Source: a bacterium (GTDB lineage: Bacteria > Omnitrophota > Gorgyraeia > Zapsychrales > Zapsychraceae). From it: a DNA stretch of 61,985 bases. Each line of letters opens with the position of its first letter. Position 1 is the first letter of the stretch. Of this stretch, positions 1 through 61,985 are shown one piece after another. The stretch is from assembly GCA_030429765.1 (NCBI GenBank), contig JAUIER010000022.1:1-61985 (forward strand), written 5' to 3'. A program made the translations under genes and the position numbers. The notes below the pieces were generated by a model. It was not told the DNA's origin. It made no database searches and saw only the letters and a list, made by a program, of their open reading frames with translations.

Positions 1-328
1 CCGTGATCCCGCCCAATACCCCTTGGGCAATCACGGCGCCTAGCGCGAAAAAACCGGCGACCTTGACCCAACGCCGATCTTCCTTCAAGGCCAGCCAAAT
101 AGCCAACACCAGCATGAAAAATCCCACCACGGTTGCGATCATCCGATGACCGTGCTCATAAAAAACACCGCCGACCATCGGCGGAAACAGCGTCCCGTAT
201 GACAGCGGCCAATCCGGTACGGCCAGTCCGGAATCCGTCGACGTCACCATCCCCCCGGCAAAAATCAGGAATAATGTAGAGAAACACGTCAATTTTGAAA
301 AGCGGCGAAGCCAAATATTTTTATTCAT
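1..328 (-). CDS. ctaA: Heme A synthase (CtaA/COX15 family), 3' end outside window
   Basis: Converts heme O to heme A, the cofactor of the oxidase encoded just upstream, in the cytoplasmic membrane. The ATG is at 328; 109 codons are visible before the left edge cuts the gene. After a first membrane segment (about residues 14-27) the protein reads GGMVTSTDSGLAVPDWPLSYG, then FYEHGHRMIAT, the family's extracellular loop and its conserved heme-ligand histidine region. Further hydrophobic stretches follow. It starts 40 bases after the subunit II gene and is probably the last visible gene of the oxidase operon. The family is normally 300 residues or more, so about two thirds is missing here. Confidence 0.9.
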   Translation of the reverse strand, partial: MNKNIWLRRFSKLTCFSTLFLIFAGGMVTSTDSGLAVPDWPLSYGTLFPPMVGGVFYEHGHRMIATVVGFFMLVLAIWLALKEDRRWVKVAGFFALGAVIAQGVLGGIT

Positions 329-368
329 GGTGATTGTAATTGGAGAAGATCAGCCGAGTGCAGCTGTA

Positions 369-1157
369 TTAATTCCAGAAATCGTCGAATTCTTCAACGG
401 TTCCGTCCTCATTAAGGACCGGTGCATTGCGCGCCAGCCACGATTGAAACTCTTCCTCATGATGAATGATCATTTGTCCGCGCATCCGGTAGTGGCCGAT
501 CCCACATAACTGCGCGCAGGCAATCTCAAAATTTCCGGATTTGGTTGGGGTGAACCATGTAGGGATGCTTAATCCCGGAATCGCGTCCTGCTTCACGCGC
601 ATCTCCGGCAGCGCGAAACTGTGGACAACATCCTTGGATGACAAATGCACCAACGCCGGACGTCCGGCCGGCAGATGCAGCTCATTGATCATCACAAAAT
701 CATCAAAACCATTGGGATCATCCGGATCTATCCCCAACGGGTTACTCTGCGTATCCAGAAATTTGGGATGAGAACTGCCGAAGATACCGTCTTCCCCGGG
801 ATAATGAATATTCCAGGCAAACTGCTCGGCGACGACCCGAACCTCAACCAGATCCCCCCGATTGGGATAGGCATTGACCTGTTTGGCCCAAAATGGCAGT
901 GAAAATCCGATCAGGAGTAAAACCTCGGCGGCCACCACCCCGATCTCGATGTAGCTCGACACGTGGGATTTCACACCGTGATAATTGGCCTTGGGATTCA
1001 TGCGGCGGTTAAAGCGTGCCATGGTGACCACAAAAAACAATCCCCACCCCACAAACAAAACGCCCATTAATAAGTGAATCAGCAGGATGATAAAATCGAT
1101 CTCGTGTCCATGGGACGAGGCCAGATCGGGTAAAAATAAAAGTTCAGTGAGTTTCAT
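369..1157 (-). CDS. coxB: Cytochrome c oxidase subunit II
   Basis: Carries the CuA centre that receives electrons from cytochrome c and passes them to subunit I. The 262-residue protein has two N-terminal membrane segments (about residues 22-48 and 70-92) and then a periplasmic cupredoxin domain. The CuA motif CAQLCGIGHYRM (about 213-224) holds both cysteines, the histidine and the methionine; the additional ligand His lies in VVHSFALPE (about 178-186). No C-terminal cytochrome c domain is fused, so this is a plain aa3-like subunit II despite its caa3-style gene neighbours. It starts 3 bases after the stop of the 75-residue orphan upstream. Confidence 0.95.
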   Translation of the reverse strand: MKLTELLFLPDLASSHGHEIDFIILLIHLLMGVLFVGWGLFFVVTMARFNRRMNPKANYHGVKSHVSSYIEIGVVAAEVLLLIGFSLPFWAKQVNAYPNRGDLVEVRVVAEQFAWNIHYPGEDGIFGSSHPKFLDTQSNPLGIDPDDPNGFDDFVMINELHLPAGRPALVHLSSKDVVHSFALPEMRVKQDAIPGLSIPTWFTPTKSGNFEIACAQLCGIGHYRMRGQMIIHHEEEFQSWLARNAPVLNEDGTVEEFDDFWN

Positions 1158-1160
1158 AGA

Positions 1161-1388
1161 TTAAGATTCAGTTAGTTGCGACCGTCGTCGAACATTAATA
1201 AAAAAGCGCGCGAACAATCCTAAGAGTCCTAAAATGAACAACAACAGGACAATCACGCTGGCCCGCAACGACTTGTTGGCTGGATCATCCGGATCGCCGT
1301 AAAAACAGGCGGTGCACGCCAGCGATGTCGTCGGTGCCGTCATCATAGCGAAAACAAATAAACTAAGCGATGGATACAATCGCTTCAT
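1161..1388 (-). CDS. Small membrane protein with CxxC after a signal-like segment
   Basis: A 75-residue protein I cannot assign to a family. It begins with a signal-like hydrophobic segment ending near ACTACF (Cys at about 25 and 28), followed by an acidic GDPDDP stretch, one transmembrane helix (about 44-63) and a basic tail. The start overlaps the stop of the preceding gene by 4 bases (ATGA), so the two are translationally coupled inside the oxidase operon. The CxxC would face the periplasm. A role in copper handling or thiol redox during CuA assembly is a guess from position only. Confidence 0.75.
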   Translation of the reverse strand: MKRLYPSLSLFVFAMMTAPTTSLACTACFYGDPDDPANKSLRASVIVLLLFILGLLGLFARFFINVRRRSQLTES

Positions 1389-1585
1389 AAATCCACCTTG
1401 ACTTTCTGGGCAAAAGCGCGGCCGTAAACCGCACAGCCGATCGCCACCGCCACCGAGGCAATCGCCGTGATCAGGTATCCGGTTGACTGCTCAGCCACAT
1501 GCTGCTGATACGCCCAGTAAGCGAAGAACAACGACAGTGATACCGTTGCCGCGACAAATAAAATATGTACCCCTCTTAGGCTCAA
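1385..1585 (-). CDS. Small two-helix membrane protein in oxidase operon
   Basis: A 66-residue protein with two hydrophobic segments (about residues 7-24 and 36-56) and few charged residues. It matches no family I recognise. It overlaps the subunit IV gene upstream and the CxxC protein downstream by 4 bases each, which makes it very likely a real, co-translated gene. It may be a minor oxidase subunit or assembly factor; that is inferred from position alone. Confidence 0.7.
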   Translation of the reverse strand: MSLRGVHILFVAATVSLSLFFAYWAYQQHVAEQSTGYLITAIASVAVAIGCAVYGRAFAQKVKVDL

Positions 1586-1986
1586 TGATGCGCTCCTGCT
1601 TCAGCATGATGTTCATGATCAGCATGCTCTGCGTGTCCATGATGCCCGGCTTTTTGCTCCACCCGATAATCCATATTTAAATTCCGTGTTCCCTCCGGCG
1701 TGCTGTAATTGCTGATCACCAACAGGATCACCATACTCACAAAGAAAAAAGCCGTGAACCCCAACACCACATAGATCAATTTCTTCTCGTGGTTCAAATG
1801 CATAAAGACCGAGGCCACCAGAGATGCCTTAGTGGTCGCCACAAGCAGGGCCAGAAATACAGCCAGCGCCACCCCGACCTTGAGATTACTGATCGCCACG
1901 GTGATTACCGTCAGAACGGCCAAAGACCCGAAGACCTTAAAATAATTGGATACTTCTTTGCTGGTATCGTGTGCTGTATCGCTCAT
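1582..1986 (-). CDS. Cytochrome c oxidase subunit IV (caa3/prokaryotic type)
   Basis: A 134-residue integral membrane protein. Three hydrophobic segments (about residues 16-36, 40-63 and 71-92) surround the KASLVASVFMHLNHEKKLIY core, which is typical of the short prokaryotic subunit IV family (CtaF/CyoD-like). It is thought to stabilise subunits I and III. The C-terminus carries an unusual run rich in histidine (about residues 112-134, over half His/Ala), a possible metal-binding tail not essential to the family. It lies 2 bases after subunit III and overlaps the next gene by 4. Confidence 0.85.
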   Translation of the reverse strand: MSDTAHDTSKEVSNYFKVFGSLAVLTVITVAISNLKVGVALAVFLALLVATTKASLVASVFMHLNHEKKLIYVVLGFTAFFFVSMVILLVISNYSTPEGTRNLNMDYRVEQKAGHHGHAEHADHEHHAEAGAHH

Positions 1987-1988
1987 CG

Positions 1989-2582
1989 TTACAATAGGTA
2001 AAGGACTGGAAATAGAAAGATCCAGACCAGGTCTACAAAGTGCCAGTACAAACCGACCACTTCAATTCGATTGGTAAATCGCTCCGGCTGGGTCAACCAC
2101 ATCTTGCTGCCCGGCCCCCAAAAATAGGCCAATACTACCACCCCGCCGATAATGTGCAGCGCGTGCAGTCCTGTCAATGTATAGTAAATCGCGTAGTAGG
2201 TATTTTCCCGTGGAAAGATACCGTGTGAAAATTTTGCCCCATACTCAAAACCCTTAACCACCATGAACAGCAATGAACACAGGATGGTCAATCCCAAGGT
2301 GGCCTTAAACTTGGGAAAATTCTTTTGCTTGAGCGCAACCCAGGCCAAGACCATCGTCACACTGGAGCTGATCAAAACCATAGTGTTAAACGTTCCCAAC
2401 GGGACATTGAGCACATCCTTGCCGTGCGGCCACACCGGCGCTCCCAGACGCAATAAAATATACGAGGAAAATAATCCACCGAACAGCATCACCTCGGAGG
2501 CCAGGAACAACCAAATGCCCAACTTGGCGTTATACAGCCCCGTGTCTTTGCGGGCCTCGACCGTGTACGGGATCATTTCCAT
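1989..2582 (-). CDS. coxC: Cytochrome c oxidase subunit III
   Basis: A 197-residue protein with five membrane segments, the short bacterial form of subunit III (seven helices in mitochondria). Family signatures are GIWLFLASEVMLFGGLF near residue 22, TLTGLHALHIIGG near 135 and the C-terminal EVVGLYWHFVDLVWIFLFP. The Glu and His residues that line the lipid-filled cleft next to subunit I are present. The ATG overlaps the subunit I stop by one base (TGATG), indicating coupling. Confidence 0.95.
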   Translation of the reverse strand: MEMIPYTVEARKDTGLYNAKLGIWLFLASEVMLFGGLFSSYILLRLGAPVWPHGKDVLNVPLGTFNTMVLISSSVTMVLAWVALKQKNFPKFKATLGLTILCSLLFMVVKGFEYGAKFSHGIFPRENTYYAIYYTLTGLHALHIIGGVVVLAYFWGPGSKMWLTQPERFTNRIEVVGLYWHFVDLVWIFLFPVLYLL

Positions 2583-4366
2583 CAGACGGCCTCCTGCTCA
2601 GATGTTTTGGACTCCGGCGTTTCCAACTCGATTTCTTCGACAAACTGCGGTGAATAATCACTTTTGGCGCCTGGCACACTGTACTCGTATGGCCCGCGAT
2701 AAACCACCGGCTCTTTGAGGAAATTTCCATGCCCCGGCGGTGACGGTGTATCCCATTCGATCGTGGTGCAATCCCATGGATTGTCGTTCTCGACCTTTTT
2801 CCCGTTCTTGATGCTCCAGAAGAAATTGATAATAAATGGAATCTGCGCCAATCCCAGCGCCCAGGCCGCCCATGACGAGGTGATATTGAGCTGCAACACA
2901 TCCTGCGCATGCGCGTAGCCGGCCCCTCCATCATATAAACGTCGTGAAACGCCGGCCAATCCCATAATAAACATCGGCATAAAAATAAAGTTCATCGCGA
3001 TAAACGACGGCCAGAAGTGCAATTGCCCCAACAGTTCGCTCATCTTGCGTCCGGTGGCCTTGGGATACCAGTGATAGATCCCGGCGAACATCGCGAAGAT
3101 CGTTCCCGGCGCGACAACATAGTGAAAGTGACCGATGACGTAGTAGGTGTCATGAAGATGAATATCCGAAGCCGCCAGTCCAAGCGGCAGTCCGGTCAAT
3201 CCGCCGATACCGAACATCGGTAAGAAAGCCAGCGCAAAGAGCATACGCGTGTTGAAACGAATCGATCCGCCCCAAAGGGAAATCATTAACGCCGTTAACA
3301 CGACAATCGAGGGAATAGAGATAATCATGGTCGTGGCCTGGAAGAACGCGCTGATCGCCGTTCCCATCCCCGTCAAGAACATGTGATGGGCCCACACAAT
3401 AAACGACATGAAGCCCAGGAAGATGATCGAATACACCATCGATTTGTATCCCCAGAGCGGTTTGCGGATATTGTTGGCCACAACTTCGGCGACAATCCCC
3501 AACGCCGGCAGGATCAGGACATATACCTCCGGGTGAGCAAGGAACCAGAATAAATGCTGCCACAGCAACACGCTCCCGCCTCCGCTTACCTCAAGCGGCG
3601 CCCCGCTGACAACCAGGCCGCTCGGCATAAAAAAGCTGGTGCCGGCCACACGGTCCATCAATTGAAGGATACTGGCGGCGAATAATGGCGGAAACGCCAG
3701 AAGTAACAGGAATGAGGTGATCAACTGCGACCAAACAAAAAACGGCAGACGCATAAACGTCAGCCCTTTGGCGCGCAATTGGAAGATCGTCACTATGATA
3801 TTGACCGAACCCAGTAATGACGACTGGATCAGGAACGACATCCCTATCAGCCAGAAGGTCTGACCAATGGGCGCAATAACCGATAACGGCGCGTAGGCCG
3901 TCCATCCGGATGAGGCCGCCCCGCCCGGTAGAAAGAAGCTGAAAAGCATGATCACGCCGCCGATGAAATACAGCCAGTAGCTGGCCATGTTCAATTTAGG
4001 GAAGGCCATGTCCGGCGCCCCGACCTGCAACGGAACCACATAATTACCGAAGGCCCCGACCGCCAGCGGAACAACGCCCAGAAATACCATAATGGTCCCG
4101 TGCATCGCGCCGAGTTCATTGTAAAACTCAGGGAGCATCACACCGCCCGGCATCCGCGCGTCACCGAACAATCCGCCGATCACCGGCAGGGCTTGCTCCG
4201 GATACGCCAACTGCCAGCGCATCAGCATGATCAGGCAGAAACCGAACAATAAGAAAAACAATGACGTGATGCCATATTGAATGCCGATCACCTTGTGATC
4301 GACCGAAAAGATATATTTTTGCCAGAACGGCAATTCAGGATGATGATCGTGATTGGATTGACTCAT
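2582..4366 (-). CDS. coxA: Cytochrome c oxidase subunit I
   Basis: Catalytic subunit that reduces oxygen at the heme a3-CuB site and pumps protons. The 594 residues carry 12 or more membrane helices. Key features are the low-spin heme ligand in AMHGTIM (about 88-94), HPEVYVLILP (about 278-287; CuB His and the cross-linked Tyr), the two CuB histidines in WAHHMFLTG, and GHFHYV (about 413-418; heme a3 and a ligands). HPEVY fits the A-type branch. The polar C-terminal extension is longer than in minimal homologues. The start is 33 bases after the cupredoxin gene. Confidence 0.97.
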   Translation of the reverse strand: MSQSNHDHHPELPFWQKYIFSVDHKVIGIQYGITSLFFLLFGFCLIMLMRWQLAYPEQALPVIGGLFGDARMPGGVMLPEFYNELGAMHGTIMVFLGVVPLAVGAFGNYVVPLQVGAPDMAFPKLNMASYWLYFIGGVIMLFSFFLPGGAASSGWTAYAPLSVIAPIGQTFWLIGMSFLIQSSLLGSVNIIVTIFQLRAKGLTFMRLPFFVWSQLITSFLLLLAFPPLFAASILQLMDRVAGTSFFMPSGLVVSGAPLEVSGGGSVLLWQHLFWFLAHPEVYVLILPALGIVAEVVANNIRKPLWGYKSMVYSIIFLGFMSFIVWAHHMFLTGMGTAISAFFQATTMIISIPSIVVLTALMISLWGGSIRFNTRMLFALAFLPMFGIGGLTGLPLGLAASDIHLHDTYYVIGHFHYVVAPGTIFAMFAGIYHWYPKATGRKMSELLGQLHFWPSFIAMNFIFMPMFIMGLAGVSRRLYDGGAGYAHAQDVLQLNITSSWAAWALGLAQIPFIINFFWSIKNGKKVENDNPWDCTTIEWDTPSPPGHGNFLKEPVVYRGPYEYSVPGAKSDYSPQFVEEIELETPESKTSEQEAV

Positions 4367-4399
4367 AGGATCTTTCGATGTTTATCGCCCGGCCTTGGC

Positions 4400-5113
4400 T
4401 TATTTCCCGTCCGGTCGTTGAAATACAAAATTAGCTTCCTTGTTTTCGCCTTCGGCCACTGTAAACGAGATGCGCTGAGGCTCCAGACGCTGTTGCCAAG
4501 CCTCCAAGACATAATTGCCCGGCGGCAGATTATCGATCTTAAATGTCCCGGCCTCGTCGGTCACCGTGAAATACGGGTGATCCGTCACCGTGACCCAGGT
4601 AATCATCCACGGATGAACATCACATTTGATCGGAAACATAAACTCCGGGATATCAAACTGCTTGACCGTTTCCTTGCGGAATTTTGGCATCGCCAGGTTG
4701 AATTCAGGGTTCTTTTTGGGTAGTGCGTGAACGTTGTGCAGCGTCCCGTCAGGATTGAGGATCCTGATCTTTCGTCCGGCCATCACACCAAACACCGGCG
4801 GATCGTACATACAGCCGGCCTGGGTGAGCACCATCGGCTCTTCCGGGACAGGATATTTTTTCTTGGGCAGTCCTTCGACGATATGTAGAAACACATTCGC
4901 CATCTCTTTGTTCGGCCCCAGCTCAATCGTCTGTGGAAAGACCTTGTCCTTGTGCTTGGTCAGACACACCGGATCGGCCCCCATCTTGATATCGCGTAAT
5001 TTGGGAAACTTCCCTTTATATGTGACTTGGCCGCTGACAGACGCGGCAAAAACTGGTTGGATCGATATGAGTCCGGCAATACTCAATGCGATTGCCGTCT
5101 TGATTATTTTCAT
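4400..5113 (-). CDS. Exported cupredoxin-like protein with carboxypeptidase-regulatory-type domain
   Basis: First gene of the oxidase operon. I use the ATG at 5113 (237 residues), because the only consensus promoter upstream would start transcription near 5151, downstream of an alternative in-frame ATG at 5155. From 5113 the protein begins with a clean signal peptide (MKIIKTAIALSIAG to PVFA). The middle resembles a plastocyanin-like domain with candidate type-1 copper ligands: His in LHNVHALP and Cys/His/Met in KCDVHPWM. The C-terminal 60 residues form a beta-sandwich stretch of carboxypeptidase regulatory type (GTFKIDNLPPGNYVLEAW). It may donate electrons or deliver copper to the oxidase; this is inferred from domain and position. 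Confidence 0.85.
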   Translation of the reverse strand: MKIIKTAIALSIAGLISIQPVFAASVSGQVTYKGKFPKLRDIKMGADPVCLTKHKDKVFPQTIELGPNKEMANVFLHIVEGLPKKKYPVPEEPMVLTQAGCMYDPPVFGVMAGRKIRILNPDGTLHNVHALPKKNPEFNLAMPKFRKETVKQFDIPEFMFPIKCDVHPWMITWVTVTDHPYFTVTDEAGTFKIDNLPPGNYVLEAWQQRLEPQRISFTVAEGENKEANFVFQRPDGK

Positions 5114-5157
5114 AAAAGCATTCGGGTTAAAGCTGTTAGACGTGCTTGAATTCATAT

Positions 5158-5186
5158 AATATATTTCAATTGAGATGGAATGTCAA
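5158..5186 (-). promoter_or_regulatory. Sigma70-type promoter of the oxidase operon
   Basis: On the minus strand, TTGACA (5186-5181) is followed by a 17-base spacer and TATATT (5163-5158), close to consensus in sequence and exactly consensus in spacing. Transcription would begin around 5151, about 38 bases before the ATG at 5113 and just inside the ATG at 5155, so this site decides the start of the first gene. Confidence 0.75.
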
Positions 5187-5314
5187 GCGGGGATTGGCGA
5201 AAATAATCACCCTTTCCCACCCCCTGGGCCTCCCGGCAACTACTTAAAAGTCCACCGAAAACTGCGTAGCCCGCTTGAGGAAACCTCATCAAATAAGTCA
5301 CGCGCGTGACCAAT

Positions 5315-6013
5315 CTACCCATAGCCGAACTCGGGATACAGCAGCCGGATAAACAGCAAATGAACCGGCGAAAAGATGTGATCAAAGACATTCCAGGCGA
5401 TCAGGATACCGATCAAGGCGAAGGTCGGATTACTGATAAAATGCATGTAATTGCGCGCGCCATCCTCCGACATAAAATACGGCAGGATCCCGCTGCCGTC
5501 CAACGGCGGCAACGGCAACAGATTAAAGACGGCCAGCAGCAGATTCAGCGAGAAAAATATGCTCAACAATAAGGCCATCGACGAGGCCAGGCCGGGACTC
5601 GCCCCCAGCACCACCTCGGTGAATGTGATCTGCAGCGGCGGCATAAATAATCCTGTTGCGATCCCCACACGGATCAGGACACCACTGACGATCACAATGA
5701 TGAAGTTGGCGACCGGTCCGGCCAGGCTCATCAGTGCCGACCGCTTGGGATAATTCATCGCCCAGCGCGGATCATACGGACAGCTGGCCCATCCCATCAT
5801 CCAACCGCTGAGCGCGAAGGTGACCAACGGAATGATAATCGTCCCGAACGGCTCACGCTGCATGTGGACCTTGGGATTCAGCGAGACCTGACCGCCCTCA
5901 TAGGCCGTGTCGTCGCCCAACCGATGCGCCGCCCACGCGTGCGACGCCTCATGAAACGTCAATGAAAACAAAAATACAAAATACCAGGCCAGCGCCATTA
6001 CAACCAATTCCAT
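5315..6013 (-). CDS. Site-2 protease family membrane metalloprotease (M50)
   Basis: A 232-residue intramembrane zinc protease. HEASHAWAAHRLGD (about residues 21-34) holds the HExxH zinc motif within the first hydrophobic region. The third ligand lies in NLLPLPPLDGSGIL (about 162-175), the NxxPxxxLDG signature. Helices predominate and there is no PDZ domain, which fits the minimal group of M50 proteases found in many bacteria. A good ribosome site (AAGGA) precedes the ATG at 6013. It appears monocistronic; the region to the oxidase promoter (5187-5314) holds nothing I recognise. The substrate is unknown. Confidence 0.88.
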   Translation of the reverse strand: MELVVMALAWYFVFLFSLTFHEASHAWAAHRLGDDTAYEGGQVSLNPKVHMQREPFGTIIIPLVTFALSGWMMGWASCPYDPRWAMNYPKRSALMSLAGPVANFIIVIVSGVLIRVGIATGLFMPPLQITFTEVVLGASPGLASSMALLLSIFFSLNLLLAVFNLLPLPPLDGSGILPYFMSEDGARNYMHFISNPTFALIGILIAWNVFDHIFSPVHLLFIRLLYPEFGYG

Positions 6014-6059
6014 TGAAGATCCTTGTTATGAATGATTTGTAAAACTTGGGTAAGATTTG

Positions 6060-6088
6060 ATTATAGCGGGAAACCGTGTCGACGAACA
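6060..6088 (-). promoter_or_regulatory. Possible promoter of the M50 protease gene
   Basis: A perfect -10 box TATAAT is read on the minus strand at 6065-6060, 47 bases before the protease ATG. The hexamer 17 bases upstream (TGTTCG, 6088-6083) matches the -35 consensus poorly, so only the -10 is persuasive. Confidence 0.4.
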
Positions 6089-6115
6089 CCGTAGAGATGA
6101 AAAATTTGACTGCGA

Positions 6116-6877
6116 CTATTCCACAAACCGATTCAGCTCACGCTGAAGCCCGTTCTCGTAGCGGGCCTTGGACTGCACCGATCCGTCGGGATGATACCAA
6201 ACCGCCTCGCCGTGCATCTGGGAATTGGCATACATGTTGGTGGATTTGACCGAACCGTCATCGTAGAAATACGTGGACATCCCGTGATACTTGCCGTCCT
6301 TCATTTCCCGTTGGGAGATCAGATTACCGAACTTGTCATACTCTTCCTGAACACCGTTAAGTACGTCCTTTTGATATTGATTGCGAATCTTGAGCGATCC
6401 GTTTTCATCAAAGATGCGCTCATCGCCGTGCTTCAGTCCGTTCTCGTATTCGACTTCGGACTCCAACTGGCCGGAGGGATAGTAGAATTTATTCAGCCCG
6501 GTGCGTTGACCGGCCGCGTATTCGCCGATCTCCTTAAATGTCCCGTCCGGATGATACTTCGTCAAAGTCCCTTCCAGTAATCCCTCCGAATAGGTCCCAT
6601 CGCTCATCAGCGATCCGTCCTCGTGATACCCCATCACACTGCCGTGTTTCTTGTTGTCCCGCAACGGTGCCTCTTCCATTAACTGACCGGTCTCGTAATA
6701 CGTCTTGACCACCCCGTTCTTTTCGCCTTTAAGATAATCGGACAATTTGAGCTCGGTAATGCGGTGAATGTTACCGCTTTCGTATTCTTCGATGCGATTG
6801 GTCTGACGGTCCAGGGAAAAGTACGCCCCGAACAGCATCACCAGGATAAGCGTGATCACTACAAGCGTTTGGTTCAT
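6116..6877 (-). CDS. MORN_2 (YwqK-like) repeat protein, membrane-anchored
   Basis: A 253-residue protein with an N-terminal membrane anchor or uncleaved signal (residues 5-22). About nine tandem repeats of 22-24 residues follow, with the pattern YYxxGxLxxExxYxdGxxxGxxxxY, such as YYPSGQLESEVEYENGLKHG. This is the MORN_2 type found in YwqK-family proteins, which fold into extended beta-hairpin ladders. It is the small relative of the two giant proteins at 21469-26924. The partner or substrate is unknown; a periplasmic binding or scaffold role is inference. It is probably monocistronic, with its own promoter at 6934-6962. Confidence 0.8.
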   Translation of the reverse strand: MNQTLVVITLILVMLFGAYFSLDRQTNRIEEYESGNIHRITELKLSDYLKGEKNGVVKTYYETGQLMEEAPLRDNKKHGSVMGYHEDGSLMSDGTYSEGLLEGTLTKYHPDGTFKEIGEYAAGQRTGLNKFYYPSGQLESEVEYENGLKHGDERIFDENGSLKIRNQYQKDVLNGVQEEYDKFGNLISQREMKDGKYHGMSTYFYDDGSVKSTNMYANSQMHGEAVWYHPDGSVQSKARYENGLQRELNRFVE

Positions 6878-6933
6878 TGTCGGCTGCTGATAAATGGGTT
6901 GAAACGGCCCGCTCCCTTGTAAGCGGATCCCCT

Positions 6934-6962
6934 ATTGTAGACCAAAACATCGTCCGGGTAAA
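6934..6962 (-). promoter_or_regulatory. Promoter of the 253-residue MORN_2 gene
   Basis: On the minus strand, TTTACC (6962-6957), a 17-base spacer and TACAAT (6939-6934). The -10 has five of six consensus bases and the -35 four of six. The predicted start near 6927 gives a leader of about 50 bases. Confidence 0.55.
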
Positions 6963-7104
6963 GTCCCACGGCGCTTTGTTTGTTCCAACCGGACCGTAGG
7001 ACATTTAATCCGTCTACCGATTGCGGCGCCGGTGGATTTTTGCTAGTCTATACTCAATCGTTACATTTGACACCAATCTATCTCGACAGAGACTCAATCC
7101 GTCT

Positions 7105-8715
7105 ATGAAACACTTTCTGCTGCAGACAAAACTCGGCTCATTGCTGCTCATTCTGCTCCTCAGCGCCATCGCCTTTCACAACAGCATCGACAATCAATTT
7201 TTGATGGACGACCTGAGCTACATTGTCAACAACCCCAACCTCGACAATCCAGAATTTTTACAGCTCGGATTCCAGAACCCGGAAGATTCGCCGCATCCCG
7301 AGATGAAGCACGCGTATTTCCGTCCCGTGTACCACGGCTTTATCGTGATCAACCACCGCCTGTTCGGCCTCAATCCCCGCGGATTTATCCTGACCAATTT
7401 TCTGTGCTTTGTCTTTATCGCATGGACGTTTTATCAGCTGATCCGGGCCGTCTTCGGCTCGACCGCATTGGCCGCGCTCAGCACCGCCTTGTTCATGCTG
7501 CATCCGCTCAATGGCGAACTGGTGAATTATCCGAATGTATCCGGTGCATTTGTTTACGTCGCCTTCATGAACCTGTGCATGTGGATGGTGTATCGACTGC
7601 ACACCACAGACTCGCCGATCACCGGAACGCGGCGACAGATCGTCCGCCTCTTAAGCTATCTGACATTTGGGGTGGGATTACTCTCACATGAGGTCGGGAT
7701 CTTTGCCTTTGCGTGTGTCTTTTTTATCGTGCTGATCGGCACTCAAAAAACCATCCGTCAGACGATTGTGATCATGGTGCCGTACCTGGCCATTGCCATG
7801 CTCTACATCCTCATCCGCAAAACCATAGTCAATGAACCCGGTGATTTCACGTCGATCTTCACCCTGTATGAACTCAACGCGTTCAGCTATCTGGCCTCAG
7901 TCTTTCAGCTGATCTTGTGGTACATGGCCAAAATCTTTTTCCCGATCGGCATCGTGTTTATGTGGGACGGACCGATCGTGCGCGATCCGCTGGGCATCGC
8001 CGCGTTTATCGGCCTCGGCCTGTTGATCCTGGCCTGTCTGTTCCGCCTCTTGATCGTCCGGCAGCACAACCGGGCCATAAGCTGCGGTATTTGGTGGTTC
8101 CTGGCCCTGCTCACGCCGGTGTTTCTAGCCTCGATCTCACGACCTAACTACGGCTTTATCATCGAGCCGCACTGGATCTATTACAGCACGTTCGGCGCAT
8201 TGCTGGTCATTTCAGCGCTGCTGCTGGATTGGCGCGAGCGATGTCCGCGTCCGGTCTTTTACATCGTCATTGGATCGGTGCTCACGGCACTGCTGTTTAT
8301 GACCTGGCAATACAACCGGATGTGGAGTCAGCCCAAGGTCTATCTCAAGGCCTGGGTCGATGAAGATCCCGATGGGTACCTGCCGAACTTCTGGTTGGGA
8401 TCGCTGTATCTCGATGACGACGATCTCGCCCGCGCGCAGCATCACTTTGAGCGCATCCTTCAGCGCCGTTTTGTGGACTGGGAAACCTACGTTAATCTTG
8501 GAGTGATTGAACATTATCAGGGAAATTTTGACGCGGCGCTCGACTACTATCAGAAGGCCATCGGCGTGAACGCCCGATGCGCGGATGCCTTTAACAATAT
8601 CGGCGTGATCTACCGCGAGCGCGGTCAGACGGGTCTGGCCCGCGAGTACTTTCAGAAAGCCATCGACGCCAATCCGCGTCAGGCGGATGCGGTGAATAAT
8701 TTAAGAAGTCTTTAG
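7105..8715 (+). CDS. Multispanning GT-C-like protein with C-terminal TPRs
   Basis: One of only two clear plus-strand genes. The ATG at 7105 begins a good membrane segment (MKHFLLQTKLGSLLLILLL); the longer frame from 7021 adds 28 unremarkable residues. About ten membrane helices fill residues 1-395. The first periplasmic loop has FLMDDLSYIVNNP, an acidic pair placed like that of GT-C glycosyltransferases and TMTC-type O-mannosyltransferases. Residues 420-536 hold about three TPRs (GNFDAALDYYQKAIGVNARCADA and the next unit). It is probably a polyprenyl-phosphate-sugar-dependent transferase; the donor and acceptor are unknown. It converges on the next gene with 9 bases between stops. Confidence 0.75.
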   Translation: MKHFLLQTKLGSLLLILLLSAIAFHNSIDNQFLMDDLSYIVNNPNLDNPEFLQLGFQNPEDSPHPEMKHAYFRPVYHGFIVINHRLFGLNPRGFILTNFLCFVFIAWTFYQLIRAVFGSTALAALSTALFMLHPLNGELVNYPNVSGAFVYVAFMNLCMWMVYRLHTTDSPITGTRRQIVRLLSYLTFGVGLLSHEVGIFAFACVFFIVLIGTQKTIRQTIVIMVPYLAIAMLYILIRKTIVNEPGDFTSIFTLYELNAFSYLASVFQLILWYMAKIFFPIGIVFMWDGPIVRDPLGIAAFIGLGLLILACLFRLLIVRQHNRAISCGIWWFLALLTPVFLASISRPNYGFIIEPHWIYYSTFGALLVISALLLDWRERCPRPVFYIVIGSVLTALLFMTWQYNRMWSQPKVYLKAWVDEDPDGYLPNFWLGSLYLDDDDLARAQHHFERILQRRFVDWETYVNLGVIEHYQGNFDAALDYYQKAIGVNARCADAFNNIGVIYRERGQTGLAREYFQKAIDANPRQADAVNNLRSL

Positions 8716-8724
8716 GTTAGAATA

Positions 8725-10107
8725 TCACGGACGGTAACGGCGAAGCCGAAGGTCAGGCGCGCGCGGATCAATCTCCGGCGTGTACAGGCTCACATCACTC
8801 CCGCAGCAGACAAACGGCAATGTGTCCGAATAAAATCCAAACCCCGCCGGCCCGCCCTGCATTTGGGTGAACTCGCGGCCCTCATTCTGCACAATCCATT
8901 GCAGCATCCCAACCTCATCAAAGATCTGACAATATCGACTCACCGGATTCCCACCCCGTTGCATCACGCCTTGAACGACCCCTGCCGAGAGCACTAACAC
9001 GATGACCAGCGACAGGATCGGCCATCGATCTTTCCATCGCGGACGTTCGACCCGTCCGTGCGCGAGGGCCAACGGCAACAACAAAAACGCCGGCGCAAAA
9101 TAACGCGGAAACCCGTCACCGGGCCACGCCACCAAACTGTATCCGGCCGTAACGCAGACCGAGCTCATCAGCGCGATGACGCTTAAGGGTGTGACAGCCT
9201 TTGCATCACGCCGGTCACGCCACAGCACGAACACACAGACGACCAATACAAAGAACAATTCTCTGAGCCACGCCCATTGATTGACGATGTACACCAGCAC
9301 GCCCTGTAGTTTTGACCAAAGCGATCCATGTGAGGAAGCCCCGGATGTGGTGTCGACAATCCGATGGATCAGGCTCAGACCGCCGATAAAATTATCCGGC
9401 GCCAGCCAATAATGTAAAGCGCTGCCCAAAATTCCGCCAAGCAGTCCCGCCCATACGATCATCAACGACCTCGACCACTCCCGGTACCATAGAGCCATCA
9501 ATCCCAGCGCTCCGATGGCAGCAAAGAGATATTCGATCTTGCCCCACGACACAATCAATGTCCCGATCACAACCCAAATCCATCCGTGATCAGACGTCCA
9601 TCCCCGGGCGACACATCCGCAAAAGATCAACATGAGCAAAGCCGTGATCGCCCCGTCATACTGAACCTGCGGTGCGGCGTAAAAGGCCAGATTTAAATGC
9701 GCCATCGCCACTATCAAAAATGTGCCCCACATCCGCCGGTCTTTGGGCAGCCAGCAAACCGCGGTAATCAACGCGAGCAAATAAAAGACGTAGACCGACC
9801 AGCGCATCAACAAGGCCTTCTGGATCGCCCCGTTCATTCCGTCGGCAAATGGACCATGAAACGCGCGTAAAATCTTGTACACACCCGCCGGCATCAAATA
9901 ACCGGCCAGGTTATGTCCGGCGATCTCTTCGTATCGTGTGCCATCCACTCCGCGGGCCATCAAAAACGACGCTGCCCGTCCGTCGGCCATCTGCTCAATG
10001 GCATAGGCGTACAGCCCTTCCTCCCCGCACAGCGTCGCTTGAAAGTACGGTCGATGGGCGAGAAATATTGTGAGAAGCATAAATGTGATAATCAGAAATC
10101 TGGACAT
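8725..10107 (-). CDS. GT39/ArnT-like membrane glycosyltransferase candidate
   Basis: A 460-residue protein with about ten hydrophobic helices. After helix 1 the sequence ATLCGEEGLYAYAIEQM provides the acidic residues expected in the first periplasmic loop of GT-C enzymes (dolichyl/undecaprenyl-phosphate-mannose or ArnT type). The C-terminal 60 residues are soluble and periplasmic. It faces the plus-strand GT-C-like gene tail to tail, and the two may act in one envelope glycosylation route. Assignment rests on topology and the acidic loop, so family membership is moderately certain and substrate unknown. Confidence 0.6.
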   Translation of the reverse strand: MSRFLIITFMLLTIFLAHRPYFQATLCGEEGLYAYAIEQMADGRAASFLMARGVDGTRYEEIAGHNLAGYLMPAGVYKILRAFHGPFADGMNGAIQKALLMRWSVYVFYLLALITAVCWLPKDRRMWGTFLIVAMAHLNLAFYAAPQVQYDGAITALLMLIFCGCVARGWTSDHGWIWVVIGTLIVSWGKIEYLFAAIGALGLMALWYREWSRSLMIVWAGLLGGILGSALHYWLAPDNFIGGLSLIHRIVDTTSGASSHGSLWSKLQGVLVYIVNQWAWLRELFFVLVVCVFVLWRDRRDAKAVTPLSVIALMSSVCVTAGYSLVAWPGDGFPRYFAPAFLLLPLALAHGRVERPRWKDRWPILSLVIVLVLSAGVVQGVMQRGGNPVSRYCQIFDEVGMLQWIVQNEGREFTQMQGGPAGFGFYSDTLPFVCCGSDVSLYTPEIDPRAPDLRLRRYRP

Positions 10108-10135
10108 GATCTTTTAAAACGCGGCCGGTAAACCT

Positions 10136-10654
10136 CTATTCGTTTCCTCCAACATCGCACAACGAAACATCGGTATATTTTTTAAAAAGGTCCTCGAGGG
10201 ATTGGTCGCTCAGGAATACCGTGGAAACGGACTGATATGCCTGTCCGTCAAAGACATAGACCGAATAGGAACCGCTTCGCGCGCTGGCGTGAGAATACAC
10301 ATGCAGGACAGGAAACCCGTTGATCCGCTCATTAAACACAAAAACCGGACTGCCGAAGACGCGACCGATCGGCCGGGACAAGTTGCCGTCATAAATATCC
10401 AACGGACATCCGCCGGTGCCGCAAAACTTCCGGTCCGGGATAACCATGAAATCCTGAATATCATCACCGTTGAGATCAAGCACCATCCCCTGCACCGGTG
10501 ATGAGGTATCCTCCGCATTAAGAATATCACCGAACGATTCATTCAATTCAAGCCGATCGGATTGATCAGGACGCAGCTGACAGGCCGGCAGCTCCAGGGC
10601 CTGCGCGGGTACCGCCAAAAGCAAAAATACGAGAATAAAATTAGGGACAGACAC
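10136..10654 (-). CDS. Exported hypothetical protein starting inside a REP-like element
   Basis: 172 residues. The start is GTG at 10654, because an in-frame TAG lies directly before it. A GGAG six bases upstream fits as ribosome site. A signal peptide (about 1-19, ending AQA) is followed by a calcium-loop-like stretch LDLNGDDIQDFMVI (FG-GAP/VCBS type) and FCGTGGCPLDIYDG, a Cys-Gly motif seen in uncharacterised exported proteins. The first codons (GTGTCTGTCCCTAA) belong to a GGTGTCTGTCCC repeat also found inverted at 10856-10868, so an element insertion may have replaced the original 5' end. Function unknown. Confidence 0.65.
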   Translation of the reverse strand: MSVPNFILVFLLLAVPAQALELPACQLRPDQSDRLELNESFGDILNAEDTSSPVQGMVLDLNGDDIQDFMVIPDRKFCGTGGCPLDIYDGNLSRPIGRVFGSPVFVFNERINGFPVLHVYSHASARSGSYSVYVFDGQAYQSVSTVFLSDQSLEDLFKKYTDVSLCDVGGNE

Positions 10655-10663
10655 CTATTGCTC
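10640..10663. repeat. REP-like element overlapping a start codon
   Basis: TTAGGGACAGACACCTATTG, a relative of the GGGACAG family common at 29-39 kb. Its inverted counterpart GGTGTCAGTCCCTTATT lies at 10856-10872. The pair brackets 10664-10855, which has no gene. Confidence 0.45.
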
Positions 10664-10733
10664 CATTTTTAAATAATGCCGATGTGTCTCCATTGTACCA
10701 CATTATGCGTTATTCCCGGCGTCGGCTAGGCAT

Positions 10734-10773
10734 AAAAAATCCCCTACCATGCGGGGGAATCTCCAGGGGGATT
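10734..10773 (-). terminator. Weak terminator-like hairpin downstream of the RHS/TPR genes
   Basis: Read on the minus strand, TCCCC and GGGGA (10758-10740) form a short stem followed by ATTTTTTATG. A second GGGGGATT at 10766-10773 could pair alternatively. Placement after the TPR gene is right for termination, but the stem is short. Apart from this, 10664-10855 shows no gene. Confidence 0.3.
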
Positions 10774-10854
10774 GGCTGAACATCAGCCTATACACTATCA
10801 TATCTATCGATTTAAAACGTCAAATCATCAAAATTAGCCAGTAAATGAGAAATT

Positions 10855-10872
10855 TGGTGTCAGTCCCTTATT
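10855..10872. repeat. REP-like element (half copy)
   Basis: GGTGTCAGTCCCTTATT abuts the stop of the TPR gene at 10873. It is the reverse-complement relative of the copy at 10640-10663 and shares the GTCCC core of the wider GGGGACAG family. Confidence 0.4.
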
Positions 10873-11382
10873 TTAATTAAGCAATGTAGATTCGGGGCAA
10901 AGTTTTCTTCCTTCCTCAAGACACTTCTTTGCCTCTTCATCATCTCCTTCTTTTCGCAACAATTCATATTTGGCCCAAAATGTTTCTTCTAGTTCAGACT
11001 CTGCGGATTTATATATTTTTCCTTCTTTCAATAAACTAATCGCCTTATTATAAAATTCTAGCGCTTTCTGATTTTGATTGTTGTCTTCCCAATAATCTCC
11101 CATATCTTTAAGTACAACAGGATTATCTGGATCAATCTCTAAAACTTTCTCATAACATTTCTTAGATTGTTTTTTTAATTCTTGGACTTCAGAATATTCG
11201 CCACTAGTTGAATTAGCTGCAATTCGACAAGCATTTAGTTCAAGAATATTACCCTTCAAAATCAAAGCATCAATATCTGAGGGATCATCTATCAATACGG
11301 TTTCTAATAAATCTATCGCTTCTTTATATTTATGTTGGATAGAGGCTAATTCACGAGCCTCTTTTATTTTATTTTCCTTCAT
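10873..11382 (-). CDS. Small TPR protein downstream of the RHS module
   Basis: About 169 residues, cytoplasmic by sequence, with helical TPR-like repeats: YKEAIDLLETVLIDDPSDIDALILKG, CYEKVLEIDPDNPVVLKDMG and QKALEFYNKAISLLKEG. I choose the ATG at 11382, preceded by GAGG at good spacing; a GTG at 11394 overlaps the RHS stop (TAGTG) and would add four residues. The gene is distinctly AT-rich and lysine-rich like its RHS neighbour, suggesting joint acquisition. In position it could be an immunity or accessory protein for the RHS tip; that is unproven. Confidence 0.7.
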   Translation of the reverse strand: MKENKIKEARELASIQHKYKEAIDLLETVLIDDPSDIDALILKGNILELNACRIAANSTSGEYSEVQELKKQSKKCYEKVLEIDPDNPVVLKDMGDYWEDNNQNQKALEFYNKAISLLKEGKIYKSAESELEETFWAKYELLRKEGDDEEAKKCLEEGRKLCPESTLLN

Positions 11383-11393
11383 TTTTTTCCTCA

Positions 11394-12515
11394 CTAATTT
11401 GAGGCAGGAGCTTCACACGTTTCACTACCACCTTGGTCACCAGTACACTGCTCAGGATTTGCTCTACAAAAATCACACCATGCGGGATTTTGCTCACAAA
11501 AGTCTTTATTTTTACATTTTGACGGATCATAAACACATTCTATATCTTCAGGGAATGGTATGTCAGCTTCCGGCATAGTTAAATCATCTGGAGCAAAAGG
11601 ATCAAATGTATCCGCTAAGCCTTCTCCTGCTGCCATTCCTATACCAACAGCTACTAGTATTCCGCCTAATCCACCTCTCTTCCATACTTTTAACCAACCT
11701 CGCAGCTCAGCTTTTCTTGCATTTGATACTTTAGGGTTTTTTAACGCTTCCTTTAACTCTTTGATTTTATTTGGATGCATGAGGGGATCATCACCTGGAA
11801 TTCCTCTATCTCCCTTTTGTGCTAATCCAAAAGGATCTATATACAAAATCGGATTATTCGAAACATATGCGTACAAATTCATTGAATCCCAATAGCCCAA
11901 TGGATCTCTTTGCAAAAAGCGTCCAATATCAGGGTAGTACATCCTTGCACGATAATAGTAAACCCCACTTTCATCATCGTATCTACGCCCGGTGAAATAG
12001 TATGGATTTCCAATAGACGACAATGATGTAGTGATTTGACCATACGGATTATAATCGTAGGTCTCAAGCACTGTTCCCGAAGAATTTGTGATATTCCGCA
12101 CACTGTTCAGACCATCATAATGATAGTAATATGTCGTAGAACTACGATCCATCGTGAGAACTTCGTCGATCCCTCGCCCCATCACGTAATCTGCCTGAAG
12201 CACATTCGACGAATTGTATTCTTCTATCACCTCCGATCCATCGTACACAAAATACGTCGTCGTCCCATCAACGGTTTTACTTACCCGCCGATTAAACGCG
12301 TCATATTCATACGTAGCAGTATGCGATGAATTCTGCATTTGAATCAAACGATTCTGCTCATCGTAGGTATAAGTGTTAGTCCCATCGCTTTGAAGGTTAT
12401 CATTGGGTCGATAACCGCAGGTTATCGACATCGAGGCGTTGTTCATTCTGAAATACCGCGTCGCTTTAACGCGGTATTTCGACAAAACAACACCGATCCA
12501 CTGGCTATTTATCAA
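11394..12515 (-). CDS. Orphan RHS-repeat C-terminal module (5'-truncated)
   Basis: 373 residues. From about residue 35 the protein has YD repeats (NTYTYDEQNRLIQM, ATYEYDAFNRRVSK) and the RHS-associated core (YYYRARMYYPDIGRFLQRDPLG to NLYAYVSNNPILYIDPFGL). A non-RHS tail of about 140 residues follows, with a short hydrophobic helix (GGILVAVGIGMAAGEG) and a Cys-rich end. Full RHS proteins exceed 1000 residues, so only the 3' tip remains. Residues 1-34 resemble nothing in RHS and are encoded by a hairpin cluster. In polymorphic toxins the region after the core is the effector, so this tail is a candidate toxin; expression is uncertain without the N-terminus. Confidence 0.7.
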   Translation of the reverse strand: MINSQWIGVVLSKYRVKATRYFRMNNASMSITCGYRPNDNLQSDGTNTYTYDEQNRLIQMQNSSHTATYEYDAFNRRVSKTVDGTTTYFVYDGSEVIEEYNSSNVLQADYVMGRGIDEVLTMDRSSTTYYYHYDGLNSVRNITNSSGTVLETYDYNPYGQITTSLSSIGNPYYFTGRRYDDESGVYYYRARMYYPDIGRFLQRDPLGYWDSMNLYAYVSNNPILYIDPFGLAQKGDRGIPGDDPLMHPNKIKELKEALKNPKVSNARKAELRGWLKVWKRGGLGGILVAVGIGMAAGEGLADTFDPFAPDDLTMPEADIPFPEDIECVYDPSKCKNKDFCEQNPAWCDFCRANPEQCTGDQGGSETCEAPASN

Positions 12516-12608
12516 AGAACTGACAAAACTTTAAGTAATTTATCCGGCGAGCGGTAGCTCGACGGTCGTCCGTAAGGACGAAAACGATCGAAGTTTTTTC
12601 GATCGTTT
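12408..12608. repeat. Cluster of five perfect hairpins at the RHS truncation point
   Basis: Five inverted repeats follow each other: GTCGATAACC/GGTTATCGAC (12408-12430, loop 3), GAAATACCGCG/CGCGGTATTTC (12450-12480, loop 9), CGAGC/GCTCG (12548-12561), TCGTCC/GGACGA (12566-12581) and AAACGATCGAA/TTCGATCGTTT (12582-12608, loop 5). All arms are exact. The first sits where RHS homology ends. They could be a recombination junction or a compound palindromic element. Confidence 0.7.
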
Positions 12609-12717
12609 ATATAATACTAATTATTCTGTTTCTGAAAAAGAAAATGAACAGCTCATTAAAACGCTTAAATTTTATTTTTCGGAAACAGATGCGAAAGTAT
12701 TACATTTAACTTACTAA
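12535..12717 (+). other. Open reading frame remnant without a start codon
   Basis: A plus-strand frame of 60 codons ending at TAA 12715-12717, with no ATG, GTG or TTG. Its second half (SEKENEQLIKTLKFYFSETD) looks like ordinary helical protein. It may be the 3' end of a gene cut by the event that produced the hairpins, or chance. From 12718 to 12825 I see only an imperfect inverted repeat (GGACTTACC against GGCAAGTCC). Confidence 0.25.
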
Positions 12718-12825
12718 TTGGCGTCTATGGACTTACCTCAAAAAGTGAGAAACAAAATCTCTACTTACCGACCTGAGCTGACCCTTTTCGGGGCAAGTCC
12801 AACGTCTAAGCTTTGAGAGATAAAG

Positions 12826-13242
12826 TCACTTTTGTTGTTCTGGAGGCACAACATAACAATATAATTCTAAATACTCTAGAACTTTTAATCTTAAATAATC
12901 AATCAGTAAAATGTACGTACAATAATTTGGATATTTTTCAAGATTTGCTATTAGCCATCCCGAGTACCTCTTATCATTCAAAAGATTTCCTTCATCGAGC
13001 CACTTTTTTGCAGTTTTTGGATCAGAGTGAGTTCCAAACTTTTCTATAGTAGTCGCCACCCCTGCAACCGTGTCGGAAAACACCTCTACCTCAAAGAATA
13101 TTGAAAGGTCTTCTTCAGTATTATTATCATCCAATCGAACAACCTCATCCTTTTCGGCTACAAAATTTTCTTGGTTGTACATTGAAATTAGGCACTCTTT
13201 CACCAAACATCCAATTAATTCTCTATGTATTTCTTTATCCAT
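12826..13242 (-). CDS. Hypothetical protein in AT-rich patch
   Basis: 138 residues, soluble and acidic, with no signal or membrane segment. I do not recognise the family. The sequence is helical with many Glu/Leu/Tyr residues in the C-terminal half (about 85-130). It is AT-rich like the genes at 10873-12515, so it probably shares their origin. No operon partner: the next gene leftwards is the RHS truncation and the next rightwards ends 55 bases upstream. Confidence 0.55.
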   Translation of the reverse strand: MDKEIHRELIGCLVKECLISMYNQENFVAEKDEVVRLDDNNTEEDLSIFFEVEVFSDTVAGVATTIEKFGTHSDPKTAKKWLDEGNLLNDKRYSGWLIANLEKYPNYCTYILLIDYLRLKVLEYLELYCYVVPPEQQK

Positions 13243-13297
13243 TAGTCTTTATGCCTATTTCCGATTTCTCCATTAAAATTATGGACAGTCACCCTTT

Positions 13298-13564
13298 TCA
13301 CTTTTTATCCTTTTCCCGATGCGGGCAGCCGGGCCAGCAGCATGGACGACGCTTGCCTTTTTCCAACTGGGAACATCCCCAGTCAATCCGTTTGGTCCGT
13401 GTCACCGCCTGCTTCGCCGATTCGATCCAGCAGATCCATTCATTGCGGGCCAACGGTGTGATGTCATCCCATGTCTCAAGCGCCTTGGCATTCGCCCGCA
13501 ACGCCTTTTTGAGATCCGCCGGCAGTGCGTGAACCACTCCGCCCTTAATTTGATTTCGGCTCAT
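13298..13564 (-). CDS. YdeI/OmpD-associated (OmdA) family protein
   Basis: 88 residues. DLKKALRANAKALETWDDITP followed by ICWIESAKQAVTRTKRI matches the OmdA-type C-terminal domain (ALxxxP...W..L.P..R.EYV.WI..AK...TR..RI). The Cys-rich tail (CCWPGCPHR) is also seen in some short members and may bind metal. Proposed roles for the family are vague (bacteriocin protection, envelope). It overlaps the VOC gene by 20 bases, so the two are coupled. Confidence 0.75.
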   Translation of the reverse strand: MSRNQIKGGVVHALPADLKKALRANAKALETWDDITPLARNEWICWIESAKQAVTRTKRIDWGCSQLEKGKRRPCCWPGCPHREKDKK

Positions 13565-13988
13565 ATTCGTGATTCACCATCCATCTGACGCCGAACTTAT
13601 CCTGACAGATTCCAAACAAGGCGTTCCAGAATGTTTTCTGAAGAGGCATCACCACCGTCCCTTCTTCGGACAACGCCTTAAAATAATCCTCGGCCTCGGA
13701 TTCCTTGAGTGTATGCAGCGACAAACAAATATTGCCGCCAACCTGAATATTGTCCCGATCACTCGCGCAGCCGTCCGATCCCATCAACAGACAATGCGGA
13801 TTGATCTGAATCGCCACGTGCATCACCTTCTCCAGCTCATCGTCGGACATCTGCTTTTTCTCGTCGGAATCAGGCATGTCCCTGAAGCGCTGAAAGAAAC
13901 AGAACTCCTTATCAAAAACCTGTTTATAAAAATTAAAAACTGCTTCCGTGTTTCCCGGAAAGACCAGGTAAGGGTGGATGTTGGCCAT
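13545..13988 (-). CDS. VOC superfamily protein, PhnB-like
   Basis: 147 residues with the PhnB/glyoxalase-bleomycin resistance fold: start IHPYLVFPGNTEAVFNFYKQVF, middle VMHVAIQINPHCLLMGSD and end FWNALFGICQDKFGVRWMVNHE. The WxxxxGxxxDxFGxxWxxN signature is present, although the usual H/E metal ligands are only partly clear. A strong ribosome site (AAGGAG) precedes the ATG. Members are small-molecule binding enzymes whose substrates are mostly unknown; the coupled OmdA gene gives no further hint. Confidence 0.88.
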   Translation of the reverse strand: MANIHPYLVFPGNTEAVFNFYKQVFDKEFCFFQRFRDMPDSDEKKQMSDDELEKVMHVAIQINPHCLLMGSDGCASDRDNIQVGGNICLSLHTLKESEAEDYFKALSEEGTVVMPLQKTFWNALFGICQDKFGVRWMVNHEYEPKSN

Positions 13989-14085
13989 ACTTTTTTCTCC
14001 TTGCTATATCTAGTGTAGTCAAAAACCTCAACTCCTCGTTATTCAGATAAATAAAGATTCAAGCATTATATTGTTCAAAATATTT

Positions 14086-14586
14086 TTATGTCCATGGTCG
14101 CTCCGGCACGGGATTGATAAAAATATTTTCCTCAATTTTTGTTAACGGCCGGCCAAACTCATGTGTCGGCAGTTGACCCGGCCAGTCTGGATCATAAATA
14201 ATGATACTCTCTGAAGCCCACTTACTGTCATAATCTATGGCAATTCTGTATAAGGGTTCCGATCCCTTATGATCGGAGATTCGCACTTCGCTGTATACAA
14301 CACTACGACCACGCGAGCAAAGCCTCTGACACAAGGGTTCGCTTTTATGCAAAAAAACCTGCGAAACCGGCATTGACTCGTATTTGTTAAAAATCTGCCG
14401 TGCCTCCGTATTCAGCTCATCTATGGTACCCATCTGTCTGAAAATAAAAGCCGCATAGTCCTGCTTACTTAAAACAAAGCGTAACGGATGCGGACAACCA
14501 AAGCCGATCCATACAAGGGTGGCAAACAGAACAAATATTATCACAGAAATGATTTCGGTCGATGTGAGTTGCTTATTGAGATTCAT
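14086..14586 (-). CDS. Hypothetical protein with N-terminal membrane anchor
   Basis: 166 residues: one membrane segment (about 12-31), then a soluble domain, probably periplasmic, with a Cys pair (CQRLC, about 86-90) and a proline-rich end. No family recognised. It starts 6 bases after the stop of the 123-residue gene upstream, so the two form a small operon. The gap 13989-14085 holds nothing I recognise. Confidence 0.6.
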   Translation of the reverse strand: MNLNKQLTSTEIISVIIFVLFATLVWIGFGCPHPLRFVLSKQDYAAFIFRQMGTIDELNTEARQIFNKYESMPVSQVFLHKSEPLCQRLCSRGRSVVYSEVRISDHKGSEPLYRIAIDYDSKWASESIIIYDPDWPGQLPTHEFGRPLTKIEENIFINPVPERPWT

Positions 14587-14592
14587 ATCAAG

Positions 14593-14964
14593 TTATCCGC
14601 TACGCGCTTCACGCACCAATTTAACAACACGATCCCAGTGACGCATATACATCCAACGCCCAAAGATCAGCCATGGAAACAACGGCCGTTTATTGATTTT
14701 TGCCGAACATTTACTTTTCAACCACTCCGGATCAAATCCGCTCCACTCTCCCGCCATGCTCAGCAGATTACGACCGCAAACGGGATAGACTTCATAATCC
14801 AGAATATTCTTTAATTCACTTTCCGAGTAAGGTGAATCAGCTAACTCAGTCGCGATTCGTGTATAATCACTCTCACTTAATTCCGTATCAAGAAAAAATT
14901 CTGATAAAGCCTCCCACACAGGCATTCGTTGATCTGCAATATTGAAGTCTGAAGGATTTTTCAT
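14593..14964 (-). CDS. Uncharacterised protein resembling DUF7079-type family
   Basis: 123 residues, cytoplasmic. The pattern MPVWEALSEFFLDTELSESD, then ELKNILDYEVYPVCGRNLLS and MAGEWSGFDPEWL is a conserved block I have seen in small uncharacterised proteins (DUF7079-like by memory). The function is unknown; family members often occur near toxin-immunity loci, which is not evidence here. First gene of a two-gene operon with 14086-14586. Confidence 0.6.
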   Translation of the reverse strand: MKNPSDFNIADQRMPVWEALSEFFLDTELSESDYTRIATELADSPYSESELKNILDYEVYPVCGRNLLSMAGEWSGFDPEWLKSKCSAKINKRPLFPWLIFGRWMYMRHWDRVVKLVREARSG

Positions 14965-15021
14965 ATCACTTTACCTGATAAGACTCGTCACATTTCAATT
15001 CATCTAAAAAAACACGCCACA

Positions 15022-16035
15022 CTACTTTTCATTTGCCATCAACTCCCTCAGCACTTCACTAATTAATGACGCGATTTGATGACGACCTTCGTCGGTGAAG
15101 TGGATGTGATCGATGTATAATTTCTTATTACGCTCGGCGATGATGTTGGCGGCGTCGATCAGCGGCGCTTTTTTCTCACGCGCGACGGTCTTAAGGATAT
15201 TGTCGGCGATCCGAAATCCCTCCAGCCCAAACGCCATCGAATAATACCGGGTGAAGCCCATGCGGCGATCAAAATCCGCGGGCTGCTTATCCGGCGGATA
15301 GGCGTGCAGTAAACGGCTTTGAGTTAAAAGCAGCGGCTGCGCGCCGATGTTCCGCGCGACATCCACAAAGGTCTCGACCGATAAACGGTATTGTTGGACG
15401 GGATTCGGATAGATACCGCTTTGCGTGGGATCGGGTATCGGTTCCTTACCCAAACCCAAGGGTTTGCGCCGCCGGATCAAATAATCGTCACTGTTAAAGT
15501 CCTTGATATCCGCCCACGATCCGTAGAGGATCACATAATCCGGTTGAAAGTGATGCCCTTCGGTCAACAGCCGTCCCAGCGCGTCGGTGGCATTATGACC
15601 GGGGATCCCCGCGTTGATCACCTCGGCGTTTGGAACACCGTCGAGGCGCAGATAACGCTCCAGCCGACGTGGCCAGTCCTCATCATTGCTGGCGCCCGCG
15701 TCAAACACCGTCGATCCGCCATACACCATAATCCGTACCGCCCCCTCGGGCTTTTGGACCGAAAACTCCGGCCCGCGATAACCATGCGAATTGATCTGAT
15801 ACTGCAGCCGTTCCTCCGGCCCGATCGCGATCGGACTGTGCACGTCCTGGGTGTGTTGCGGAAAATGACTGCGCGCGTAAACACTCGGCTCGTACACAAG
15901 CTCGCGCGGTTTGATCGCCTGCTTGTCAGATCCCGCCCGCCGCGGCATAAACTGCATATAGGCCTGGATAAAAATGATCAGCAGTCCGAGGAGAATAATG
16001 ACTTGGGCGATTTTTTTGAATGTGGGTTTGGGCAT
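15022..16035 (-). CDS. SGNH/GDSL hydrolase-like envelope protein
   Basis: 337 residues: N-terminal membrane anchor (about 9-27), then an SGNH fold. Block I is MVYGGSTVFD (nucleophile Ser), block II VINAGIPGHNATD (Gly and Asn oxyanion residues) and block V YIDHIHFTDEGRHQ (Asp and His). The domain would lie outside the cytoplasmic membrane and probably deacylates or transfers acyl groups on a glycan. Last gene of the operon 19658 to 15022, starting 10 bases after the TPR gene. Both ends of the operon's core carry SGNH proteins, suggesting one envelope modification pathway. Confidence 0.82.
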   Translation of the reverse strand: MPKPTFKKIAQVIILLGLLIIFIQAYMQFMPRRAGSDKQAIKPRELVYEPSVYARSHFPQHTQDVHSPIAIGPEERLQYQINSHGYRGPEFSVQKPEGAVRIMVYGGSTVFDAGASNDEDWPRRLERYLRLDGVPNAEVINAGIPGHNATDALGRLLTEGHHFQPDYVILYGSWADIKDFNSDDYLIRRRKPLGLGKEPIPDPTQSGIYPNPVQQYRLSVETFVDVARNIGAQPLLLTQSRLLHAYPPDKQPADFDRRMGFTRYYSMAFGLEGFRIADNILKTVAREKKAPLIDAANIIAERNKKLYIDHIHFTDEGRHQIASLISEVLRELMANEK

Positions 16036-16045
16036 GGATAATTGA

Positions 16046-17269
16046 CTATCGGCTTAATTCTTTCAACTCTCTTAGCCGCTGCTGGTTTGCTTCAAATCGC
16101 CGAATTTTCTTCTGCAGTTCCTGAACGGTTGGATTATTGCTATTGGACTGAACTTTCTGTAACTGCCTTTTGGCTTTTGCTGGTTGATCGCGCAGCAGAT
16201 AGATCTGGCCGAGATACGAACGGGCCATAAACTCTGACTGCTCAGGCGCTCCGGTCAGTGCCTCCAAAAAGTGTATTTCAGCCTCCTCCAGTTCACCGCT
16301 AAAGATCCTGATCCGCCCTTTCAGCAAGTGCCCGCGATATTTATGATCCGGATAAATCTTCAGCAACCTGTTCACATAATCGATCGCCATCTCAAATTCC
16401 CCCATGGTCAAATGATTGTCAGAGAGCCCGACGTAAGGGAGAAAATTATTCGGATCAAGGTCCATCGCCTGCTTGTAAAGGGGCATTGATCGATGCGGCG
16501 CGCCCGCAATGCTGTACTCCCGGGCCAACTCGGCGATCAAATACGAATTATCCGGCTCCAGACCGACTTTTCGCTGCAAGTCCTGAATCAAACTATCAGC
16601 CGCCACAATGGTTTCCACCGTCGCGCGGATTATCGGATCGGTGGGCGGCCGCTTCTGGGCGAGGGTGATATTCTCGGCCGCTAATTCACGCTGTCCCTGG
16701 CGGTGATAAATAACCCCCAGATAATAATGGGCTAAACGCTCCAGCGTAGTCGGTGACAACCCGGACGCGTGATGGTCAATGATCGCCGTAAGATTCCTGA
16801 CCGCCTGACCATCTTCACCAAGCATCAAACTGCAGACCGCACTGTTCAGTAAGGCCGGATACTTGAATCGAATGTCATTCATTGAGGCATCGAAATTCGT
16901 ACGCGCTATATGATATTTTTTGTCCCGAGCCTCCACCAAGCCGGCATAAAATTGTCCCGCCGCCTGCGCATACTCGTCGCCCGAGTGTTGACCGATGAAC
17001 GCCTCCAAAAATACGCGGGCTTGGCTCAGCTCCCCGCCCTCAATAATATTTTTGACTTGCCGTAGAGCATCCCGTGCGGCCTGATCCTCTTCATGGCTAT
17101 CCTGAAAATTAAATTCGGGCTCAAGAAAACCATGCAATGGCAAGCCGTTATATTTAAGAGGCAAAATACAGCGATTACAGATTGTATCGTCAGCTGTCGC
17201 TTCAGACATTGACAAAGTCATAAAACAGAACAGTGCTGCCCAGAAAATTTTTAATGATGGAATTTTCAT
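16046..17269 (-). CDS. Exported TPR protein
   Basis: 407 residues with a signal peptide (about 1-26). A CNRC motif follows (about 31-34), then eight or more TPR-like helical pairs across 50-395, including ARVFLEAFIGQHSGDEYAQ, PHRSMPLYKQAMDLDPNNFL and AIDYVNRLLKIYPDHKYRG. It is likely a periplasmic scaffold. It overlaps the preceding TPR gene by 4 bases (ATGA). It sits between two SGNH genes, so it may organise their complex, as TPR proteins such as AlgK do in alginate secretion. That analogy is inference. Confidence 0.78.
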   Translation of the reverse strand: MKIPSLKIFWAALFCFMTLSMSEATADDTICNRCILPLKYNGLPLHGFLEPEFNFQDSHEEDQAARDALRQVKNIIEGGELSQARVFLEAFIGQHSGDEYAQAAGQFYAGLVEARDKKYHIARTNFDASMNDIRFKYPALLNSAVCSLMLGEDGQAVRNLTAIIDHHASGLSPTTLERLAHYYLGVIYHRQGQRELAAENITLAQKRPPTDPIIRATVETIVAADSLIQDLQRKVGLEPDNSYLIAELAREYSIAGAPHRSMPLYKQAMDLDPNNFLPYVGLSDNHLTMGEFEMAIDYVNRLLKIYPDHKYRGHLLKGRIRIFSGELEEAEIHFLEALTGAPEQSEFMARSYLGQIYLLRDQPAKAKRQLQKVQSNSNNPTVQELQKKIRRFEANQQRLRELKELSR

Positions 17270-18252
17270 TGATTCAACTTACCTTCTAAGAATTTAACCC
17301 ACTTCTGTGCATTTTCATGGTCTGGAAAATAGTATAGTACTTTTTGGTAATCGGCCAACGCCTCAGACAAACGCCCAAGCTTATATAGACTCCCTCCCCT
17401 GTAGGTCAGCCATGCCGTTCGATCTCCGAATTGCAGTGCCTGACTATACAACTGATGAGCCTTGGCATAGTCTTCATTTCGATACCATCCAGCAGCTTGT
17501 TCGGCATATAGCATACCCTGCAATGACCAAATCCGGGGATTCAGATCCACGTATTGCTGCGCATTCTTGGCAAATTCTTGCATCTGCCCATATGAACCTC
17601 CCCATTTGGGCATTAGAGATACCATATAAGTAAATCGCAGATAATACGATTTCAAATGATGCTCCTCCGCCCATTCAAGAACTGTCTTCGGAGTCAATTC
17701 CAGCCGTGAATTATAAGATATTTTCAACAAATAGTAGTAGGCCGGCATAATTCGTGAATCTTTCATAACAGCAACCTTCAAATCTCTTTGCGCTTGCTGG
17801 TGTAACTCCACCATCTTCTCTATACTTTCCTCCGGCACTTTGGATATATATTGTCCGCCCCGCACCCGAAATCCTGCAGCCGACTTGTAGATACCCCGGG
17901 CGGCGTAGGCTATCGCACTGCGCTTGGTATCGACCCATGCATCAACCTGCTTCCCCGTAACGCCCATTGCCGGATCAAAGTTTTCAAACGAGTTCAGCAG
18001 GTATGCTTCATAAACGTAATCATCTTCATATTTATTGATCGCGTCATCCAACATCGCCTCTAATTTGTCATAGTCTTCTTCAATGAGAAGCTTTTTTATG
18101 ACGCTGGCTTTAATCTCCAGCAGGTCCAACGACTCTTTTAAGACTTTATTGTTGGCTTCGGCCCGTGATTGCGATTCATCCGCTGCCGCGCCGTGATAGC
18201 CAAACATCGTTATTCCCATTGCCAGCATTACCAGTATCCGTATTTTTTTCAT
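17266..18252 (-). CDS. Exported TPR-like protein
   Basis: 328 residues from the ATG at 18252, which has an AGGAGG ribosome site and opens a signal peptide (MKKIRILVMLAMGITMFG to AAA). A longer frame to 18483 runs into the upstream SGNH gene and is not used. The mature protein is helical; clear TPRs lie at the C-terminus (EDYAKAHQLYSQALQFGD, GRLSEALADYQKVLYYFPDH). The N-terminal half is lysine-rich and coiled. It is coupled to the next TPR gene by an ATGA overlap. Role probably structural in the same envelope complex. Confidence 0.78.
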   Translation of the reverse strand: MKKIRILVMLAMGITMFGYHGAAADESQSRAEANNKVLKESLDLLEIKASVIKKLLIEEDYDKLEAMLDDAINKYEDDYVYEAYLLNSFENFDPAMGVTGKQVDAWVDTKRSAIAYAARGIYKSAAGFRVRGGQYISKVPEESIEKMVELHQQAQRDLKVAVMKDSRIMPAYYYLLKISYNSRLELTPKTVLEWAEEHHLKSYYLRFTYMVSLMPKWGGSYGQMQEFAKNAQQYVDLNPRIWSLQGMLYAEQAAGWYRNEDYAKAHQLYSQALQFGDRTAWLTYRGGSLYKLGRLSEALADYQKVLYYFPDHENAQKWVKFLEGKLNQ

Positions 18253-18280
18253 ATACCTCCTATACACATAGTTGTTAAGA

Positions 18281-19315
18281 TCATAATAGCCGCAGCAGCT
18301 CCACCAACTCCCGCGTCCAGCGGTTGTCGCCGTCGCTGTTGAGATGCTGGGGATCGTTAAAATATCGCGCTTCCCAGGCCGTCCACAATGGTTCGATCCA
18401 CTCGACCTGCGGATGCTGTTGACGGATACGATGGATAACGTCAACGTATCTTTGATACGACCCGTCGTCCATCCGTTTATCATACACGGCCTGGACCATC
18501 GGCGCGTGCACCACCGTAACTTGGATGTTGTGATCCGCCGCCAATTGCAAAAATTTCAAGTACGCCTCGACGGCCTGCTCATTCACCGCGAAGGAATGCT
18601 TATAAATCGCCGATCCGCGGATGGTTGGCGCATCCGGCGCGGGACCGACTCCCATCTGGACACCACCATTGTAGCGCTTGAGCATGGTGTTGACTTGCTG
18701 TTGTGACAACCTGCTCACCGGCCCCTTGTCGCGCCACACATCGATAAGCTGCTTACGGTAGGTCAATGTATACGACAAACGCTCAAGCTTGGCCAGCGCG
18801 AGCTTAAGCCACATCGACCGGTCAAACGCCGACAGACCTTCCCCAAACGAATACATCCGGCAAAATCGATGCAGCTCGGTCGACGCCGACGCGTCGGGAT
18901 CGGCATTGAACCACTCGGCCATCAGCGTCACGGGCGCGATCGACAGCACAATCCGTTCAGGCGGTGAATGATGCTTGAGATATAGTTTGAGCAATAACGC
19001 ATAACTCTGCACGCCGTGATTGGGCAGCGACAGATTGTAAACCTTAATCTCATGTCCGGATGACGACAATCCATCGGACAACACGCGCGCGTCCAGCCCC
19101 ATCGCCCGGCTGTCACCGACAATCAGCCAGTCAATCGGCTGCTCCTGCGGCTGTGCAATCCAGGCCTTCTTTCCCCGCATCACCTTCTCGGTGAACGACA
19201 ACAAATAATCAGATCCCTGCCGCACCAACACCTCAACCGCCATCAGTAAACACAAGACCAGAATTAAAGCCAGCGGCGGACGGGGTGGTTTAGTTCCCTT
19301 TTTTTCAGCGTTCAT
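18281..19315 (-). CDS. SGNH-fold AlgJ/DltD-like envelope protein
   Basis: 344 residues: N-terminal membrane segment (about 13-32), then IDWLIVGDSRAMGLD (block I, GDS-type with the nucleophile Ser), VYNLSLPNHGVQSYALLL (block II, Gly/Asn region) and FNDPQHLNSDGDNRW (block V, Asp and His). This arrangement occurs in AlgJ/AlgX and DUF1574/DltD-like proteins that act with MBOAT acyltransferases. An MBOAT gene exists at 29594-31006 but has its own SGNH partner. It begins one base after the stop of the 113-residue membrane protein. Confidence 0.78.
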   Translation of the reverse strand: MNAEKKGTKPPRPPLALILVLCLLMAVEVLVRQGSDYLLSFTEKVMRGKKAWIAQPQEQPIDWLIVGDSRAMGLDARVLSDGLSSSGHEIKVYNLSLPNHGVQSYALLLKLYLKHHSPPERIVLSIAPVTLMAEWFNADPDASASTELHRFCRMYSFGEGLSAFDRSMWLKLALAKLERLSYTLTYRKQLIDVWRDKGPVSRLSQQQVNTMLKRYNGGVQMGVGPAPDAPTIRGSAIYKHSFAVNEQAVEAYLKFLQLAADHNIQVTVVHAPMVQAVYDKRMDDGSYQRYVDVIHRIRQQHPQVEWIEPLWTAWEARYFNDPQHLNSDGDNRWTRELVELLRLL

Positions 19316-19316
19316 C

Positions 19317-19658
19317 CTAAATCACAACACCCACTATCATCCAAACATATCCTAGATAATAAGTCCTGGCCATCGGACGGGACATTTCTCTAGCGGCGCT
19401 ATCACCGAATGTGATCCATTTTCCCTTCTTTAGTACAGAGATCTTTGCCCAGAGAAATAACACTAACCCAACCCACAAGAATAATAATCCCATAACACCC
19501 GGATCCTTATTGCTTACATGGCTAAGGCATGCCAAGAGCAACAGCATAGTCCAAAAAAATCCCATAACAGGTTTATAAAAATACTTTCCGAACATACTTT
19601 TTGTATAAAAATTATATCGCCACATGTTAATACCCCAAAGTTTATCGTAACTCATCAA
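19317..19658 (-). CDS. Small polytopic membrane protein
   Basis: Up to 113 residues. The frame opens with TTG-ATG (19658/19655); an internal ATG at 19625 has a better-spaced GGGG and may be the true start. There are three hydrophobic segments (about 34-45, 55-72 and 95-113). No family recognised. It heads the operon that continues with the AlgJ/DltD-like gene one base downstream. The 108-base gap to the next gene (19659-19766) contains a CCTCC/GGAGG hairpin with no clear role. Confidence 0.5.
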   Translation of the reverse strand: MMSYDKLWGINMWRYNFYTKSMFGKYFYKPVMGFFWTMLLLLACLSHVSNKDPGVMGLLFLWVGLVLFLWAKISVLKKGKWITFGDSAAREMSRPMARTYYLGYVWMIVGVVI

Positions 19659-19766
19659 TCAAGAATCTGATGACAATTTCACCTCCCCCCAAGGCCTCCT
19701 ACGGCATGGAGGATGATAAAAAAATTTAAGACGTTTATCCTTTTCTCCTAATTATTCCTTATCGTA

Positions 19767-20585
19767 TTATTTAGATTCCAAACAGTTTTCTTCTTCATCG
19801 GATGCTCCATCCTTACACCCACATTCACTTTCCCTTTTAGTCAACATTTCATCAAGCGTTATACAACCATGTTTTTTAATAAAGGTATCATCAGCACCCG
19901 CATTCACTAATAACCGGGCTATTTCTGTACCACCTTGATAACACGCCGAACTAACAGCTGATGCCCCCGAATCTTCAACTAACTCCAAAGCATTACCCTC
20001 TATAAAGATGTTTACCACATCAGAATTTCCAGATCTTACTGCATAATCCAGGTTTGATTTCATATATCTAGAAATTTCTTTATCTGTTTGCAAAAATAGC
20101 CGTACGATTTCAACTCGATTGTTTTTTATTGCCTCCATCATCGCGTTAGTATTAAATCCCTCGAATATTGTGTACTCATATATGTCAAATTTTCCAGCCT
20201 TTACCATTTGCCTCACCTTTTCAATATCTCCTTTGGCGGCTACTTTCATGAGAGGGGTTCGGTGATCAAATCTGGGCAACAATACTAATGCAATTATCTG
20301 AATCACAAGAGGTAATATGAAATTCCAGGCATATTTATGTAAATGGTTATCAGCGACTATATTAGATTTGGTAAATTTGGTTACGTAATAAAGACATATA
20401 CCTAAAACGACCGGCATCAACAAAGTTCCTACTATCATTGCTATGATGTAGTAGCTATTCTTAGTTGGCACAAAAAAATGTGTTACAATCGCCAAGAAAA
20501 GAGGAAATACTATACAGTATAAAAAAGTAAGAAATATACCCCCTAGGAAATATGTATTTGCTTTCCTAGTTCTCTTTGGATTCAT
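19767..20585 (-). CDS. Membrane protein with C-terminal ankyrin repeats
   Basis: 272 residues: three or four hydrophobic helices in 1-110, then ankyrin-like repeats from about 118 to 250 (TPLMKVAAKGDIEKVRQMVKAG, TNAMMEAIKNNRVEIVRLFL, SACYQGGTEIARLLVNAGAD). The tail is acidic with a CxC pair. A TATAAT sits 15 bases before the ATG (20600-20605, minus strand) without a good -35. The gene is AT-rich compared with both neighbours. The repeats face the cytoplasm if the helix count is even. Binding partner unknown. Confidence 0.68.
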   Translation of the reverse strand: MNPKRTRKANTYFLGGIFLTFLYCIVFPLFLAIVTHFFVPTKNSYYIIAMIVGTLLMPVVLGICLYYVTKFTKSNIVADNHLHKYAWNFILPLVIQIIALVLLPRFDHRTPLMKVAAKGDIEKVRQMVKAGKFDIYEYTIFEGFNTNAMMEAIKNNRVEIVRLFLQTDKEISRYMKSNLDYAVRSGNSDVVNIFIEGNALELVEDSGASAVSSACYQGGTEIARLLVNAGADDTFIKKHGCITLDEMLTKRESECGCKDGASDEEENCLESK

Positions 20586-20624
20586 ATATTGAAAACTATA
20601 TTATATTCACATTTAAAATTACTA

Positions 20625-21467
20625 TCATTTTGTTAACGTCAACACCACAATCTCCGGTACGACTCCAAGGCGCACGGGGAGGATGCTTGTGCCGATCCCG
20701 GTCCCGACAAACAGATGCCGGCCTTCTTCCACAATATGTCCGGCCGCAAAACGTTGACCATATTTGGACGGCACCACCGGCCGCCCGATGAGCGGCAGGC
20801 GCACCTGACCGCCATGCGTGTGCCCGGCGAGCGTCAGATTCACCCGCGACGGCACATCAACAAAGACATCGGGATTGTGCGTGAGCAGAATCACCGGCAG
20901 ATCATCGGCCACATACTCGAGCGTCTGTGCCAGGTCCGGCTCGCGTTCCCACAGGTCATCGACGCCGCTGACCCAAAAATGTCTGGTGTCATCCCCCACC
21001 CGCACCGAGCGGTTTTCCAGCACCACAATGCCCACATCAACCAGGGCCGTTCGCATGCGTCCGCCGTCAAACATCCAGTCATGATTACCCAGCACCGTGT
21101 AGGTGCCGTATGTCGATGTCAGGTAGCGCAAACGTTCACAGATCGCTTCGGGCTCAAAAAATGTTCCGCCGAGCACATCATCGATCAAAAAGTCCCCGAG
21201 GATCAGCACCACATCGGGTTTCAGCGCGTTGGTGCGGTCGACCACTTCTTCGACTTTTTCCAGATCAATAAAGGATGACCCCACATGCAAATCCGCAATC
21301 ACCGCCACACGTAGTCCGTCCAACGGCTCGGTCCATCCCGGAACCGCCAGCGTTTCGTGACGAACCACTAACTTGTTGGGCTCGATGCCGAAGGCGTAGA
21401 TGGCCAGTGCCGCGGCGATAAGCAACAGGAGGACACCGGCTTGTTTGTATAACCGCGCTTTACTCAT
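20625..21467 (-). CDS. Membrane-anchored metallophosphoesterase (YkuE/YaeI-like)
   Basis: 280 residues from the ATG at 21467, one base after the stop of the giant MORN_2 gene. An N-terminal helix (about 9-26) anchors the catalytic domain. All dimetal motifs are present: VIADLHVG (DxH), LILGDFL (GD), VLGNHDW (GNHD), LLTHNPD (H) and LAGHTHGGQ (GHTHGG). This fits the YkuE/YaeI group, which includes UDP-2,3-diacylglucosamine hydrolase-like enzymes. Last gene of the operon starting at 27238; its relation to the MORN proteins is unknown. Confidence 0.9.
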   Translation of the reverse strand: MSKARLYKQAGVLLLLIAAALAIYAFGIEPNKLVVRHETLAVPGWTEPLDGLRVAVIADLHVGSSFIDLEKVEEVVDRTNALKPDVVLILGDFLIDDVLGGTFFEPEAICERLRYLTSTYGTYTVLGNHDWMFDGGRMRTALVDVGIVVLENRSVRVGDDTRHFWVSGVDDLWEREPDLAQTLEYVADDLPVILLTHNPDVFVDVPSRVNLTLAGHTHGGQVRLPLIGRPVVPSKYGQRFAAGHIVEEGRHLFVGTGIGTSILPVRLGVVPEIVVLTLTK

Positions 21468-21468
21468 C

Positions 21469-24207
21469 CTAACGCGCCTCATCAATCTTGATAGCCACCG
21501 GATCTTCCCCATAATTCAAATCCGATGTGTAAATGAGTTGCCCGTTCTCGTCATACTCAAACATCAACGGCCACTGACCCGGCACATTCATCGTCGCCGA
21601 AAATATCAGCTGACCATTCCGATGATACTTTCGGTGATACTTCTCGGGCATCGCGCGATGACAATCCGCTTCCAACTCCTTTTCACCCGTCGGATAAAAC
21701 CTGACCATCTCACAATCTTCCGGGGAGGTCTGCCGAACTCGATACTCCAGCTTTCCGTCCGGATAGTATCCCCGGGCGTCGCCGGATATTTCGCCGTCCT
21801 TGAGCTTACCTTCCGCGTAGAGCGTGCCATCCGGATACAAGATCTTAAACTCCCCGGTGAACGGCTTGCCATCCTCGCCGATATGTTGACCGTTCACAAA
21901 ATTGGACACATCAATAACCGATCCGTCCGGCGCGTATATTGTTACTTCACCATTGTGTTCTTTGTCCTTAATCATCCCCTCGCTTCGTTTGCTGCCATTT
22001 TCATAATATGTAACGACCTTACCCGTTTGACCGTTAAACTCACCTGTCAGCGCGCCTGATTCGTAGTACCATTTCATCCAACCTTTCTCCGGATTTTTCT
22101 GGCTGGCTTCCGAGTACTGAGCCACGACTCCGTCGGGATAATATTTGGTGTAGGAATATTTGTCGTTAACCAGACCAAAATCCATCTCAAAGGACACGTC
22201 GCCGTTCTTATAGTAGCTGACATACTTGTCGACAAACTCGCCCTCCTCGGTATTGGCCTCGCCCCAAAGCGGACCATCCGGATAATACATCCGCATCGCT
22301 CCGTCATAAACGCCATTGCGTGTCTGATATTCCATGGCCAGCATGCCGTTTTTGTGAAACATCACTTCGGCCCCCGACTTAAGTCCGCCATCCGCATCGA
22401 CCATCTTTCCGTGTTTGTAATTTTGCCGGCAGGATTCGGTGCCATCCGGATGATAGCAGACCCGTTCGCCATGCATCTCGCCATATTCAAAGAAAGTCCG
22501 ATATCGAGGCGTTCCGTCGGGATAATAGTGAATACTTTCGCCGTGCCTCAATCCTTTTTTATAGGTGGTATGATCCATAAGGTGACCGTCCGGAAAATAC
22601 CACTTGATTGTTCCATCGGGTATGCCTTTCCAATAATTGGCCTGGGTTTTGATCTGACCATCATGATAGTACTTGGTTACCGGTCCATGCAGGTTGCCGT
22701 CCCGGTATACCATTTCACATTCCAGCTTGGCATCCTTATAGTAGCATTTCCCCGGACCGTTCAGCTCTCCATCTTTGTAGAACACATTGGCCAGCACCTG
22801 CCCACTGAGATAAAAGGATTGGGCCGGCCCTTGCTTCTGGTCGTCCTGATATTGAAACACCCAGGACTTGTTGCCGGATTTATCATAGGTGACCTGTTCA
22901 CCATGCCGAACACCATCTTTGTACTGCGTCACACTCTGGATCGTTTTGTCCTCGCGGTACAATGTTCTTGGTCCGTTCCATAATTGTCCGCCCTGCCCTA
23001 CCAATTTTCCGTCTTTGTAGGCAATGCGGTAGTCGAGTTCATGCCCTTCCAAAAATTTAACGTACTCGCCATCACGTTCGCCGTTTTTATAGTGAGCCAC
23101 GATATAGGGACTGCCATCTTTATAATATGATTTGTAATATCCGTGACGATTACCGTCCTTGTACTCAATCTCTTCGGACAGCTGACCGGACTTGTAAAAC
23201 TCTTTGTACACCCCCTGCATTTGACCTTCGTTATAGTCCCACACCCTGCGTAAAGGTCCGGAAATTCGAAATTCCTTGATAATGCCGTGATATTCATCAT
23301 TCTTGTAGCCGCCGGCCTCTTTGATTTTGCCGTCCGGATAAAATTGCTTATAAGGCCCGTTAAGTATATCGTCGTGATATGTATGCTCTTCCTTTAACTG
23401 GCCATCCGGATAATATTCTCGGGTCACCCCCTCGCGCTGATCTTCATTGAAGGATGCTTCGCGAAAGATGCTTCCATCTTTATAGAACATCGTGTATAGA
23501 CCATGATACATATCGTCCTTGTAATTGATAACCTCGTACACCCGGCCTTCGGGGTTGTAGTACTTGGCCTCACCGTTTAGTAAACCGTTCTGGATAGATT
23601 CTTCGGATCTAATTTTCCCGTCCGCGAAATATTTCCGGGAGATACCGCTATATGGTTTACCATTGTCAGCCAGCAACTTATGGTCGGCATAGGTCTCCCT
23701 ATAGGCCAGTCTTCCGTCTTCATAATATTTTCTGAGCTCACCGTGCAACTGACCGTCTTTGTAATGCTCCTCGTCTTCCAATTGACCATTTTTATGGTAA
23801 ACCCGCCGCAAACCATGCAGCTCGTCATCTCGGTAGTTGGCTTCAACGTGCACCTGACCATCCTCAAAATACCGCAAAAATTCACCGGACCGTTGTCCAT
23901 CCACCATCGACATCTGCGATTGAAGCTGACCATTCTCATAGAAATATTTTGAAACGCCGTCCTCAATCCCTTCCTTATATGTGATCTCACTCTTGAGAGT
24001 TCCGTCCTCATAATGGGATCTATGTGTGCCCACCTCGACACCGTTTTCATACTGCCCCTCTTCTTTAACAGTTTCACCATCATCGTGATACACCTTGTGC
24101 TGCCCCGTGAAATCCTTGACAACGCTATCCGAGGGACCGGCAAACCCCAACCCCGCGATGGCGACAATGAGCGGCAAAATATTTCTGCAAGCGGGCATCA
24201 TCTTCAT
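21469..24207 (-). CDS. Giant exported MORN_2 repeat protein
   Basis: 912 residues. A signal-like segment (about 9-25) is followed by an almost unbroken array of about 35-38 MORN_2 units of 22-24 residues with the consensus YYxdGxlxxExxYxdGxxhGxxxxY, for example YYPDGTPRYRTFFEYGEMHG. Interruptions carrying G(Q/K)P(Y/F)(S/T)G occur near residues 180 and 785. Such an array would form a very long beta-ladder, probably periplasmic or on the surface. Overlaps the preceding gene by 4 bases. The repeats have diverged in sequence, so the array is old rather than a recent DNA expansion. Function unknown. Confidence 0.82.
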   Translation of the reverse strand: MKMMPACRNILPLIVAIAGLGFAGPSDSVVKDFTGQHKVYHDDGETVKEEGQYENGVEVGTHRSHYEDGTLKSEITYKEGIEDGVSKYFYENGQLQSQMSMVDGQRSGEFLRYFEDGQVHVEANYRDDELHGLRRVYHKNGQLEDEEHYKDGQLHGELRKYYEDGRLAYRETYADHKLLADNGKPYSGISRKYFADGKIRSEESIQNGLLNGEAKYYNPEGRVYEVINYKDDMYHGLYTMFYKDGSIFREASFNEDQREGVTREYYPDGQLKEEHTYHDDILNGPYKQFYPDGKIKEAGGYKNDEYHGIIKEFRISGPLRRVWDYNEGQMQGVYKEFYKSGQLSEEIEYKDGNRHGYYKSYYKDGSPYIVAHYKNGERDGEYVKFLEGHELDYRIAYKDGKLVGQGGQLWNGPRTLYREDKTIQSVTQYKDGVRHGEQVTYDKSGNKSWVFQYQDDQKQGPAQSFYLSGQVLANVFYKDGELNGPGKCYYKDAKLECEMVYRDGNLHGPVTKYYHDGQIKTQANYWKGIPDGTIKWYFPDGHLMDHTTYKKGLRHGESIHYYPDGTPRYRTFFEYGEMHGERVCYHPDGTESCRQNYKHGKMVDADGGLKSGAEVMFHKNGMLAMEYQTRNGVYDGAMRMYYPDGPLWGEANTEEGEFVDKYVSYYKNGDVSFEMDFGLVNDKYSYTKYYPDGVVAQYSEASQKNPEKGWMKWYYESGALTGEFNGQTGKVVTYYENGSKRSEGMIKDKEHNGEVTIYAPDGSVIDVSNFVNGQHIGEDGKPFTGEFKILYPDGTLYAEGKLKDGEISGDARGYYPDGKLEYRVRQTSPEDCEMVRFYPTGEKELEADCHRAMPEKYHRKYHRNGQLIFSATMNVPGQWPLMFEYDENGQLIYTSDLNYGEDPVAIKIDEAR

Positions 24208-26924
24208 GGCGTCACCGGACCTTCCACCATCTGAGACTCCAGATATGTGACGATATCGTCGTGTTTCCTACCCCGGGCTATATCCAATGGAGTCTGATCA
24301 CGCTGGTTTTTTTGTGATATGTAGGGATGACCTGTTTCATGAAGCAGTTGTACAGACTTTAAATCTCCCTTTTCTGCCGCTCGATGCATGGCGTTATAGC
24401 CCCAGGTATCCTGTGTTGCATGTTCAAGTTCTGTTTGTGTGAGCAGAAACTCGACAACTTTGTACTGTCCGGACCGGCAAGCATAATGCAATGCCGTTTG
24501 ATTGCCGGTATTGACCAAATTTATAATTTCAGGATTTAAATCGACCATTTTCTTGATAACAGACAGTGATCCTACTTCCGCCGCGTAGTGGATTGGCAAG
24601 TTTTCATACTGACCACCCCACAAATTCTGACCCGGCTGCTTATCTAAAATTAATTCGAGGACGTCATTTAGTTTTCTTCGGGCAGCTGTGTGAATTGGAT
24701 AGTCATAACCGGAACCCTTTTTTGAAATATCGGCACCGGCGTTGATCAAATTCTGCGCCATCAAGTTATCATAATTTCTCAAAGCGATTTCCAAGGGGGT
24801 CTGTCCATCATAATTTGATTCGTCAAGATCTACCGATGCGTCAATATAGTTCGATACGCTGAGATAATCATTGCGGGCCACCGCCTTGTGGAGCCCGTAC
24901 TTTTCAGGCTCGGGATCATCCGACAAGGCCCACTTTTTGTATTCGTTAAATACTTTTCGCTCCTTCCAAAACGTGGATCTGTAATTTTCGGATAAACTCT
25001 CCTGCAAGAATATCTTGCTAGCCCGCTCATGATCATCAGTTCTCACGCAATACCAGGCATAAGCATGCATAATCCCATATGCCTTAGGATATTTTTTGAT
25101 ATAACTCTCATAACTTGATTTGATTTCGGGAGAACTAAATCTGTATTTCTTGAAAAGGTCATCTTTGAGGAAACTTTGAATTGAATAATATGTAGGCGCG
25201 AGTACTTCTGTCCGGATGGACTCATCCAGCTGCCTCGTGACTTCTGACATAAAACGCTCCAGAACACCTCGACGACCTCCCCACCGCCGGGTCAATCCTC
25301 GGGCCATTTCTTCATAGAGCGGTGAGTACCCCGGTTCGATGGCAACCCCCTCGTCAAATATCTGCCTTCGTTTTCGAGGAGAATCGCCCAAAGACAAGGC
25401 CACATCCAGCCAGACGGCATACAAATGCGGGTCCTGCGCCTTCAATTGACGCGCCGCCTGCAATTCTGACTGCGCCTCTGTCATTTTTTGCTTAAATTGT
25501 CTAGCGCTCTGGTCCGATACCGTATTAGAGTATCCCCCTCCACGATATTTCCAAGCCTGTCCGGCAAGCGCCTCGGCTCTGGTAATCCGTTCGACAACGG
25601 AATCGGGAAACTCCGCCCGCCACTCGTCAAGTTTTGCAAAATACAGATCCCAATGCTTAGATCCAATTTTTCCAAACCCGTCACTGAGACCGGAGTAAAA
25701 GCTGGACAGGGTTCGACCTCCCCATTCCAAACGGCTTTCCGGACTACGAAAGACTTGGGCCAATCGTTCAATTTCTGCAAATTGCCCTGATCCAAATAAG
25801 ATACGAATGCGCTCTTCAAATGGCCCCACACGCATTTGAAGCAAAGAAGCTGCAAGCTCCGCTTCCGTAAATAAGCTATCCTGATTCGGCTTCACGATTA
25901 GCCCGTCGGCCATCTCAAGCTTCCACAACAGCCGGCCGGTTTCATCGTAACGAATATATTCACCATGCGACTGCCCTTTTCGAAAACCAATCGAGTACTC
26001 CAGTTGACCATTCTCAAAATACTGCTTGGTTTCTCCCGACCTCAAACCATCTTCATCATAATTTTTTTCTAAATCCAGCTGACCATTCTCGTAATATAAC
26101 CGGTGACGTCCTATGAGCTTATCATTAACGTACTCCTTCGTTTCCAATAACTTACCATTCTCGTAATAATGCTTTCTCACACCATGCAAATCCCCATTCT
26201 GATACTCCGCTGACTCTTTAACCGTTCCATCCGGGTAATACCAAATCGCTTCACCATGACGAACCGAATCTAGATGCTGAATCTTAGATTTCTTGATACC
26301 TTTCTCGTTAAAAAAAGTTATAAAACCTGTAAGTTTTCCTTCTTTGAGTTCTCTAATAGCTTCGAGCGTCCCATCTTCGCGGTATCTTTTACTGATTCCG
26401 TGCCCTGTATTGTTAACAAAATCGGTTTCTTCTTTCAGATTTCCATTCTCCCAGTAAAACTTACCCAGCCCATGCTGCATTCCGTCTTTGTAGTACTCTT
26501 CTGAACGCATATTGCCATTCTCGTAATACCATTTATTCAATCCGTTGTATTTGTGATTCTCGAACGTATGAACAGCAAAGAATTTTCCATCCGGCCTGTA
26601 TCGATACGCCATTCCATGCAGCATATTGTTGTGAAAATCTTCCTCAGACCGAAGCCGGCCATCTTCGTAAAAGGACTTGTATTTCCCCTGACGCCGCCCC
26701 TCTACGATGCTAAATTCTTCCTTGAGCTGTCCGTTCGGATAAAATGTTTTAACCGACCCTTCCCTCTTTCCCATCACAAACTTTATCGGATCCAAACGCT
26801 CTTCATATTCAACCGATCCATCGGGAAAGTAACGATACACCGTGGACTTTGAGACCTTTTGATAGATCAACGCTCCACCCACCAACACAACCGATAAAAG
26901 CAACAGTAATATTTTTCTAGCCAA
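24204..26924 (-). CDS. MORN_2 - helical - ankyrin fusion protein
   Basis: 906 residues starting at TTG 26924, which has an AGGAGG site five bases upstream. Order: membrane segment (about 5-20); about 13 MORN_2 repeats (about 28-345); a helical, partly TPR-like region (about 350-680) with FDEGVAIEPGYSPLYEEMARGLTR; then five or six ankyrin repeats (about 690-900) such as GQTPLEIALRNYDNLMAQNLINAGAD and QTALHYACRSGQYKVVEFLL. The combination is unusual. Coupled by ATGA to the pure MORN_2 gene, so both probably act together. Role unknown. Confidence 0.8.
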   Translation of the reverse strand: MARKILLLLLSVVLVGGALIYQKVSKSTVYRYFPDGSVEYEERLDPIKFVMGKREGSVKTFYPNGQLKEEFSIVEGRRQGKYKSFYEDGRLRSEEDFHNNMLHGMAYRYRPDGKFFAVHTFENHKYNGLNKWYYENGNMRSEEYYKDGMQHGLGKFYWENGNLKEETDFVNNTGHGISKRYREDGTLEAIRELKEGKLTGFITFFNEKGIKKSKIQHLDSVRHGEAIWYYPDGTVKESAEYQNGDLHGVRKHYYENGKLLETKEYVNDKLIGRHRLYYENGQLDLEKNYDEDGLRSGETKQYFENGQLEYSIGFRKGQSHGEYIRYDETGRLLWKLEMADGLIVKPNQDSLFTEAELAASLLQMRVGPFEERIRILFGSGQFAEIERLAQVFRSPESRLEWGGRTLSSFYSGLSDGFGKIGSKHWDLYFAKLDEWRAEFPDSVVERITRAEALAGQAWKYRGGGYSNTVSDQSARQFKQKMTEAQSELQAARQLKAQDPHLYAVWLDVALSLGDSPRKRRQIFDEGVAIEPGYSPLYEEMARGLTRRWGGRRGVLERFMSEVTRQLDESIRTEVLAPTYYSIQSFLKDDLFKKYRFSSPEIKSSYESYIKKYPKAYGIMHAYAWYCVRTDDHERASKIFLQESLSENYRSTFWKERKVFNEYKKWALSDDPEPEKYGLHKAVARNDYLSVSNYIDASVDLDESNYDGQTPLEIALRNYDNLMAQNLINAGADISKKGSGYDYPIHTAARRKLNDVLELILDKQPGQNLWGGQYENLPIHYAAEVGSLSVIKKMVDLNPEIINLVNTGNQTALHYACRSGQYKVVEFLLTQTELEHATQDTWGYNAMHRAAEKGDLKSVQLLHETGHPYISQKNQRDQTPLDIARGRKHDDIVTYLESQMVEGPVTP

Positions 26925-26935
26925 TCCGGCCTCCT

Positions 26936-27238
26936 CTATGATTGTTCCCGCTTCTTTTTAAACGCTTCCATTTGCTGTTTGAGATATTTGCGCCGGACTC
27001 GATTGACCTCTTCGCGTGCCATGGGGTCCAGCTGAGCCAATAATTCATCGATTTGCTTAACGGATCGTCCTTTGAGCATCTGCATAATCTTGCGTTCATT
27101 ACGGACCACCGTGAAATACGCCGCCACATAAATGACACCGTACGCCGTGATCAGCAGCGCCGAGCCTTTCAATCCCCATTTGAAATAAACCACCACCGCC
27201 AAAACACTGCAGAGGATGGTGTAGATGATGTTTTTCAT
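26936..27238 (-). CDS. Small membrane protein with charged C-terminal helix
   Basis: 100 residues: two hydrophobic segments (about 3-20 and 26-45) and a long basic/acidic helix (RSVKQIDELLAQLDPMAREEVNRV and on). No family recognised. Its stop lies 11 bases before the TTG of the MORN-ankyrin gene, so it is probably the first gene of that operon. The 95-base gap on its 5' side (27239-27333) shows no clear promoter. Confidence 0.6.
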   Translation of the reverse strand: MKNIIYTILCSVLAVVVYFKWGLKGSALLITAYGVIYVAAYFTVVRNERKIMQMLKGRSVKQIDELLAQLDPMAREEVNRVRRKYLKQQMEAFKKKREQS

Positions 27239-27333
27239 ATTTTACGATCAGCCGTACAACAGATTAAGATTTAATGATGTGTTGAAATACATTCTATCAC
27301 AAACACGTTACAGCCGCAGAATGTATCGGAAGA

Positions 27334-28080
27334 TTACACCCCCCGCATCCGCTGGACTCTTGCTTCGGCTTGGGCGAGGAGTTGCGGGATCAGGCGGGCT
27401 TCGGGGAGGTTTTTCCAGAATCGGACGGGCATTTCGTTTTTCATAGCCTTGATTTTGACCCGGGCGGGATTGAAGATGGATTGGTAGTAGGTGCACCACA
27501 GCTCGTCAAACCCGTCCTCGATATCCGGCTTTTGAGTCAGGCCTTCGGAGGTATACCGCTTGTGGCCGTCCCACAACATGCACTGATACGGGGTGGCAAT
27601 CATCCAGCGCATCTGACCGAACCGACGCACAAAGAATTCCGAGCACGTCTCGAGGATATAATGATCTGGTTCGTACCAGGCCACATATGTCGGCTGATCA
27701 TCTACGACAACCTCCTTGAACCGGACAAACGCCTTCATCTTATGCAGGTCGCGGCGCACGGCCTTTCGCATCGTGTGAATGGACTGCATCAAGGGATCAA
27801 CGTCGATGTGAACGAGATTACGCTCGCCATGGGTGCAACGCCATAGCACCTGGTAAAGCCACTCAAAGCGTCGGGGATCGCGGTGACACACCACGGCCCG
27901 GGCATACTCATGAAACTTGGGATCAACCCGCCACGTGCAGACCGGTGGCGGTTTGTTGACCGCTAACGTCCCAAACAGATCGGGCTGACCACTCATCGCC
28001 CATGCAGTCTGCTCCGGCGGCACATTCTGCCCGAGATATGTTTGGGCCTGCTCCCACCATTCGTCATAACGCATCCGCAT
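27334..28080 (-). CDS. DUF4130-type DNA metabolism protein, partner of radical SAM enzyme
   Basis: 248 residues from the ATG at 28080, which overlaps the radical SAM stop (TGATG). A longer frame to 28479 lies inside that gene and is not used. The sequence has FEWLYQVLWRCTHGERNLVHID, RRDLHKMKAFVRFKEV, YEPDHYILETCSEFFVRRFGQMRWMIATP and YYQSIFNPARVKIKAMKNEMPVR. These blocks match the TIGR03915/DUF4130 family, which elsewhere is fused to uracil-DNA glycosylase-like domains. A role in repair or modification of DNA bases with the radical SAM protein is predicted for the pair but, to my knowledge, not biochemically shown. Confidence 0.88.
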   Translation of the reverse strand: MRMRYDEWWEQAQTYLGQNVPPEQTAWAMSGQPDLFGTLAVNKPPPVCTWRVDPKFHEYARAVVCHRDPRRFEWLYQVLWRCTHGERNLVHIDVDPLMQSIHTMRKAVRRDLHKMKAFVRFKEVVVDDQPTYVAWYEPDHYILETCSEFFVRRFGQMRWMIATPYQCMLWDGHKRYTSEGLTQKPDIEDGFDELWCTYYQSIFNPARVKIKAMKNEMPVRFWKNLPEARLIPQLLAQAEARVQRMRGV

Positions 28081-29324
28081 CAGATCTCTCCTGTCAGCGC
28101 CGAGAAAAAATCCAGCTGTTGGTCCTGCACGGTATCTACCGTCGGCTTGGTGTTGATGACTGGTATCGGCCGCTCGTCGGGCCAATGGTCCTCGGCCAGG
28201 ATAAACCGGCGCGCGCGGTTTAAGGCGACACGAAGTTTCCGCAAATCCTTGAGCCGCAGCCGATGGTACTTCCGGATCTTCTGGATCCGCATCGCGTTTC
28301 GCACACCGATACCCGGCACGCGCATCAGCATCGCCCGCGGCGCGGTGTTTATATCGACGGGAAAGTATTCCGGATGCGCCAGCGCCCAGACCATTTTGGG
28401 ATCCTGTTTGAGATCGAGGTTGCGGTCCTGACCAGTGACCAATTCCTCGACGGTAAAACCGTAAAAGCGCAGCAGCCAATCCGCCTGATACAACCGGTGC
28501 TCACGGAGCAATGGAATCCTGGTTGAGGGCATCTGTGACGACATATCCGGGATCGGACTGTACGCCGAATAGTACACACGCCGCAGTTTGTACCCCTGAT
28601 ACAGATCGGAGGCCTTTTGAAGAATGGTCATATCAGGCGTCGGTGTGGCCCCGACAATCAATTGTGTGCTCTGTCCGCCGGCGGCATAGCGGCGCCGGTG
28701 TTTGGATGAACCGCGCTCTTTTTTGTCGCGGTCAATCGCCGTTCGGATCTGGCCCATCGTGCCTTCAATTTCCTGATGGGTCTTTTCCGGCGCCAGATTG
28801 TTGAGATCATCCTGTGTGGGCAATTCAATATTCGCGCTCAAGCGATCGGCCCAGATGCCTGCCTCATCCATCAGCTCCTGCGACGCGCCCGGCACGGCCT
28901 TGATGTGAATGTATCCGCCGAAGCGGTGTTCGGTCCGCAGCTTTTTGGCGATCGCGATCAGCCGCTCCATGGTGTAGTCCGGACTGACCATTATGCCGGA
29001 GCTGACAAATAATCCTTCGATATAATTGCGCTTGTAAAATTCAACCGTCAGCGAGACGATCTCATCGGTTTTGAAGGCCGCCCGCCGCGTGGAACTTGAC
29101 GCGCGGTTGATGCAGTACTGACAATCGTAGATGCAGAAATTGGTGAGTAGTAACTTGAGTAAAGAAATACACCGTCCGTCCGGCGTGTAGCTGTGACAGA
29201 TGCCGACCGAGTGACCGTTGCCCAATCCATTCCTGGGACGTTTACGGTTGGAGCCGCTGCTGGCACAGGAGGCATCATACTTGGCGGCGTCGGCGAGAAT
29301 GGCGAGTTTCTGTTGCAAGTCCAT
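28080..29324 (-). CDS. Putative DNA modification/repair radical SAM protein
   Basis: 414 residues. The radical SAM cluster motif CIYDCQYC (about 64-71, CxxxCxxC) lies in a TIM-barrel start, LLLTNFCIYDCQYCINR. The N-terminus GHSVGICHSYTPDGRCISLLK is typical of TIGR03916. The C-terminal region has a helix-hairpin-helix stretch (MRVPGIGVRNAMRIQKIRK), a DNA-binding motif. Together with the DUF4130 partner, it forms a conserved two-gene set proposed to repair or modify DNA. The start at 29324 is good; upstream 29325-29593 carries repeats only. Confidence 0.9.
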   Translation of the reverse strand: MDLQQKLAILADAAKYDASCASSGSNRKRPRNGLGNGHSVGICHSYTPDGRCISLLKLLLTNFCIYDCQYCINRASSSTRRAAFKTDEIVSLTVEFYKRNYIEGLFVSSGIMVSPDYTMERLIAIAKKLRTEHRFGGYIHIKAVPGASQELMDEAGIWADRLSANIELPTQDDLNNLAPEKTHQEIEGTMGQIRTAIDRDKKERGSSKHRRRYAAGGQSTQLIVGATPTPDMTILQKASDLYQGYKLRRVYYSAYSPIPDMSSQMPSTRIPLLREHRLYQADWLLRFYGFTVEELVTGQDRNLDLKQDPKMVWALAHPEYFPVDINTAPRAMLMRVPGIGVRNAMRIQKIRKYHRLRLKDLRKLRVALNRARRFILAEDHWPDERPIPVINTKPTVDTVQDQQLDFFSALTGEI

Positions 29325-29388
29325 CCCTCACCATACCACTTTTTTGTGTGGTTATATAGAAAAATTTCAAAAAATCTGAAGGGCCTGA

Positions 29389-29417
29389 AGGGGACAGTCC
29401 CCAAAAAGGGACAGGTC
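29389..29417. repeat. REP-like GGGGACAG element
   Basis: GGGGACAGTCCCC, then AAAAAGGGACAGGTC. The first part is a perfect 13-base palindrome; the second is a degenerate half. Lies in the 269-base gap 29325-29593, which otherwise has no gene. Confidence 0.8.
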
Positions 29418-29560
29418 TACTCACTATTGATGAACCGTTAATATTTTCAGCTGTCACTCATCCGGGCCCAAGTAGATCAGCTCCATTTTGTCCGCCTACA
29501 GCATCGGCACTGAGAATGAAACCCACTCCTGACGAAGACCCCTTTTGATCCGCGGTTGCC

Positions 29561-29593
29561 CTGTCCCTAAAAGGGGACTGTCCCCTTTCGGGG
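29561..29593. repeat. REP-like GGGGACAG element at MBOAT stop codon
   Basis: CTGTCCCTAAAAGGGG, then ACTGTCCCC TTTCGGGG, ending directly at the TAA of the MBOAT gene (29596-29594). It may serve as a terminator or mRNA-end hairpin. Confidence 0.8.
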
Positions 29594-31006
29594 TTAAAAC
29601 TGAAAGTAGATAAACGATTCGCTGCCGCCGCCGAACAGGACGATCAATACTATCATGATCAAGGCCAGGACATACGATCGCGCTCGCTTCCATCGAAACA
29701 GCACATCGCTTTGATTTCGTTCCTGGATGACATCCATCACAAACACCATGACCGCGAAGATCAACGTCCACATCAAATTCAGATTAAACAACGGCCAATC
29801 CTGGATCTGATCGTACGCCAATCCGGACAACAGCGATTGTGTCCACGCGCCGATCTGAGCGACCGACTCCGCGCGAAACAGCAGCCACCCATACAGGGTC
29901 CAAACGAACATCACGCCGATCGACAGCCAACGGCCGATCCACCCACCTCGCTCCTTGTTTTCCGGCGTCGCCATCACATGATAGATCAGTAACAGCAACC
30001 CGTGATACACCCCCCACACCACAAAGGTCCAGGCGGCCCCATGCCACAGACCGGCCAGAAACATCGTGAGCATCAGATTGATCATCGTTCGAGTCCGGCC
30101 ATGATGGCTACCACCCAGCGGGATGTATACATAATCTCGGATCCATGTCGACAAACTGATATGCCAGCGCCGCCAGAACTCCGACGGGCTGGCCGCGAAG
30201 TATGGCTGATTGAAATTTCGCATCAGCTCCACACCCAGCCATTTAGCAATCCCGCGGGCGATCTTGGAGTATCCGGCAAAGTCTCCGTAGATCTGCAACG
30301 CGAAGGCCAGCGTCGCGAGTATCACCTCGGCCCCGCTCACGGTCCCAAGCGCGTAATAATGATCCACCACCCGCGCCATGTTGTCGGCGATAAAGACCTT
30401 GAGGAAATATCCAAGAATAATCAACGCGAATCCATCGCTGATCTGTCGTCGGGTTGGAGGCGTGAGTGCCTTTAACTGCGGGATCAGATGCGCCGCGCGT
30501 TCAATCGGTCCGGCCACCAGCTGCGGGAAAAACGCGATGTATGTGGCAAACACGAGAATATTCCGCTCCGCCGCGATACGCCCTCGATACACATCGATGG
30601 TATAGCCCATTGACTGGAACGTATAAAATGAAATACCGACCGGCAATAACACGTTGAGCGTCACCGGATCCGGATTCATTCCCAATGTTGAAAGGATCGT
30701 GCCGAGGGAATCGGCAAAGAAATTAAAGTATTTAAAGACAAACAGGATGCTCAAGTTTGTGACCAGGCTCAACACGAGCCACCCTCGACGCCGCGATTCC
30801 GACTCCGTCGCATCAATCGAACGCGCCGCCACATAGTCAATCAGCGTTGACAACAGGATCAGCGCGAGGTAGTTGACATTCCACCAGCCGTAAAACACGT
30901 AGCTCGCGGCCAGGATCCATGCCGGCCGCCATCGCCGGCTGATCAGATGAAGACCACTGAAAAATATCAGCGCAAAAAGGATAAACGAATAAGAGTTAAA
31001 GATCAC
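29594..31006 (-). CDS. MBOAT family O-acyltransferase (AlgI-like)
   Basis: 470 residues, about eleven membrane helices. The N-terminus MIFNSYSFILFALIFF and the block YSKIARGIAKWLGVELMRNFNQPYF are typical of AlgI/DltB-related O-acyltransferases; the catalytic His is in LAGLWHGAAWTFVVWG (about 310-325). It transfers acyl groups (usually acetyl) across the membrane to a glycan acceptor with an SGNH partner, here the upstream gene. The start is GTG, overlapping the partner's TGA by 4 bases, with GGGAGG upstream. The acceptor polymer is unknown. Confidence 0.93.
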   Translation of the reverse strand: MIFNSYSFILFALIFFSGLHLISRRWRPAWILAASYVFYGWWNVNYLALILLSTLIDYVAARSIDATESESRRRGWLVLSLVTNLSILFVFKYFNFFADSLGTILSTLGMNPDPVTLNVLLPVGISFYTFQSMGYTIDVYRGRIAAERNILVFATYIAFFPQLVAGPIERAAHLIPQLKALTPPTRRQISDGFALIILGYFLKVFIADNMARVVDHYYALGTVSGAEVILATLAFALQIYGDFAGYSKIARGIAKWLGVELMRNFNQPYFAASPSEFWRRWHISLSTWIRDYVYIPLGGSHHGRTRTMINLMLTMFLAGLWHGAAWTFVVWGVYHGLLLLIYHVMATPENKERGGWIGRWLSIGVMFVWTLYGWLLFRAESVAQIGAWTQSLLSGLAYDQIQDWPLFNLNLMWTLIFAVMVFVMDVIQERNQSDVLFRWKRARSYVLALIMIVLIVLFGGGSESFIYFQF

Positions 31007-32058
31007 GGGGACGCCTCCCCCTGAATCTGTAGAAGCCCTGTCCCTAAAAGGGGTTGTTCCCCTTTTTGCCGCGGTTGCCCTGTCCCTAAAAGGGGACTGT
31101 CCCCTTCCGGCCCCAAATTTGCACGGATCACTTCAAACAACCGCCGCGCCATCGCCGGTTCTTCCTCCCCATGCGGATGGATCTCGTCGGCAAAACGCGC
31201 CGGATTGTAGTGCTGTTTGAAGTTGTAATAGCGCACATGCTCAATCCCCGCAACCAGCTCGGGCAGCCAGTCATTCGCCGGCAGCGACTCAAATCCGCTT
31301 TCCTGTTCCACAAATACCGTCGGTATCTCGCTGGTCCGGACGCGTTCGATCAAATATCGCAGCAGCTCCGGCGCCATCACGAATTGCTTTCTAGGCGGCA
31401 CCTTGAACCCATGCTCCTCGAAAATATCAACGGCTTGATTGAGCGTCCGTCCGAAAAACCGCATCGGTTTGAGTCCATCCGTTGATACCCGCTGATCAAT
31501 CCACAAGTCCGCGTACACCCGCGCCAATGGCAACGTCCGCAGCAACGGCACATGACTATGAAAAAAACTTTTCACCCGCTGATCCCGGGACAGTGTTGAA
31601 CGCATCAACGGGGTACGAATGTCTTTCATCCAGGCGGTATAGAGTAAATTTGGTGCGTCCGTCCGGTAGATCTCATCAAAATAACCGAAGGTCAGCGGCA
31701 TGGTTTGGATCAAGATCAAATCCGGATCAAATTGCCGTACGTATTGATGCATGATGATGTAATCAGCGACCGAAGCGGCCGGCATCGCGAACACGCCGAG
31801 CTCAACATCCAGCCCGGCCTGTTGGCGCATCTGTTCGAGATGTTTGACGATACTGGATAGCCTCAACACCGAATTGCCGAGAATAATAACCCGAGGCTGT
31901 GTCTTGGGTTTCATTGTCGAGAAAGCCAATCCGTACGTACCGAACGGCGCCATCCGATTACCGGAGACAATGAGTTGAAAGTGATTGAGCCGGGGGAGAA
32001 TAAGTCCGGCGAGGATAAGAAGAGTAAAAAAAATCGATTTACGGATGTTCAAGCACAT
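31003..32058 (-). CDS. SGNH-like partner of MBOAT, C-terminus extended by repeat DNA
   Basis: 351 residues. A signal/anchor (about 6-22) is followed by RVIILGNSVLRLSS (block I, GNS) and DEIHPHGEEEPAMARRL (block V, Asp and His), the pattern of DUF1574/AlgJ-type proteins working with MBOAT enzymes. Natural homology should end near RRLFEVIRANL; the last about 36 residues (GDSPLLGTGQPR and similar) are translated from two REP-like elements at 31036-31110 that keep the frame open. Overlaps the MBOAT gene by 4 bases, so translation coupling survived the insertions. Confidence 0.78.
   Translation of the reverse strand: MCLNIRKSIFFTLLILAGLILPRLNHFQLIVSGNRMAPFGTYGLAFSTMKPKTQPRVIILGNSVLRLSSIVKHLEQMRQQAGLDVELGVFAMPAASVADYIIMHQYVRQFDPDLILIQTMPLTFGYFDEIYRTDAPNLLYTAWMKDIRTPLMRSTLSRDQRVKSFFHSHVPLLRTLPLARVYADLWIDQRVSTDGLKPMRFFGRTLNQAVDIFEEHGFKVPPRKQFVMAPELLRYLIERVRTSEIPTVFVEQESGFESLPANDWLPELVAGIEHVRYYNFKQHYNPARFADEIHPHGEEEPAMARRLFEVIRANLGPEGDSPLLGTGQPRQKGEQPLLGTGLLQIQGEASP
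31036..31110. repeat. Two REP-like elements inside a coding sequence
   Basis: Two copies in the same orientation, CCTGTCCCTAAAAGGGG with TTGTTCCCC (31036-31067) and with ACTGTCCCC (31078-31110), separated by GCCGCGGTTG. The string CGCGGTTGCCCTGTCCC is also found before the copy at 29561, so all three share flanks. They are read through in frame by the SGNH gene. Confidence 0.82.
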
Positions 32059-32083
32059 ACTTATTACAGAGAATAATTCTTAC

Positions 32084-33049
32084 TTAAGCCGGGATATGTA
32101 ACTCCGACGTCACTTTGAGATTTGGACAACGATCCTGAATCTTGCGAGCGTAGCGGTCGTAGTCCCATAGCGGCAAATCCAATTGTTTTAACTGTCGAAT
32201 CTGCACGATCTCCTCGACCTTGTTGTCGCTGAGCCGCAACACACCCAGCGTTTCAAGTCTGGGAAGATTCTTCAAGGGAGCCAGTGATTCCAGTCGCGGC
32301 AACTCGCCGATCATTAAATGTTTTAGTGATGCCCCGTTTAAAAAATCCAGCTGCCGAATATCTGTGAGCTGGTCCAGGATCAATGTGTGAAGCCGGGATA
32401 ACCTGGACAGCACTTTCAGCTTATTGGGATCGGAGATTTTGGCACGCACGATATGCAAGCGCTCCAGCGACGGCACCTGCTTTAGACCATCGATGGACAG
32501 AATGTCGCCGAATCGAATCGTAACGTCCTTCAAGCGTTCCAATCCATGCAGCGACGTAAACCCGTCAATCCGCACTGACAAAAAGCTCACCCGTTCCAGC
32601 GCGTGCAATTGGGATATCTCTGGAATATTTCTCACCGAACCCACCACGGAGATTGATTTTAACCCCTTAAATGTACCGACTCCATGCAGGTCCGCTTTGA
32701 GCCCTGACACGCTGAGTTTTTCGAGCGTGTTCACACTTCCCAACTTCGAAAGGTCAACGGCTGAATTCATATTGAGCGATAATGATTTGAGATCGGGCAG
32801 ATAGGATAGCGCATCGGCCAGCGTTGCCGTATCCATATCTGCGGTGTCAATCGCCAACGCAATACCGGGACAGACCCGGAAATATGTCTGATTGATGATT
32901 TGCCAGGTGGCGGCATCAACGTAAGCCAGCGGCATTTTCACCGTGATCAGCCCGACCTCCTCCGCCGGCGGCAGGTATCGCACATAGCCCTCGTCGATCT
33001 TTCGCTTGATCTGTAATCCGCCATTGGAGTCAAAGACGTGTCGATTCAT
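32084..33049 (-). CDS. Leucine-rich repeat protein
   Basis: 321 residues, no signal peptide seen. From about residue 75 to 300 there are about ten LRR units of 22-24 residues, with patterns such as LPDLKSLSLNMNSAVDLSKLG and LERLKDVTIRFGDILSIDGL. The N-terminal 70 residues are different and unassigned. A cytoplasmic protein-binding role is likely; partner unknown. The stop is 25 bases before the SGNH gene and a 48-residue membrane ORF lies 16 bases upstream, so all may be one transcript. Confidence 0.75.
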   Translation of the reverse strand: MNRHVFDSNGGLQIKRKIDEGYVRYLPPAEEVGLITVKMPLAYVDAATWQIINQTYFRVCPGIALAIDTADMDTATLADALSYLPDLKSLSLNMNSAVDLSKLGSVNTLEKLSVSGLKADLHGVGTFKGLKSISVVGSVRNIPEISQLHALERVSFLSVRIDGFTSLHGLERLKDVTIRFGDILSIDGLKQVPSLERLHIVRAKISDPNKLKVLSRLSRLHTLILDQLTDIRQLDFLNGASLKHLMIGELPRLESLAPLKNLPRLETLGVLRLSDNKVEEIVQIRQLKQLDLPLWDYDRYARKIQDRCPNLKVTSELHIPA

Positions 33050-33065
33050 ATCAAAACCTGATGTG

Positions 33066-33212
33066 TTATTCCTGGATATGATTGGAAATCAGGGCCGAGT
33101 TAATCCTTGAGCTCATCCCGCGCGGTTCAAAAAAGATTTGGTACCCGATATAGGCTATAAATCCCAATATTCCTAAAACGGCCATTAAACCAAGGCGTTG
33201 TGGTTTGGTCAT
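33066..33212 (-). CDS. 48-residue single-helix membrane peptide
   Basis: A short frame: ATG at 33212 with GAGG eight bases upstream, MTKPQRLGLMAVLGILGFIAYIG, then FFEPRGMSSRINSALISNHIQE and TAA at 33068-33066. One transmembrane helix (about 7-24) with a basic N-terminus. The good ribosome site and the position 16 bases before the LRR gene support it being real. No family recognised. Confidence 0.55.
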   Translation of the reverse strand: MTKPQRLGLMAVLGILGFIAYIGYQIFFEPRGMSSRINSALISNHIQE

Positions 33213-33236
33213 GACGATACCTCTACACTAAGAAAG

Positions 33237-33277
33237 CCTGTCCCCCAAAGGGGCCAGTCCCCTTTCGGGGACAGGTC
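33237..33277. repeat. REP-like GGGGACAG element
   Basis: GCCTGTCCCCCAAAGGGG, then CCAGTCCCC TTTCGGGGACAGGTC. A bipartite palindrome lying between the stop of the DksA-like gene and the 48-residue ORF. Confidence 0.8.
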
Positions 33278-33285
33278 TTAAGCGT

Positions 33286-33615
33286 CTACTCCCCGTGCGT
33301 CTCGGCGCATTTGACACAGTAGGCGGTGTACGGCACGGCTTCAAGACGGGCCATAGGAATATCCGCTCGACAGCTTTTACACTTACCGTAATCGCCGGAC
33401 TTGATCCGATCCAACGCCTCAAGGATATTGCTGATCTCATTGTCAGCCGCGACACCTGTACGCGAAAGCACCTCGTCATTACTTGATTCGGTGGCCATCT
33501 CATCAAAATCATCGTCGCCCTCGGCGCCGAGTTCATCCTCGATCTCATCCACCCGCTCCTCGAGCTCCTTCATCCGTTGACGCAGTTGTTGTTCAATATC
33601 TTTAAAATCTCCCAT
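33286..33615 (-). CDS. DksA/TraR-type C4 zinc finger protein
   Basis: 109 residues: an N-terminal coiled coil (about 3-40), then the zinc finger CKSCRADIPMARLEAVPYTA and CVKC (C-x2-C-x17-C-x2-C). A strong AGGAGG precedes the ATG at 33615. DksA-like proteins enter the RNA polymerase secondary channel; this one lacks the clear DxxDxA tip of true DksA and has an acidic stretch (EDELGAEGDDDFDE) instead, so it is better called TraR/YbiI-like. REP elements lie on both sides. Confidence 0.88.
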   Translation of the reverse strand: MGDFKDIEQQLRQRMKELEERVDEIEDELGAEGDDDFDEMATESSNDEVLSRTGVAADNEISNILEALDRIKSGDYGKCKSCRADIPMARLEAVPYTAYCVKCAETHGE

Positions 33616-33647
33616 TGTGATTTTCCTCCTAAATTAAAAATCGATGG

Positions 33648-33713
33648 CCGAAAGGGGACAGCCCCATTTTGAAGGCTAACAACCCGCCAGCAAAATAGTA
33701 CAGGCCCCTTTCA
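33648..33713. repeat. REP-like element, two separated halves
   Basis: CCGAAAGGGGACAGCCCC (33648-33666) and, about 35 bases on, ACAGGCCCCTTTCAC (33699-33713). The second half is preceded by GCAAAATAGTAC, also seen at 34377-34388, so the unit extends beyond the palindrome. The gap 33616-33752 has no gene. Confidence 0.7.
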
Positions 33714-33752
33714 CGTGTCAGCCCCGTGTTTTTCATGGTTTTTATTTGTGAA

Positions 33753-33992
33753 CTAGTGATGCCCCCGGCGCCCGCCTTTACCATGCTCACGGGTATAGCG
33801 CTCGATCCGGGATTTCATCTGCTGAATCTGTTCCTCCCAACCTTTAAGCTTACCGCCCTTCAAGCCCTTGAACGAACCTTCCTTGGGTAACGTCCCTTTG
33901 GCCTTGGCGGCATTAAACGCCTCCACAATTTTCCGATAATTCTGAATTAATTTGGCCTCTTCTTCGGGATCCATTTCGTCATGCTTGCTCAT
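33753..33992 (-). CDS. Small basic hypothetical protein
   Basis: 79 residues from the ATG at 33992 (GGAG eight bases upstream; a GTG three bases earlier is also possible). Soluble, lysine/glycine-rich; helical ends with SFKGLKGGKLKGWEEQIQ in the middle and a GKGGRRGHH tail. It has no family I recognise; the basic tail could bind nucleic acid. Between REP-like elements. Confidence 0.55.
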   Translation of the reverse strand: MSKHDEMDPEEEAKLIQNYRKIVEAFNAAKAKGTLPKEGSFKGLKGGKLKGWEEQIQQMKSRIERYTREHGKGGRRGHH

Positions 33993-34015
33993 CACATAAT
34001 CTCCTTTATGAACCG

Positions 34016-34318
34016 TTAAATTTTTAGGCTGCGGGGGACAATGATCTTCACTCGCTTGGCGAGATTTGTACCTTTCTCGACAAGCACCATCACCTCTACA
34101 CCAGCCTTGAGATCTTCCCCAACACCATTTTCAACAATAAATTCCCGTTTGGTGTTGTCAATGTAGTCATAAATCGTGATCTTTTCTTCCGTCACTTTTA
34201 CACTGATAATCTCTCCGAGATAATAATCTCTGGCGTCGTCGTAACCTGTCGCAGCCCGAACGGGTGATGACAACATCAAGCCGATTGTTAAGAGAAGCAT
34301 TAAAATTTTTCTGGTCAT
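34016..34318 (-). CDS. Small exported hypothetical protein
   Basis: 100 residues: signal peptide MTRKILMLLLTIGLMLSSPV ending RAA, then an OB-like beta-rich domain (EIISVKVTEEKITIYDYID, then VEVMVLVEKGTNLAKRVKIIVP). AAGGAGGA lies upstream of the ATG. Probably periplasmic. No family recognised. It stands 20 bases upstream of the small basic protein and could share its transcript. Confidence 0.6.
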   Translation of the reverse strand: MTRKILMLLLTIGLMLSSPVRAATGYDDARDYYLGEIISVKVTEEKITIYDYIDNTKREFIVENGVGEDLKAGVEVMVLVEKGTNLAKRVKIIVPRSLKI

Positions 34319-34374
34319 GTTTATATGTCCTCCTTTTTATTAGGATATCCCAATTTAGACAGCTTTCAATCCGA

Positions 34375-34400
34375 CGGCAAAATAGACGAGGCCCCTTTGG
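34375..34400. repeat. Half REP-like element
   Basis: GGCAAAATAGACGAGGCCCC and TTTGG, ending at the stop of the next gene (34401). It matches the second half of the element at 33690-33713 with two differences. Confidence 0.55.
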
Positions 34401-35048
34401 TTACATATCAATTAACAGAATCAGGCCGTACATGACTCCTCCCAGGAACAGTCCGGCGATGCCGCCCCACAGTACAATCCCGCAGAGAAATCCCGCCAGC
34501 CAGGCCAAAAACCACGCCCATCCGGAATTTGCGAAAGCGGGATCATGGCGCAGCGCGTTGTATTTCTCATTGGCGACTTTGTACCGATAAGCCGTTTCAT
34601 TATACGTCTCTAAATCCTCGCGTGCCAGCACATCATTCATCATCTCTTTCTCAAGGGAAAGTTGCGCGCCCAAGACCTTCATGTACGCCTGATGCAATGC
34701 CTTGCGTTCCGCGTCCGAGGCCTCCTGTCGACGCGCTGTGTCTCTGCGATTCCGGGCCGCCTTCACTTCCACCTCCAAATCCCGCCATTCTTGAATCAAA
34801 GCCGGATGCATATCACCACCATTGATTTCCTGATCGAGGGCCTTGTCATACAACTTATTTTTGATCCCCTGCCATTCCATCTTGATGTCATGATATCGCA
34901 TCGGCCGACTATGCGCCGCCGCGCGTGCCCCGGCCAATCCCACGACAATACAGGCAACGCTGATCGCGGTCACAATGGCCCACGAGCGAACATCATCCCG
35001 GCGCTTGGCTTTGTCCAGATCAGATTTTGACGATGTTTTGGGATTCAT
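34401..35048 (-). CDS. Hypothetical membrane protein with coiled coil
   Basis: 215 residues: a membrane segment at about 25-45, a long charged helical region (about 55-160, EWRDLEVEVKAARNRRDTARR) and two adjacent hydrophobic segments at the C-terminus (about 175-212, glycine-rich). No family recognised. The start ATG at 35048 lacks a clear ribosome site. It lies 54 bases after the exported protein upstream and may be part of the same transcript as the two paralogues. Confidence 0.55.
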   Translation of the reverse strand: MNPKTSSKSDLDKAKRRDDVRSWAIVTAISVACIVVGLAGARAAAHSRPMRYHDIKMEWQGIKNKLYDKALDQEINGGDMHPALIQEWRDLEVEVKAARNRRDTARRQEASDAERKALHQAYMKVLGAQLSLEKEMMNDVLAREDLETYNETAYRYKVANEKYNALRHDPAFANSGWAWFLAWLAGFLCGIVLWGGIAGLFLGGVMYGLILLIDM

Positions 35049-35102
35049 AGGCGTCGTGCATCAGGCGAGATATCTGAAAAAGGAGCATCCTTCGGCTACC
35101 CC

Positions 35103-35732
35103 CTATTGTTGGCCATCTCCGATATCGGTTACGCGGTCATTCTCGAGAACTTTGCCCCACTCAACCGGACTCAACGGTTTGCAGTGGATGTCAAACCGAA
35201 TGGATTCATCCTCGGCGGACGGGCGTCGCTCACAGATGGGCCGCGTCCGCTGCAGTTCGCCATATTGACCTATTGCAACCACACCCGACTTAACGGCCAC
35301 TAACTTGGCGGTCTGATCGGTCAGGACGATCTGAAACTTCTCCGACGGTCGGCCGGCTAGATGAATATCAATATCCCACACCCCTTCTTCAATCGGCACT
35401 TCATAGTCGTGCACATCGGCAATGGCCACTTCTTCGTACTGATCGGGAACGGGGATAAAAATCTCCAAATAAATCCTGCCGACAATAAGATGTCGTCGGA
35501 CATGGACGGGATCCTGAACATACCCGCCACCCCGGGACAACCGGACACCGACGGGGATTCGTCGCGGTATGATGCTGGGATCCTTCAGCTTCGCCTGATA
35601 CGTATCCACCAGCTCCACCACATCCAGATAATACTCGGGCGTTGCGTTCGCCTGTAAACCAGACAGCGGAACACTACAGATTAATACAACTAAAATTATA
35701 TGACGATATAATCGCATAATTTCTTGCCGCAC
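35103..35732 (-). CDS. Exported hypothetical protein, paralogue A
   Basis: Up to 209 residues. GTG at 35732 lies one base after the stop of its paralogue; an ATG at 35717 begins a cleaner signal peptide (MRLYRHIILVVLICSVPLSG). Conserved blocks shared with the next gene are YYLDVVELVDTYQAKLKDPS, IPVGVRLSRG and AIGQYGELQRTRPIC. No known family comes to mind. A beta-rich periplasmic protein is likely. One Cys pair (RPIC and IHCKPL) could form a disulfide and is conserved in both copies. Confidence 0.65.
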   Translation of the reverse strand: MRQEIMRLYRHIILVVLICSVPLSGLQANATPEYYLDVVELVDTYQAKLKDPSIIPRRIPVGVRLSRGGGYVQDPVHVRRHLIVGRIYLEIFIPVPDQYEEVAIADVHDYEVPIEEGVWDIDIHLAGRPSEKFQIVLTDQTAKLVAVKSGVVAIGQYGELQRTRPICERRPSAEDESIRFDIHCKPLSPVEWGKVLENDRVTDIGDGQQ

Positions 35733-35733
35733 G

Positions 35734-36384
35734 TCATAATCCCTGGATCAAGACTTCAACTCTAGTATTCCGATCATTACTCTTCATCATCCTGGTCTCC
35801 TGAACATTTAGCGGTCGACACGTAAAACGCCGAAACTGATCCTTGGCTGAATCATCGGTCGTTGCCGTGCAAATAGGCCGTGTGCGCTTTAACTCCGCAT
35901 AATCACCGATGGCGGTGAAACTCGTCCGTATGGGAACTAACTGTGCTGACGCCTCAGTCACAATCAATTGATAGGCATCCGGGAGGGCATCCGGCGTATC
36001 TTCATGGGCAAATTCAATCGTGAACGACCCCAAACCCTGAGTATGTTCATAGCTGTACGTTTGATATCCCATCGCCGAATTGGCAAACCCGCCATCCGGG
36101 CCATACTGTTGACGCAGGGTGATCAAAACCCGACCGTCAAATTCCTGCTGGTAAGCCTTAAGCTTATCGTCGGCACCCGCGACAACCCACTTGGACAGTC
36201 GCACGCCGAAAGGAACATGGGACACAATCACCGTCGGATCCTCCATCCGCTGTTTGTATGTATGTGATAATTCCACCATATCCACATAGTACTTGGTATG
36301 ATCTTGCCGAGGCCCCGCCAGGCACAGCCCGGGCGCGAGCAGCATAATGAGAACCAAATATATAATTTTAGTTGGTGAATTCAT
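35734..36384 (-). CDS. Exported hypothetical protein, paralogue B
   Basis: 216 residues with a signal peptide (about 1-23, ending CLAG; the Cys could also be a lipoprotein site, though LCLAG is not a strong lipobox). It repeats the blocks of paralogue A: YYVDMVELSHTYKQRMEDPT, VPFGVRLSKW and AIGDYAELKRTRPIC, plus the FTCRPLN cysteine. The two genes are one base apart, a tandem duplication that has diverged well. Function unknown. Confidence 0.65.
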   Translation of the reverse strand: MNSPTKIIYLVLIMLLAPGLCLAGPRQDHTKYYVDMVELSHTYKQRMEDPTVIVSHVPFGVRLSKWVVAGADDKLKAYQQEFDGRVLITLRQQYGPDGGFANSAMGYQTYSYEHTQGLGSFTIEFAHEDTPDALPDAYQLIVTEASAQLVPIRTSFTAIGDYAELKRTRPICTATTDDSAKDQFRRFTCRPLNVQETRMMKSNDRNTRVEVLIQGL

Positions 36385-36436
36385 TGTTGTTTGTGTTGTA
36401 ACGTCGCGAGTGCTTTCTCGCCTAAATTTTCCAGTT

Positions 36437-36502
36437 AGAAAGGAGCCTGTCCCATTTTGCCGGCCGATTGATGTACATCAAAATGGGGCTGTTCCCTTTC
36501 AC
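36437..36502. repeat. REP-like element, long-loop copy
   Basis: AAAGGAGCCTGTCCCATTTTG and its near-inverse CAAAATGGGGCTGTTCCCTTT are separated by about 23 bases. A diverged copy of the GGGGACAG family located between the zinc-ribbon gene and paralogue B. Confidence 0.7.
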
Positions 36503-36518
36503 CCTGCACCCTCATACC

Positions 36519-37055
36519 CTAAATTCTCTCACGCAAATAAGCCCGGATCAACGACTCTTGCGGATGATTTGTCAGCCAAGCACGGAACTGTTGAACCCGC
36601 TCAAAGTCGTCGCCAAGCCGTTCGCGATAGATACGATCCAGATGTTGCTGCACGTGTTCAGCCCGGAGCTGATTCTGCCATTTGGTAGTAAATATCCTGT
36701 TAATTTCGTCGTGCAGATTTCGGTTTTTGAGGCTTTGCCACTCATTGTGATCCAGCCACACGCCCTGACATTTACCGCAATAGTCCAGATAGAAATCGAT
36801 GCCGTGTCCCACCCTAAACTTTGTCAACAACCCTCCGCAGTCGGCACAGATCTTGGCCTGCAGGGAATCCTGATGATCAGGCTCGATATCGTCGTACGCC
36901 TTCTCCGGTAAAATCTCCGACTTTTTGTCCAGATAATAAAAGTAATCTCTTGATGAAATCCAGTGACCATGACACGCCGAACATTCATAAGCCATCAAAT
37001 GTTCATCCAATTCCATGCGTATTAATCCACTGTGACGGCAAGCTGGGCAGTTCAT
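36519..37055 (-). CDS. Double zinc-ribbon (TFIIB-type) protein
   Basis: 178 residues with two zinc ribbons: MNCPACRHSGL to ECSACHGHW (C-x2-C and C-x2-C, about 3-31) and ICADCGGLL to YCGKCQGVWLD (about 70-102). The WLDHNEW end is the zf-TFIIB signature of small bacterial proteins of unknown role. The last 75 residues are helical and basic. Ribosome site AAGGAG, five bases upstream. Function unknown; protein- or RNA-binding are both possible. Confidence 0.82.
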   Translation of the reverse strand: MNCPACRHSGLIRMELDEHLMAYECSACHGHWISSRDYFYYLDKKSEILPEKAYDDIEPDHQDSLQAKICADCGGLLTKFRVGHGIDFYLDYCGKCQGVWLDHNEWQSLKNRNLHDEINRIFTTKWQNQLRAEHVQQHLDRIYRERLGDDFERVQQFRAWLTNHPQESLIRAYLRERI

Positions 37056-37079
37056 TGGGACTCCTTGTTTAAGATTGCG

Positions 37080-37119
37080 GAAAGAGGCCTGTCCCCGAAT
37101 GGGGACTGTCCCCTTTCGC
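37080..37119. repeat. REP-like GGGGACAG element
   Basis: GAGGCCTGTCCCCGAATGGGG, then ACTGTCCCC TTTCGCC; TTTTCGGC follows. Located between the zinc-ribbon gene's start and the stop of the 37133 gene. Confidence 0.82.
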
Positions 37120-37132
37120 CTTTTCGGCTTAT

Positions 37133-37690
37133 TTAAAGTTTACTATGACTACCGATACCCTTCCGAATTTCTTTTACCAACAACTTAGCATTATCTATCG
37201 TCGCGATTATATATGCATTTCCGCTATCTGCGGTTTTTAGCACGTAGCAATCATCTGCTTTCCCACTCTGCAACCTAATACTTACTATTTCTTGCCAAGC
37301 CAATTTCTTCTCCGACATGAAACTTCGAAGTATCAATCCTTCCGCTGGATTGAGGTAAACAGTAATAAAGCAAGATCTAAGCCACAAAAGGGCTATTCCC
37401 AAACCACCACCCATAGTCATGACTAAAAATATGATCGAATAATGCGGCCCCACCGTCTGATATTTGACTATCTCCTGCCATGACATCCAGAAGAAAAATA
37501 CGGATAGCGGCACAAATATGTAAGAGACAACAGATTTGTAGAATTTATTTTTGTAAATAGTGTACTTAACCCCAAGGATCTCAGTTGATGCAGGTTTAGA
37601 CACTTTGATATCCTGAAAATAGGTAGCCATAAGCATACTCAAAAAAGTCCATACGCAACTAAATACTAGTATCTTCATATTCATAATCAT
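37133..37690 (-). CDS. Hypothetical membrane protein (PH-like C-terminus)
   Basis: 185 residues (ATG 37690; ATGs at 37687 region and 37678 are alternatives). Three hydrophobic segments (about 4-22, 52-70 and 82-103), then a soluble region NPAEGLILRSFMSEKKLAWQEIVSIRL that resembles bacterial PH/YdbT-like domains. That similarity is weak. AT-rich; lies between two REP-like elements. Function unknown. Confidence 0.55.
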   Translation of the reverse strand: MIMNMKILVFSCVWTFLSMLMATYFQDIKVSKPASTEILGVKYTIYKNKFYKSVVSYIFVPLSVFFFWMSWQEIVKYQTVGPHYSIIFLVMTMGGGLGIALLWLRSCFITVYLNPAEGLILRSFMSEKKLAWQEIVSIRLQSGKADDCYVLKTADSGNAYIIATIDNAKLLVKEIRKGIGSHSKL

Positions 37691-37710
37691 TCTCGATTGT
37701 GCAACGAAAA

Positions 37711-37755
37711 GCCGAAAGGGGACAGTCCCCGTTTGGGGACAGGCCCCTTTCGGCT
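37711..37755. repeat. REP-like element, near-complete symmetric copy
   Basis: GCCGAAAGGGGACAGTCCCC, GTTT, GGGGACAGGCCCCTTTCGGC. The outer arms GCCGAAAGGGG and CCCCTTTCGGC pair perfectly, and each half can fold separately. On the minus strand it is followed by TTTTCG, so it could end transcription. It is the best copy for defining the family. Confidence 0.88.
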
Positions 37756-37756
37756 A

Positions 37757-37981
37757 TCAAATTTTCTTCTCCAGTCCTCGAAGTTTGCCAGCTAACCACC
37801 CGAACAACAAGAAAATTCCTATATACGGTGACAAATTAACTAGAAATTCTAGTAAATTAGCTAGAGATGAATTTCTATAGTATCTACTACCTTTATATAC
37901 TGTAATCATACCCAAACACATGAAAAAATTTGCCGTGTAACAAAGCAATCGTATGAATGTGTAAACTGGCCTGATGGTCAT
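37757..37981 (-). CDS. Small membrane protein
   Basis: 74 residues with two hydrophobic segments (about 8-27 and 44-65) and a basic end. AT-rich. The stop overlaps the edge of the REP-like element at 37711-37755. No family recognised. It starts 42 bases after the stop of the 163-residue gene upstream. Confidence 0.5.
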   Translation of the reverse strand: MTIRPVYTFIRLLCYTANFFMCLGMITVYKGSRYYRNSSLANLLEFLVNLSPYIGIFLLFGWLAGKLRGLEKKI

Positions 37982-38023
37982 TCCTAATCCCTTAGATGAT
38001 ACAACGATAGCCGTCCTAGCACT

Positions 38024-38515
38024 TCACCTAGCGTCAACCTGTTTAGGCTCATTTAATATTCTGTTCAATTCATCCATCGTCATCGGTTTGTCATAAAATT
38101 CGTCTATACCCTCGGTTTCATTCGAATACTGGTATAAAGGTTGAGATGAATAATTTGTTTTGTCATATTCGCTATATTTGGAATCAACCCAAAAATCCAT
38201 ACTTAGAACTACCACTAGCATAATGAGACCCCAGTATTCAAATGGGATCCAATAAAGGGAGTGCGCCGGTGATTTACTGAGAATTTCACCTGTCACTTCG
38301 GATCGATCTACAACACGAATTTTATGATTTAGATAATATCCCAAGTAACCAATTAGACCACAGCCTCCGAGTAGTGTAAGTTCTCGCAACCATTTATTGG
38401 ACTCATAATAACTAGGATCTCCCGTTAAGTATTCCGCCAGCAAAGGCACTCCAATCATGGCTCCACCCCAAATAATCGGCACAAGCCATCCCCATCCATT
38501 CCAAATTACTAGCAT
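38024..38515 (-). CDS. Hypothetical membrane protein
   Basis: 163 residues from the ATG at 38515, six bases after AGGAGG (the TTG at 38521 touches that site and is unlikely). Three hydrophobic segments (about 4-24, 41-58 and 85-102), then a polar acidic tail. AT-rich; no family recognised. It directly follows a REP-like element on its 5' side. Confidence 0.58.
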   Translation of the reverse strand: MLVIWNGWGWLVPIIWGGAMIGVPLLAEYLTGDPSYYESNKWLRELTLLGGCGLIGYLGYYLNHKIRVVDRSEVTGEILSKSPAHSLYWIPFEYWGLIMLVVVLSMDFWVDSKYSEYDKTNYSSQPLYQYSNETEGIDEFYDKPMTMDELNRILNEPKQVDAR

Positions 38516-38530
38516 ATACAACCTCCTATC

Positions 38531-38573
38531 GCCGAAAGGGGACAGTCCCCGTTTGGGGACAGGCCCCTTTCAC
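38531..38573. repeat. REP-like element, near-identical to 37711 copy
   Basis: GCCGAAAGGGGACAGTCCCC, GTTT, GGGGACAGGCCCCTTTCACC. It differs from the copy at 37711-37755 only at the last bases, which suggests recent spread. Confidence 0.87.
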
Positions 38574-38575
38574 CG

Positions 38576-38764
38576 TCATAATTCGTCCGTAAATTTCACC
38601 AGCATCGCTACAACTTTCTTCAAATCGCTTTTGCTTATTGCTGTCTCGATATCTCCATTTACAGCAATAGAAAATCCTAAACCGTACATTCCTTGACCGC
38701 AGTCGCGAATCGATACAAAGGCATCTGAATTATGCTCCAAATCTTGATATTTTTGCATCATCAT
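38576..38764 (-). CDS. Small soluble hypothetical protein
   Basis: 62 residues; the ATG at 38764 is preceded by GAGGAGAATTC. No membrane segment. It has no family I recognise (VSIRDCGQGMYGLGFSIAVNG in the middle is beta-like). Flanked on both sides by REP-like elements. Confidence 0.5.
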   Translation of the reverse strand: MMMQKYQDLEHNSDAFVSIRDCGQGMYGLGFSIAVNGDIETAISKSDLKKVVAMLVKFTDEL

Positions 38765-38786
38765 GAATTCTCCTCAGACAGAATAG

Positions 38787-38820
38787 ACCTGTCCCCAAAC
38801 GGGGACTGTCCCCTTTCGGG
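38787..38820. repeat. REP-like GGGGACAG element
   Basis: ACCTGTCCCCAAACGGGG, then ACTGTCCCC TTTCGGG. Opposite orientation to the copy at 38531. It stands between the 62-residue gene and the 3' end of the RND pump gene. Confidence 0.85.
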
Positions 38821-38845
38821 TTTTATTATAGCAGATTAGGCCTGG

Positions 38846-41800
38846 TTAGTACGCACCCAGATCCCGCTGGATCAAATAGAAGCATGGGATCAGAATGAGG
38901 GTCAGCGGTGTGGCGAAGAGGAGGCCCCAGCCTAGCGCGAGCGCCATGGGGGCGACGAAGGGATCGGTCCCGCCCAGCCCATAGGCCAGCGGCAGCAGTC
39001 CGACGACGGTGGTGAGGGTTGTCATGATGATCGGACGCAGACGCTCGGTGGCGCCGTCGCAGACGGTATCGAGCAGCGATTGCCCCGGTTTGCGTTTACG
39101 GATCTGATTGATGTGACTGACCAGGACCAGCGAATCATTGACCACAACCCCCGACAAACCGATCACACCCATCAACGCCAGAAAGCTCAACGGCTCCTGA
39201 TGCAGCCAGAAGATCAGGATCACCCCGATAAAACCAAACGGAATGGCCGAGATCACGATAATCGGCTGCCACAGCGAATTAAACAGGATGATCAGGATAA
39301 AGTAAATCCCGACGAGCGCGATCACAAAGGTGCGGATCAAACTGCGCATGGACTTGGTGGTCTCAAACGTCTCGCCGCCTTCTAAAAACTGCATCCCCGG
39401 CCAGTCCTTCTCGAGCGCGAAGCGTTCCTTGACCATCGCCACGGCATCGGCCGGCGCGATGATGTCCTTGTCCACATCCGCGCGGATGGTCACGACGCGC
39501 TTGCCCTGATAATGACGATAATTGGAGTAGCCATCGGTCGAAGTCAATGTCGCGACACGACTGATCGGGATCAGCTTACCCTGATTGTTGGGAATGAGCA
39601 GTCCTTCCAGATATTTTTCGTCTGAACGGGCCGCGGCGGTATTGATCACCCGAAAGTCTACATCCTCATCGCCATAACGAACGCTGGTGACGATCTCTCC
39701 ATCAAAAGCGATACGCGCGTTAAGCGCCACATCCGACGTGGTCAACCCCAAGCGCGCCATGCGCTCATGATCGAGTTTGAGTTCGATCTGATCTTTGCCG
39801 AGCTTGTCCGAGCGGTCGATGTCCTTGACGCCTTTGATCGTCCCCAGATATTCCTCGACGGCATTGGCCAGACCGATGCGCATATCATCGTCACTACCGA
39901 CGATATTCAGACTGATGGGCTTGCCGACCGGTGGTCCGCCGGTGTCGATCGAATACAACACCTTCACAAAATCCCCCATCGTCCGGGTCTGGGCGCGAAG
40001 ACTCTCGACAATCTCATCGGCGGTGCGATTGCGCTCATTAAACGGCGTGAGATTCACGATGATAAATCCGTGGTTTTCACTCTCCACCCCGAAGAATGGA
40101 TTGCGTCCGATGCGGGTGATATACGAGACAATCTCAGTGTCCGGCAGATCATCCAGCAAATCCTCGAGCTGTTCAAATCGCTGGGCGGTGGTCGCCAAAT
40201 TTGTGCCCTTGGGCACTTCGGCCATCACATAAAACTCTTCGGCCATCTTGGACGGCATCAGGACAAACTTCATCTGTGAATACGCCAAATAGCCGGCGCT
40301 GATCAAACCAGCTAGAAACAGCATCACAATCGCGTAGCGCGCCTTTAGCAATCCCGGTAGCATTCGCCGAAACATACGTTCGAGCGGACGGAACCAGTTG
40401 CGATCACCAGAGGCGGCCGCGCCATGCCGTTGCAGCCCCGGCATCAAATGGGCAGGTAATGCGACAATCACCTCAAATAATGAGATAAACAAGGCCAGAC
40501 TGATCACCAGCGGAATCACAAACACAAACTTGCCAAACAGGCCTTCCATGAAGAACATCGGGGCAAACGCGATAAACGTCGTTAAGATCGTGGTGATCAC
40601 CGGCCAAAACACCTCGGTCGAACCGTCCACGACGGCATCGATCGCACTCTTGCCCTGCTCGCGATGCTTGAAAATATTTTCACTGATGATAATCCCGTCG
40701 TCAACGATAATCCCCAACACCATGATCATCGCGCTGAGCGTCAGACTGTCCAGAAACACCCCGAACAACGGCATTAAAAATACCGCGCCCAAGAGCGACA
40801 CCGGAATCCCGATCGCCACCCACATCGCCGAGCGCAGATTCAGAAAGACCGTCAGCAACAATACGACCAGGGCCAGCCCCATGCCCGCGTTGGTCAGCAC
40901 CACACGAAAACGGTTTTTCACATAACGTGAATAATCGGCGGCCACCGACAGATCCATCCCCGGCGGCATAAACTGCCGTTCACGCTCAACAAACCGGGTG
41001 ACGGCCTCGGCCGTACGGATCACATCGGCCGATTCCCTTTTGTACACCACCATCGTCAACGCCTGCTCACCGTTGACATGCGAACGAACCGTCTCTTTGA
41101 CAAAATCATCATGCACCTCGGCCACATCCGTCACCTTGACCAGCGGACTGTCGTAGTTCGAGCGGATGATCACATCCCCTACCTCCATCGGGTCCACAAA
41201 CTCAGCGATGGTGACAATATTTTTTTCGGTGGTAAACGATTCGTAGGTCCCGGCCGTGGAGCGAATATTCCGATTGCGGATGGCATTGATGATATTGCTG
41301 AACGGGATCTGATACTGATAGACTTTTTCAGGATCGACTTCGATACGAACTTCGCGCGCGCGATACCCGTGCTTGGACAGGCGGGCAATATCCGGCATTT
41401 CATTGAGCTTGTGCTCGAGTTCGCGGGCGTACTCCCGCAACTGCCGGTACGGCACATCGCCTTTGAGCGCCAGCTCCATCACCGGAATATAGGCCGAATT
41501 GATCTCCTCGACGAGGGGCGCGTCCCGCACCTCCGGCGGCAGATCGACCACCCGGTTGACCGCCTCACGGATATTGAACTTGACCTTCTTATCATCAGTC
41601 ACATCCGCCTCGATCTCGGCACTGATCACCGACACGTTTTCCATCGAGATCGACACGATGTGTTTGATCCCGGTGACGGTCTTCAGCTCCTTCTCGAGTT
41701 TGTTGGTGACATTGATCTCAACATCCTCCGGCGAAGCTCCTGGATACACGGTTGTGATCTCCATGTGTCCGTAATCCACATGCGGATACGAATCGCGCTT

Positions 41801-41902
41801 GATCGACAGCAGCGTGTTGAGGCCCAGCAGAATAATCATCAGCGTGATCAGATTGGCCACCAGATGGCGCTGGGCAAAAAATCGGAAGAAACTCTGTAAC
41901 AT
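38846..41902 (-). CDS. RND efflux transporter permease (HAE-type)
   Basis: 1018 residues, the usual size of an AcrB-like pump: two sets of six helices and two large periplasmic loops. Typical parts are the N-terminal helix, TTVYPGASPEDVEINVT, the central MIMVLGIIVDDGIIISENIF (about 392-411, the proton-relay Asp pair) and LMGVIGLSGVVVNDSLVLV near 910. No membrane-fusion protein or outer-membrane channel gene lies nearby, so partners must be encoded elsewhere. It diverges from the PPTase gene by 53 bases, and may export or give resistance to the lipopeptide; that link is inferred from position. Confidence 0.93.
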   Translation of the reverse strand: MLQSFFRFFAQRHLVANLITLMIILLGLNTLLSIKRDSYPHVDYGHMEITTVYPGASPEDVEINVTNKLEKELKTVTGIKHIVSISMENVSVISAEIEADVTDDKKVKFNIREAVNRVVDLPPEVRDAPLVEEINSAYIPVMELALKGDVPYRQLREYARELEHKLNEMPDIARLSKHGYRAREVRIEVDPEKVYQYQIPFSNIINAIRNRNIRSTAGTYESFTTEKNIVTIAEFVDPMEVGDVIIRSNYDSPLVKVTDVAEVHDDFVKETVRSHVNGEQALTMVVYKRESADVIRTAEAVTRFVERERQFMPPGMDLSVAADYSRYVKNRFRVVLTNAGMGLALVVLLLTVFLNLRSAMWVAIGIPVSLLGAVFLMPLFGVFLDSLTLSAMIMVLGIIVDDGIIISENIFKHREQGKSAIDAVVDGSTEVFWPVITTILTTFIAFAPMFFMEGLFGKFVFVIPLVISLALFISLFEVIVALPAHLMPGLQRHGAAASGDRNWFRPLERMFRRMLPGLLKARYAIVMLFLAGLISAGYLAYSQMKFVLMPSKMAEEFYVMAEVPKGTNLATTAQRFEQLEDLLDDLPDTEIVSYITRIGRNPFFGVESENHGFIIVNLTPFNERNRTADEIVESLRAQTRTMGDFVKVLYSIDTGGPPVGKPISLNIVGSDDDMRIGLANAVEEYLGTIKGVKDIDRSDKLGKDQIELKLDHERMARLGLTTSDVALNARIAFDGEIVTSVRYGDEDVDFRVINTAAARSDEKYLEGLLIPNNQGKLIPISRVATLTSTDGYSNYRHYQGKRVVTIRADVDKDIIAPADAVAMVKERFALEKDWPGMQFLEGGETFETTKSMRSLIRTFVIALVGIYFILIILFNSLWQPIIVISAIPFGFIGVILIFWLHQEPLSFLALMGVIGLSGVVVNDSLVLVSHINQIRKRKPGQSLLDTVCDGATERLRPIIMTTLTTVVGLLPLAYGLGGTDPFVAPMALALGWGLLFATPLTLILIPCFYLIQRDLGAY

Positions 41903-41943
41903 AAGTGAAACGTCCTTAAACTCGTTTTTTAAACCGGCTATGC

Positions 41944-41949
41944 TATACT
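41944..41949 (+). promoter_or_regulatory. -10 box for the PPTase gene, possibly leaderless
   Basis: TATACT stands six bases before the ATG at 41956, so transcription would start at or next to the start codon. No good -35 hexamer is visible 16-18 bases upstream (CTCGTT region). The 53-base divergent space has no other clear promoter. Confidence 0.35.
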
Positions 41950-41955
41950 ACAGGC

Positions 41956-42621
41956 ATGCTCGATCAAATCTTTCCCGCAACCGTTAAATCCATGTATGTT
42001 CGTCACGATCAACTCTCGGGCGAACTTTACCCGGAAGAAGCGGATCTCATCCGGCAAGCGCATCCCAAACGTCAACGTGAATTCACGGCCGGTCGTCTGG
42101 CCGCCCGTCAACTTCTGTCTGAGTTTGACGTCAGCGCGTTCCCCCTGCTCAGGGATCAGCGTCGGGCCCCGGTCTGGCCGGCGGGCCTCTGCGGATCTAT
42201 CTCGCATTCGCATGTGATGTGCGCCGCGGCGGTCGCCTCACGGTCTGATCATAGCAGTATTGGACTCGACATTGAACAGCTGGTGCCGATTTCTGACGGC
42301 GCGATGGCGCGCATCGCCACAGCCGCGGAACTCGCATCCCTCCAATCTTTGTCGCCTGAGGATCAACGTCTTCATCGTATGCTGATCTTCAGCGCCAAGG
42401 AGTGCGGCTATAAAAGTCAATACCCATTGACCGGCGAATGGATCAATTTTCATGACGCCACCGTTGACATCGACATCACTTCAAATACCTTCACCATCAC
42501 ATTTGTCCGCGCGATTGGGTCCGCGATTGCCCAAGGCAGCCGTCTCTTGGGACGATTTGCGATCGACTCGAATTACGTGCTGACCGGCATCCATCTGCCC
42601 GCCGATTTCAAATTTCAATAA
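41956..42621 (+). CDS. 4'-phosphopantetheinyl transferase (EntD-like)
   Basis: 221 residues. The family blocks are present: REFTAGRLAARQLL (about 35-48), GSISHSHVMCAAAVA, SIGLDIEQL (Mg-binding Asp and Glu, about 98-106) and FSAKECGYKSQYPL (about 150-163; the usual KE-x3-K-x-x order). It moves phosphopantetheine from CoA to carrier-protein serines. It almost certainly primes the five carrier domains of the NRPS and PKS genes here. Convergent with the exporter gene, with one base between stops. Confidence 0.9.
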   Translation: MLDQIFPATVKSMYVRHDQLSGELYPEEADLIRQAHPKRQREFTAGRLAARQLLSEFDVSAFPLLRDQRRAPVWPAGLCGSISHSHVMCAAAVASRSDHSSIGLDIEQLVPISDGAMARIATAAELASLQSLSPEDQRLHRMLIFSAKECGYKSQYPLTGEWINFHDATVDIDITSNTFTITFVRAIGSAIAQGSRLLGRFAIDSNYVLTGIHLPADFKFQ

Positions 42622-42622
42622 T

Positions 42623-44260
42623 CTATACCACCGGATTCATCGACTGCGGCGTTCCGACATACTCGATTTGTCCGTAGTCGAGCTTGATGATCCGGTCCGC
42701 GACCTCAAAATATTTATCATCGTGCGTGATGCAGAACACACATTTGCCCCGGCGCTTGAGCTCCGGCAATAGGGTCTTGTAGAACAATTCCTTGAATAGC
42801 GGATCCTGGTCCGCCGCCCACTCGTCAAAGACATAAAACGGTCGGTCTTCCAAATACGCCGTTACCAGGGCCAGACGTTTACGCTGTCCCTGCGACAAAG
42901 CGAGCGTGGAGAACGCATCGTCCTTGATCTCGACCTTGTGATTGAGCTGAAGCTTGTGCAGATAGTCCCGTGCCGCGTCCCGGTTATCATCGTCAATCAC
43001 GCCCAACAGACTTTCAAACAGATAAAAATCGGAGAACACCGTCGCAAACTGCTGACGGTAGACATCAAGTCGGTCTCCGGTCACGGGATTGTCATCCAAC
43101 AGGATCGTTCCCGCCTCGGGCTGATACAATCCGACCAGGATCTTGGCCAACGTGGTTTTACCACTGCCGTTACCGCCGACCAGAAACACCACCTCACCTG
43201 AATCCAAGCGAAAGTTCAGCGGGCCTAAGACAAAATCCTGCGATTCGCCTTCATGAAAATAACGATGTGTGACATCGCGCAGTTCCAAATGTTTGGCTGA
43301 TACCGTGACGCCCTGTTCTGTCGGGATCGGTTCATGGGCATTGAGTGACAATCCCAATTCTTCAAGTTTATTGAGCGACACCTGACTGCGTCCGATCTCA
43401 GGCAGTAAAGTGAAGACCGTCTCCAATGGCGAGCGCATAAACAAGATGACCAGCGCCGCGCCCATCAACACACCAGATTCCAATCCCAATCGATCCGGTA
43501 AATAAAAAATCAGTAACCCCATCATCACAAAGAACATCAGATAACCCCAGTTGGCTGCGCACGTATATAAAGAGAAGCCGATCATGTTGTGTCGTCGGTA
43601 CAATTGCGCCGTGGGCTCAAAGATACGGGTCAAAAAAGTATGCCGACGGTGACGATTCAACTTCAACTCTTTGGTTCCCTGTGTCACCGCTTCGAAATGT
43701 TCAAACAATGTGTCCTGTTTGTCGCGGGCCTTCTTCAACCGGGTTAAGGCGATAGACACCGGCCAGTGATAGCTGAGAATTGCGAGGGTCATAAACACGA
43801 GTACAAAACCCAGAAGCTTAACGGATAAATAACCTAGGTAAGCCAGGCATCCGATCATCACGATGATCTGCACGCCCATAATCGGCAGGCACAGCAAACC
43901 GCTGCTCAAACTACGCACATCATCGGTTAAGGTCGTCAACAGACGCGGCGCGCCAAGCTTCTCTAGCTGCTGCAGCGGTGTCCGCAGGATATCGCGCGAC
44001 AACCGCATACGCAGTTCAAAGATCGCCTGTTCCGACAGATAGATCAGCAAGACCTGCGACATCACCGCGGAAATAAGATTCAGCGCGCACAATCCCACAA
44101 ACCCCCAGATGAGCTGATGTCCGATGGCGTCGAGTGAATTGAGGGCGCGATGAATCATCACGATCAGCAATGTACTGCACAATCCGCTGATGATCCCGCA
44201 GATGCCGGCCCCGACAATCACACGCGGCGAGATGTTCCATAAAAACTTAAACAACCGCAT
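42623..44260 (-). CDS. Cyclic-peptide/lipopeptide ABC exporter (PvdE/SyrD type)
   Basis: 545 residues: six membrane helices (about 1-290), then an ATPase domain with Walker A VGGNGSGKTTLAK (about 362-374), signature LSQGQRKRLAL and Walker B with RPFYVFDEWAADQDP. The FDEWAADQDP string is diagnostic of the cyclic peptide exporter family (SyrD, PvdE, YojI). Works as a homodimer to move the peptide to the periplasm. Its first 14 bases overlap the end of the NRPS gene. It is the last gene of the operon and the natural exit for its product. Confidence 0.94.
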   Translation of the reverse strand: MRLFKFLWNISPRVIVGAGICGIISGLCSTLLIVMIHRALNSLDAIGHQLIWGFVGLCALNLISAVMSQVLLIYLSEQAIFELRMRLSRDILRTPLQQLEKLGAPRLLTTLTDDVRSLSSGLLCLPIMGVQIIVMIGCLAYLGYLSVKLLGFVLVFMTLAILSYHWPVSIALTRLKKARDKQDTLFEHFEAVTQGTKELKLNRHRRHTFLTRIFEPTAQLYRRHNMIGFSLYTCAANWGYLMFFVMMGLLIFYLPDRLGLESGVLMGAALVILFMRSPLETVFTLLPEIGRSQVSLNKLEELGLSLNAHEPIPTEQGVTVSAKHLELRDVTHRYFHEGESQDFVLGPLNFRLDSGEVVFLVGGNGSGKTTLAKILVGLYQPEAGTILLDDNPVTGDRLDVYRQQFATVFSDFYLFESLLGVIDDDNRDAARDYLHKLQLNHKVEIKDDAFSTLALSQGQRKRLALVTAYLEDRPFYVFDEWAADQDPLFKELFYKTLLPELKRRGKCVFCITHDDKYFEVADRIIKLDYGQIEYVGTPQSMNPVV

Positions 44261-47200
44261 CGCCGGCCTCCTTCCGTGGCTGACTCAAAATTTCAAACCG
44301 CGAACGCATATGATCGGCGATAGCCTTAATATGAGGCGTTTGCACAATCGTGTAGTGATCGGCATCCATTGAGATCACGTCCAACCGACCTTTGACCCAA
44401 CGCGTCCAACCACGCCGCGGATCGGATAACGAAAAGCTGCTGGCCTTTTTGGCGCTGAACAATGTTACATCACCGGTGTATACCTCCGGGGTGTACGCCT
44501 GATTGGCATGATAATTGGCCTTGAATACCTGAAAGACACGCTTGATGTAGGCGGCATCGAGCGACTCCGATAACACACCGGCCGTCCGGGCCTGGTGAAT
44601 GAATGCCTCGAGTTGCTGATCGGCATCATCCATTCGACGAAGCTCTGACGCGGAACAGCTCAACGGTTTTCCGGTGATACCGCTTAGGTCCTGGGCAAAG
44701 ATCTCCAACAACTGCGCGTCATCGGCATCATCCCGTCGAGGAACATAGCTGTCGATCATTCCTAAAAATTCAATCCGTTCACCATCGGCCTCCAGTTGTC
44801 GGGCCATCTCAAAAGCTATCACCCCGCCCATCGACCAACCGCTAAGTCGATATGGCCCCTGCGGCTGCACCATTCGGATCTCCGCGATATATTCACGCGC
44901 CATCTGACGAAGGGACAAGGCCTGTTCACCGCCGGAAAGCCCGCGTGATTGCATCGCGTATAACGAAATATTTTTACCCAGCGCCTTGGCCAATGACGCG
45001 TAACACATCACATTGCCGCCAATCGGATGCACACAAAATACGGGCGTGCCGAATCCATCACGCTGGATCGGGACCAACGCACGCTGCTGATACTCCGAGA
45101 CATGGCGTGACGGATCGGCCAGTACGGCCTCCAGCATTTCTCTATATTCAATCAACAATCGCTCCACGGTCTCAGACTTAAACAATTCCACGCGATAGCT
45201 CATTTCACCTACGAGTGATCCGTTCTGTTCATTAAATACCAACATCAAATCATTCTTGGCATTCTTGATCTCCTGATTGATCATCTCGATCTCCAACCCG
45301 GTATCATGCGACACCGCGCCGCCAAAGTTCTGCAGGATAAATTTCACCTGAAAGACCGCCGTACGGTCCTCAGGCTTTTCAATTCCCAGCGCTTCCTTGA
45401 CCTTGGAAAACGGCATAATGATATGGTCAAACATCTCGGCGATGGTCTGAATGTTGCGGTCGAGCAGCTGCATAAACGTGGGATCGCCCTGAAACTCATT
45501 TCGGATCACCGCAGTCTGAACGCACACACCGATGATCTTTTCCATCTCCGGCGTATGACGTCCGGCAAGTGTTGTACCGACAATGATATCCTCTTGCTGC
45601 GCGTATTTGTGCAGGAGCATGGCGAACACCGACTGCATAAACGTGAAGACCGTGACCGGCTTCGACGTGTTCTGACAAAATTCCTGAACCCGTCGGGTCA
45701 GATCCGCGCCGAGATTCAGATAGCGGATATCGCCTTCATGCCCTTGCTTGGGCGGCCGCGGATAATCCAGCGGCAGGTTTAACAGTTCCGGTACACCGTC
45801 GAGTTTCCGTTCCCAATAGTCAAATTCGCGCTGACCGATCTCACCGGCCTCAACGTCCTCACACCATTGCACATAATCGTAATACTGCACGTCCAACGGC
45901 GGGAGCGGATCAACGACCCCTTGTGGAATCGATTGATAAAATGTCATGATCTCATTGATCAATACGTCCATCGACCATCCGTCGGTGATGATGTGATGCA
46001 GATTCACTAACAGCACGAATTGCTGCGGGCCGAGGATCAGCACATCCACCTTGATCAATGGTCCGCGGCACAAATTAAAGGCGTGATGGGCATGCGTGGC
46101 CGTCATGGCCTGCACCTGTCGCTCCTGGTCCGCGGCATTGAGTCCGCTGAGATCCATCACCGGGATCTCGATCGGTAACTGGGCATGAATCTGCTGAACC
46201 ACCTTCTCTCCGCGTCGATGAAATGTCGTGCGCAGCGACTCATGCCGTTCGATAACCTTATTGACCGCGGTCGTCAGCAAGTCGTGATCCAGATCATAGT
46301 TCAGTCGGATCGCCCCGCAGATATTGTACGTAAAAGATTTCTTATCTTTTTGATAGGCGTCCCACAGCAGTTTCTGTACGTTCGGGACCGGGAGATACTT
46401 GCGTCGCGGGACCGGTTTGATCGGCGGCAGTTTGATCTGCTTGAATTCGGTGACATTGACGGTCATGCGTTCGGCAATCTGCGCGATGGTCGAGGCCTCA
46501 AATAAATGTCGGAGCGAAATCTCCAATTCTAATTCATCGCGCACGCGTGCAATTAATTGGGTCGCCATCAATGAATGTCCGCCTAGATCAAAGAAGTCAT
46601 CGTGAATGCCGACTTGCTCCACGCCTAACACGTCGGACCAGATTCGGGCCAGCTGTTGTTCAATCCTGGTGCGCGGCGCAGTGTATTCTTTTTTGACGGC
46701 ATCTTGATCACGATCGGGTTGAGGCAATTGCCGGTAATCGACCTTGCCGCTGGTATTCAGCGGAACAGACGGAATCGCGATGAAGTAAGCCGGCACCATA
46801 TAGCCTGGCAGCCGGGCCTTCAAATATTCCTGCAGCGTCTTGGCGTCCCACTCGTCGTCGCTGACCACATATGCGGCCAATGACACATCATGGGTAGATG
46901 ACGCGACCGTCTGCACCACACATTCACGGATACGGCCATGTTCAGCCAATACGGATTCTATCTCACCCAGCTCAATGCGAAAACCGCGAATCTTGACCTG
47001 ACGGTCGATGCGGCCGCGAAATTCCAATACTCCATCCATGCGTTGACGGACCAGATCTCCGGTTCGATACATGCGTTGACCGGACTCGAACGGATGTTCA
47101 ATAAAACGCTGGCGGGTCAACCCGGGTTGATTGAGATATCCCCGCGCCAGGCCCGTACCTCCGATACAAAGCTCGCCCGGCACACCCGGCGCGACGGGCC

Positions 47201-50200
47201 GTAATTGTTCGTCCAGGACATAGGCCGTTGTGTTGGCTACCGGCCGTCCGATCGGGACTTCTCTTAAAACTTTGGTATCGTTTTCGGTAACGACATGCGC
47301 GGTCGCGACCACCGTTGTCTCGGTCGGACCATAGGTGTTGATGAGTTTGGGACGCGTCCCAAACATGCGCATCCATGACTGGACCATCTCGGGCTTGGCC
47401 CGTTCACCACCAATAATCACCAACCGGACCGATTCCGGCCACACGCTTTGAATAGCTGTTTCGGATGATACCAATTGATGCCAATAGGCCGTCGGCAAAT
47501 CCAGGACAGTAATCCGTTGATCCGTGCACGTCTGAATAAACTCAGCAGCCGAACTGATCATCTGATCATTCCGTAACACCAAGGTCCCCCCCCGGGTCAG
47601 ACACGGATAAATCTCCTCCGCCGCGGCATCAAAGCTTAGCGAGGCAAATTGCAGGACACGATCTTCAGCTGTGATCTCATAATCTTGTGCGGCACCGATG
47701 ACAAAGTTGCTTAACGCCCGATGCTCAATCAAAACACCTTTGGGCTGTCCCGACGTGCCCGACGTATAAATCACATACGCCAAGTGCTCCGGTGCTACTT
47801 GGATTTCAACATTCCGTGATTGCGGTTCAAGACCAGCTAGATCAACATCCCACAGATGTTTCGGTGCATGGCTCCAGATATCATGCAGATGTTTTTGTGT
47901 CAGGACAATTTCAAGGTTTGCATCACGTCGAATATACTCCAACCGTTCAGCCGGATGGCGCGGATCAATCGGCACATAAGCGCCGCCCGCTTTCAGGATC
48001 CCCATCACCGCGACGATCATCTCTACCGAACGTTCCATGCACACGCCGATCATCTCTTGAGCTTGCACCCCATGATCAATGAGCCGCTGCGCTAACGCGT
48101 TGCTAAGCTCGTCGAGCTGCCGATAACTCAAAGACGCGTCATTGGATTCAACGGCCGTGGCGGCCGGTGTTCGGCGGGCCTGTTCTTGAAACAATTCCTG
48201 AACGGTCCGATCGACATCAATCGCGCGCGGGTTGATCATGGCTTGAACCACGCCCTCATCGTGCTCGATCATGCGATACGACGAGATCGGCTGATGGATA
48301 TCCCGCGCCACGGAACGCATCAGTCCTTCGAGATAACGGCTCATGGCCTGCACGGTCGCCTCATCATAAACATCGCTATTGTATTCGAGTGAGCCCGTCA
48401 AACCTTCATCCGTCTCGACAAAACCAAATGTTAATTCAAACTTGGCCGTGCCCGTATCTTGGTCCAATGGCTCTAGCTCGAGATTGGCAATCCGTGAGCT
48501 CTTGGCCATCGGCGTGTTCTGCAGCACAAACATCACCTGAAACCACGGTGAATGACTCAAACTGCGTTCAGGTTTCAGCACATCGATCAGATGCTCAAAC
48601 GGCACATGCGGATGCTCAAAGTCGGATAGATCCGATTGACGAATGCGATCGAGCAATTCCTTGAACGTCGGATTACCGGACAAGTCCGCGCGCAGCACCA
48701 TCGTGTTCACAAAAAAACCGATCAGTCCTTCGACATTTTTATTCGGCCGATTGGCCAGCGGCGATCCTAGAACGATATCTTCCTGACGGCTAAAGCGGTT
48801 GAGCATGATCACCAGGATCGTGTGCAGGACCATAAACAAGGTGGATTGATTGTCCCGCGCGATCACGTTGAGCTGATCCGCCACCGCCCGCGGGATCTGA
48901 AAACTGATATTCGACCCGCGATATGTTTCCACCGGCGGTCGGATGCGATCGGTGGGCATGTCCAGCAACTGCGGCGCCCCACGCAATCGATCTTCCCAAT
49001 ATTTCAATTGCGACTCGAGCATCTCGCCCTTGAGCCATTGATTTTGCCAGTACGCAAAGTCAGCATACTGCACCGGTAACTCCTCCAACGGAGACGGCTG
49101 ATCATGATAGAAGGCATCGTACAGCTGAGAAAATTCTTTGATCAAGATCTCGGTCGACCAACCATCCGAAATAATATGATGCATGGTAAAGAGCAGCACG
49201 TGGTCTTCATCATCCAGTTTGACGATCTCACCGCGGACCATCGGTCCGGTGGACAGATCAAACGGCCGGCGCGCGTCCTCCGCCACCAAGCGTTCGACAC
49301 GGTGGCGCTGTTCATCTTGGCCTAACGCCGACAGATCACGCTGCTTGAGCCGGAAGGGTTCGATGATGTCCGTCACCTGATACGGACTGCCACCCTCGGA
49401 TAAAAACCGTGTTCGAAATACCTCATGTCGTCGCACAATCTCGCCAAAGACCTTTTCAAATAGATCGGGATTCATGTGGCCGCGAATGCGAATAGCCACC
49501 GGCATATTGTAGGTTGCGTTGGATCCTTCCAATTGGTCCAGAAACCACAGTCGCTGCTGCGCGAAGGACAGCGGCAGGTGTTGATCCCGCGGTACAGGCG
49601 TTACATCAAAACTCGTGCCGGTCGTGGTCGCGTTGTCCGCGTCGCTAAGCGTCGCGGCCAATCCGGCAATAGTCGGCGTCTCAAATAGTCGACGTAGCGG
49701 TACGTCAGCTCCAAAAGTTTCATAGATCCGGGTAATCAGCTGCGCCGCCAATAAAGAGTGCCCGCCAAGCTCAAAGAAATTATCCTCGATACCGATCCGG
49801 TTTAATCCCAACACCTCAGACCACAATTCGCTGAGCTGCTGTTCTTCCGCATTGCGCGGCGCCACATAATTTTCATGTTGGACATCTTCCCCTTCAGCGG
49901 GATCAGGCAATGCCGCCGCATCGACTTTGCCATTTACGGTCAACGGCAACTGCGCCATCGGTATGATAAATGACGGCACCATATAATTCGGCATCCGCTC
50001 GGACATATACTCTCGCAAATCAGCCGCCGGAATGTCATCACTCAGTACCACATAGGCCACCAGCACCCGGACCTGCTCAGAGCGTTCCAGGACATGAACA
50101 AATACCTCGGACACCGCCGGATGCTGCGCCAACGCCGCCTCGATCTCACCGAGCTCAATGCGATAACCGCGGATCTTGACCTGCTTATCAACCCGTCCTA

Positions 50201-53200
50201 AATACTCGATCTGTCCGTCGGTGCGATACCGCACCAAATCGCCCGTGCGATACATCCGTTGGGCATCCTCCACGAATGGATCCCGCACAAATTTTTCAGT
50301 GGTCAGCTCCGCCCGGTTCAAATAACCACGGGCCAGACCGTGTCCGCCGATATACAATTCACCTGGTACACCCACCGGCACCGGGTTGTGATGAGCATCC
50401 AGAATATAGGCCGTTAAATTCGACACCGGCCGTCCGATGGGGATATCACGTTGCGGTTCACCGCAAAAATCGTTCGGCGTGATAAAGTATGACGTGGCGA
50501 CAATCGTCGCCTCGGTCGGCCCATAGGTATTGAGCACACGTGGTCCGTTGGGGTAGCGTTCAAACCAGGCCTTCATGGCCTGCGCCGAAACTTTTTCCCC
50601 GCCGAATAAAATAAAACGAAGCCCGTCCGGTAATGGGAGATCCTTGGAAAGGATTTCATGACTCAATTGATGCCAGTACGCGGTCGGCATATCCCAGATG
50701 GTGATCCCATGCCGATGACTTTCATCGACAAAAGTCGCCGCGGTGCGGATGGATTCCTCGGTGCGGACAACCAAGGTGGCGCCGGCCACCAGCGTACAAA
50801 AGATCTCCTCGGCCGCCGCGTCAAAACTGATCGACGAAAACTGAAACAGCCGATCCTGCGGCGTCATCTCAAACTGCTCAATCGCGTGCGCCACATAATT
50901 GACCAGCGAATCATGCTGGATCATCACCCCTTTGGGCTTACCGGTTGTGCCGGACGTATAAATCACGTAGGCCAAATTCTTATCCGATACCTCAACCGTT
51001 GGATTGCTCGTCGATAACGAGTCCCAGTTGAGATTTTGAAAGATACTTTCAGTCAATATCTCACGTAAACATGCGTCCTCTTGCATGAACGTCTGACGCT
51101 CCGCCGGATAAGCCGGATCGATCGGCACATAGCCCGCGCCCGACTTCAACACCCCGAGCATCGCGACAATCATGTCCATCCCGCGTTGAAAAGAGATTCC
51201 GACTAACTGATCAGATCCAATCTCCTTGTTGATCAGATAATCCGCCACTTGATTGGCGCGCGCGTTGAGTTGTTCATACGTCAAGGATTGGTTATCGTAA
51301 ACCACCGCGACGGCATCGGGCTGCTGGCGCACGCGCTGTTCAAACCAGTGATGCAGGCACCCATCATATGCAAATTTTTGGGACGTCTGATTCCACTCTT
51401 CGACAACCTGCTGTCGTTCCGGCGACGCCATGAGTTGATACTCAGAAACGGCGCATTCATCGTCCGCAATCACCTGATCAATCAGGTGTCGATAGTAATT
51501 CACCAGCCGCTGAGCGGTCGCGCGGTCATACAGATCCGTCTTAAACTGCAGGATCCCGGTGATGCCATCCTTTTGTTCTTGCATGTCCACGGTGATATCA
51601 AACATCGATGTCTGATTGCGTTGCTCCATCAGCGACATCGTGAAATCATCGGTCGAGAGATCATCCAGCGGCGCATTCTGCAAGGCGAAAAAGATCTGAA
51701 ACCACGGTGCGTGACTTAAACTGCGTTTGACGCCCATCTTTTCAATCAGCTGTTCAAACGGCACATGCGGATAGTCAAACGCATCGAGATCTGCCTCTTT
51801 GACACGTCGCAACAGTTCAGCAAATGACGGATTGCCTGACACATCCGAACGTAATACCAACGAATTAACAAAAAATCCGATCATCCGCTCCACATCGCTG
51901 TTATGGCGGTTTGCCACCGGCGTGCCGATAACGATATCTTCCTTACCGCTGTAACGGTAGAGCAACATCACAAAAATAGCATGCAGGACCATAAACAATG
52001 TAGCGCCATGACGCGCCGCACAGGCCTTCAACGCCTGATACGTATCGTCATCAATCCTGAAATTGATAAAATCACCGTCGAAGTTTTCCACGGCCGGCCG
52101 CGGTCGATCGGTCGGCATCTCCAACAAGGCGGGCGCGCCGGCCAATTTTTGTTTCCAGAAATCCAATTGCCGTGTCAGCACATTACCCTGCAGCCATTGA
52201 CGCTGCCAGTGCGCAAAATCAATATATTGAACCGGCATGTCCGCAAGCGGATTGCTTTGATCCCGTTGCAAGGCCGTGTAGAGCGCCTTAAACTCACTTA
52301 AAAATATCCCCATCGACCAGCCATCCGACACGATATGATGCATGGTCAGCAACAAAATGTGACGATTGTCAGATAACTTGAGCAGATTCAAGCGGACCAG
52401 TAAGTCATCCTTCAGTGCAAACGGTTGTTGCGTCTCGGCATCGATATGACGCTGCGCTTCCCGCTGCTGTTGATCCGCGGGGATATGGGTGAGATCAATG
52501 ATCGGCATCTCAAAAAACGCCTCAGCGCGGATCGTTTGATGCGCCTGACCTTCCTGACTACTGTAGTTGGTGCGCAGCACTTCATGCCGTTGCAAGATGA
52601 TATTAAAGGCCTGTCGGACCAGATCCGTCTCGAGCCTTCCGTTGATATCTACGGCAAAGGCCAGATTGTAGGTCGCGTTGAGACCTTCCATTTGATCCAG
52701 AAACCACAATCGCTGCTGCGCAAATGACAACGGCAAACGCCCCTCACGCCCCACCGGATGAATATCCATCGCCCGGCCGCTGGACCCATCCGGCGCGGCC
52801 GCGTCAATGATCGCGGCAATGGCGGCTATCGTTGGCGTATTGAATATCTGCCGCAACGGGATTTCAACTTCAAACGTCTGCCGCACCCGGGAGACCATCT
52901 GTGTCGCTAACAATGAGTGCCCGCCCAGATCAAAAAAGTTATCATGAATACCCACTCGGGCCATCTTGAGAATCGCCGTCCAAATCTCGACGAGCTTTGC
53001 CTCTGTACCGGTTCGGGCAGCGACATAATTTTCATCGACGGATACGGCGACACTTTCCACATTCGGCAATCGTTTACGGTCGACCTTGCCATTGGGGGTT
53101 AACGGCATGTCATCGATGGCCGCAAAATGTGACGGGACCATGTACTCCGGCAGATGTTCTTTAAGATAATCACGTAATGCCGATGTTTTGAGCTGTTCAT

Positions 53201-56039
53201 TCCCGGTCACGTAGTACGCGGCAAGCCGCCGGTCGGATTCGTCACCCGTCACCACGACAGCACATAAATTGACATCGTCGTGTTTAGATAAGGCCGCCTC
53301 GACTTCACCTAGTTCTATCCGATAGCCGCGAATCTTGACCTGATGATCAATTCGTCCCAGATATTCGAGCTGTCCATTGGGTTTATAACGGACCAGGTCG
53401 CCGGTCTTGTAGAGACGATCTCCCTCATTGCCGAATGGTGATGAGATAAATTTTTCCGCTGTTAATTCTGCGCGGTTCAGATACCCGCGTGCCAGTCCAT
53501 CACCGCCGATGTGTAGTTCACCGGACACGCCGACCGGGACTGGATTGAGCTGCTGGTCGAGGACATAACACTGAGTATTGGCAATCGGTCGTCCGATCAA
53601 TTCACATCCGCCCGTCTCTTCACGATTCGCGCCTACGTCCGGCAGGACTTGATAGATTGTCGACCAGATCGTCGTCTCGGTCGGTCCATACATATTCCAC
53701 AAACACCGGCCTTTATCGATCAGCTGTCGTGACAGACTTCGATGCAAGGCCTCACCGCCGCACAGCATGGTGAGATGCGGATGCCCTTGCCAGCCTGATT
53801 CCAGGAGCAACCGCCACGTCGCCGGCGTGGCCTGAAGAAATGTCGCACGATTCAGGAGCTTGATGAGTTGCGGTCCATCCGTGGCTGTCTCCCGGCTGAC
53901 CATCAGGACACGCGCGCCGGTGATCAACGGCAAAAAAATCTCGAGCACGGAGATATCAAAGGACACCGTCGTCACTGCAAGAATGGTATCGTCCGGCGTC
54001 AAACCGGGTTCACGCTGCATCGACTGCAAAAAATTCATCAACGCGCCGTGCGGAATTTGCACCCCTTTGGGCTTGCCGGTCGAACCCGACGTAAAAATCA
54101 CATAGGCCAAATCATCCGCATTTAATGTTATCGGTTTGTAGATGGCGGGATCCATCGTGTCGACTTGATCCATCAACACCAGGCTCGCTTCGGTGACAAA
54201 ATCTCCGGCTAAATCTTCTTGAGTAATCAGCACCGGCGCGTCCGCGTCCTCGAGAATAAACTCAATTCGTTCCCGTGGATACAGCGGGTCTAGCGGCACA
54301 TAGGCCCCGCCGGACTTTAACACCGCCAGCAACGCCACCACCAGATCGATCGAACGTTCGACCAAGACGCCGACCATTCGGTTGGGGCCGACCCCCATGC
54401 TCTGCAGATGACCCGCCAATCGATCGGTCCGTTCGTTGAGCTCTTGATAACTCAGCGTTTGACCTTCAAACTCGATCGCGATTGCATCCGGTCGCGCCGC
54501 GACCATATCGGCAAATTGCCGATGCACCGTCACGGCACGATCATAATCCATCTGGGTCTGGTTCCAATCGGTGAATTGCTGCTTGATCTCCTCCGCACCC
54601 AGCATCGGATAGGTTTTCAACGGCTGATCGGGATTGTCCACCACGGCCATCAACAACCGTTCAAAGTGTCCGCACATCCGCTGAATGGTGGCGTGATCAA
54701 ACAAATCGGTATTGTACCGAAAGAATCCGCACAGCGTCGTTCCGGCCTCAATCATCTCCAGATTGAGATCAAAACGCGACTCCTGTTCATGAAACGCGAA
54801 CGGTTCGACGGTCAACGGTCCCCATTGCACCGGTTCGCGATCCGACTCGCCGGTCATCAATTCAGCCACGGCATGAAACTTATGCGGCCGCTGCAAGGTA
54901 AATAAAGTTTGGATCAAGGGCGAGCGCGATAGATCACGCGTTACCTCGATTGAATCGAGCAGGTACGGAAACGGCATATCCTGATGCGCCATCCCCTCGA
55001 GAATATCCTGTCGAGTGCGTTGAAGTAATGAATGAAACGTGTCGTCCTCCGTGATCTGCGCGCGCTGCACGATGATATTGGCAAAGTATCCGACCAATCC
55101 GGCCAGATCATCCTCCGAGCGACCGGTCGTGGGATAACCGACCAGGATATCATTCTGTTGGGAATAGCGATGCAGGAGCGTTTGATAGACGCTCATTAAA
55201 TAAGTAAACAGCGTGGAACGTTGCGCCTTGGCCGCCGCCTTCACACGTGCGGTGAGTTCGGCTGACAAAACAAAAGTACAGGTATCTCCCTGATAGGTCT
55301 TCATCGGCGGACGCGGACGGTCCGTCGGTAAATCTAATGTCGGTAATTCGCCTGACAAACGGCGGTGCCAGTAGGCCTCAAGCCTTCGCCCCTCTTCACT
55401 GTCGATAAGCTGTCGTTGCCGCTGGACATAGGCGGTATACTTTACCGTGAGCGATTTGAGGATCGGTGAACGCTGTTCGATCCGCGCGGCGTAAAGTTCG
55501 CCCAGCTCTTCCAGCAACAGCCAGACCGACCATCCGTCACACACACTGTGATGTATCGTAATCAACAGCACATGCTCGCTTTGATCGCGCGTGTAGACGT
55601 TCACCCGAAAAAGCGGTCCCTTTTGCAGATCAAACGGCGTCTCGTACACAGCGCGCATCTCCCGCTCGAGATCAGCGTCCGTCCAAGTTGTTGCATCGTG
55701 GGTCTCGAGCTGAACCTCCTGCCGATTGTGGATCACCTGACGCGGATGGTCTTCCGATTTATCAAAGGTAGTGCGTAAACTGGCATGACGGGCAATGAGA
55801 TCGTTAAGGGCCTGCCGAAAGATGGATGTGTCCAGTGGTGAAGTGATACGCGCGGCACAAGGTATCGTGTAGGTGGCCACATCCGGATAGGATTCGGCAA
55901 TCACCCACAAGGCCTCTTGACCATAACTGGCCGGCGCAAAAGTCTTGGCCAACCCAGCCTTTTTCTTGAGAAGTTTTTCTAGGATCGTCCGTTTCTGATC
56001 CAGACTTAGCTGCTTAATTTCCTGGGCGCTGAGTTTCAT
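44247..56039 (-). CDS. Three-module NRPS with extra terminal C domain and TE
   Basis: 3930 residues. Approximate order: C1 30-470 (HHSVCDG), A1 500-1010, T1 1020-1085 (FFDLGGHSLL), C2 1100-1540 (HHIVSDG), A2 1560-2065, T2 2075-2140, C3 2155-2600 (HHIISDG), A3 2625-3125, T3 3135-3200, C4 3220-3650 (HHIITDG), TE 3670-3925 (GWSMGG, later DHY). All catalytic motifs look intact; no epimerisation or methylation domains. Pocket residues I read by alignment to GrsA: A1 DILQLGMIWK (Gly-like), A2 DAEDLGTIVK and A3 DAEDIGTVVK (acidic, fitting Lys or another basic residue). C4 is joined straight to TE with no A or T domain, which is unusual. It starts inside the stop of the PKS gene (4 bases). Confidence 0.95.
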   Translation of the reverse strand: MKLSAQEIKQLSLDQKRTILEKLLKKKAGLAKTFAPASYGQEALWVIAESYPDVATYTIPCAARITSPLDTSIFRQALNDLIARHASLRTTFDKSEDHPRQVIHNRQEVQLETHDATTWTDADLEREMRAVYETPFDLQKGPLFRVNVYTRDQSEHVLLITIHHSVCDGWSVWLLLEELGELYAARIEQRSPILKSLTVKYTAYVQRQRQLIDSEEGRRLEAYWHRRLSGELPTLDLPTDRPRPPMKTYQGDTCTFVLSAELTARVKAAAKAQRSTLFTYLMSVYQTLLHRYSQQNDILVGYPTTGRSEDDLAGLVGYFANIIVQRAQITEDDTFHSLLQRTRQDILEGMAHQDMPFPYLLDSIEVTRDLSRSPLIQTLFTLQRPHKFHAVAELMTGESDREPVQWGPLTVEPFAFHEQESRFDLNLEMIEAGTTLCGFFRYNTDLFDHATIQRMCGHFERLLMAVVDNPDQPLKTYPMLGAEEIKQQFTDWNQTQMDYDRAVTVHRQFADMVAARPDAIAIEFEGQTLSYQELNERTDRLAGHLQSMGVGPNRMVGVLVERSIDLVVALLAVLKSGGAYVPLDPLYPRERIEFILEDADAPVLITQEDLAGDFVTEASLVLMDQVDTMDPAIYKPITLNADDLAYVIFTSGSTGKPKGVQIPHGALMNFLQSMQREPGLTPDDTILAVTTVSFDISVLEIFLPLITGARVLMVSRETATDGPQLIKLLNRATFLQATPATWRLLLESGWQGHPHLTMLCGGEALHRSLSRQLIDKGRCLWNMYGPTETTIWSTIYQVLPDVGANREETGGCELIGRPIANTQCYVLDQQLNPVPVGVSGELHIGGDGLARGYLNRAELTAEKFISSPFGNEGDRLYKTGDLVRYKPNGQLEYLGRIDHQVKIRGYRIELGEVEAALSKHDDVNLCAVVVTGDESDRRLAAYYVTGNEQLKTSALRDYLKEHLPEYMVPSHFAAIDDMPLTPNGKVDRKRLPNVESVAVSVDENYVAARTGTEAKLVEIWTAILKMARVGIHDNFFDLGGHSLLATQMVSRVRQTFEVEIPLRQIFNTPTIAAIAAIIDAAAPDGSSGRAMDIHPVGREGRLPLSFAQQRLWFLDQMEGLNATYNLAFAVDINGRLETDLVRQAFNIILQRHEVLRTNYSSQEGQAHQTIRAEAFFEMPIIDLTHIPADQQQREAQRHIDAETQQPFALKDDLLVRLNLLKLSDNRHILLLTMHHIVSDGWSMGIFLSEFKALYTALQRDQSNPLADMPVQYIDFAHWQRQWLQGNVLTRQLDFWKQKLAGAPALLEMPTDRPRPAVENFDGDFINFRIDDDTYQALKACAARHGATLFMVLHAIFVMLLYRYSGKEDIVIGTPVANRHNSDVERMIGFFVNSLVLRSDVSGNPSFAELLRRVKEADLDAFDYPHVPFEQLIEKMGVKRSLSHAPWFQIFFALQNAPLDDLSTDDFTMSLMEQRNQTSMFDITVDMQEQKDGITGILQFKTDLYDRATAQRLVNYYRHLIDQVIADDECAVSEYQLMASPERQQVVEEWNQTSQKFAYDGCLHHWFEQRVRQQPDAVAVVYDNQSLTYEQLNARANQVADYLINKEIGSDQLVGISFQRGMDMIVAMLGVLKSGAGYVPIDPAYPAERQTFMQEDACLREILTESIFQNLNWDSLSTSNPTVEVSDKNLAYVIYTSGTTGKPKGVMIQHDSLVNYVAHAIEQFEMTPQDRLFQFSSISFDAAAEEIFCTLVAGATLVVRTEESIRTAATFVDESHRHGITIWDMPTAYWHQLSHEILSKDLPLPDGLRFILFGGEKVSAQAMKAWFERYPNGPRVLNTYGPTEATIVATSYFITPNDFCGEPQRDIPIGRPVSNLTAYILDAHHNPVPVGVPGELYIGGHGLARGYLNRAELTTEKFVRDPFVEDAQRMYRTGDLVRYRTDGQIEYLGRVDKQVKIRGYRIELGEIEAALAQHPAVSEVFVHVLERSEQVRVLVAYVVLSDDIPAADLREYMSERMPNYMVPSFIIPMAQLPLTVNGKVDAAALPDPAEGEDVQHENYVAPRNAEEQQLSELWSEVLGLNRIGIEDNFFELGGHSLLAAQLITRIYETFGADVPLRRLFETPTIAGLAATLSDADNATTTGTSFDVTPVPRDQHLPLSFAQQRLWFLDQLEGSNATYNMPVAIRIRGHMNPDLFEKVFGEIVRRHEVFRTRFLSEGGSPYQVTDIIEPFRLKQRDLSALGQDEQRHRVERLVAEDARRPFDLSTGPMVRGEIVKLDDEDHVLLFTMHHIISDGWSTEILIKEFSQLYDAFYHDQPSPLEELPVQYADFAYWQNQWLKGEMLESQLKYWEDRLRGAPQLLDMPTDRIRPPVETYRGSNISFQIPRAVADQLNVIARDNQSTLFMVLHTILVIMLNRFSRQEDIVLGSPLANRPNKNVEGLIGFFVNTMVLRADLSGNPTFKELLDRIRQSDLSDFEHPHVPFEHLIDVLKPERSLSHSPWFQVMFVLQNTPMAKSSRIANLELEPLDQDTGTAKFELTFGFVETDEGLTGSLEYNSDVYDEATVQAMSRYLEGLMRSVARDIHQPISSYRMIEHDEGVVQAMINPRAIDVDRTVQELFQEQARRTPAATAVESNDASLSYRQLDELSNALAQRLIDHGVQAQEMIGVCMERSVEMIVAVMGILKAGGAYVPIDPRHPAERLEYIRRDANLEIVLTQKHLHDIWSHAPKHLWDVDLAGLEPQSRNVEIQVAPEHLAYVIYTSGTSGQPKGVLIEHRALSNFVIGAAQDYEITAEDRVLQFASLSFDAAAEEIYPCLTRGGTLVLRNDQMISSAAEFIQTCTDQRITVLDLPTAYWHQLVSSETAIQSVWPESVRLVIIGGERAKPEMVQSWMRMFGTRPKLINTYGPTETTVVATAHVVTENDTKVLREVPIGRPVANTTAYVLDEQLRPVAPGVPGELCIGGTGLARGYLNQPGLTRQRFIEHPFESGQRMYRTGDLVRQRMDGVLEFRGRIDRQVKIRGFRIELGEIESVLAEHGRIRECVVQTVASSTHDVSLAAYVVSDDEWDAKTLQEYLKARLPGYMVPAYFIAIPSVPLNTSGKVDYRQLPQPDRDQDAVKKEYTAPRTRIEQQLARIWSDVLGVEQVGIHDDFFDLGGHSLMATQLIARVRDELELEISLRHLFEASTIAQIAERMTVNVTEFKQIKLPPIKPVPRRKYLPVPNVQKLLWDAYQKDKKSFTYNICGAIRLNYDLDHDLLTTAVNKVIERHESLRTTFHRRGEKVVQQIHAQLPIEIPVMDLSGLNAADQERQVQAMTATHAHHAFNLCRGPLIKVDVLILGPQQFVLLVNLHHIITDGWSMDVLINEIMTFYQSIPQGVVDPLPPLDVQYYDYVQWCEDVEAGEIGQREFDYWERKLDGVPELLNLPLDYPRPPKQGHEGDIRYLNLGADLTRRVQEFCQNTSKPVTVFTFMQSVFAMLLHKYAQQEDIIVGTTLAGRHTPEMEKIIGVCVQTAVIRNEFQGDPTFMQLLDRNIQTIAEMFDHIIMPFSKVKEALGIEKPEDRTAVFQVKFILQNFGGAVSHDTGLEIEMINQEIKNAKNDLMLVFNEQNGSLVGEMSYRVELFKSETVERLLIEYREMLEAVLADPSRHVSEYQQRALVPIQRDGFGTPVFCVHPIGGNVMCYASLAKALGKNISLYAMQSRGLSGGEQALSLRQMAREYIAEIRMVQPQGPYRLSGWSMGGVIAFEMARQLEADGERIEFLGMIDSYVPRRDDADDAQLLEIFAQDLSGITGKPLSCSASELRRMDDADQQLEAFIHQARTAGVLSESLDAAYIKRVFQVFKANYHANQAYTPEVYTGDVTLFSAKKASSFSLSDPRRGWTRWVKGRLDVISMDADHYTIVQTPHIKAIADHMRSRFEILSQPRKEAGDAVV

Positions 56040-59000
56040 GAGTCACGGTCCGTATCGCTGATGATCGAGCTCAACAATTCATCGATTTGATCTTCGCTCA
56101 GAGAATCCAGCTGATCCAAAATCCGTTCGTCCACCGGCACCTGATCGGGTAACGGTTGGACGGGTTTCTCCTCATCCTGCTTGGCTGATACCGATGTTGG
56201 CGTCGATGATTGATCAAATCGATGCTCAAGCAGGTTCATGACATATTCGGCAAAGCTCACCACCGTTGTGTCGTCGACGAGAAGTTCAAGAATATGCACA
56301 TTGACCTGCAAATCTTCGTTGACCCGCGCGCGCAGTTCCATCGCCATGATCGAATCGATCCCCATTTCATTGAGATCCAAGTCCACATCCAGTTCATCAA
56401 CAGGCATCTCCAATCCCTGCGCGATCAACTCACGCAGGTACTGAGTCATCAGCGCCAAACGCGCGTCTGGTGCGGCCTGGGAAAGCGAGTCGAGAATTGT
56501 TGATCGAGGACTTTCGCCCGGTTTGGCATGGGTCGACGTTGCTGCGTCCGGATCAAGTACGGTTCGCAGACGTTCAAGCAGATGCGGCAGCACCTTTTGA
56601 GCGTCGTTATTCAAGGCCGGATCGTTATTGAGCTTCTCAATGATCTCATCGAGCGCATATCGCTTTTGGCGATGCGTTTGATCCTTGGGTTGGGCTGATT
56701 TTCCTTCGGCCGCATAGGCACTGCTGAACCAGTACTTGCTGTGCGTGAACGGATACACCGGCAGACGTTGACGTTGAAATTCAATGTCAGCATAAAATTT
56801 ATCCCAGTCAATAGCGGCACCCCCGCAATATTCATTGGCAATCGCGCATAACTCGGCGTGCATCGACGGTTCATGCAATCCCAGCAATGACGTCAATCCC
56901 AACGGTTGATGATCAGGCCGGCGGTCCAAGGTCGAGCTTGTTGAATGATACACACCGTCCGCCCCGACCTCCGACAAACGATCAAGCTTATCCATCAGTT
57001 CACGTCGATTCCGGACCACTAACGCCACGCGATGTTCGTTGTAATGATCCCGTGTCACGGCGGCACTCACACACCAATCGGCAAATTGTTCATCTTCAAT
57101 GTTTATCAGTTGCGCCTGATAATCCTGCACCAGTTGATCCAATGACGTGGACGACTTGGCCGAAATCAAAAAGATATGATACGGTCGCGGCGTGGATTGT
57201 GCCGTCACCGGCCTGCCTTCTTCGACGATCACGTGCGCGTTCGTCCCGCCAAATCCGAAACTGCTCACACCGGCCAATCTGGATGTTGCCCCGTGCGGCC
57301 AATCACAGGATTGAGTTGGAATCTGTAGACCGTCGGACAGTTTGATCAATGGGTTAATTGTCTTTAGATGCAGATGCGCCGGCACGGTCTCATGCTCCAT
57401 CGACAAAATGATCTTGATCAAACCGGCGATTCCGGCGGCTGATTCCAGGTGACCGATATTGGTTTTGACCGATCCCACCCGGCAGATTTTATCGGCAGGG
57501 CGTCCGTTCATATAAACTGATTGTATGCTGTTCATCTCAATGGGATCACCCAGTTCTGTTCCGGTGCCGTGCGCTTCCACATAAGAAACATCCGCCGGCG
57601 CAACATCGGCCCGCTTCAGGGCCTGCTGAATCACGGCCTGTTGCGACGGACCGTTAGGCGCGGTCAGTCCGTTGCTCAGTCCGTCCTGATTAATCGCGGA
57701 TCCGCGGATGACCGCCCGGATCATATCACCATCGCGTTGGGCCTCTGACAATCTTTTAAGGATCAACACCCCGCAGCCTTCGCCCCGGCTGTAACCGTCG
57801 GCGCCGGCGCTAAAGGTCTTGCAGCGTCCGTCGGCCGCCATCATGCGGGCCTGCGAAAAGGATACGGTTCCTTCCGGCGACAAAATCACATTCGCCCCGC
57901 CGACAATGGCCGCGTTGATCTCGCCGGTCCGTAAACTCTGACATGCCTGATGCACCGCCACCAGCGATGACGAGCACGCCGTGTCGATCGTCAGGCTGGG
58001 TCCACGCAGATCTAAGAGGTACGACAAACGGTTCGCGGCGATGCTTAAGGCCGTTCCGGTCACCGAGTAGGCATCCACATCCCGTAAATCCTGAGTTAAT
58101 TGTTTTTGATAATTGCTGTGACTGATCCCCATATAGACGCCGGTCGCTGTACCGCGCAGCCGCCGCTGCGGCCATCCGGCATCATCCAGCGCCTCGCGCG
58201 CGACCTCAAGGATCATGCGCTGCTGCGGATCCATTTTACGGGCCTCCCGCGGCGATATACCAAAGTAATCGGCATCAAATCCATCGACGGATTTCAAGAA
58301 TCCGCCCCAACGCGTATTCATCTTTCCGGCCTCACCGACATTCGCGTCATATAGTTCGCCAAGGTCCCAGCGGTTGGACGGCACTTCACTGATCGCGTCG
58401 ATGCCGTTCTTTAATAGTTTCCAGAATTCACCGGCCGAGTCCGCTCCCGGAAATCGGCAACTGAGTCCGACGACGGCGATAAAATCATTATCCGTAGTTT
58501 TACTAACTGTAGGACGTGATACCGGCGTCGCACTTGGTTCGGCCGCGGCCAGATGTTCGCTCAATAACTGTACGGTGGGATAGTCATATATTAGGGTAGG
58601 CGATAGCGGTCGATTGAGCCATTGTTCGAGTTCGGTGGTGATATTAATCGCCTGGATGGAATCCAGTCCATAACGGTCGATCGGCGCGGTGATGTCAATC
58701 GTGGATGCGTCAATGCTGAGGGCCTGGGCCATTTGTTGGGTCAGCCAACACTGAATCTCCACGGCTGATGAAGCAGATGCGCTTGAGTTCGGCCGTTTCT
58801 CTGACTCTTCTTTGTGTAAAATCGTCTTCGGCCACGTGGCGATGGGCTCGAGATCCCCTGACATGAAGCGTTCACGCATCATCCGCCGCTGGATCTTGCC
58901 GCTGGAAGTCTTGCCGACGGCGGCAGGCTTTAATAAATAAATCTCCGCCACCGGGACCTGATGTTCCTGATTGACACGTTCACGGATCTGATCAAAAATT

Positions 59001-60574
59001 TCGTCGGCATTAAAGGAACGCAACTGGGTCCGCTCCACTTCCTGAACCACGATCAACGCCTCACCCTCGCCACGATCCACACTAAACGCCGCGCCCGCAT
59101 GCGGCTTTAAATCGGCATGACTGGTCTCAACGGTGCGTTCGATATCCTGCGGATAATAGTTCTTGCCGCGGATGATCAGCATTTCTTTGAGACGTCCGGT
59201 GATAAACAATTCGCGGCCGCATTTAAATCCTAGATCACCGGTCCTGAGATAGGTTTGATCGACGCCCGCGCATCGGCCTTCAAAAACCTCCAGCGTGGCA
59301 TCAGGATTGCGCCAATAACCCTGACTGACACTGCCTCCGCGCACCCAGATCTCACCGATCTGCTCATCGTCGCAGGAGCGGCATGACTCGGGATCGACGA
59401 TCCGGATCTCTTCATCCAGCCACGCGTGGCCGCAACTGACCACGGCCTGCGAACGGGGTGAACCAGGCTCCCCATAGCTCACACGATGCGCGGCCAATTG
59501 ATCCTTGTCGACATACTTAATACATGGTTTTTGATCAGCCTCACCGCCCGAGATAAATACGGTGGTCTCGGCCATACCATAACATGGATAAAACGCGCGG
59601 TAATCAAATCCAAATCGTTTAAACTTGTCGGCGAAACGCTCAAGCGTTTGGGCCCGCACCGGTTCAGCCCCGGTAAAGGCAACGCGCCATGACGACAAAT
59701 CCAGCCCTTCACAGTCGGATGGATTGATCTTGTCCACACACAGATCGTATCCAAAATTGGGTCCGCCGCAGGCCGTCCCGCCATATTGACTGATCGCCTT
59801 GAGCCAGCGCAATGGTTTCTGGATAAACGCCACCGGCGGCATACGCACGGTATGGATCCCCAGGTAGACTGGTTCCAGAATATTACCGATCAACCCCATA
59901 TCATGATAGTGCGGCAGCCAACCGACACCGATGGTGCGGTCCGAACTGCCGAACGCCTGTTCGATCATTCGGAGATTGTGCATCAGTCCGCGATGCGAGA
60001 TCATCACGCCTTTGGGTTTGGAGGTGGACCCGGAGGTGTATTGAAGAAAGGCCAGACTGTCGGGATCGACGTCCGGCGTAGTAAATTCAAATGGTTGGTT
60101 CACGGATTGTTCTAGCAGTCGATCAGTAACTACGATCTGTACCGACGGATCGATGGCAAAGACATCCGGTCGTGACTGGATCAATTCGTAAATGCTTGAC
60201 GCGCAGCAAATGAGCGTCGGTCGCGCGTCCTGCATCACATTCTTCAACGGATCCGCCGAGCGCGGGTTGCGCGGCGGATTCACCGGCACCGCCACCACGC
60301 CGGCGTACAGGCAACCAAAAAACGCCGGAATAAAGTTCATTCCCGACGGGTAGACCAACAAGGCGCGATCGCCGGGCCGGGCAACACCTTTTAAGTGCCG
60401 CGCGATGCGACAAGCCTTCTCATGCAATTCGCCGTACGTGTATTCCGCGGATACATCTTCCCCGTTACTTAAAAATGTAAACGCGGTCTTGTCACAACGC
60501 ACCCTGGCCTGCCGGTCCAGGACGCCCATGAGATGTTCACAGGAAGCGTCTTCAGCTGATGGAGTGGAACTCAT
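56036..60574 (-). CDS. FAAL-ACP-KS-ACP hybrid loading and extension protein, no AT
   Basis: 1512 residues. FAAL about 1-590 (FLQYTSGSTSKPKGVMISH; GWLPHYHDMGLIG; CGGPNFGYDLC) makes acyl-AMP from a free fatty acid. ACP1 has its Ser near 638 (YGLDSIQA). KS about 710-1130 has DTACSSSL (Cys near 865), EAHGTGT and KTNIGH. Then come the usual KS-AT linker (NEHRVALVVRNRREL) and the post-AT linker (RLPVYPFTHSKYW) with no AT between them. ACP2 has its Ser near 1406 (MGIDSIMA). The end (LDSLSEDQIDELLS) looks like a docking helix. No KR, so the new keto group should remain. First gene of the operon. Confidence 0.94.
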   Translation of the reverse strand: MSSTPSAEDASCEHLMGVLDRQARVRCDKTAFTFLSNGEDVSAEYTYGELHEKACRIARHLKGVARPGDRALLVYPSGMNFIPAFFGCLYAGVVAVPVNPPRNPRSADPLKNVMQDARPTLICCASSIYELIQSRPDVFAIDPSVQIVVTDRLLEQSVNQPFEFTTPDVDPDSLAFLQYTSGSTSKPKGVMISHRGLMHNLRMIEQAFGSSDRTIGVGWLPHYHDMGLIGNILEPVYLGIHTVRMPPVAFIQKPLRWLKAISQYGGTACGGPNFGYDLCVDKINPSDCEGLDLSSWRVAFTGAEPVRAQTLERFADKFKRFGFDYRAFYPCYGMAETTVFISGGEADQKPCIKYVDKDQLAAHRVSYGEPGSPRSQAVVSCGHAWLDEEIRIVDPESCRSCDDEQIGEIWVRGGSVSQGYWRNPDATLEVFEGRCAGVDQTYLRTGDLGFKCGRELFITGRLKEMLIIRGKNYYPQDIERTVETSHADLKPHAGAAFSVDRGEGEALIVVQEVERTQLRSFNADEIFDQIRERVNQEHQVPVAEIYLLKPAAVGKTSSGKIQRRMMRERFMSGDLEPIATWPKTILHKEESEKRPNSSASASSAVEIQCWLTQQMAQALSIDASTIDITAPIDRYGLDSIQAINITTELEQWLNRPLSPTLIYDYPTVQLLSEHLAAAEPSATPVSRPTVSKTTDNDFIAVVGLSCRFPGADSAGEFWKLLKNGIDAISEVPSNRWDLGELYDANVGEAGKMNTRWGGFLKSVDGFDADYFGISPREARKMDPQQRMILEVAREALDDAGWPQRRLRGTATGVYMGISHSNYQKQLTQDLRDVDAYSVTGTALSIAANRLSYLLDLRGPSLTIDTACSSSLVAVHQACQSLRTGEINAAIVGGANVILSPEGTVSFSQARMMAADGRCKTFSAGADGYSRGEGCGVLILKRLSEAQRDGDMIRAVIRGSAINQDGLSNGLTAPNGPSQQAVIQQALKRADVAPADVSYVEAHGTGTELGDPIEMNSIQSVYMNGRPADKICRVGSVKTNIGHLESAAGIAGLIKIILSMEHETVPAHLHLKTINPLIKLSDGLQIPTQSCDWPHGATSRLAGVSSFGFGGTNAHVIVEEGRPVTAQSTPRPYHIFLISAKSSTSLDQLVQDYQAQLINIEDEQFADWCVSAAVTRDHYNEHRVALVVRNRRELMDKLDRLSEVGADGVYHSTSSTLDRRPDHQPLGLTSLLGLHEPSMHAELCAIANEYCGGAAIDWDKFYADIEFQRQRLPVYPFTHSKYWFSSAYAAEGKSAQPKDQTHRQKRYALDEIIEKLNNDPALNNDAQKVLPHLLERLRTVLDPDAATSTHAKPGESPRSTILDSLSQAAPDARLALMTQYLRELIAQGLEMPVDELDVDLDLNEMGIDSIMAMELRARVNEDLQVNVHILELLVDDTTVVSFAEYVMNLLEHRFDQSSTPTSVSAKQDEEKPVQPLPDQVPVDERILDQLDSLSEDQIDELLSSIISDTDRDS

Positions 60575-60637
60575 TGGATACTTTTGTTACGGATGTTAGA
60601 AATTTTTTACCTAAATATTGATCTCAGTTAACGACCT

Positions 60638-60667
60638 AATATACGGCAACTCCTAACTCATTGTCAA
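60638..60667 (-). promoter_or_regulatory. Sigma70-type promoter of the lipopeptide operon
   Basis: Minus strand: TTGACA (60667-60662), an 18-base spacer, TATATT (60643-60638). Start expected near 60631, giving a leader of about 57 bases to the ATG at 60574. It closely resembles the oxidase promoter at 5158-5186 in both hexamers. Confidence 0.7.
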
Positions 60668-60676
60668 CAAGACAAT
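60660..60676. promoter_or_regulatory. Candidate operator: perfect palindrome over the -35 box
   Basis: ATTGTC, AACAA, GACAAT: six-base perfect arms, five-base spacer, covering the -35 hexamer at 60662-60667. A dimeric repressor bound here would block the promoter. No regulator gene is next to it, so the identity is open. Confidence 0.45.
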
Positions 60677-60787
60677 AGGTGACACACTAGGACAAAACTC
60701 ATGCACGATAATTAGGCAAGACTTTTGGAAGAGTGGTAATGTATTTTTGTAAAAATTTTATAGAGGTAGGACAAATTTTTGCAAATA

Positions 60788-60812
60788 TAAAATAGGGGTC
60801 AGCGCCCTATTT
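60788..60812. repeat. REP-like hairpin at the end of a RAYT remnant
   Basis: AAATAGGG, GTCAGCG, CCCTATTT: eight-base perfect arms, overlapping the stop codon of the transposase remnant. RAYT genes are commonly flanked by such hairpins. Confidence 0.65.
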
Positions 60813-60959
60813 CCGCCTCTTCCGACCAGGAGCCAACTCTCGAAGCACACATCCCAAACTAGATTCCCATCGGGCAATACAATCGTCACTGGCGAACGCC
60901 TTGCCCTTTTGTGTCTTCCGTAGGATTTGTGGCTTAGTCGCAGATAGCAAACACTTTAT
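60807..60959 (-). pseudogene. 3' remnant of RAYT-type (REP-associated tyrosine) transposase gene
   Basis: A minus-strand frame of about 50 codons ending in TAG at 60809-60807. It encodes KGKAFASDDCIARWESSLG followed by CVLRELAPGRKRRK. This matches the C-terminal GxPxGxxxFxxxLExxLGRxLxPxxxGRPRK end of IS200-like RAYT proteins as I remember them. The frame is closed by a stop just upstream, and the HUH/Tyr catalytic part is gone. This is the only transposase trace in the window and a possible source of the REP-like family. The rest of 60677-60806 is AT-rich with nothing recognised. Confidence 0.6.
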
Positions 60960-60992
60960 AAACCTTCACTTCCAGCCACAATGCATAGCTGG

Positions 60993-61307
60993 TTATGTAA
61001 GCACATAACTGATCAAATAATCCATAATCGCGATTAATGCCACAATACCAATAAAAACAAGCCCGATACATGCACATATCTTGATAATTTTTCTAAATAT
61101 TTCATTTTTATATAAAAACCAAGCCAAGATTATAGCAAGTGGACTGGTAAAAATACCTACAATTCCCCCTATCATTCCCTCACCATCAGTTGGCCCGAAC
61201 CCTTTCGCCAAAGCCATAAATGTCCACTGCACAGCCAGAATATGAAACGCACCAAAGAATAGACTATAAAATATTCTTATACCTGTTCGCTTACAATCGA
61301 GTTGCAT
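60993..61307 (-). CDS. Small membrane protein
   Basis: 104 residues: three hydrophobic segments (about 11-32, 45-64 and 76-100), glycine-rich turn GFGPTDGEGMIGG. No family recognised. AT-rich; transcribed towards the lipopeptide operon, but separated from it by about 420 bases that include the operon promoter, so not part of it. Confidence 0.55.
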   Translation of the reverse strand: MQLDCKRTGIRIFYSLFFGAFHILAVQWTFMALAKGFGPTDGEGMIGGIVGIFTSPLAIILAWFLYKNEIFRKIIKICACIGLVFIGIVALIAIMDYLISYVLT

Positions 61308-61506
61308 TTATATACCTAAGCCATTTTTAATACGCGTATAACTTTAGAATTCTCATACAATCACCCTTGTCACAATTATTTTCTCCGTAATACGTTAGGA
61401 TTACATTGATACTCATTTTATTCGATAATAATTTTCCATATTCATGAAGCACAATTCCAATCTTCGCGATAAAAATATCTGCTGATCTACGAAAAGCACC
61501 AGACAC
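61308..61506. other. AT-rich gap without a recognised feature
   Basis: About 200 bases between the small membrane protein and the last gene. I see no frame with good start signals, no clear promoter and no hairpin of note. A weak minus-strand frame here (61413-61688) overlaps the last gene and looks like a shadow. Confidence 0.5.
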
Positions 61507-61985
61507 CTACCCCAAATCCTCCCCATACTCCGGCAGGATGTGTTCGTCGATAAATCGAAAGCGTTGGTCGAGCATGTCCGCGTACTCTTTGGTGGGAGGG
61601 GCGTTGACGTCGATGATGTCCGCGAGGTTTTCGGTCCGGCCGGCCTTGACGGCATTGATCCATTGCTGCATCTCGCCCATGTATCCATCCAGGGCGCAGG
61701 CGCCGTTGGGTGTATCGGAACTCACAGCAATGTAAGCCGGCGGCAGGTCCCCAACGATCACCCATATCCATTCGTCCGCTGATCCATCATGCACAATCTG
61801 AAACAGATACACGGCCAGAATGCCATCCACCCCTAGCCCCAGATAACCGTCGATGATCTCTCGGCACCAGTCAAAGGCCAGCAGATAATTCTGCGCCTCC
61901 TGCAGCAGCTGATACAGACTGAACATATCATTGTCCGAACCAACCTGCGTCACAATCGTACTCACGTGCCGCAAGCGAGATGTAT
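61507..61985 (-). CDS. Unidentified soluble protein, probably continuing past the right edge
   Basis: At least 155 residues. The frame is open to the window edge; a TTG at 61974 and a GTG at 61965 are possible starts, but no ATG is seen, so the true start may lie outside. The sequence is acidic, without a signal peptide: SLYQLLQEAQNYLLAFDW, then ILAVYLFQIVHDGSADEWIWVIVGDLPPAYI. I recognise no family. Base composition matches the main genome rather than the AT-rich patches. Confidence 0.5.
   Translation of the reverse strand, partial: TSRLRHVSTIVTQVGSDNDMFSLYQLLQEAQNYLLAFDWCREIIDGYLGLGVDGILAVYLFQIVHDGSADEWIWVIVGDLPPAYIAVSSDTPNGACALDGYMGEMQQWINAVKAGRTENLADIIDVNAPPTKEYADMLDQRFRFIDEHILPEYGEDLG

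Follow-up and report, generated by a model that had tools for sequence, protein, structure and literature searches.

A compact PKS-NRPS assembly line, probably for an exported short cationic lipopeptide, ends in an unusual condensation-thioesterase pair

The window, as we call the DNA analysed here, spans the whole of contig C30 (61,985 bases), which belongs to a 34-contig draft genome of 3.31 Mb that is 95% complete. Three genes on its minus strand overlap one another: a PKS of 1,512 aa with the domain order FAAL-ACP-KS-ACP (56036-60574), an NRPS of 3,930 aa with the order C1-A1-T1-C2-A2-T2-C3-A3-T3-C4-TE (44247-56039), and an ABC exporter of the SyrD/PvdE family (42623-44260). The domains of both synthases are recognised by Pfam and NCBIfam models, and the order proposed in a sequence-only reading of this DNA, from the FAAL through the TE to the exporter on one strand, is borne out. 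The overlaps measure 4 bases between the PKS and NRPS genes and 14 bases between the NRPS and exporter genes, as that reading had stated. A gene for an Sfp/EntD-type phosphopantetheinyl transferase (PPTase; 41956-42621, plus strand; PF17837 and PF01648) converges on the exporter gene, also as described there, with the two stop codons one base apart. The PKS and NRPS reading frames contain no internal stops, and at 1,512 and 3,930 codons they extend far beyond chance. Four HHxxxDG motifs, three LGGHS motifs and one TE GxSxG motif are intact in the NRPS, and the PKS translation contains the Cys, His and His of the KS and the serines of both ACPs. Of the features that characterise a FAAL-initiated lipopeptide PKS-NRPS, the sequence shows a FAAL followed by an ACP, and intact C, A and T domains with a releasing TE.

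An RND (HAE-type) permease gene with no adjoining adaptor (38846-41902, minus strand; PF00873, 567 bits) diverges from the PPTase gene, with 53 bases between the two. The diverging pump of the sequence-only reading is thus present, although it falls outside the coordinates given for the cluster in that reading. Since RND matches are numerous in this genome and the permease is one of many, it is uncertain whether it belongs to the cluster. At the other end of the locus, 1.4 kb separate the PKS start from the end of the contig, and no tested open reading frame in this stretch has a Pfam match. A promoter-like site (TTGACA-18-TATATT; 60638-60667, minus strand; 11 of 12 matches) precedes the PKS start by 63 bases and is the closest match within the 20 kb that were scanned, in which 14 sites in total were found against 18.1 expected. 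Because the contig ends so close to the PKS, the upstream completeness of the locus depends on this site and on the lack of a Pfam-matching reading frame. The locus had been called apparently complete; that description holds as far as the contig extends, and a further gene may lie upstream of the PKS, beyond the contig end. No tailoring or resistance gene that would help to fix the product structure was found in the locus, and a defence-library scan of the exporter and PPTase gave only generic ATPase-type matches.

The NRPS contains three full modules, all on the minus strand. The first consists of C1 (54600-55949; HHSVCDG; PF00668), A1 (53055-54539; PF00501) and T1 (52815-53018; LGGHS; PF00550), the second of C2 (51405-52745; HHIVSDG), A2 (49920-51344) and T2 (49665-49862; LGGHS), and the third of C3 (48255-49586; HHIISDG), A3 (46725-48206) and T3 (46467-46658; LGGHS). 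We read the specificity codes of the A domains by anchoring them on the GrsA PheA positions with the final Lys517 assumed; for A1, position 278 was assigned from its motif because simple alignment shifted it by one residue. The resulting code of A1, DILQLGMIWK, is a Gly code (PMC12283262), which supports the prediction that A1 activates Gly, the first residue proposed earlier. The codes of A2 (DAEDLGTIVK) and A3 (DAEDIGTVVK) both carry Asp278 and Glu239. The Arg consensus consists of Asp235, Ala or Val236, Glu239, Asp278, Ile, Val or Leu299, and Gly301, and the Lys code is DGEDHGTVVK (PMC12283262), with which the A3 code shares 8 of 10 positions. A literature search for the A2 and A3 codes returned no verbatim occurrence. 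These codes support the assignment of A2 and A3 as domains that would activate basic residues, either Lys or Arg, in agreement with the two basic residues of the sequence-only reading.

Downstream of T3, the NRPS continues directly into a fourth condensation domain and the TE, with no A domain or carrier following C4. The C4 domain (45075-46397, minus strand; PF00668, 304.7 bits) has the motif HHIITDG, and the TE (44295-45062, minus strand; PF00975) has the motif GWSMG. The predicted structure of C4 is a complete condensation fold with a pLDDT of 92.5, and its closest solved structures are ordinary C domains, those of Txo2 and TycC. Of about 38 positions that are well conserved in the family, C4 deviates from the consensus at 9, compared with 3 to 5 for C1 through C3, so it may be inactive. 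Among the 126 C domains in the loci that we fetched, 112 precede an A domain and none precedes a TE. We searched for similar C-TE endings among the best candidates per genome, and no match spanned both domains in 49 named genomes, in 339 genomes of the cyanobacterial phylum or in 392 genomes of the planctomycete phylum. A-T-C-TE endings that seemed to be present in plasmid matches were rejected, as the ordered domains read C-A-T-TE. A literature search for C-TE returned unrelated matches or a review table only. The C4-TE pair is the most unusual feature of the assembly line; the sequence-only reading had listed it correctly but had left this most out-of-place feature undiscussed.

Two explanations of the C4-TE ending are about equally likely. 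One is that C4 acts as an amide synthase that joins the T3-bound lipotripeptide to a free amine such as putrescine, spermidine or agmatine, with the TE serving in proof-reading or being vestigial, and we give this somewhat less than an even chance. The precedent is module 13 of the glidonin synthetase, in which C13 directly adds putrescine and from which product is still obtained in TE mutants, and a terminal C domain is also seen in the lines for several putrescine-bearing peptides (PMC10587159). The line considered here resembles glidonin module 13 in closing with a C domain that has no A domain to activate an amino acid: C4 is terminal, has an intact HHxxxDG and lacks a partner A domain. 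The catalytic motif and a high-confidence C fold have been kept even though no carrier lies downstream, and the greater departure of C4 than of C1 through C3 from the consensus also fits this explanation. However, glidonin has a partial A domain and a T domain between its C and TE domains, and the T13 that follows C13 is essential (PMC10587159), whereas C4 is fused straight to the TE and no T follows it. In addition, the fold of C4 best matches the ordinary C domains of TycC and Txo2 rather than a C domain that uses a free amine.

The other explanation, to which we assign a similar, slightly less than even, chance, is that C4 is the relic of a fourth module that lost its A and T domains, and that the TE itself takes over the T3-bound chain, which it would hydrolyse or cyclise, for instance through the side chain of a Lys. 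Comparison plasmid loci usually end in C-A-T-TE, and no C domain in the fetched loci precedes a TE; both points are in keeping with this explanation, as are the intact TE motif and the greater divergence of C4 than of C1 through C3. Decay would be expected of an inactive domain, however, and C4 is of full length, with an intact catalytic motif and a confidently predicted fold.

The chain that reaches the NRPS would be built by the PKS, all of whose domains are likewise on the minus strand. Its FAAL (fatty acyl-AMP ligase) domain (58844-60532) is matched by PF00501, PF23024 and NCBIfam FAAL models, and its closest solved chains are 7r7g, annotated as 'Polyketide synthase', and FadD-type FAALs. 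It is followed by ACP1 (58547-58759; GLDSIQA; PF00550), which accords with the lipid loading by a FAAL that had been proposed, and then by the ketosynthase (57218-58483; PF00109, PF02801 and PF16197), which retains its Cys (DTACSSS) and both His residues (EAHGTGT and NIGHLES). The region from 56435 to 57217 consists of a KS-AT linker and a post-AT linker (LPVYPFTHSKYWF), recognised by a PF22621 match and by alignment, and the AT domain itself is deleted; ACP2 (56219-56434; GIDSIMA; PF00550/PF23297) follows. No AT model matched the PKS, and alignment with the AT-containing PKS of L005, a locus in a planctomycete MAG, shows that both linkers have been kept and that the whole AT is absent. Since only the AT has been lost, malonyl must come in trans.

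This loading module is not unprecedented, as it corresponds to the AT-less FAAL-ACP-KS-ACP of the iturin and mycosubtilin synthetases minus their aminotransferase. MycA and ItuA both have this architecture without an AT, receive malonyl in trans from FenF and ItuD, respectively, and feed a lipopeptide NRPS (PMC3039948, PMC11751314). Unlike the PKS described here, MycA and ItuA have an aminotransferase that leads to a beta-amino fatty acid. No aminotransferase model matched our PKS or NRPS, so a chain that keeps its beta-keto group is expected. The iturin and mycosubtilin operons also carry a dedicated malonyl-CoA transacylase gene, which this locus lacks, and their products are heptapeptides, in contrast to the three modules, Gly-basic-basic, of this NRPS.

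Other loci resemble the loading half to different degrees. L008 and L020 lack the AT in the same way, and L007, in a planctomycete MAG, is likewise AT-less. In L007, FAAL-ACP-KS-ACP is followed by C-A with a Gly-like code, but this locus carries an aminotransferase and has no C-TE. L020 also has an aminotransferase after its loading module, which our PKS does not. L005 has FAAL-ACP-KS-AT-ACP followed by C-A with a Gly code on the next gene, and differs in keeping its AT, in having a Ser code next and in showing no C-TE, its sequence being cut by the contig end. L005 and L007 thus repeat the arrangement seen here, in which the FAAL-KS loading unit is immediately followed by a Gly code. In L008, from a deltaproteobacterial MAG, the AT-less FAAL-ACP-KS-ACP (ORF 9977-19063) is followed by a reductase-like NAD_binding_4 domain, and then by a partial C domain, an A domain, a T domain and a second NAD_binding_4 stretch. 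The sequence-only reading knew of no described cluster with this domain order; the whole order, namely AT-less loading without an aminotransferase, three modules and C-TE, is indeed absent from all of the loci that we examined, so the unfamiliarity stands for the whole only, the loading half being known from MycA and ItuA and from L007, L008 and L020.

The source of malonyl depends on an AT outside the locus. The AT/fabD model PF00698 has no match in the locus or in the whole assembly, but it matched in 28 of the 37 genomes searched among relatives, and the same-genus genome has fabD. Contig C1 of our assembly (L161), on which we assigned gene names by reading translations, ends inside fabH in the order rsmD-coaD-DUF177-plsX-fabH, which fabD continues in relatives. 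Because this contig stops exactly where relatives have fabD, we doubt that the gene is truly absent; judging its position by synteny, fabD probably sits in an assembly gap. The lack of an AT in cis and in the assembly would fit a KS that is unproductive, so that the acyl chain passes unextended, or a KS that acts as a transfer domain, either of which would give a plain fatty acyl-Gly-basic-basic product. We consider this unlikely, since the catalytic residues of the KS are intact, the KS of MycA and ItuA works with a trans-acting AT, and the missing fabD has a probable place in the gap. The beta-keto extension of the sequence-only reading is upheld by the intact KS and the lack of an aminotransferase, but the malonyl loading that it needs calls for an AT that the locus does not contain.

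The exporter scores 504.8 bits against TIGR01194, 'cyclic peptide export', for which the cut-off is 286.2, which supports the export function assigned to it earlier. As in other SyrD/PvdE/YojI exporters of this family, its score exceeds the cut-off and its gene lies directly downstream of the NRPS gene, but no periplasmic maturation gene was recognised at the locus. PvdE is a member of the same exporter family, and basic residues can be converted to hydroxamates, from which one could suppose that the product is a siderophore or an acylated precursor exported by a PvdE-like transporter. This seems very improbable, as the predicted and scanned genes beside the cluster include no recognisable hydroxylase, acetyl or formyl transferase, acylase or TonB receptor.

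Taken together, the locus is probably a hybrid PKS-NRPS cluster for the synthesis and export of a short cationic lipopeptide, which would consist of a fatty acyl-Gly plus two basic residues. In the pathway that we propose, the PPTase would arm the carrier domains, and the FAAL would convert a free fatty acid into acyl-AMP and load it onto ACP1. A trans-acting AT, most likely the cell's FabD, would place malonyl on ACP2, and the KS would then extend the acyl chain once to give a beta-ketoacyl chain. The NRPS would receive this chain and add first Gly and then two basic residues, for which Lys or Arg is predicted. The T3-bound chain would be released at C4-TE, where either C4 would join a small free amine or the TE would free an acid or lactam, and the SyrD/PvdE-type exporter would move the product out. 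This pathway is supported by experiments on MycA with FenF and ItuA with ItuD, in which the same loading module receives malonyl in trans, and by the overlap of the genes behind one strong promoter-like site.

C domains scored over the cut-off in only one of the 92 genomes searched among relatives, namely the source genome, and a C4-TE query matched only the source genome among 334 genomes of the phylum. The bacterial group therefore appears otherwise to lack this kind of enzyme. In the same-genus genome, L171 (G001:C26:11000-30999) encodes an unrelated 2,500-aa type I PKS (ORF 478-7977, minus strand) with KS and AT domains and no C domains. The contig is native to the lineage: its cox operon is syntenic with the one in the same-genus genome, at 62-81% identity, and in composition the cluster is similar to the remainder of its genome, with a tetranucleotide profile that correlates at 0.86-0.94 with all but one of nine own-contig samples. 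Outside the cox operon, the window and the same-genus contig have no genes in common. Contamination of the metagenome bin, which the lack of another C4-TE match in the phylum might suggest, is rejected as exceedingly unlikely on the basis of the cox-operon synteny and the composition. No donor of the cluster was found among the best candidates per genome in the 49 named genomes and the 339 and 392 genomes of the two phyla, the best C4 match being about 36% identical. An old horizontal acquisition whose composition was adjusted later is likely. In an RpoB tree, the lineage lies apart from Proteobacteria, Planctomycetota, Cyanobacteria, Bacteroidota and Actinobacteria, and the Parachlamydiales are nearest among the rows used (94/90), from which we infer an uncultivated lineage near the PVC group.

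Two other regions of the contig have features of their own. Two adjacent proteins of about 900 aa are encoded at 21469-26924, the second of which (24204-26924) consists of MORN_2 repeats ending in ankyrin repeats, and the first shows similar repeats by eye. The region at 10873-15000 has a lower G+C content (about 41-42%, compared with 50%) and encodes an RHS-repeat protein at 11394-12515; it is possibly acquired or a polymorphic-toxin remnant.

The loading half of this assembly line is less novel than had been thought, and its unusual points are the C-TE ending and its isolated occurrence, with an NRPS in a lineage for which the C4-TE query gave no second match in the 334 sampled genomes of the phylum. 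The farthest-reaching interpretation is that C4-TE is a hitherto undescribed working termination unit, in which a carrier-less C domain joined to a TE attaches a free polyamine to give a beta-ketoacyl-Gly-basic-basic-polyamine amphiphile in a lineage with no other known NRPS; we regard this as a rather doubtful proposal. If the predicted pathway is correct, the locus would represent a compact way for two proteins to build a short cationic lipopeptide, a type of compound that is linked with membrane activity. It would also provide a test of whether an assembly line can finish with a C domain to which a TE is directly fused.
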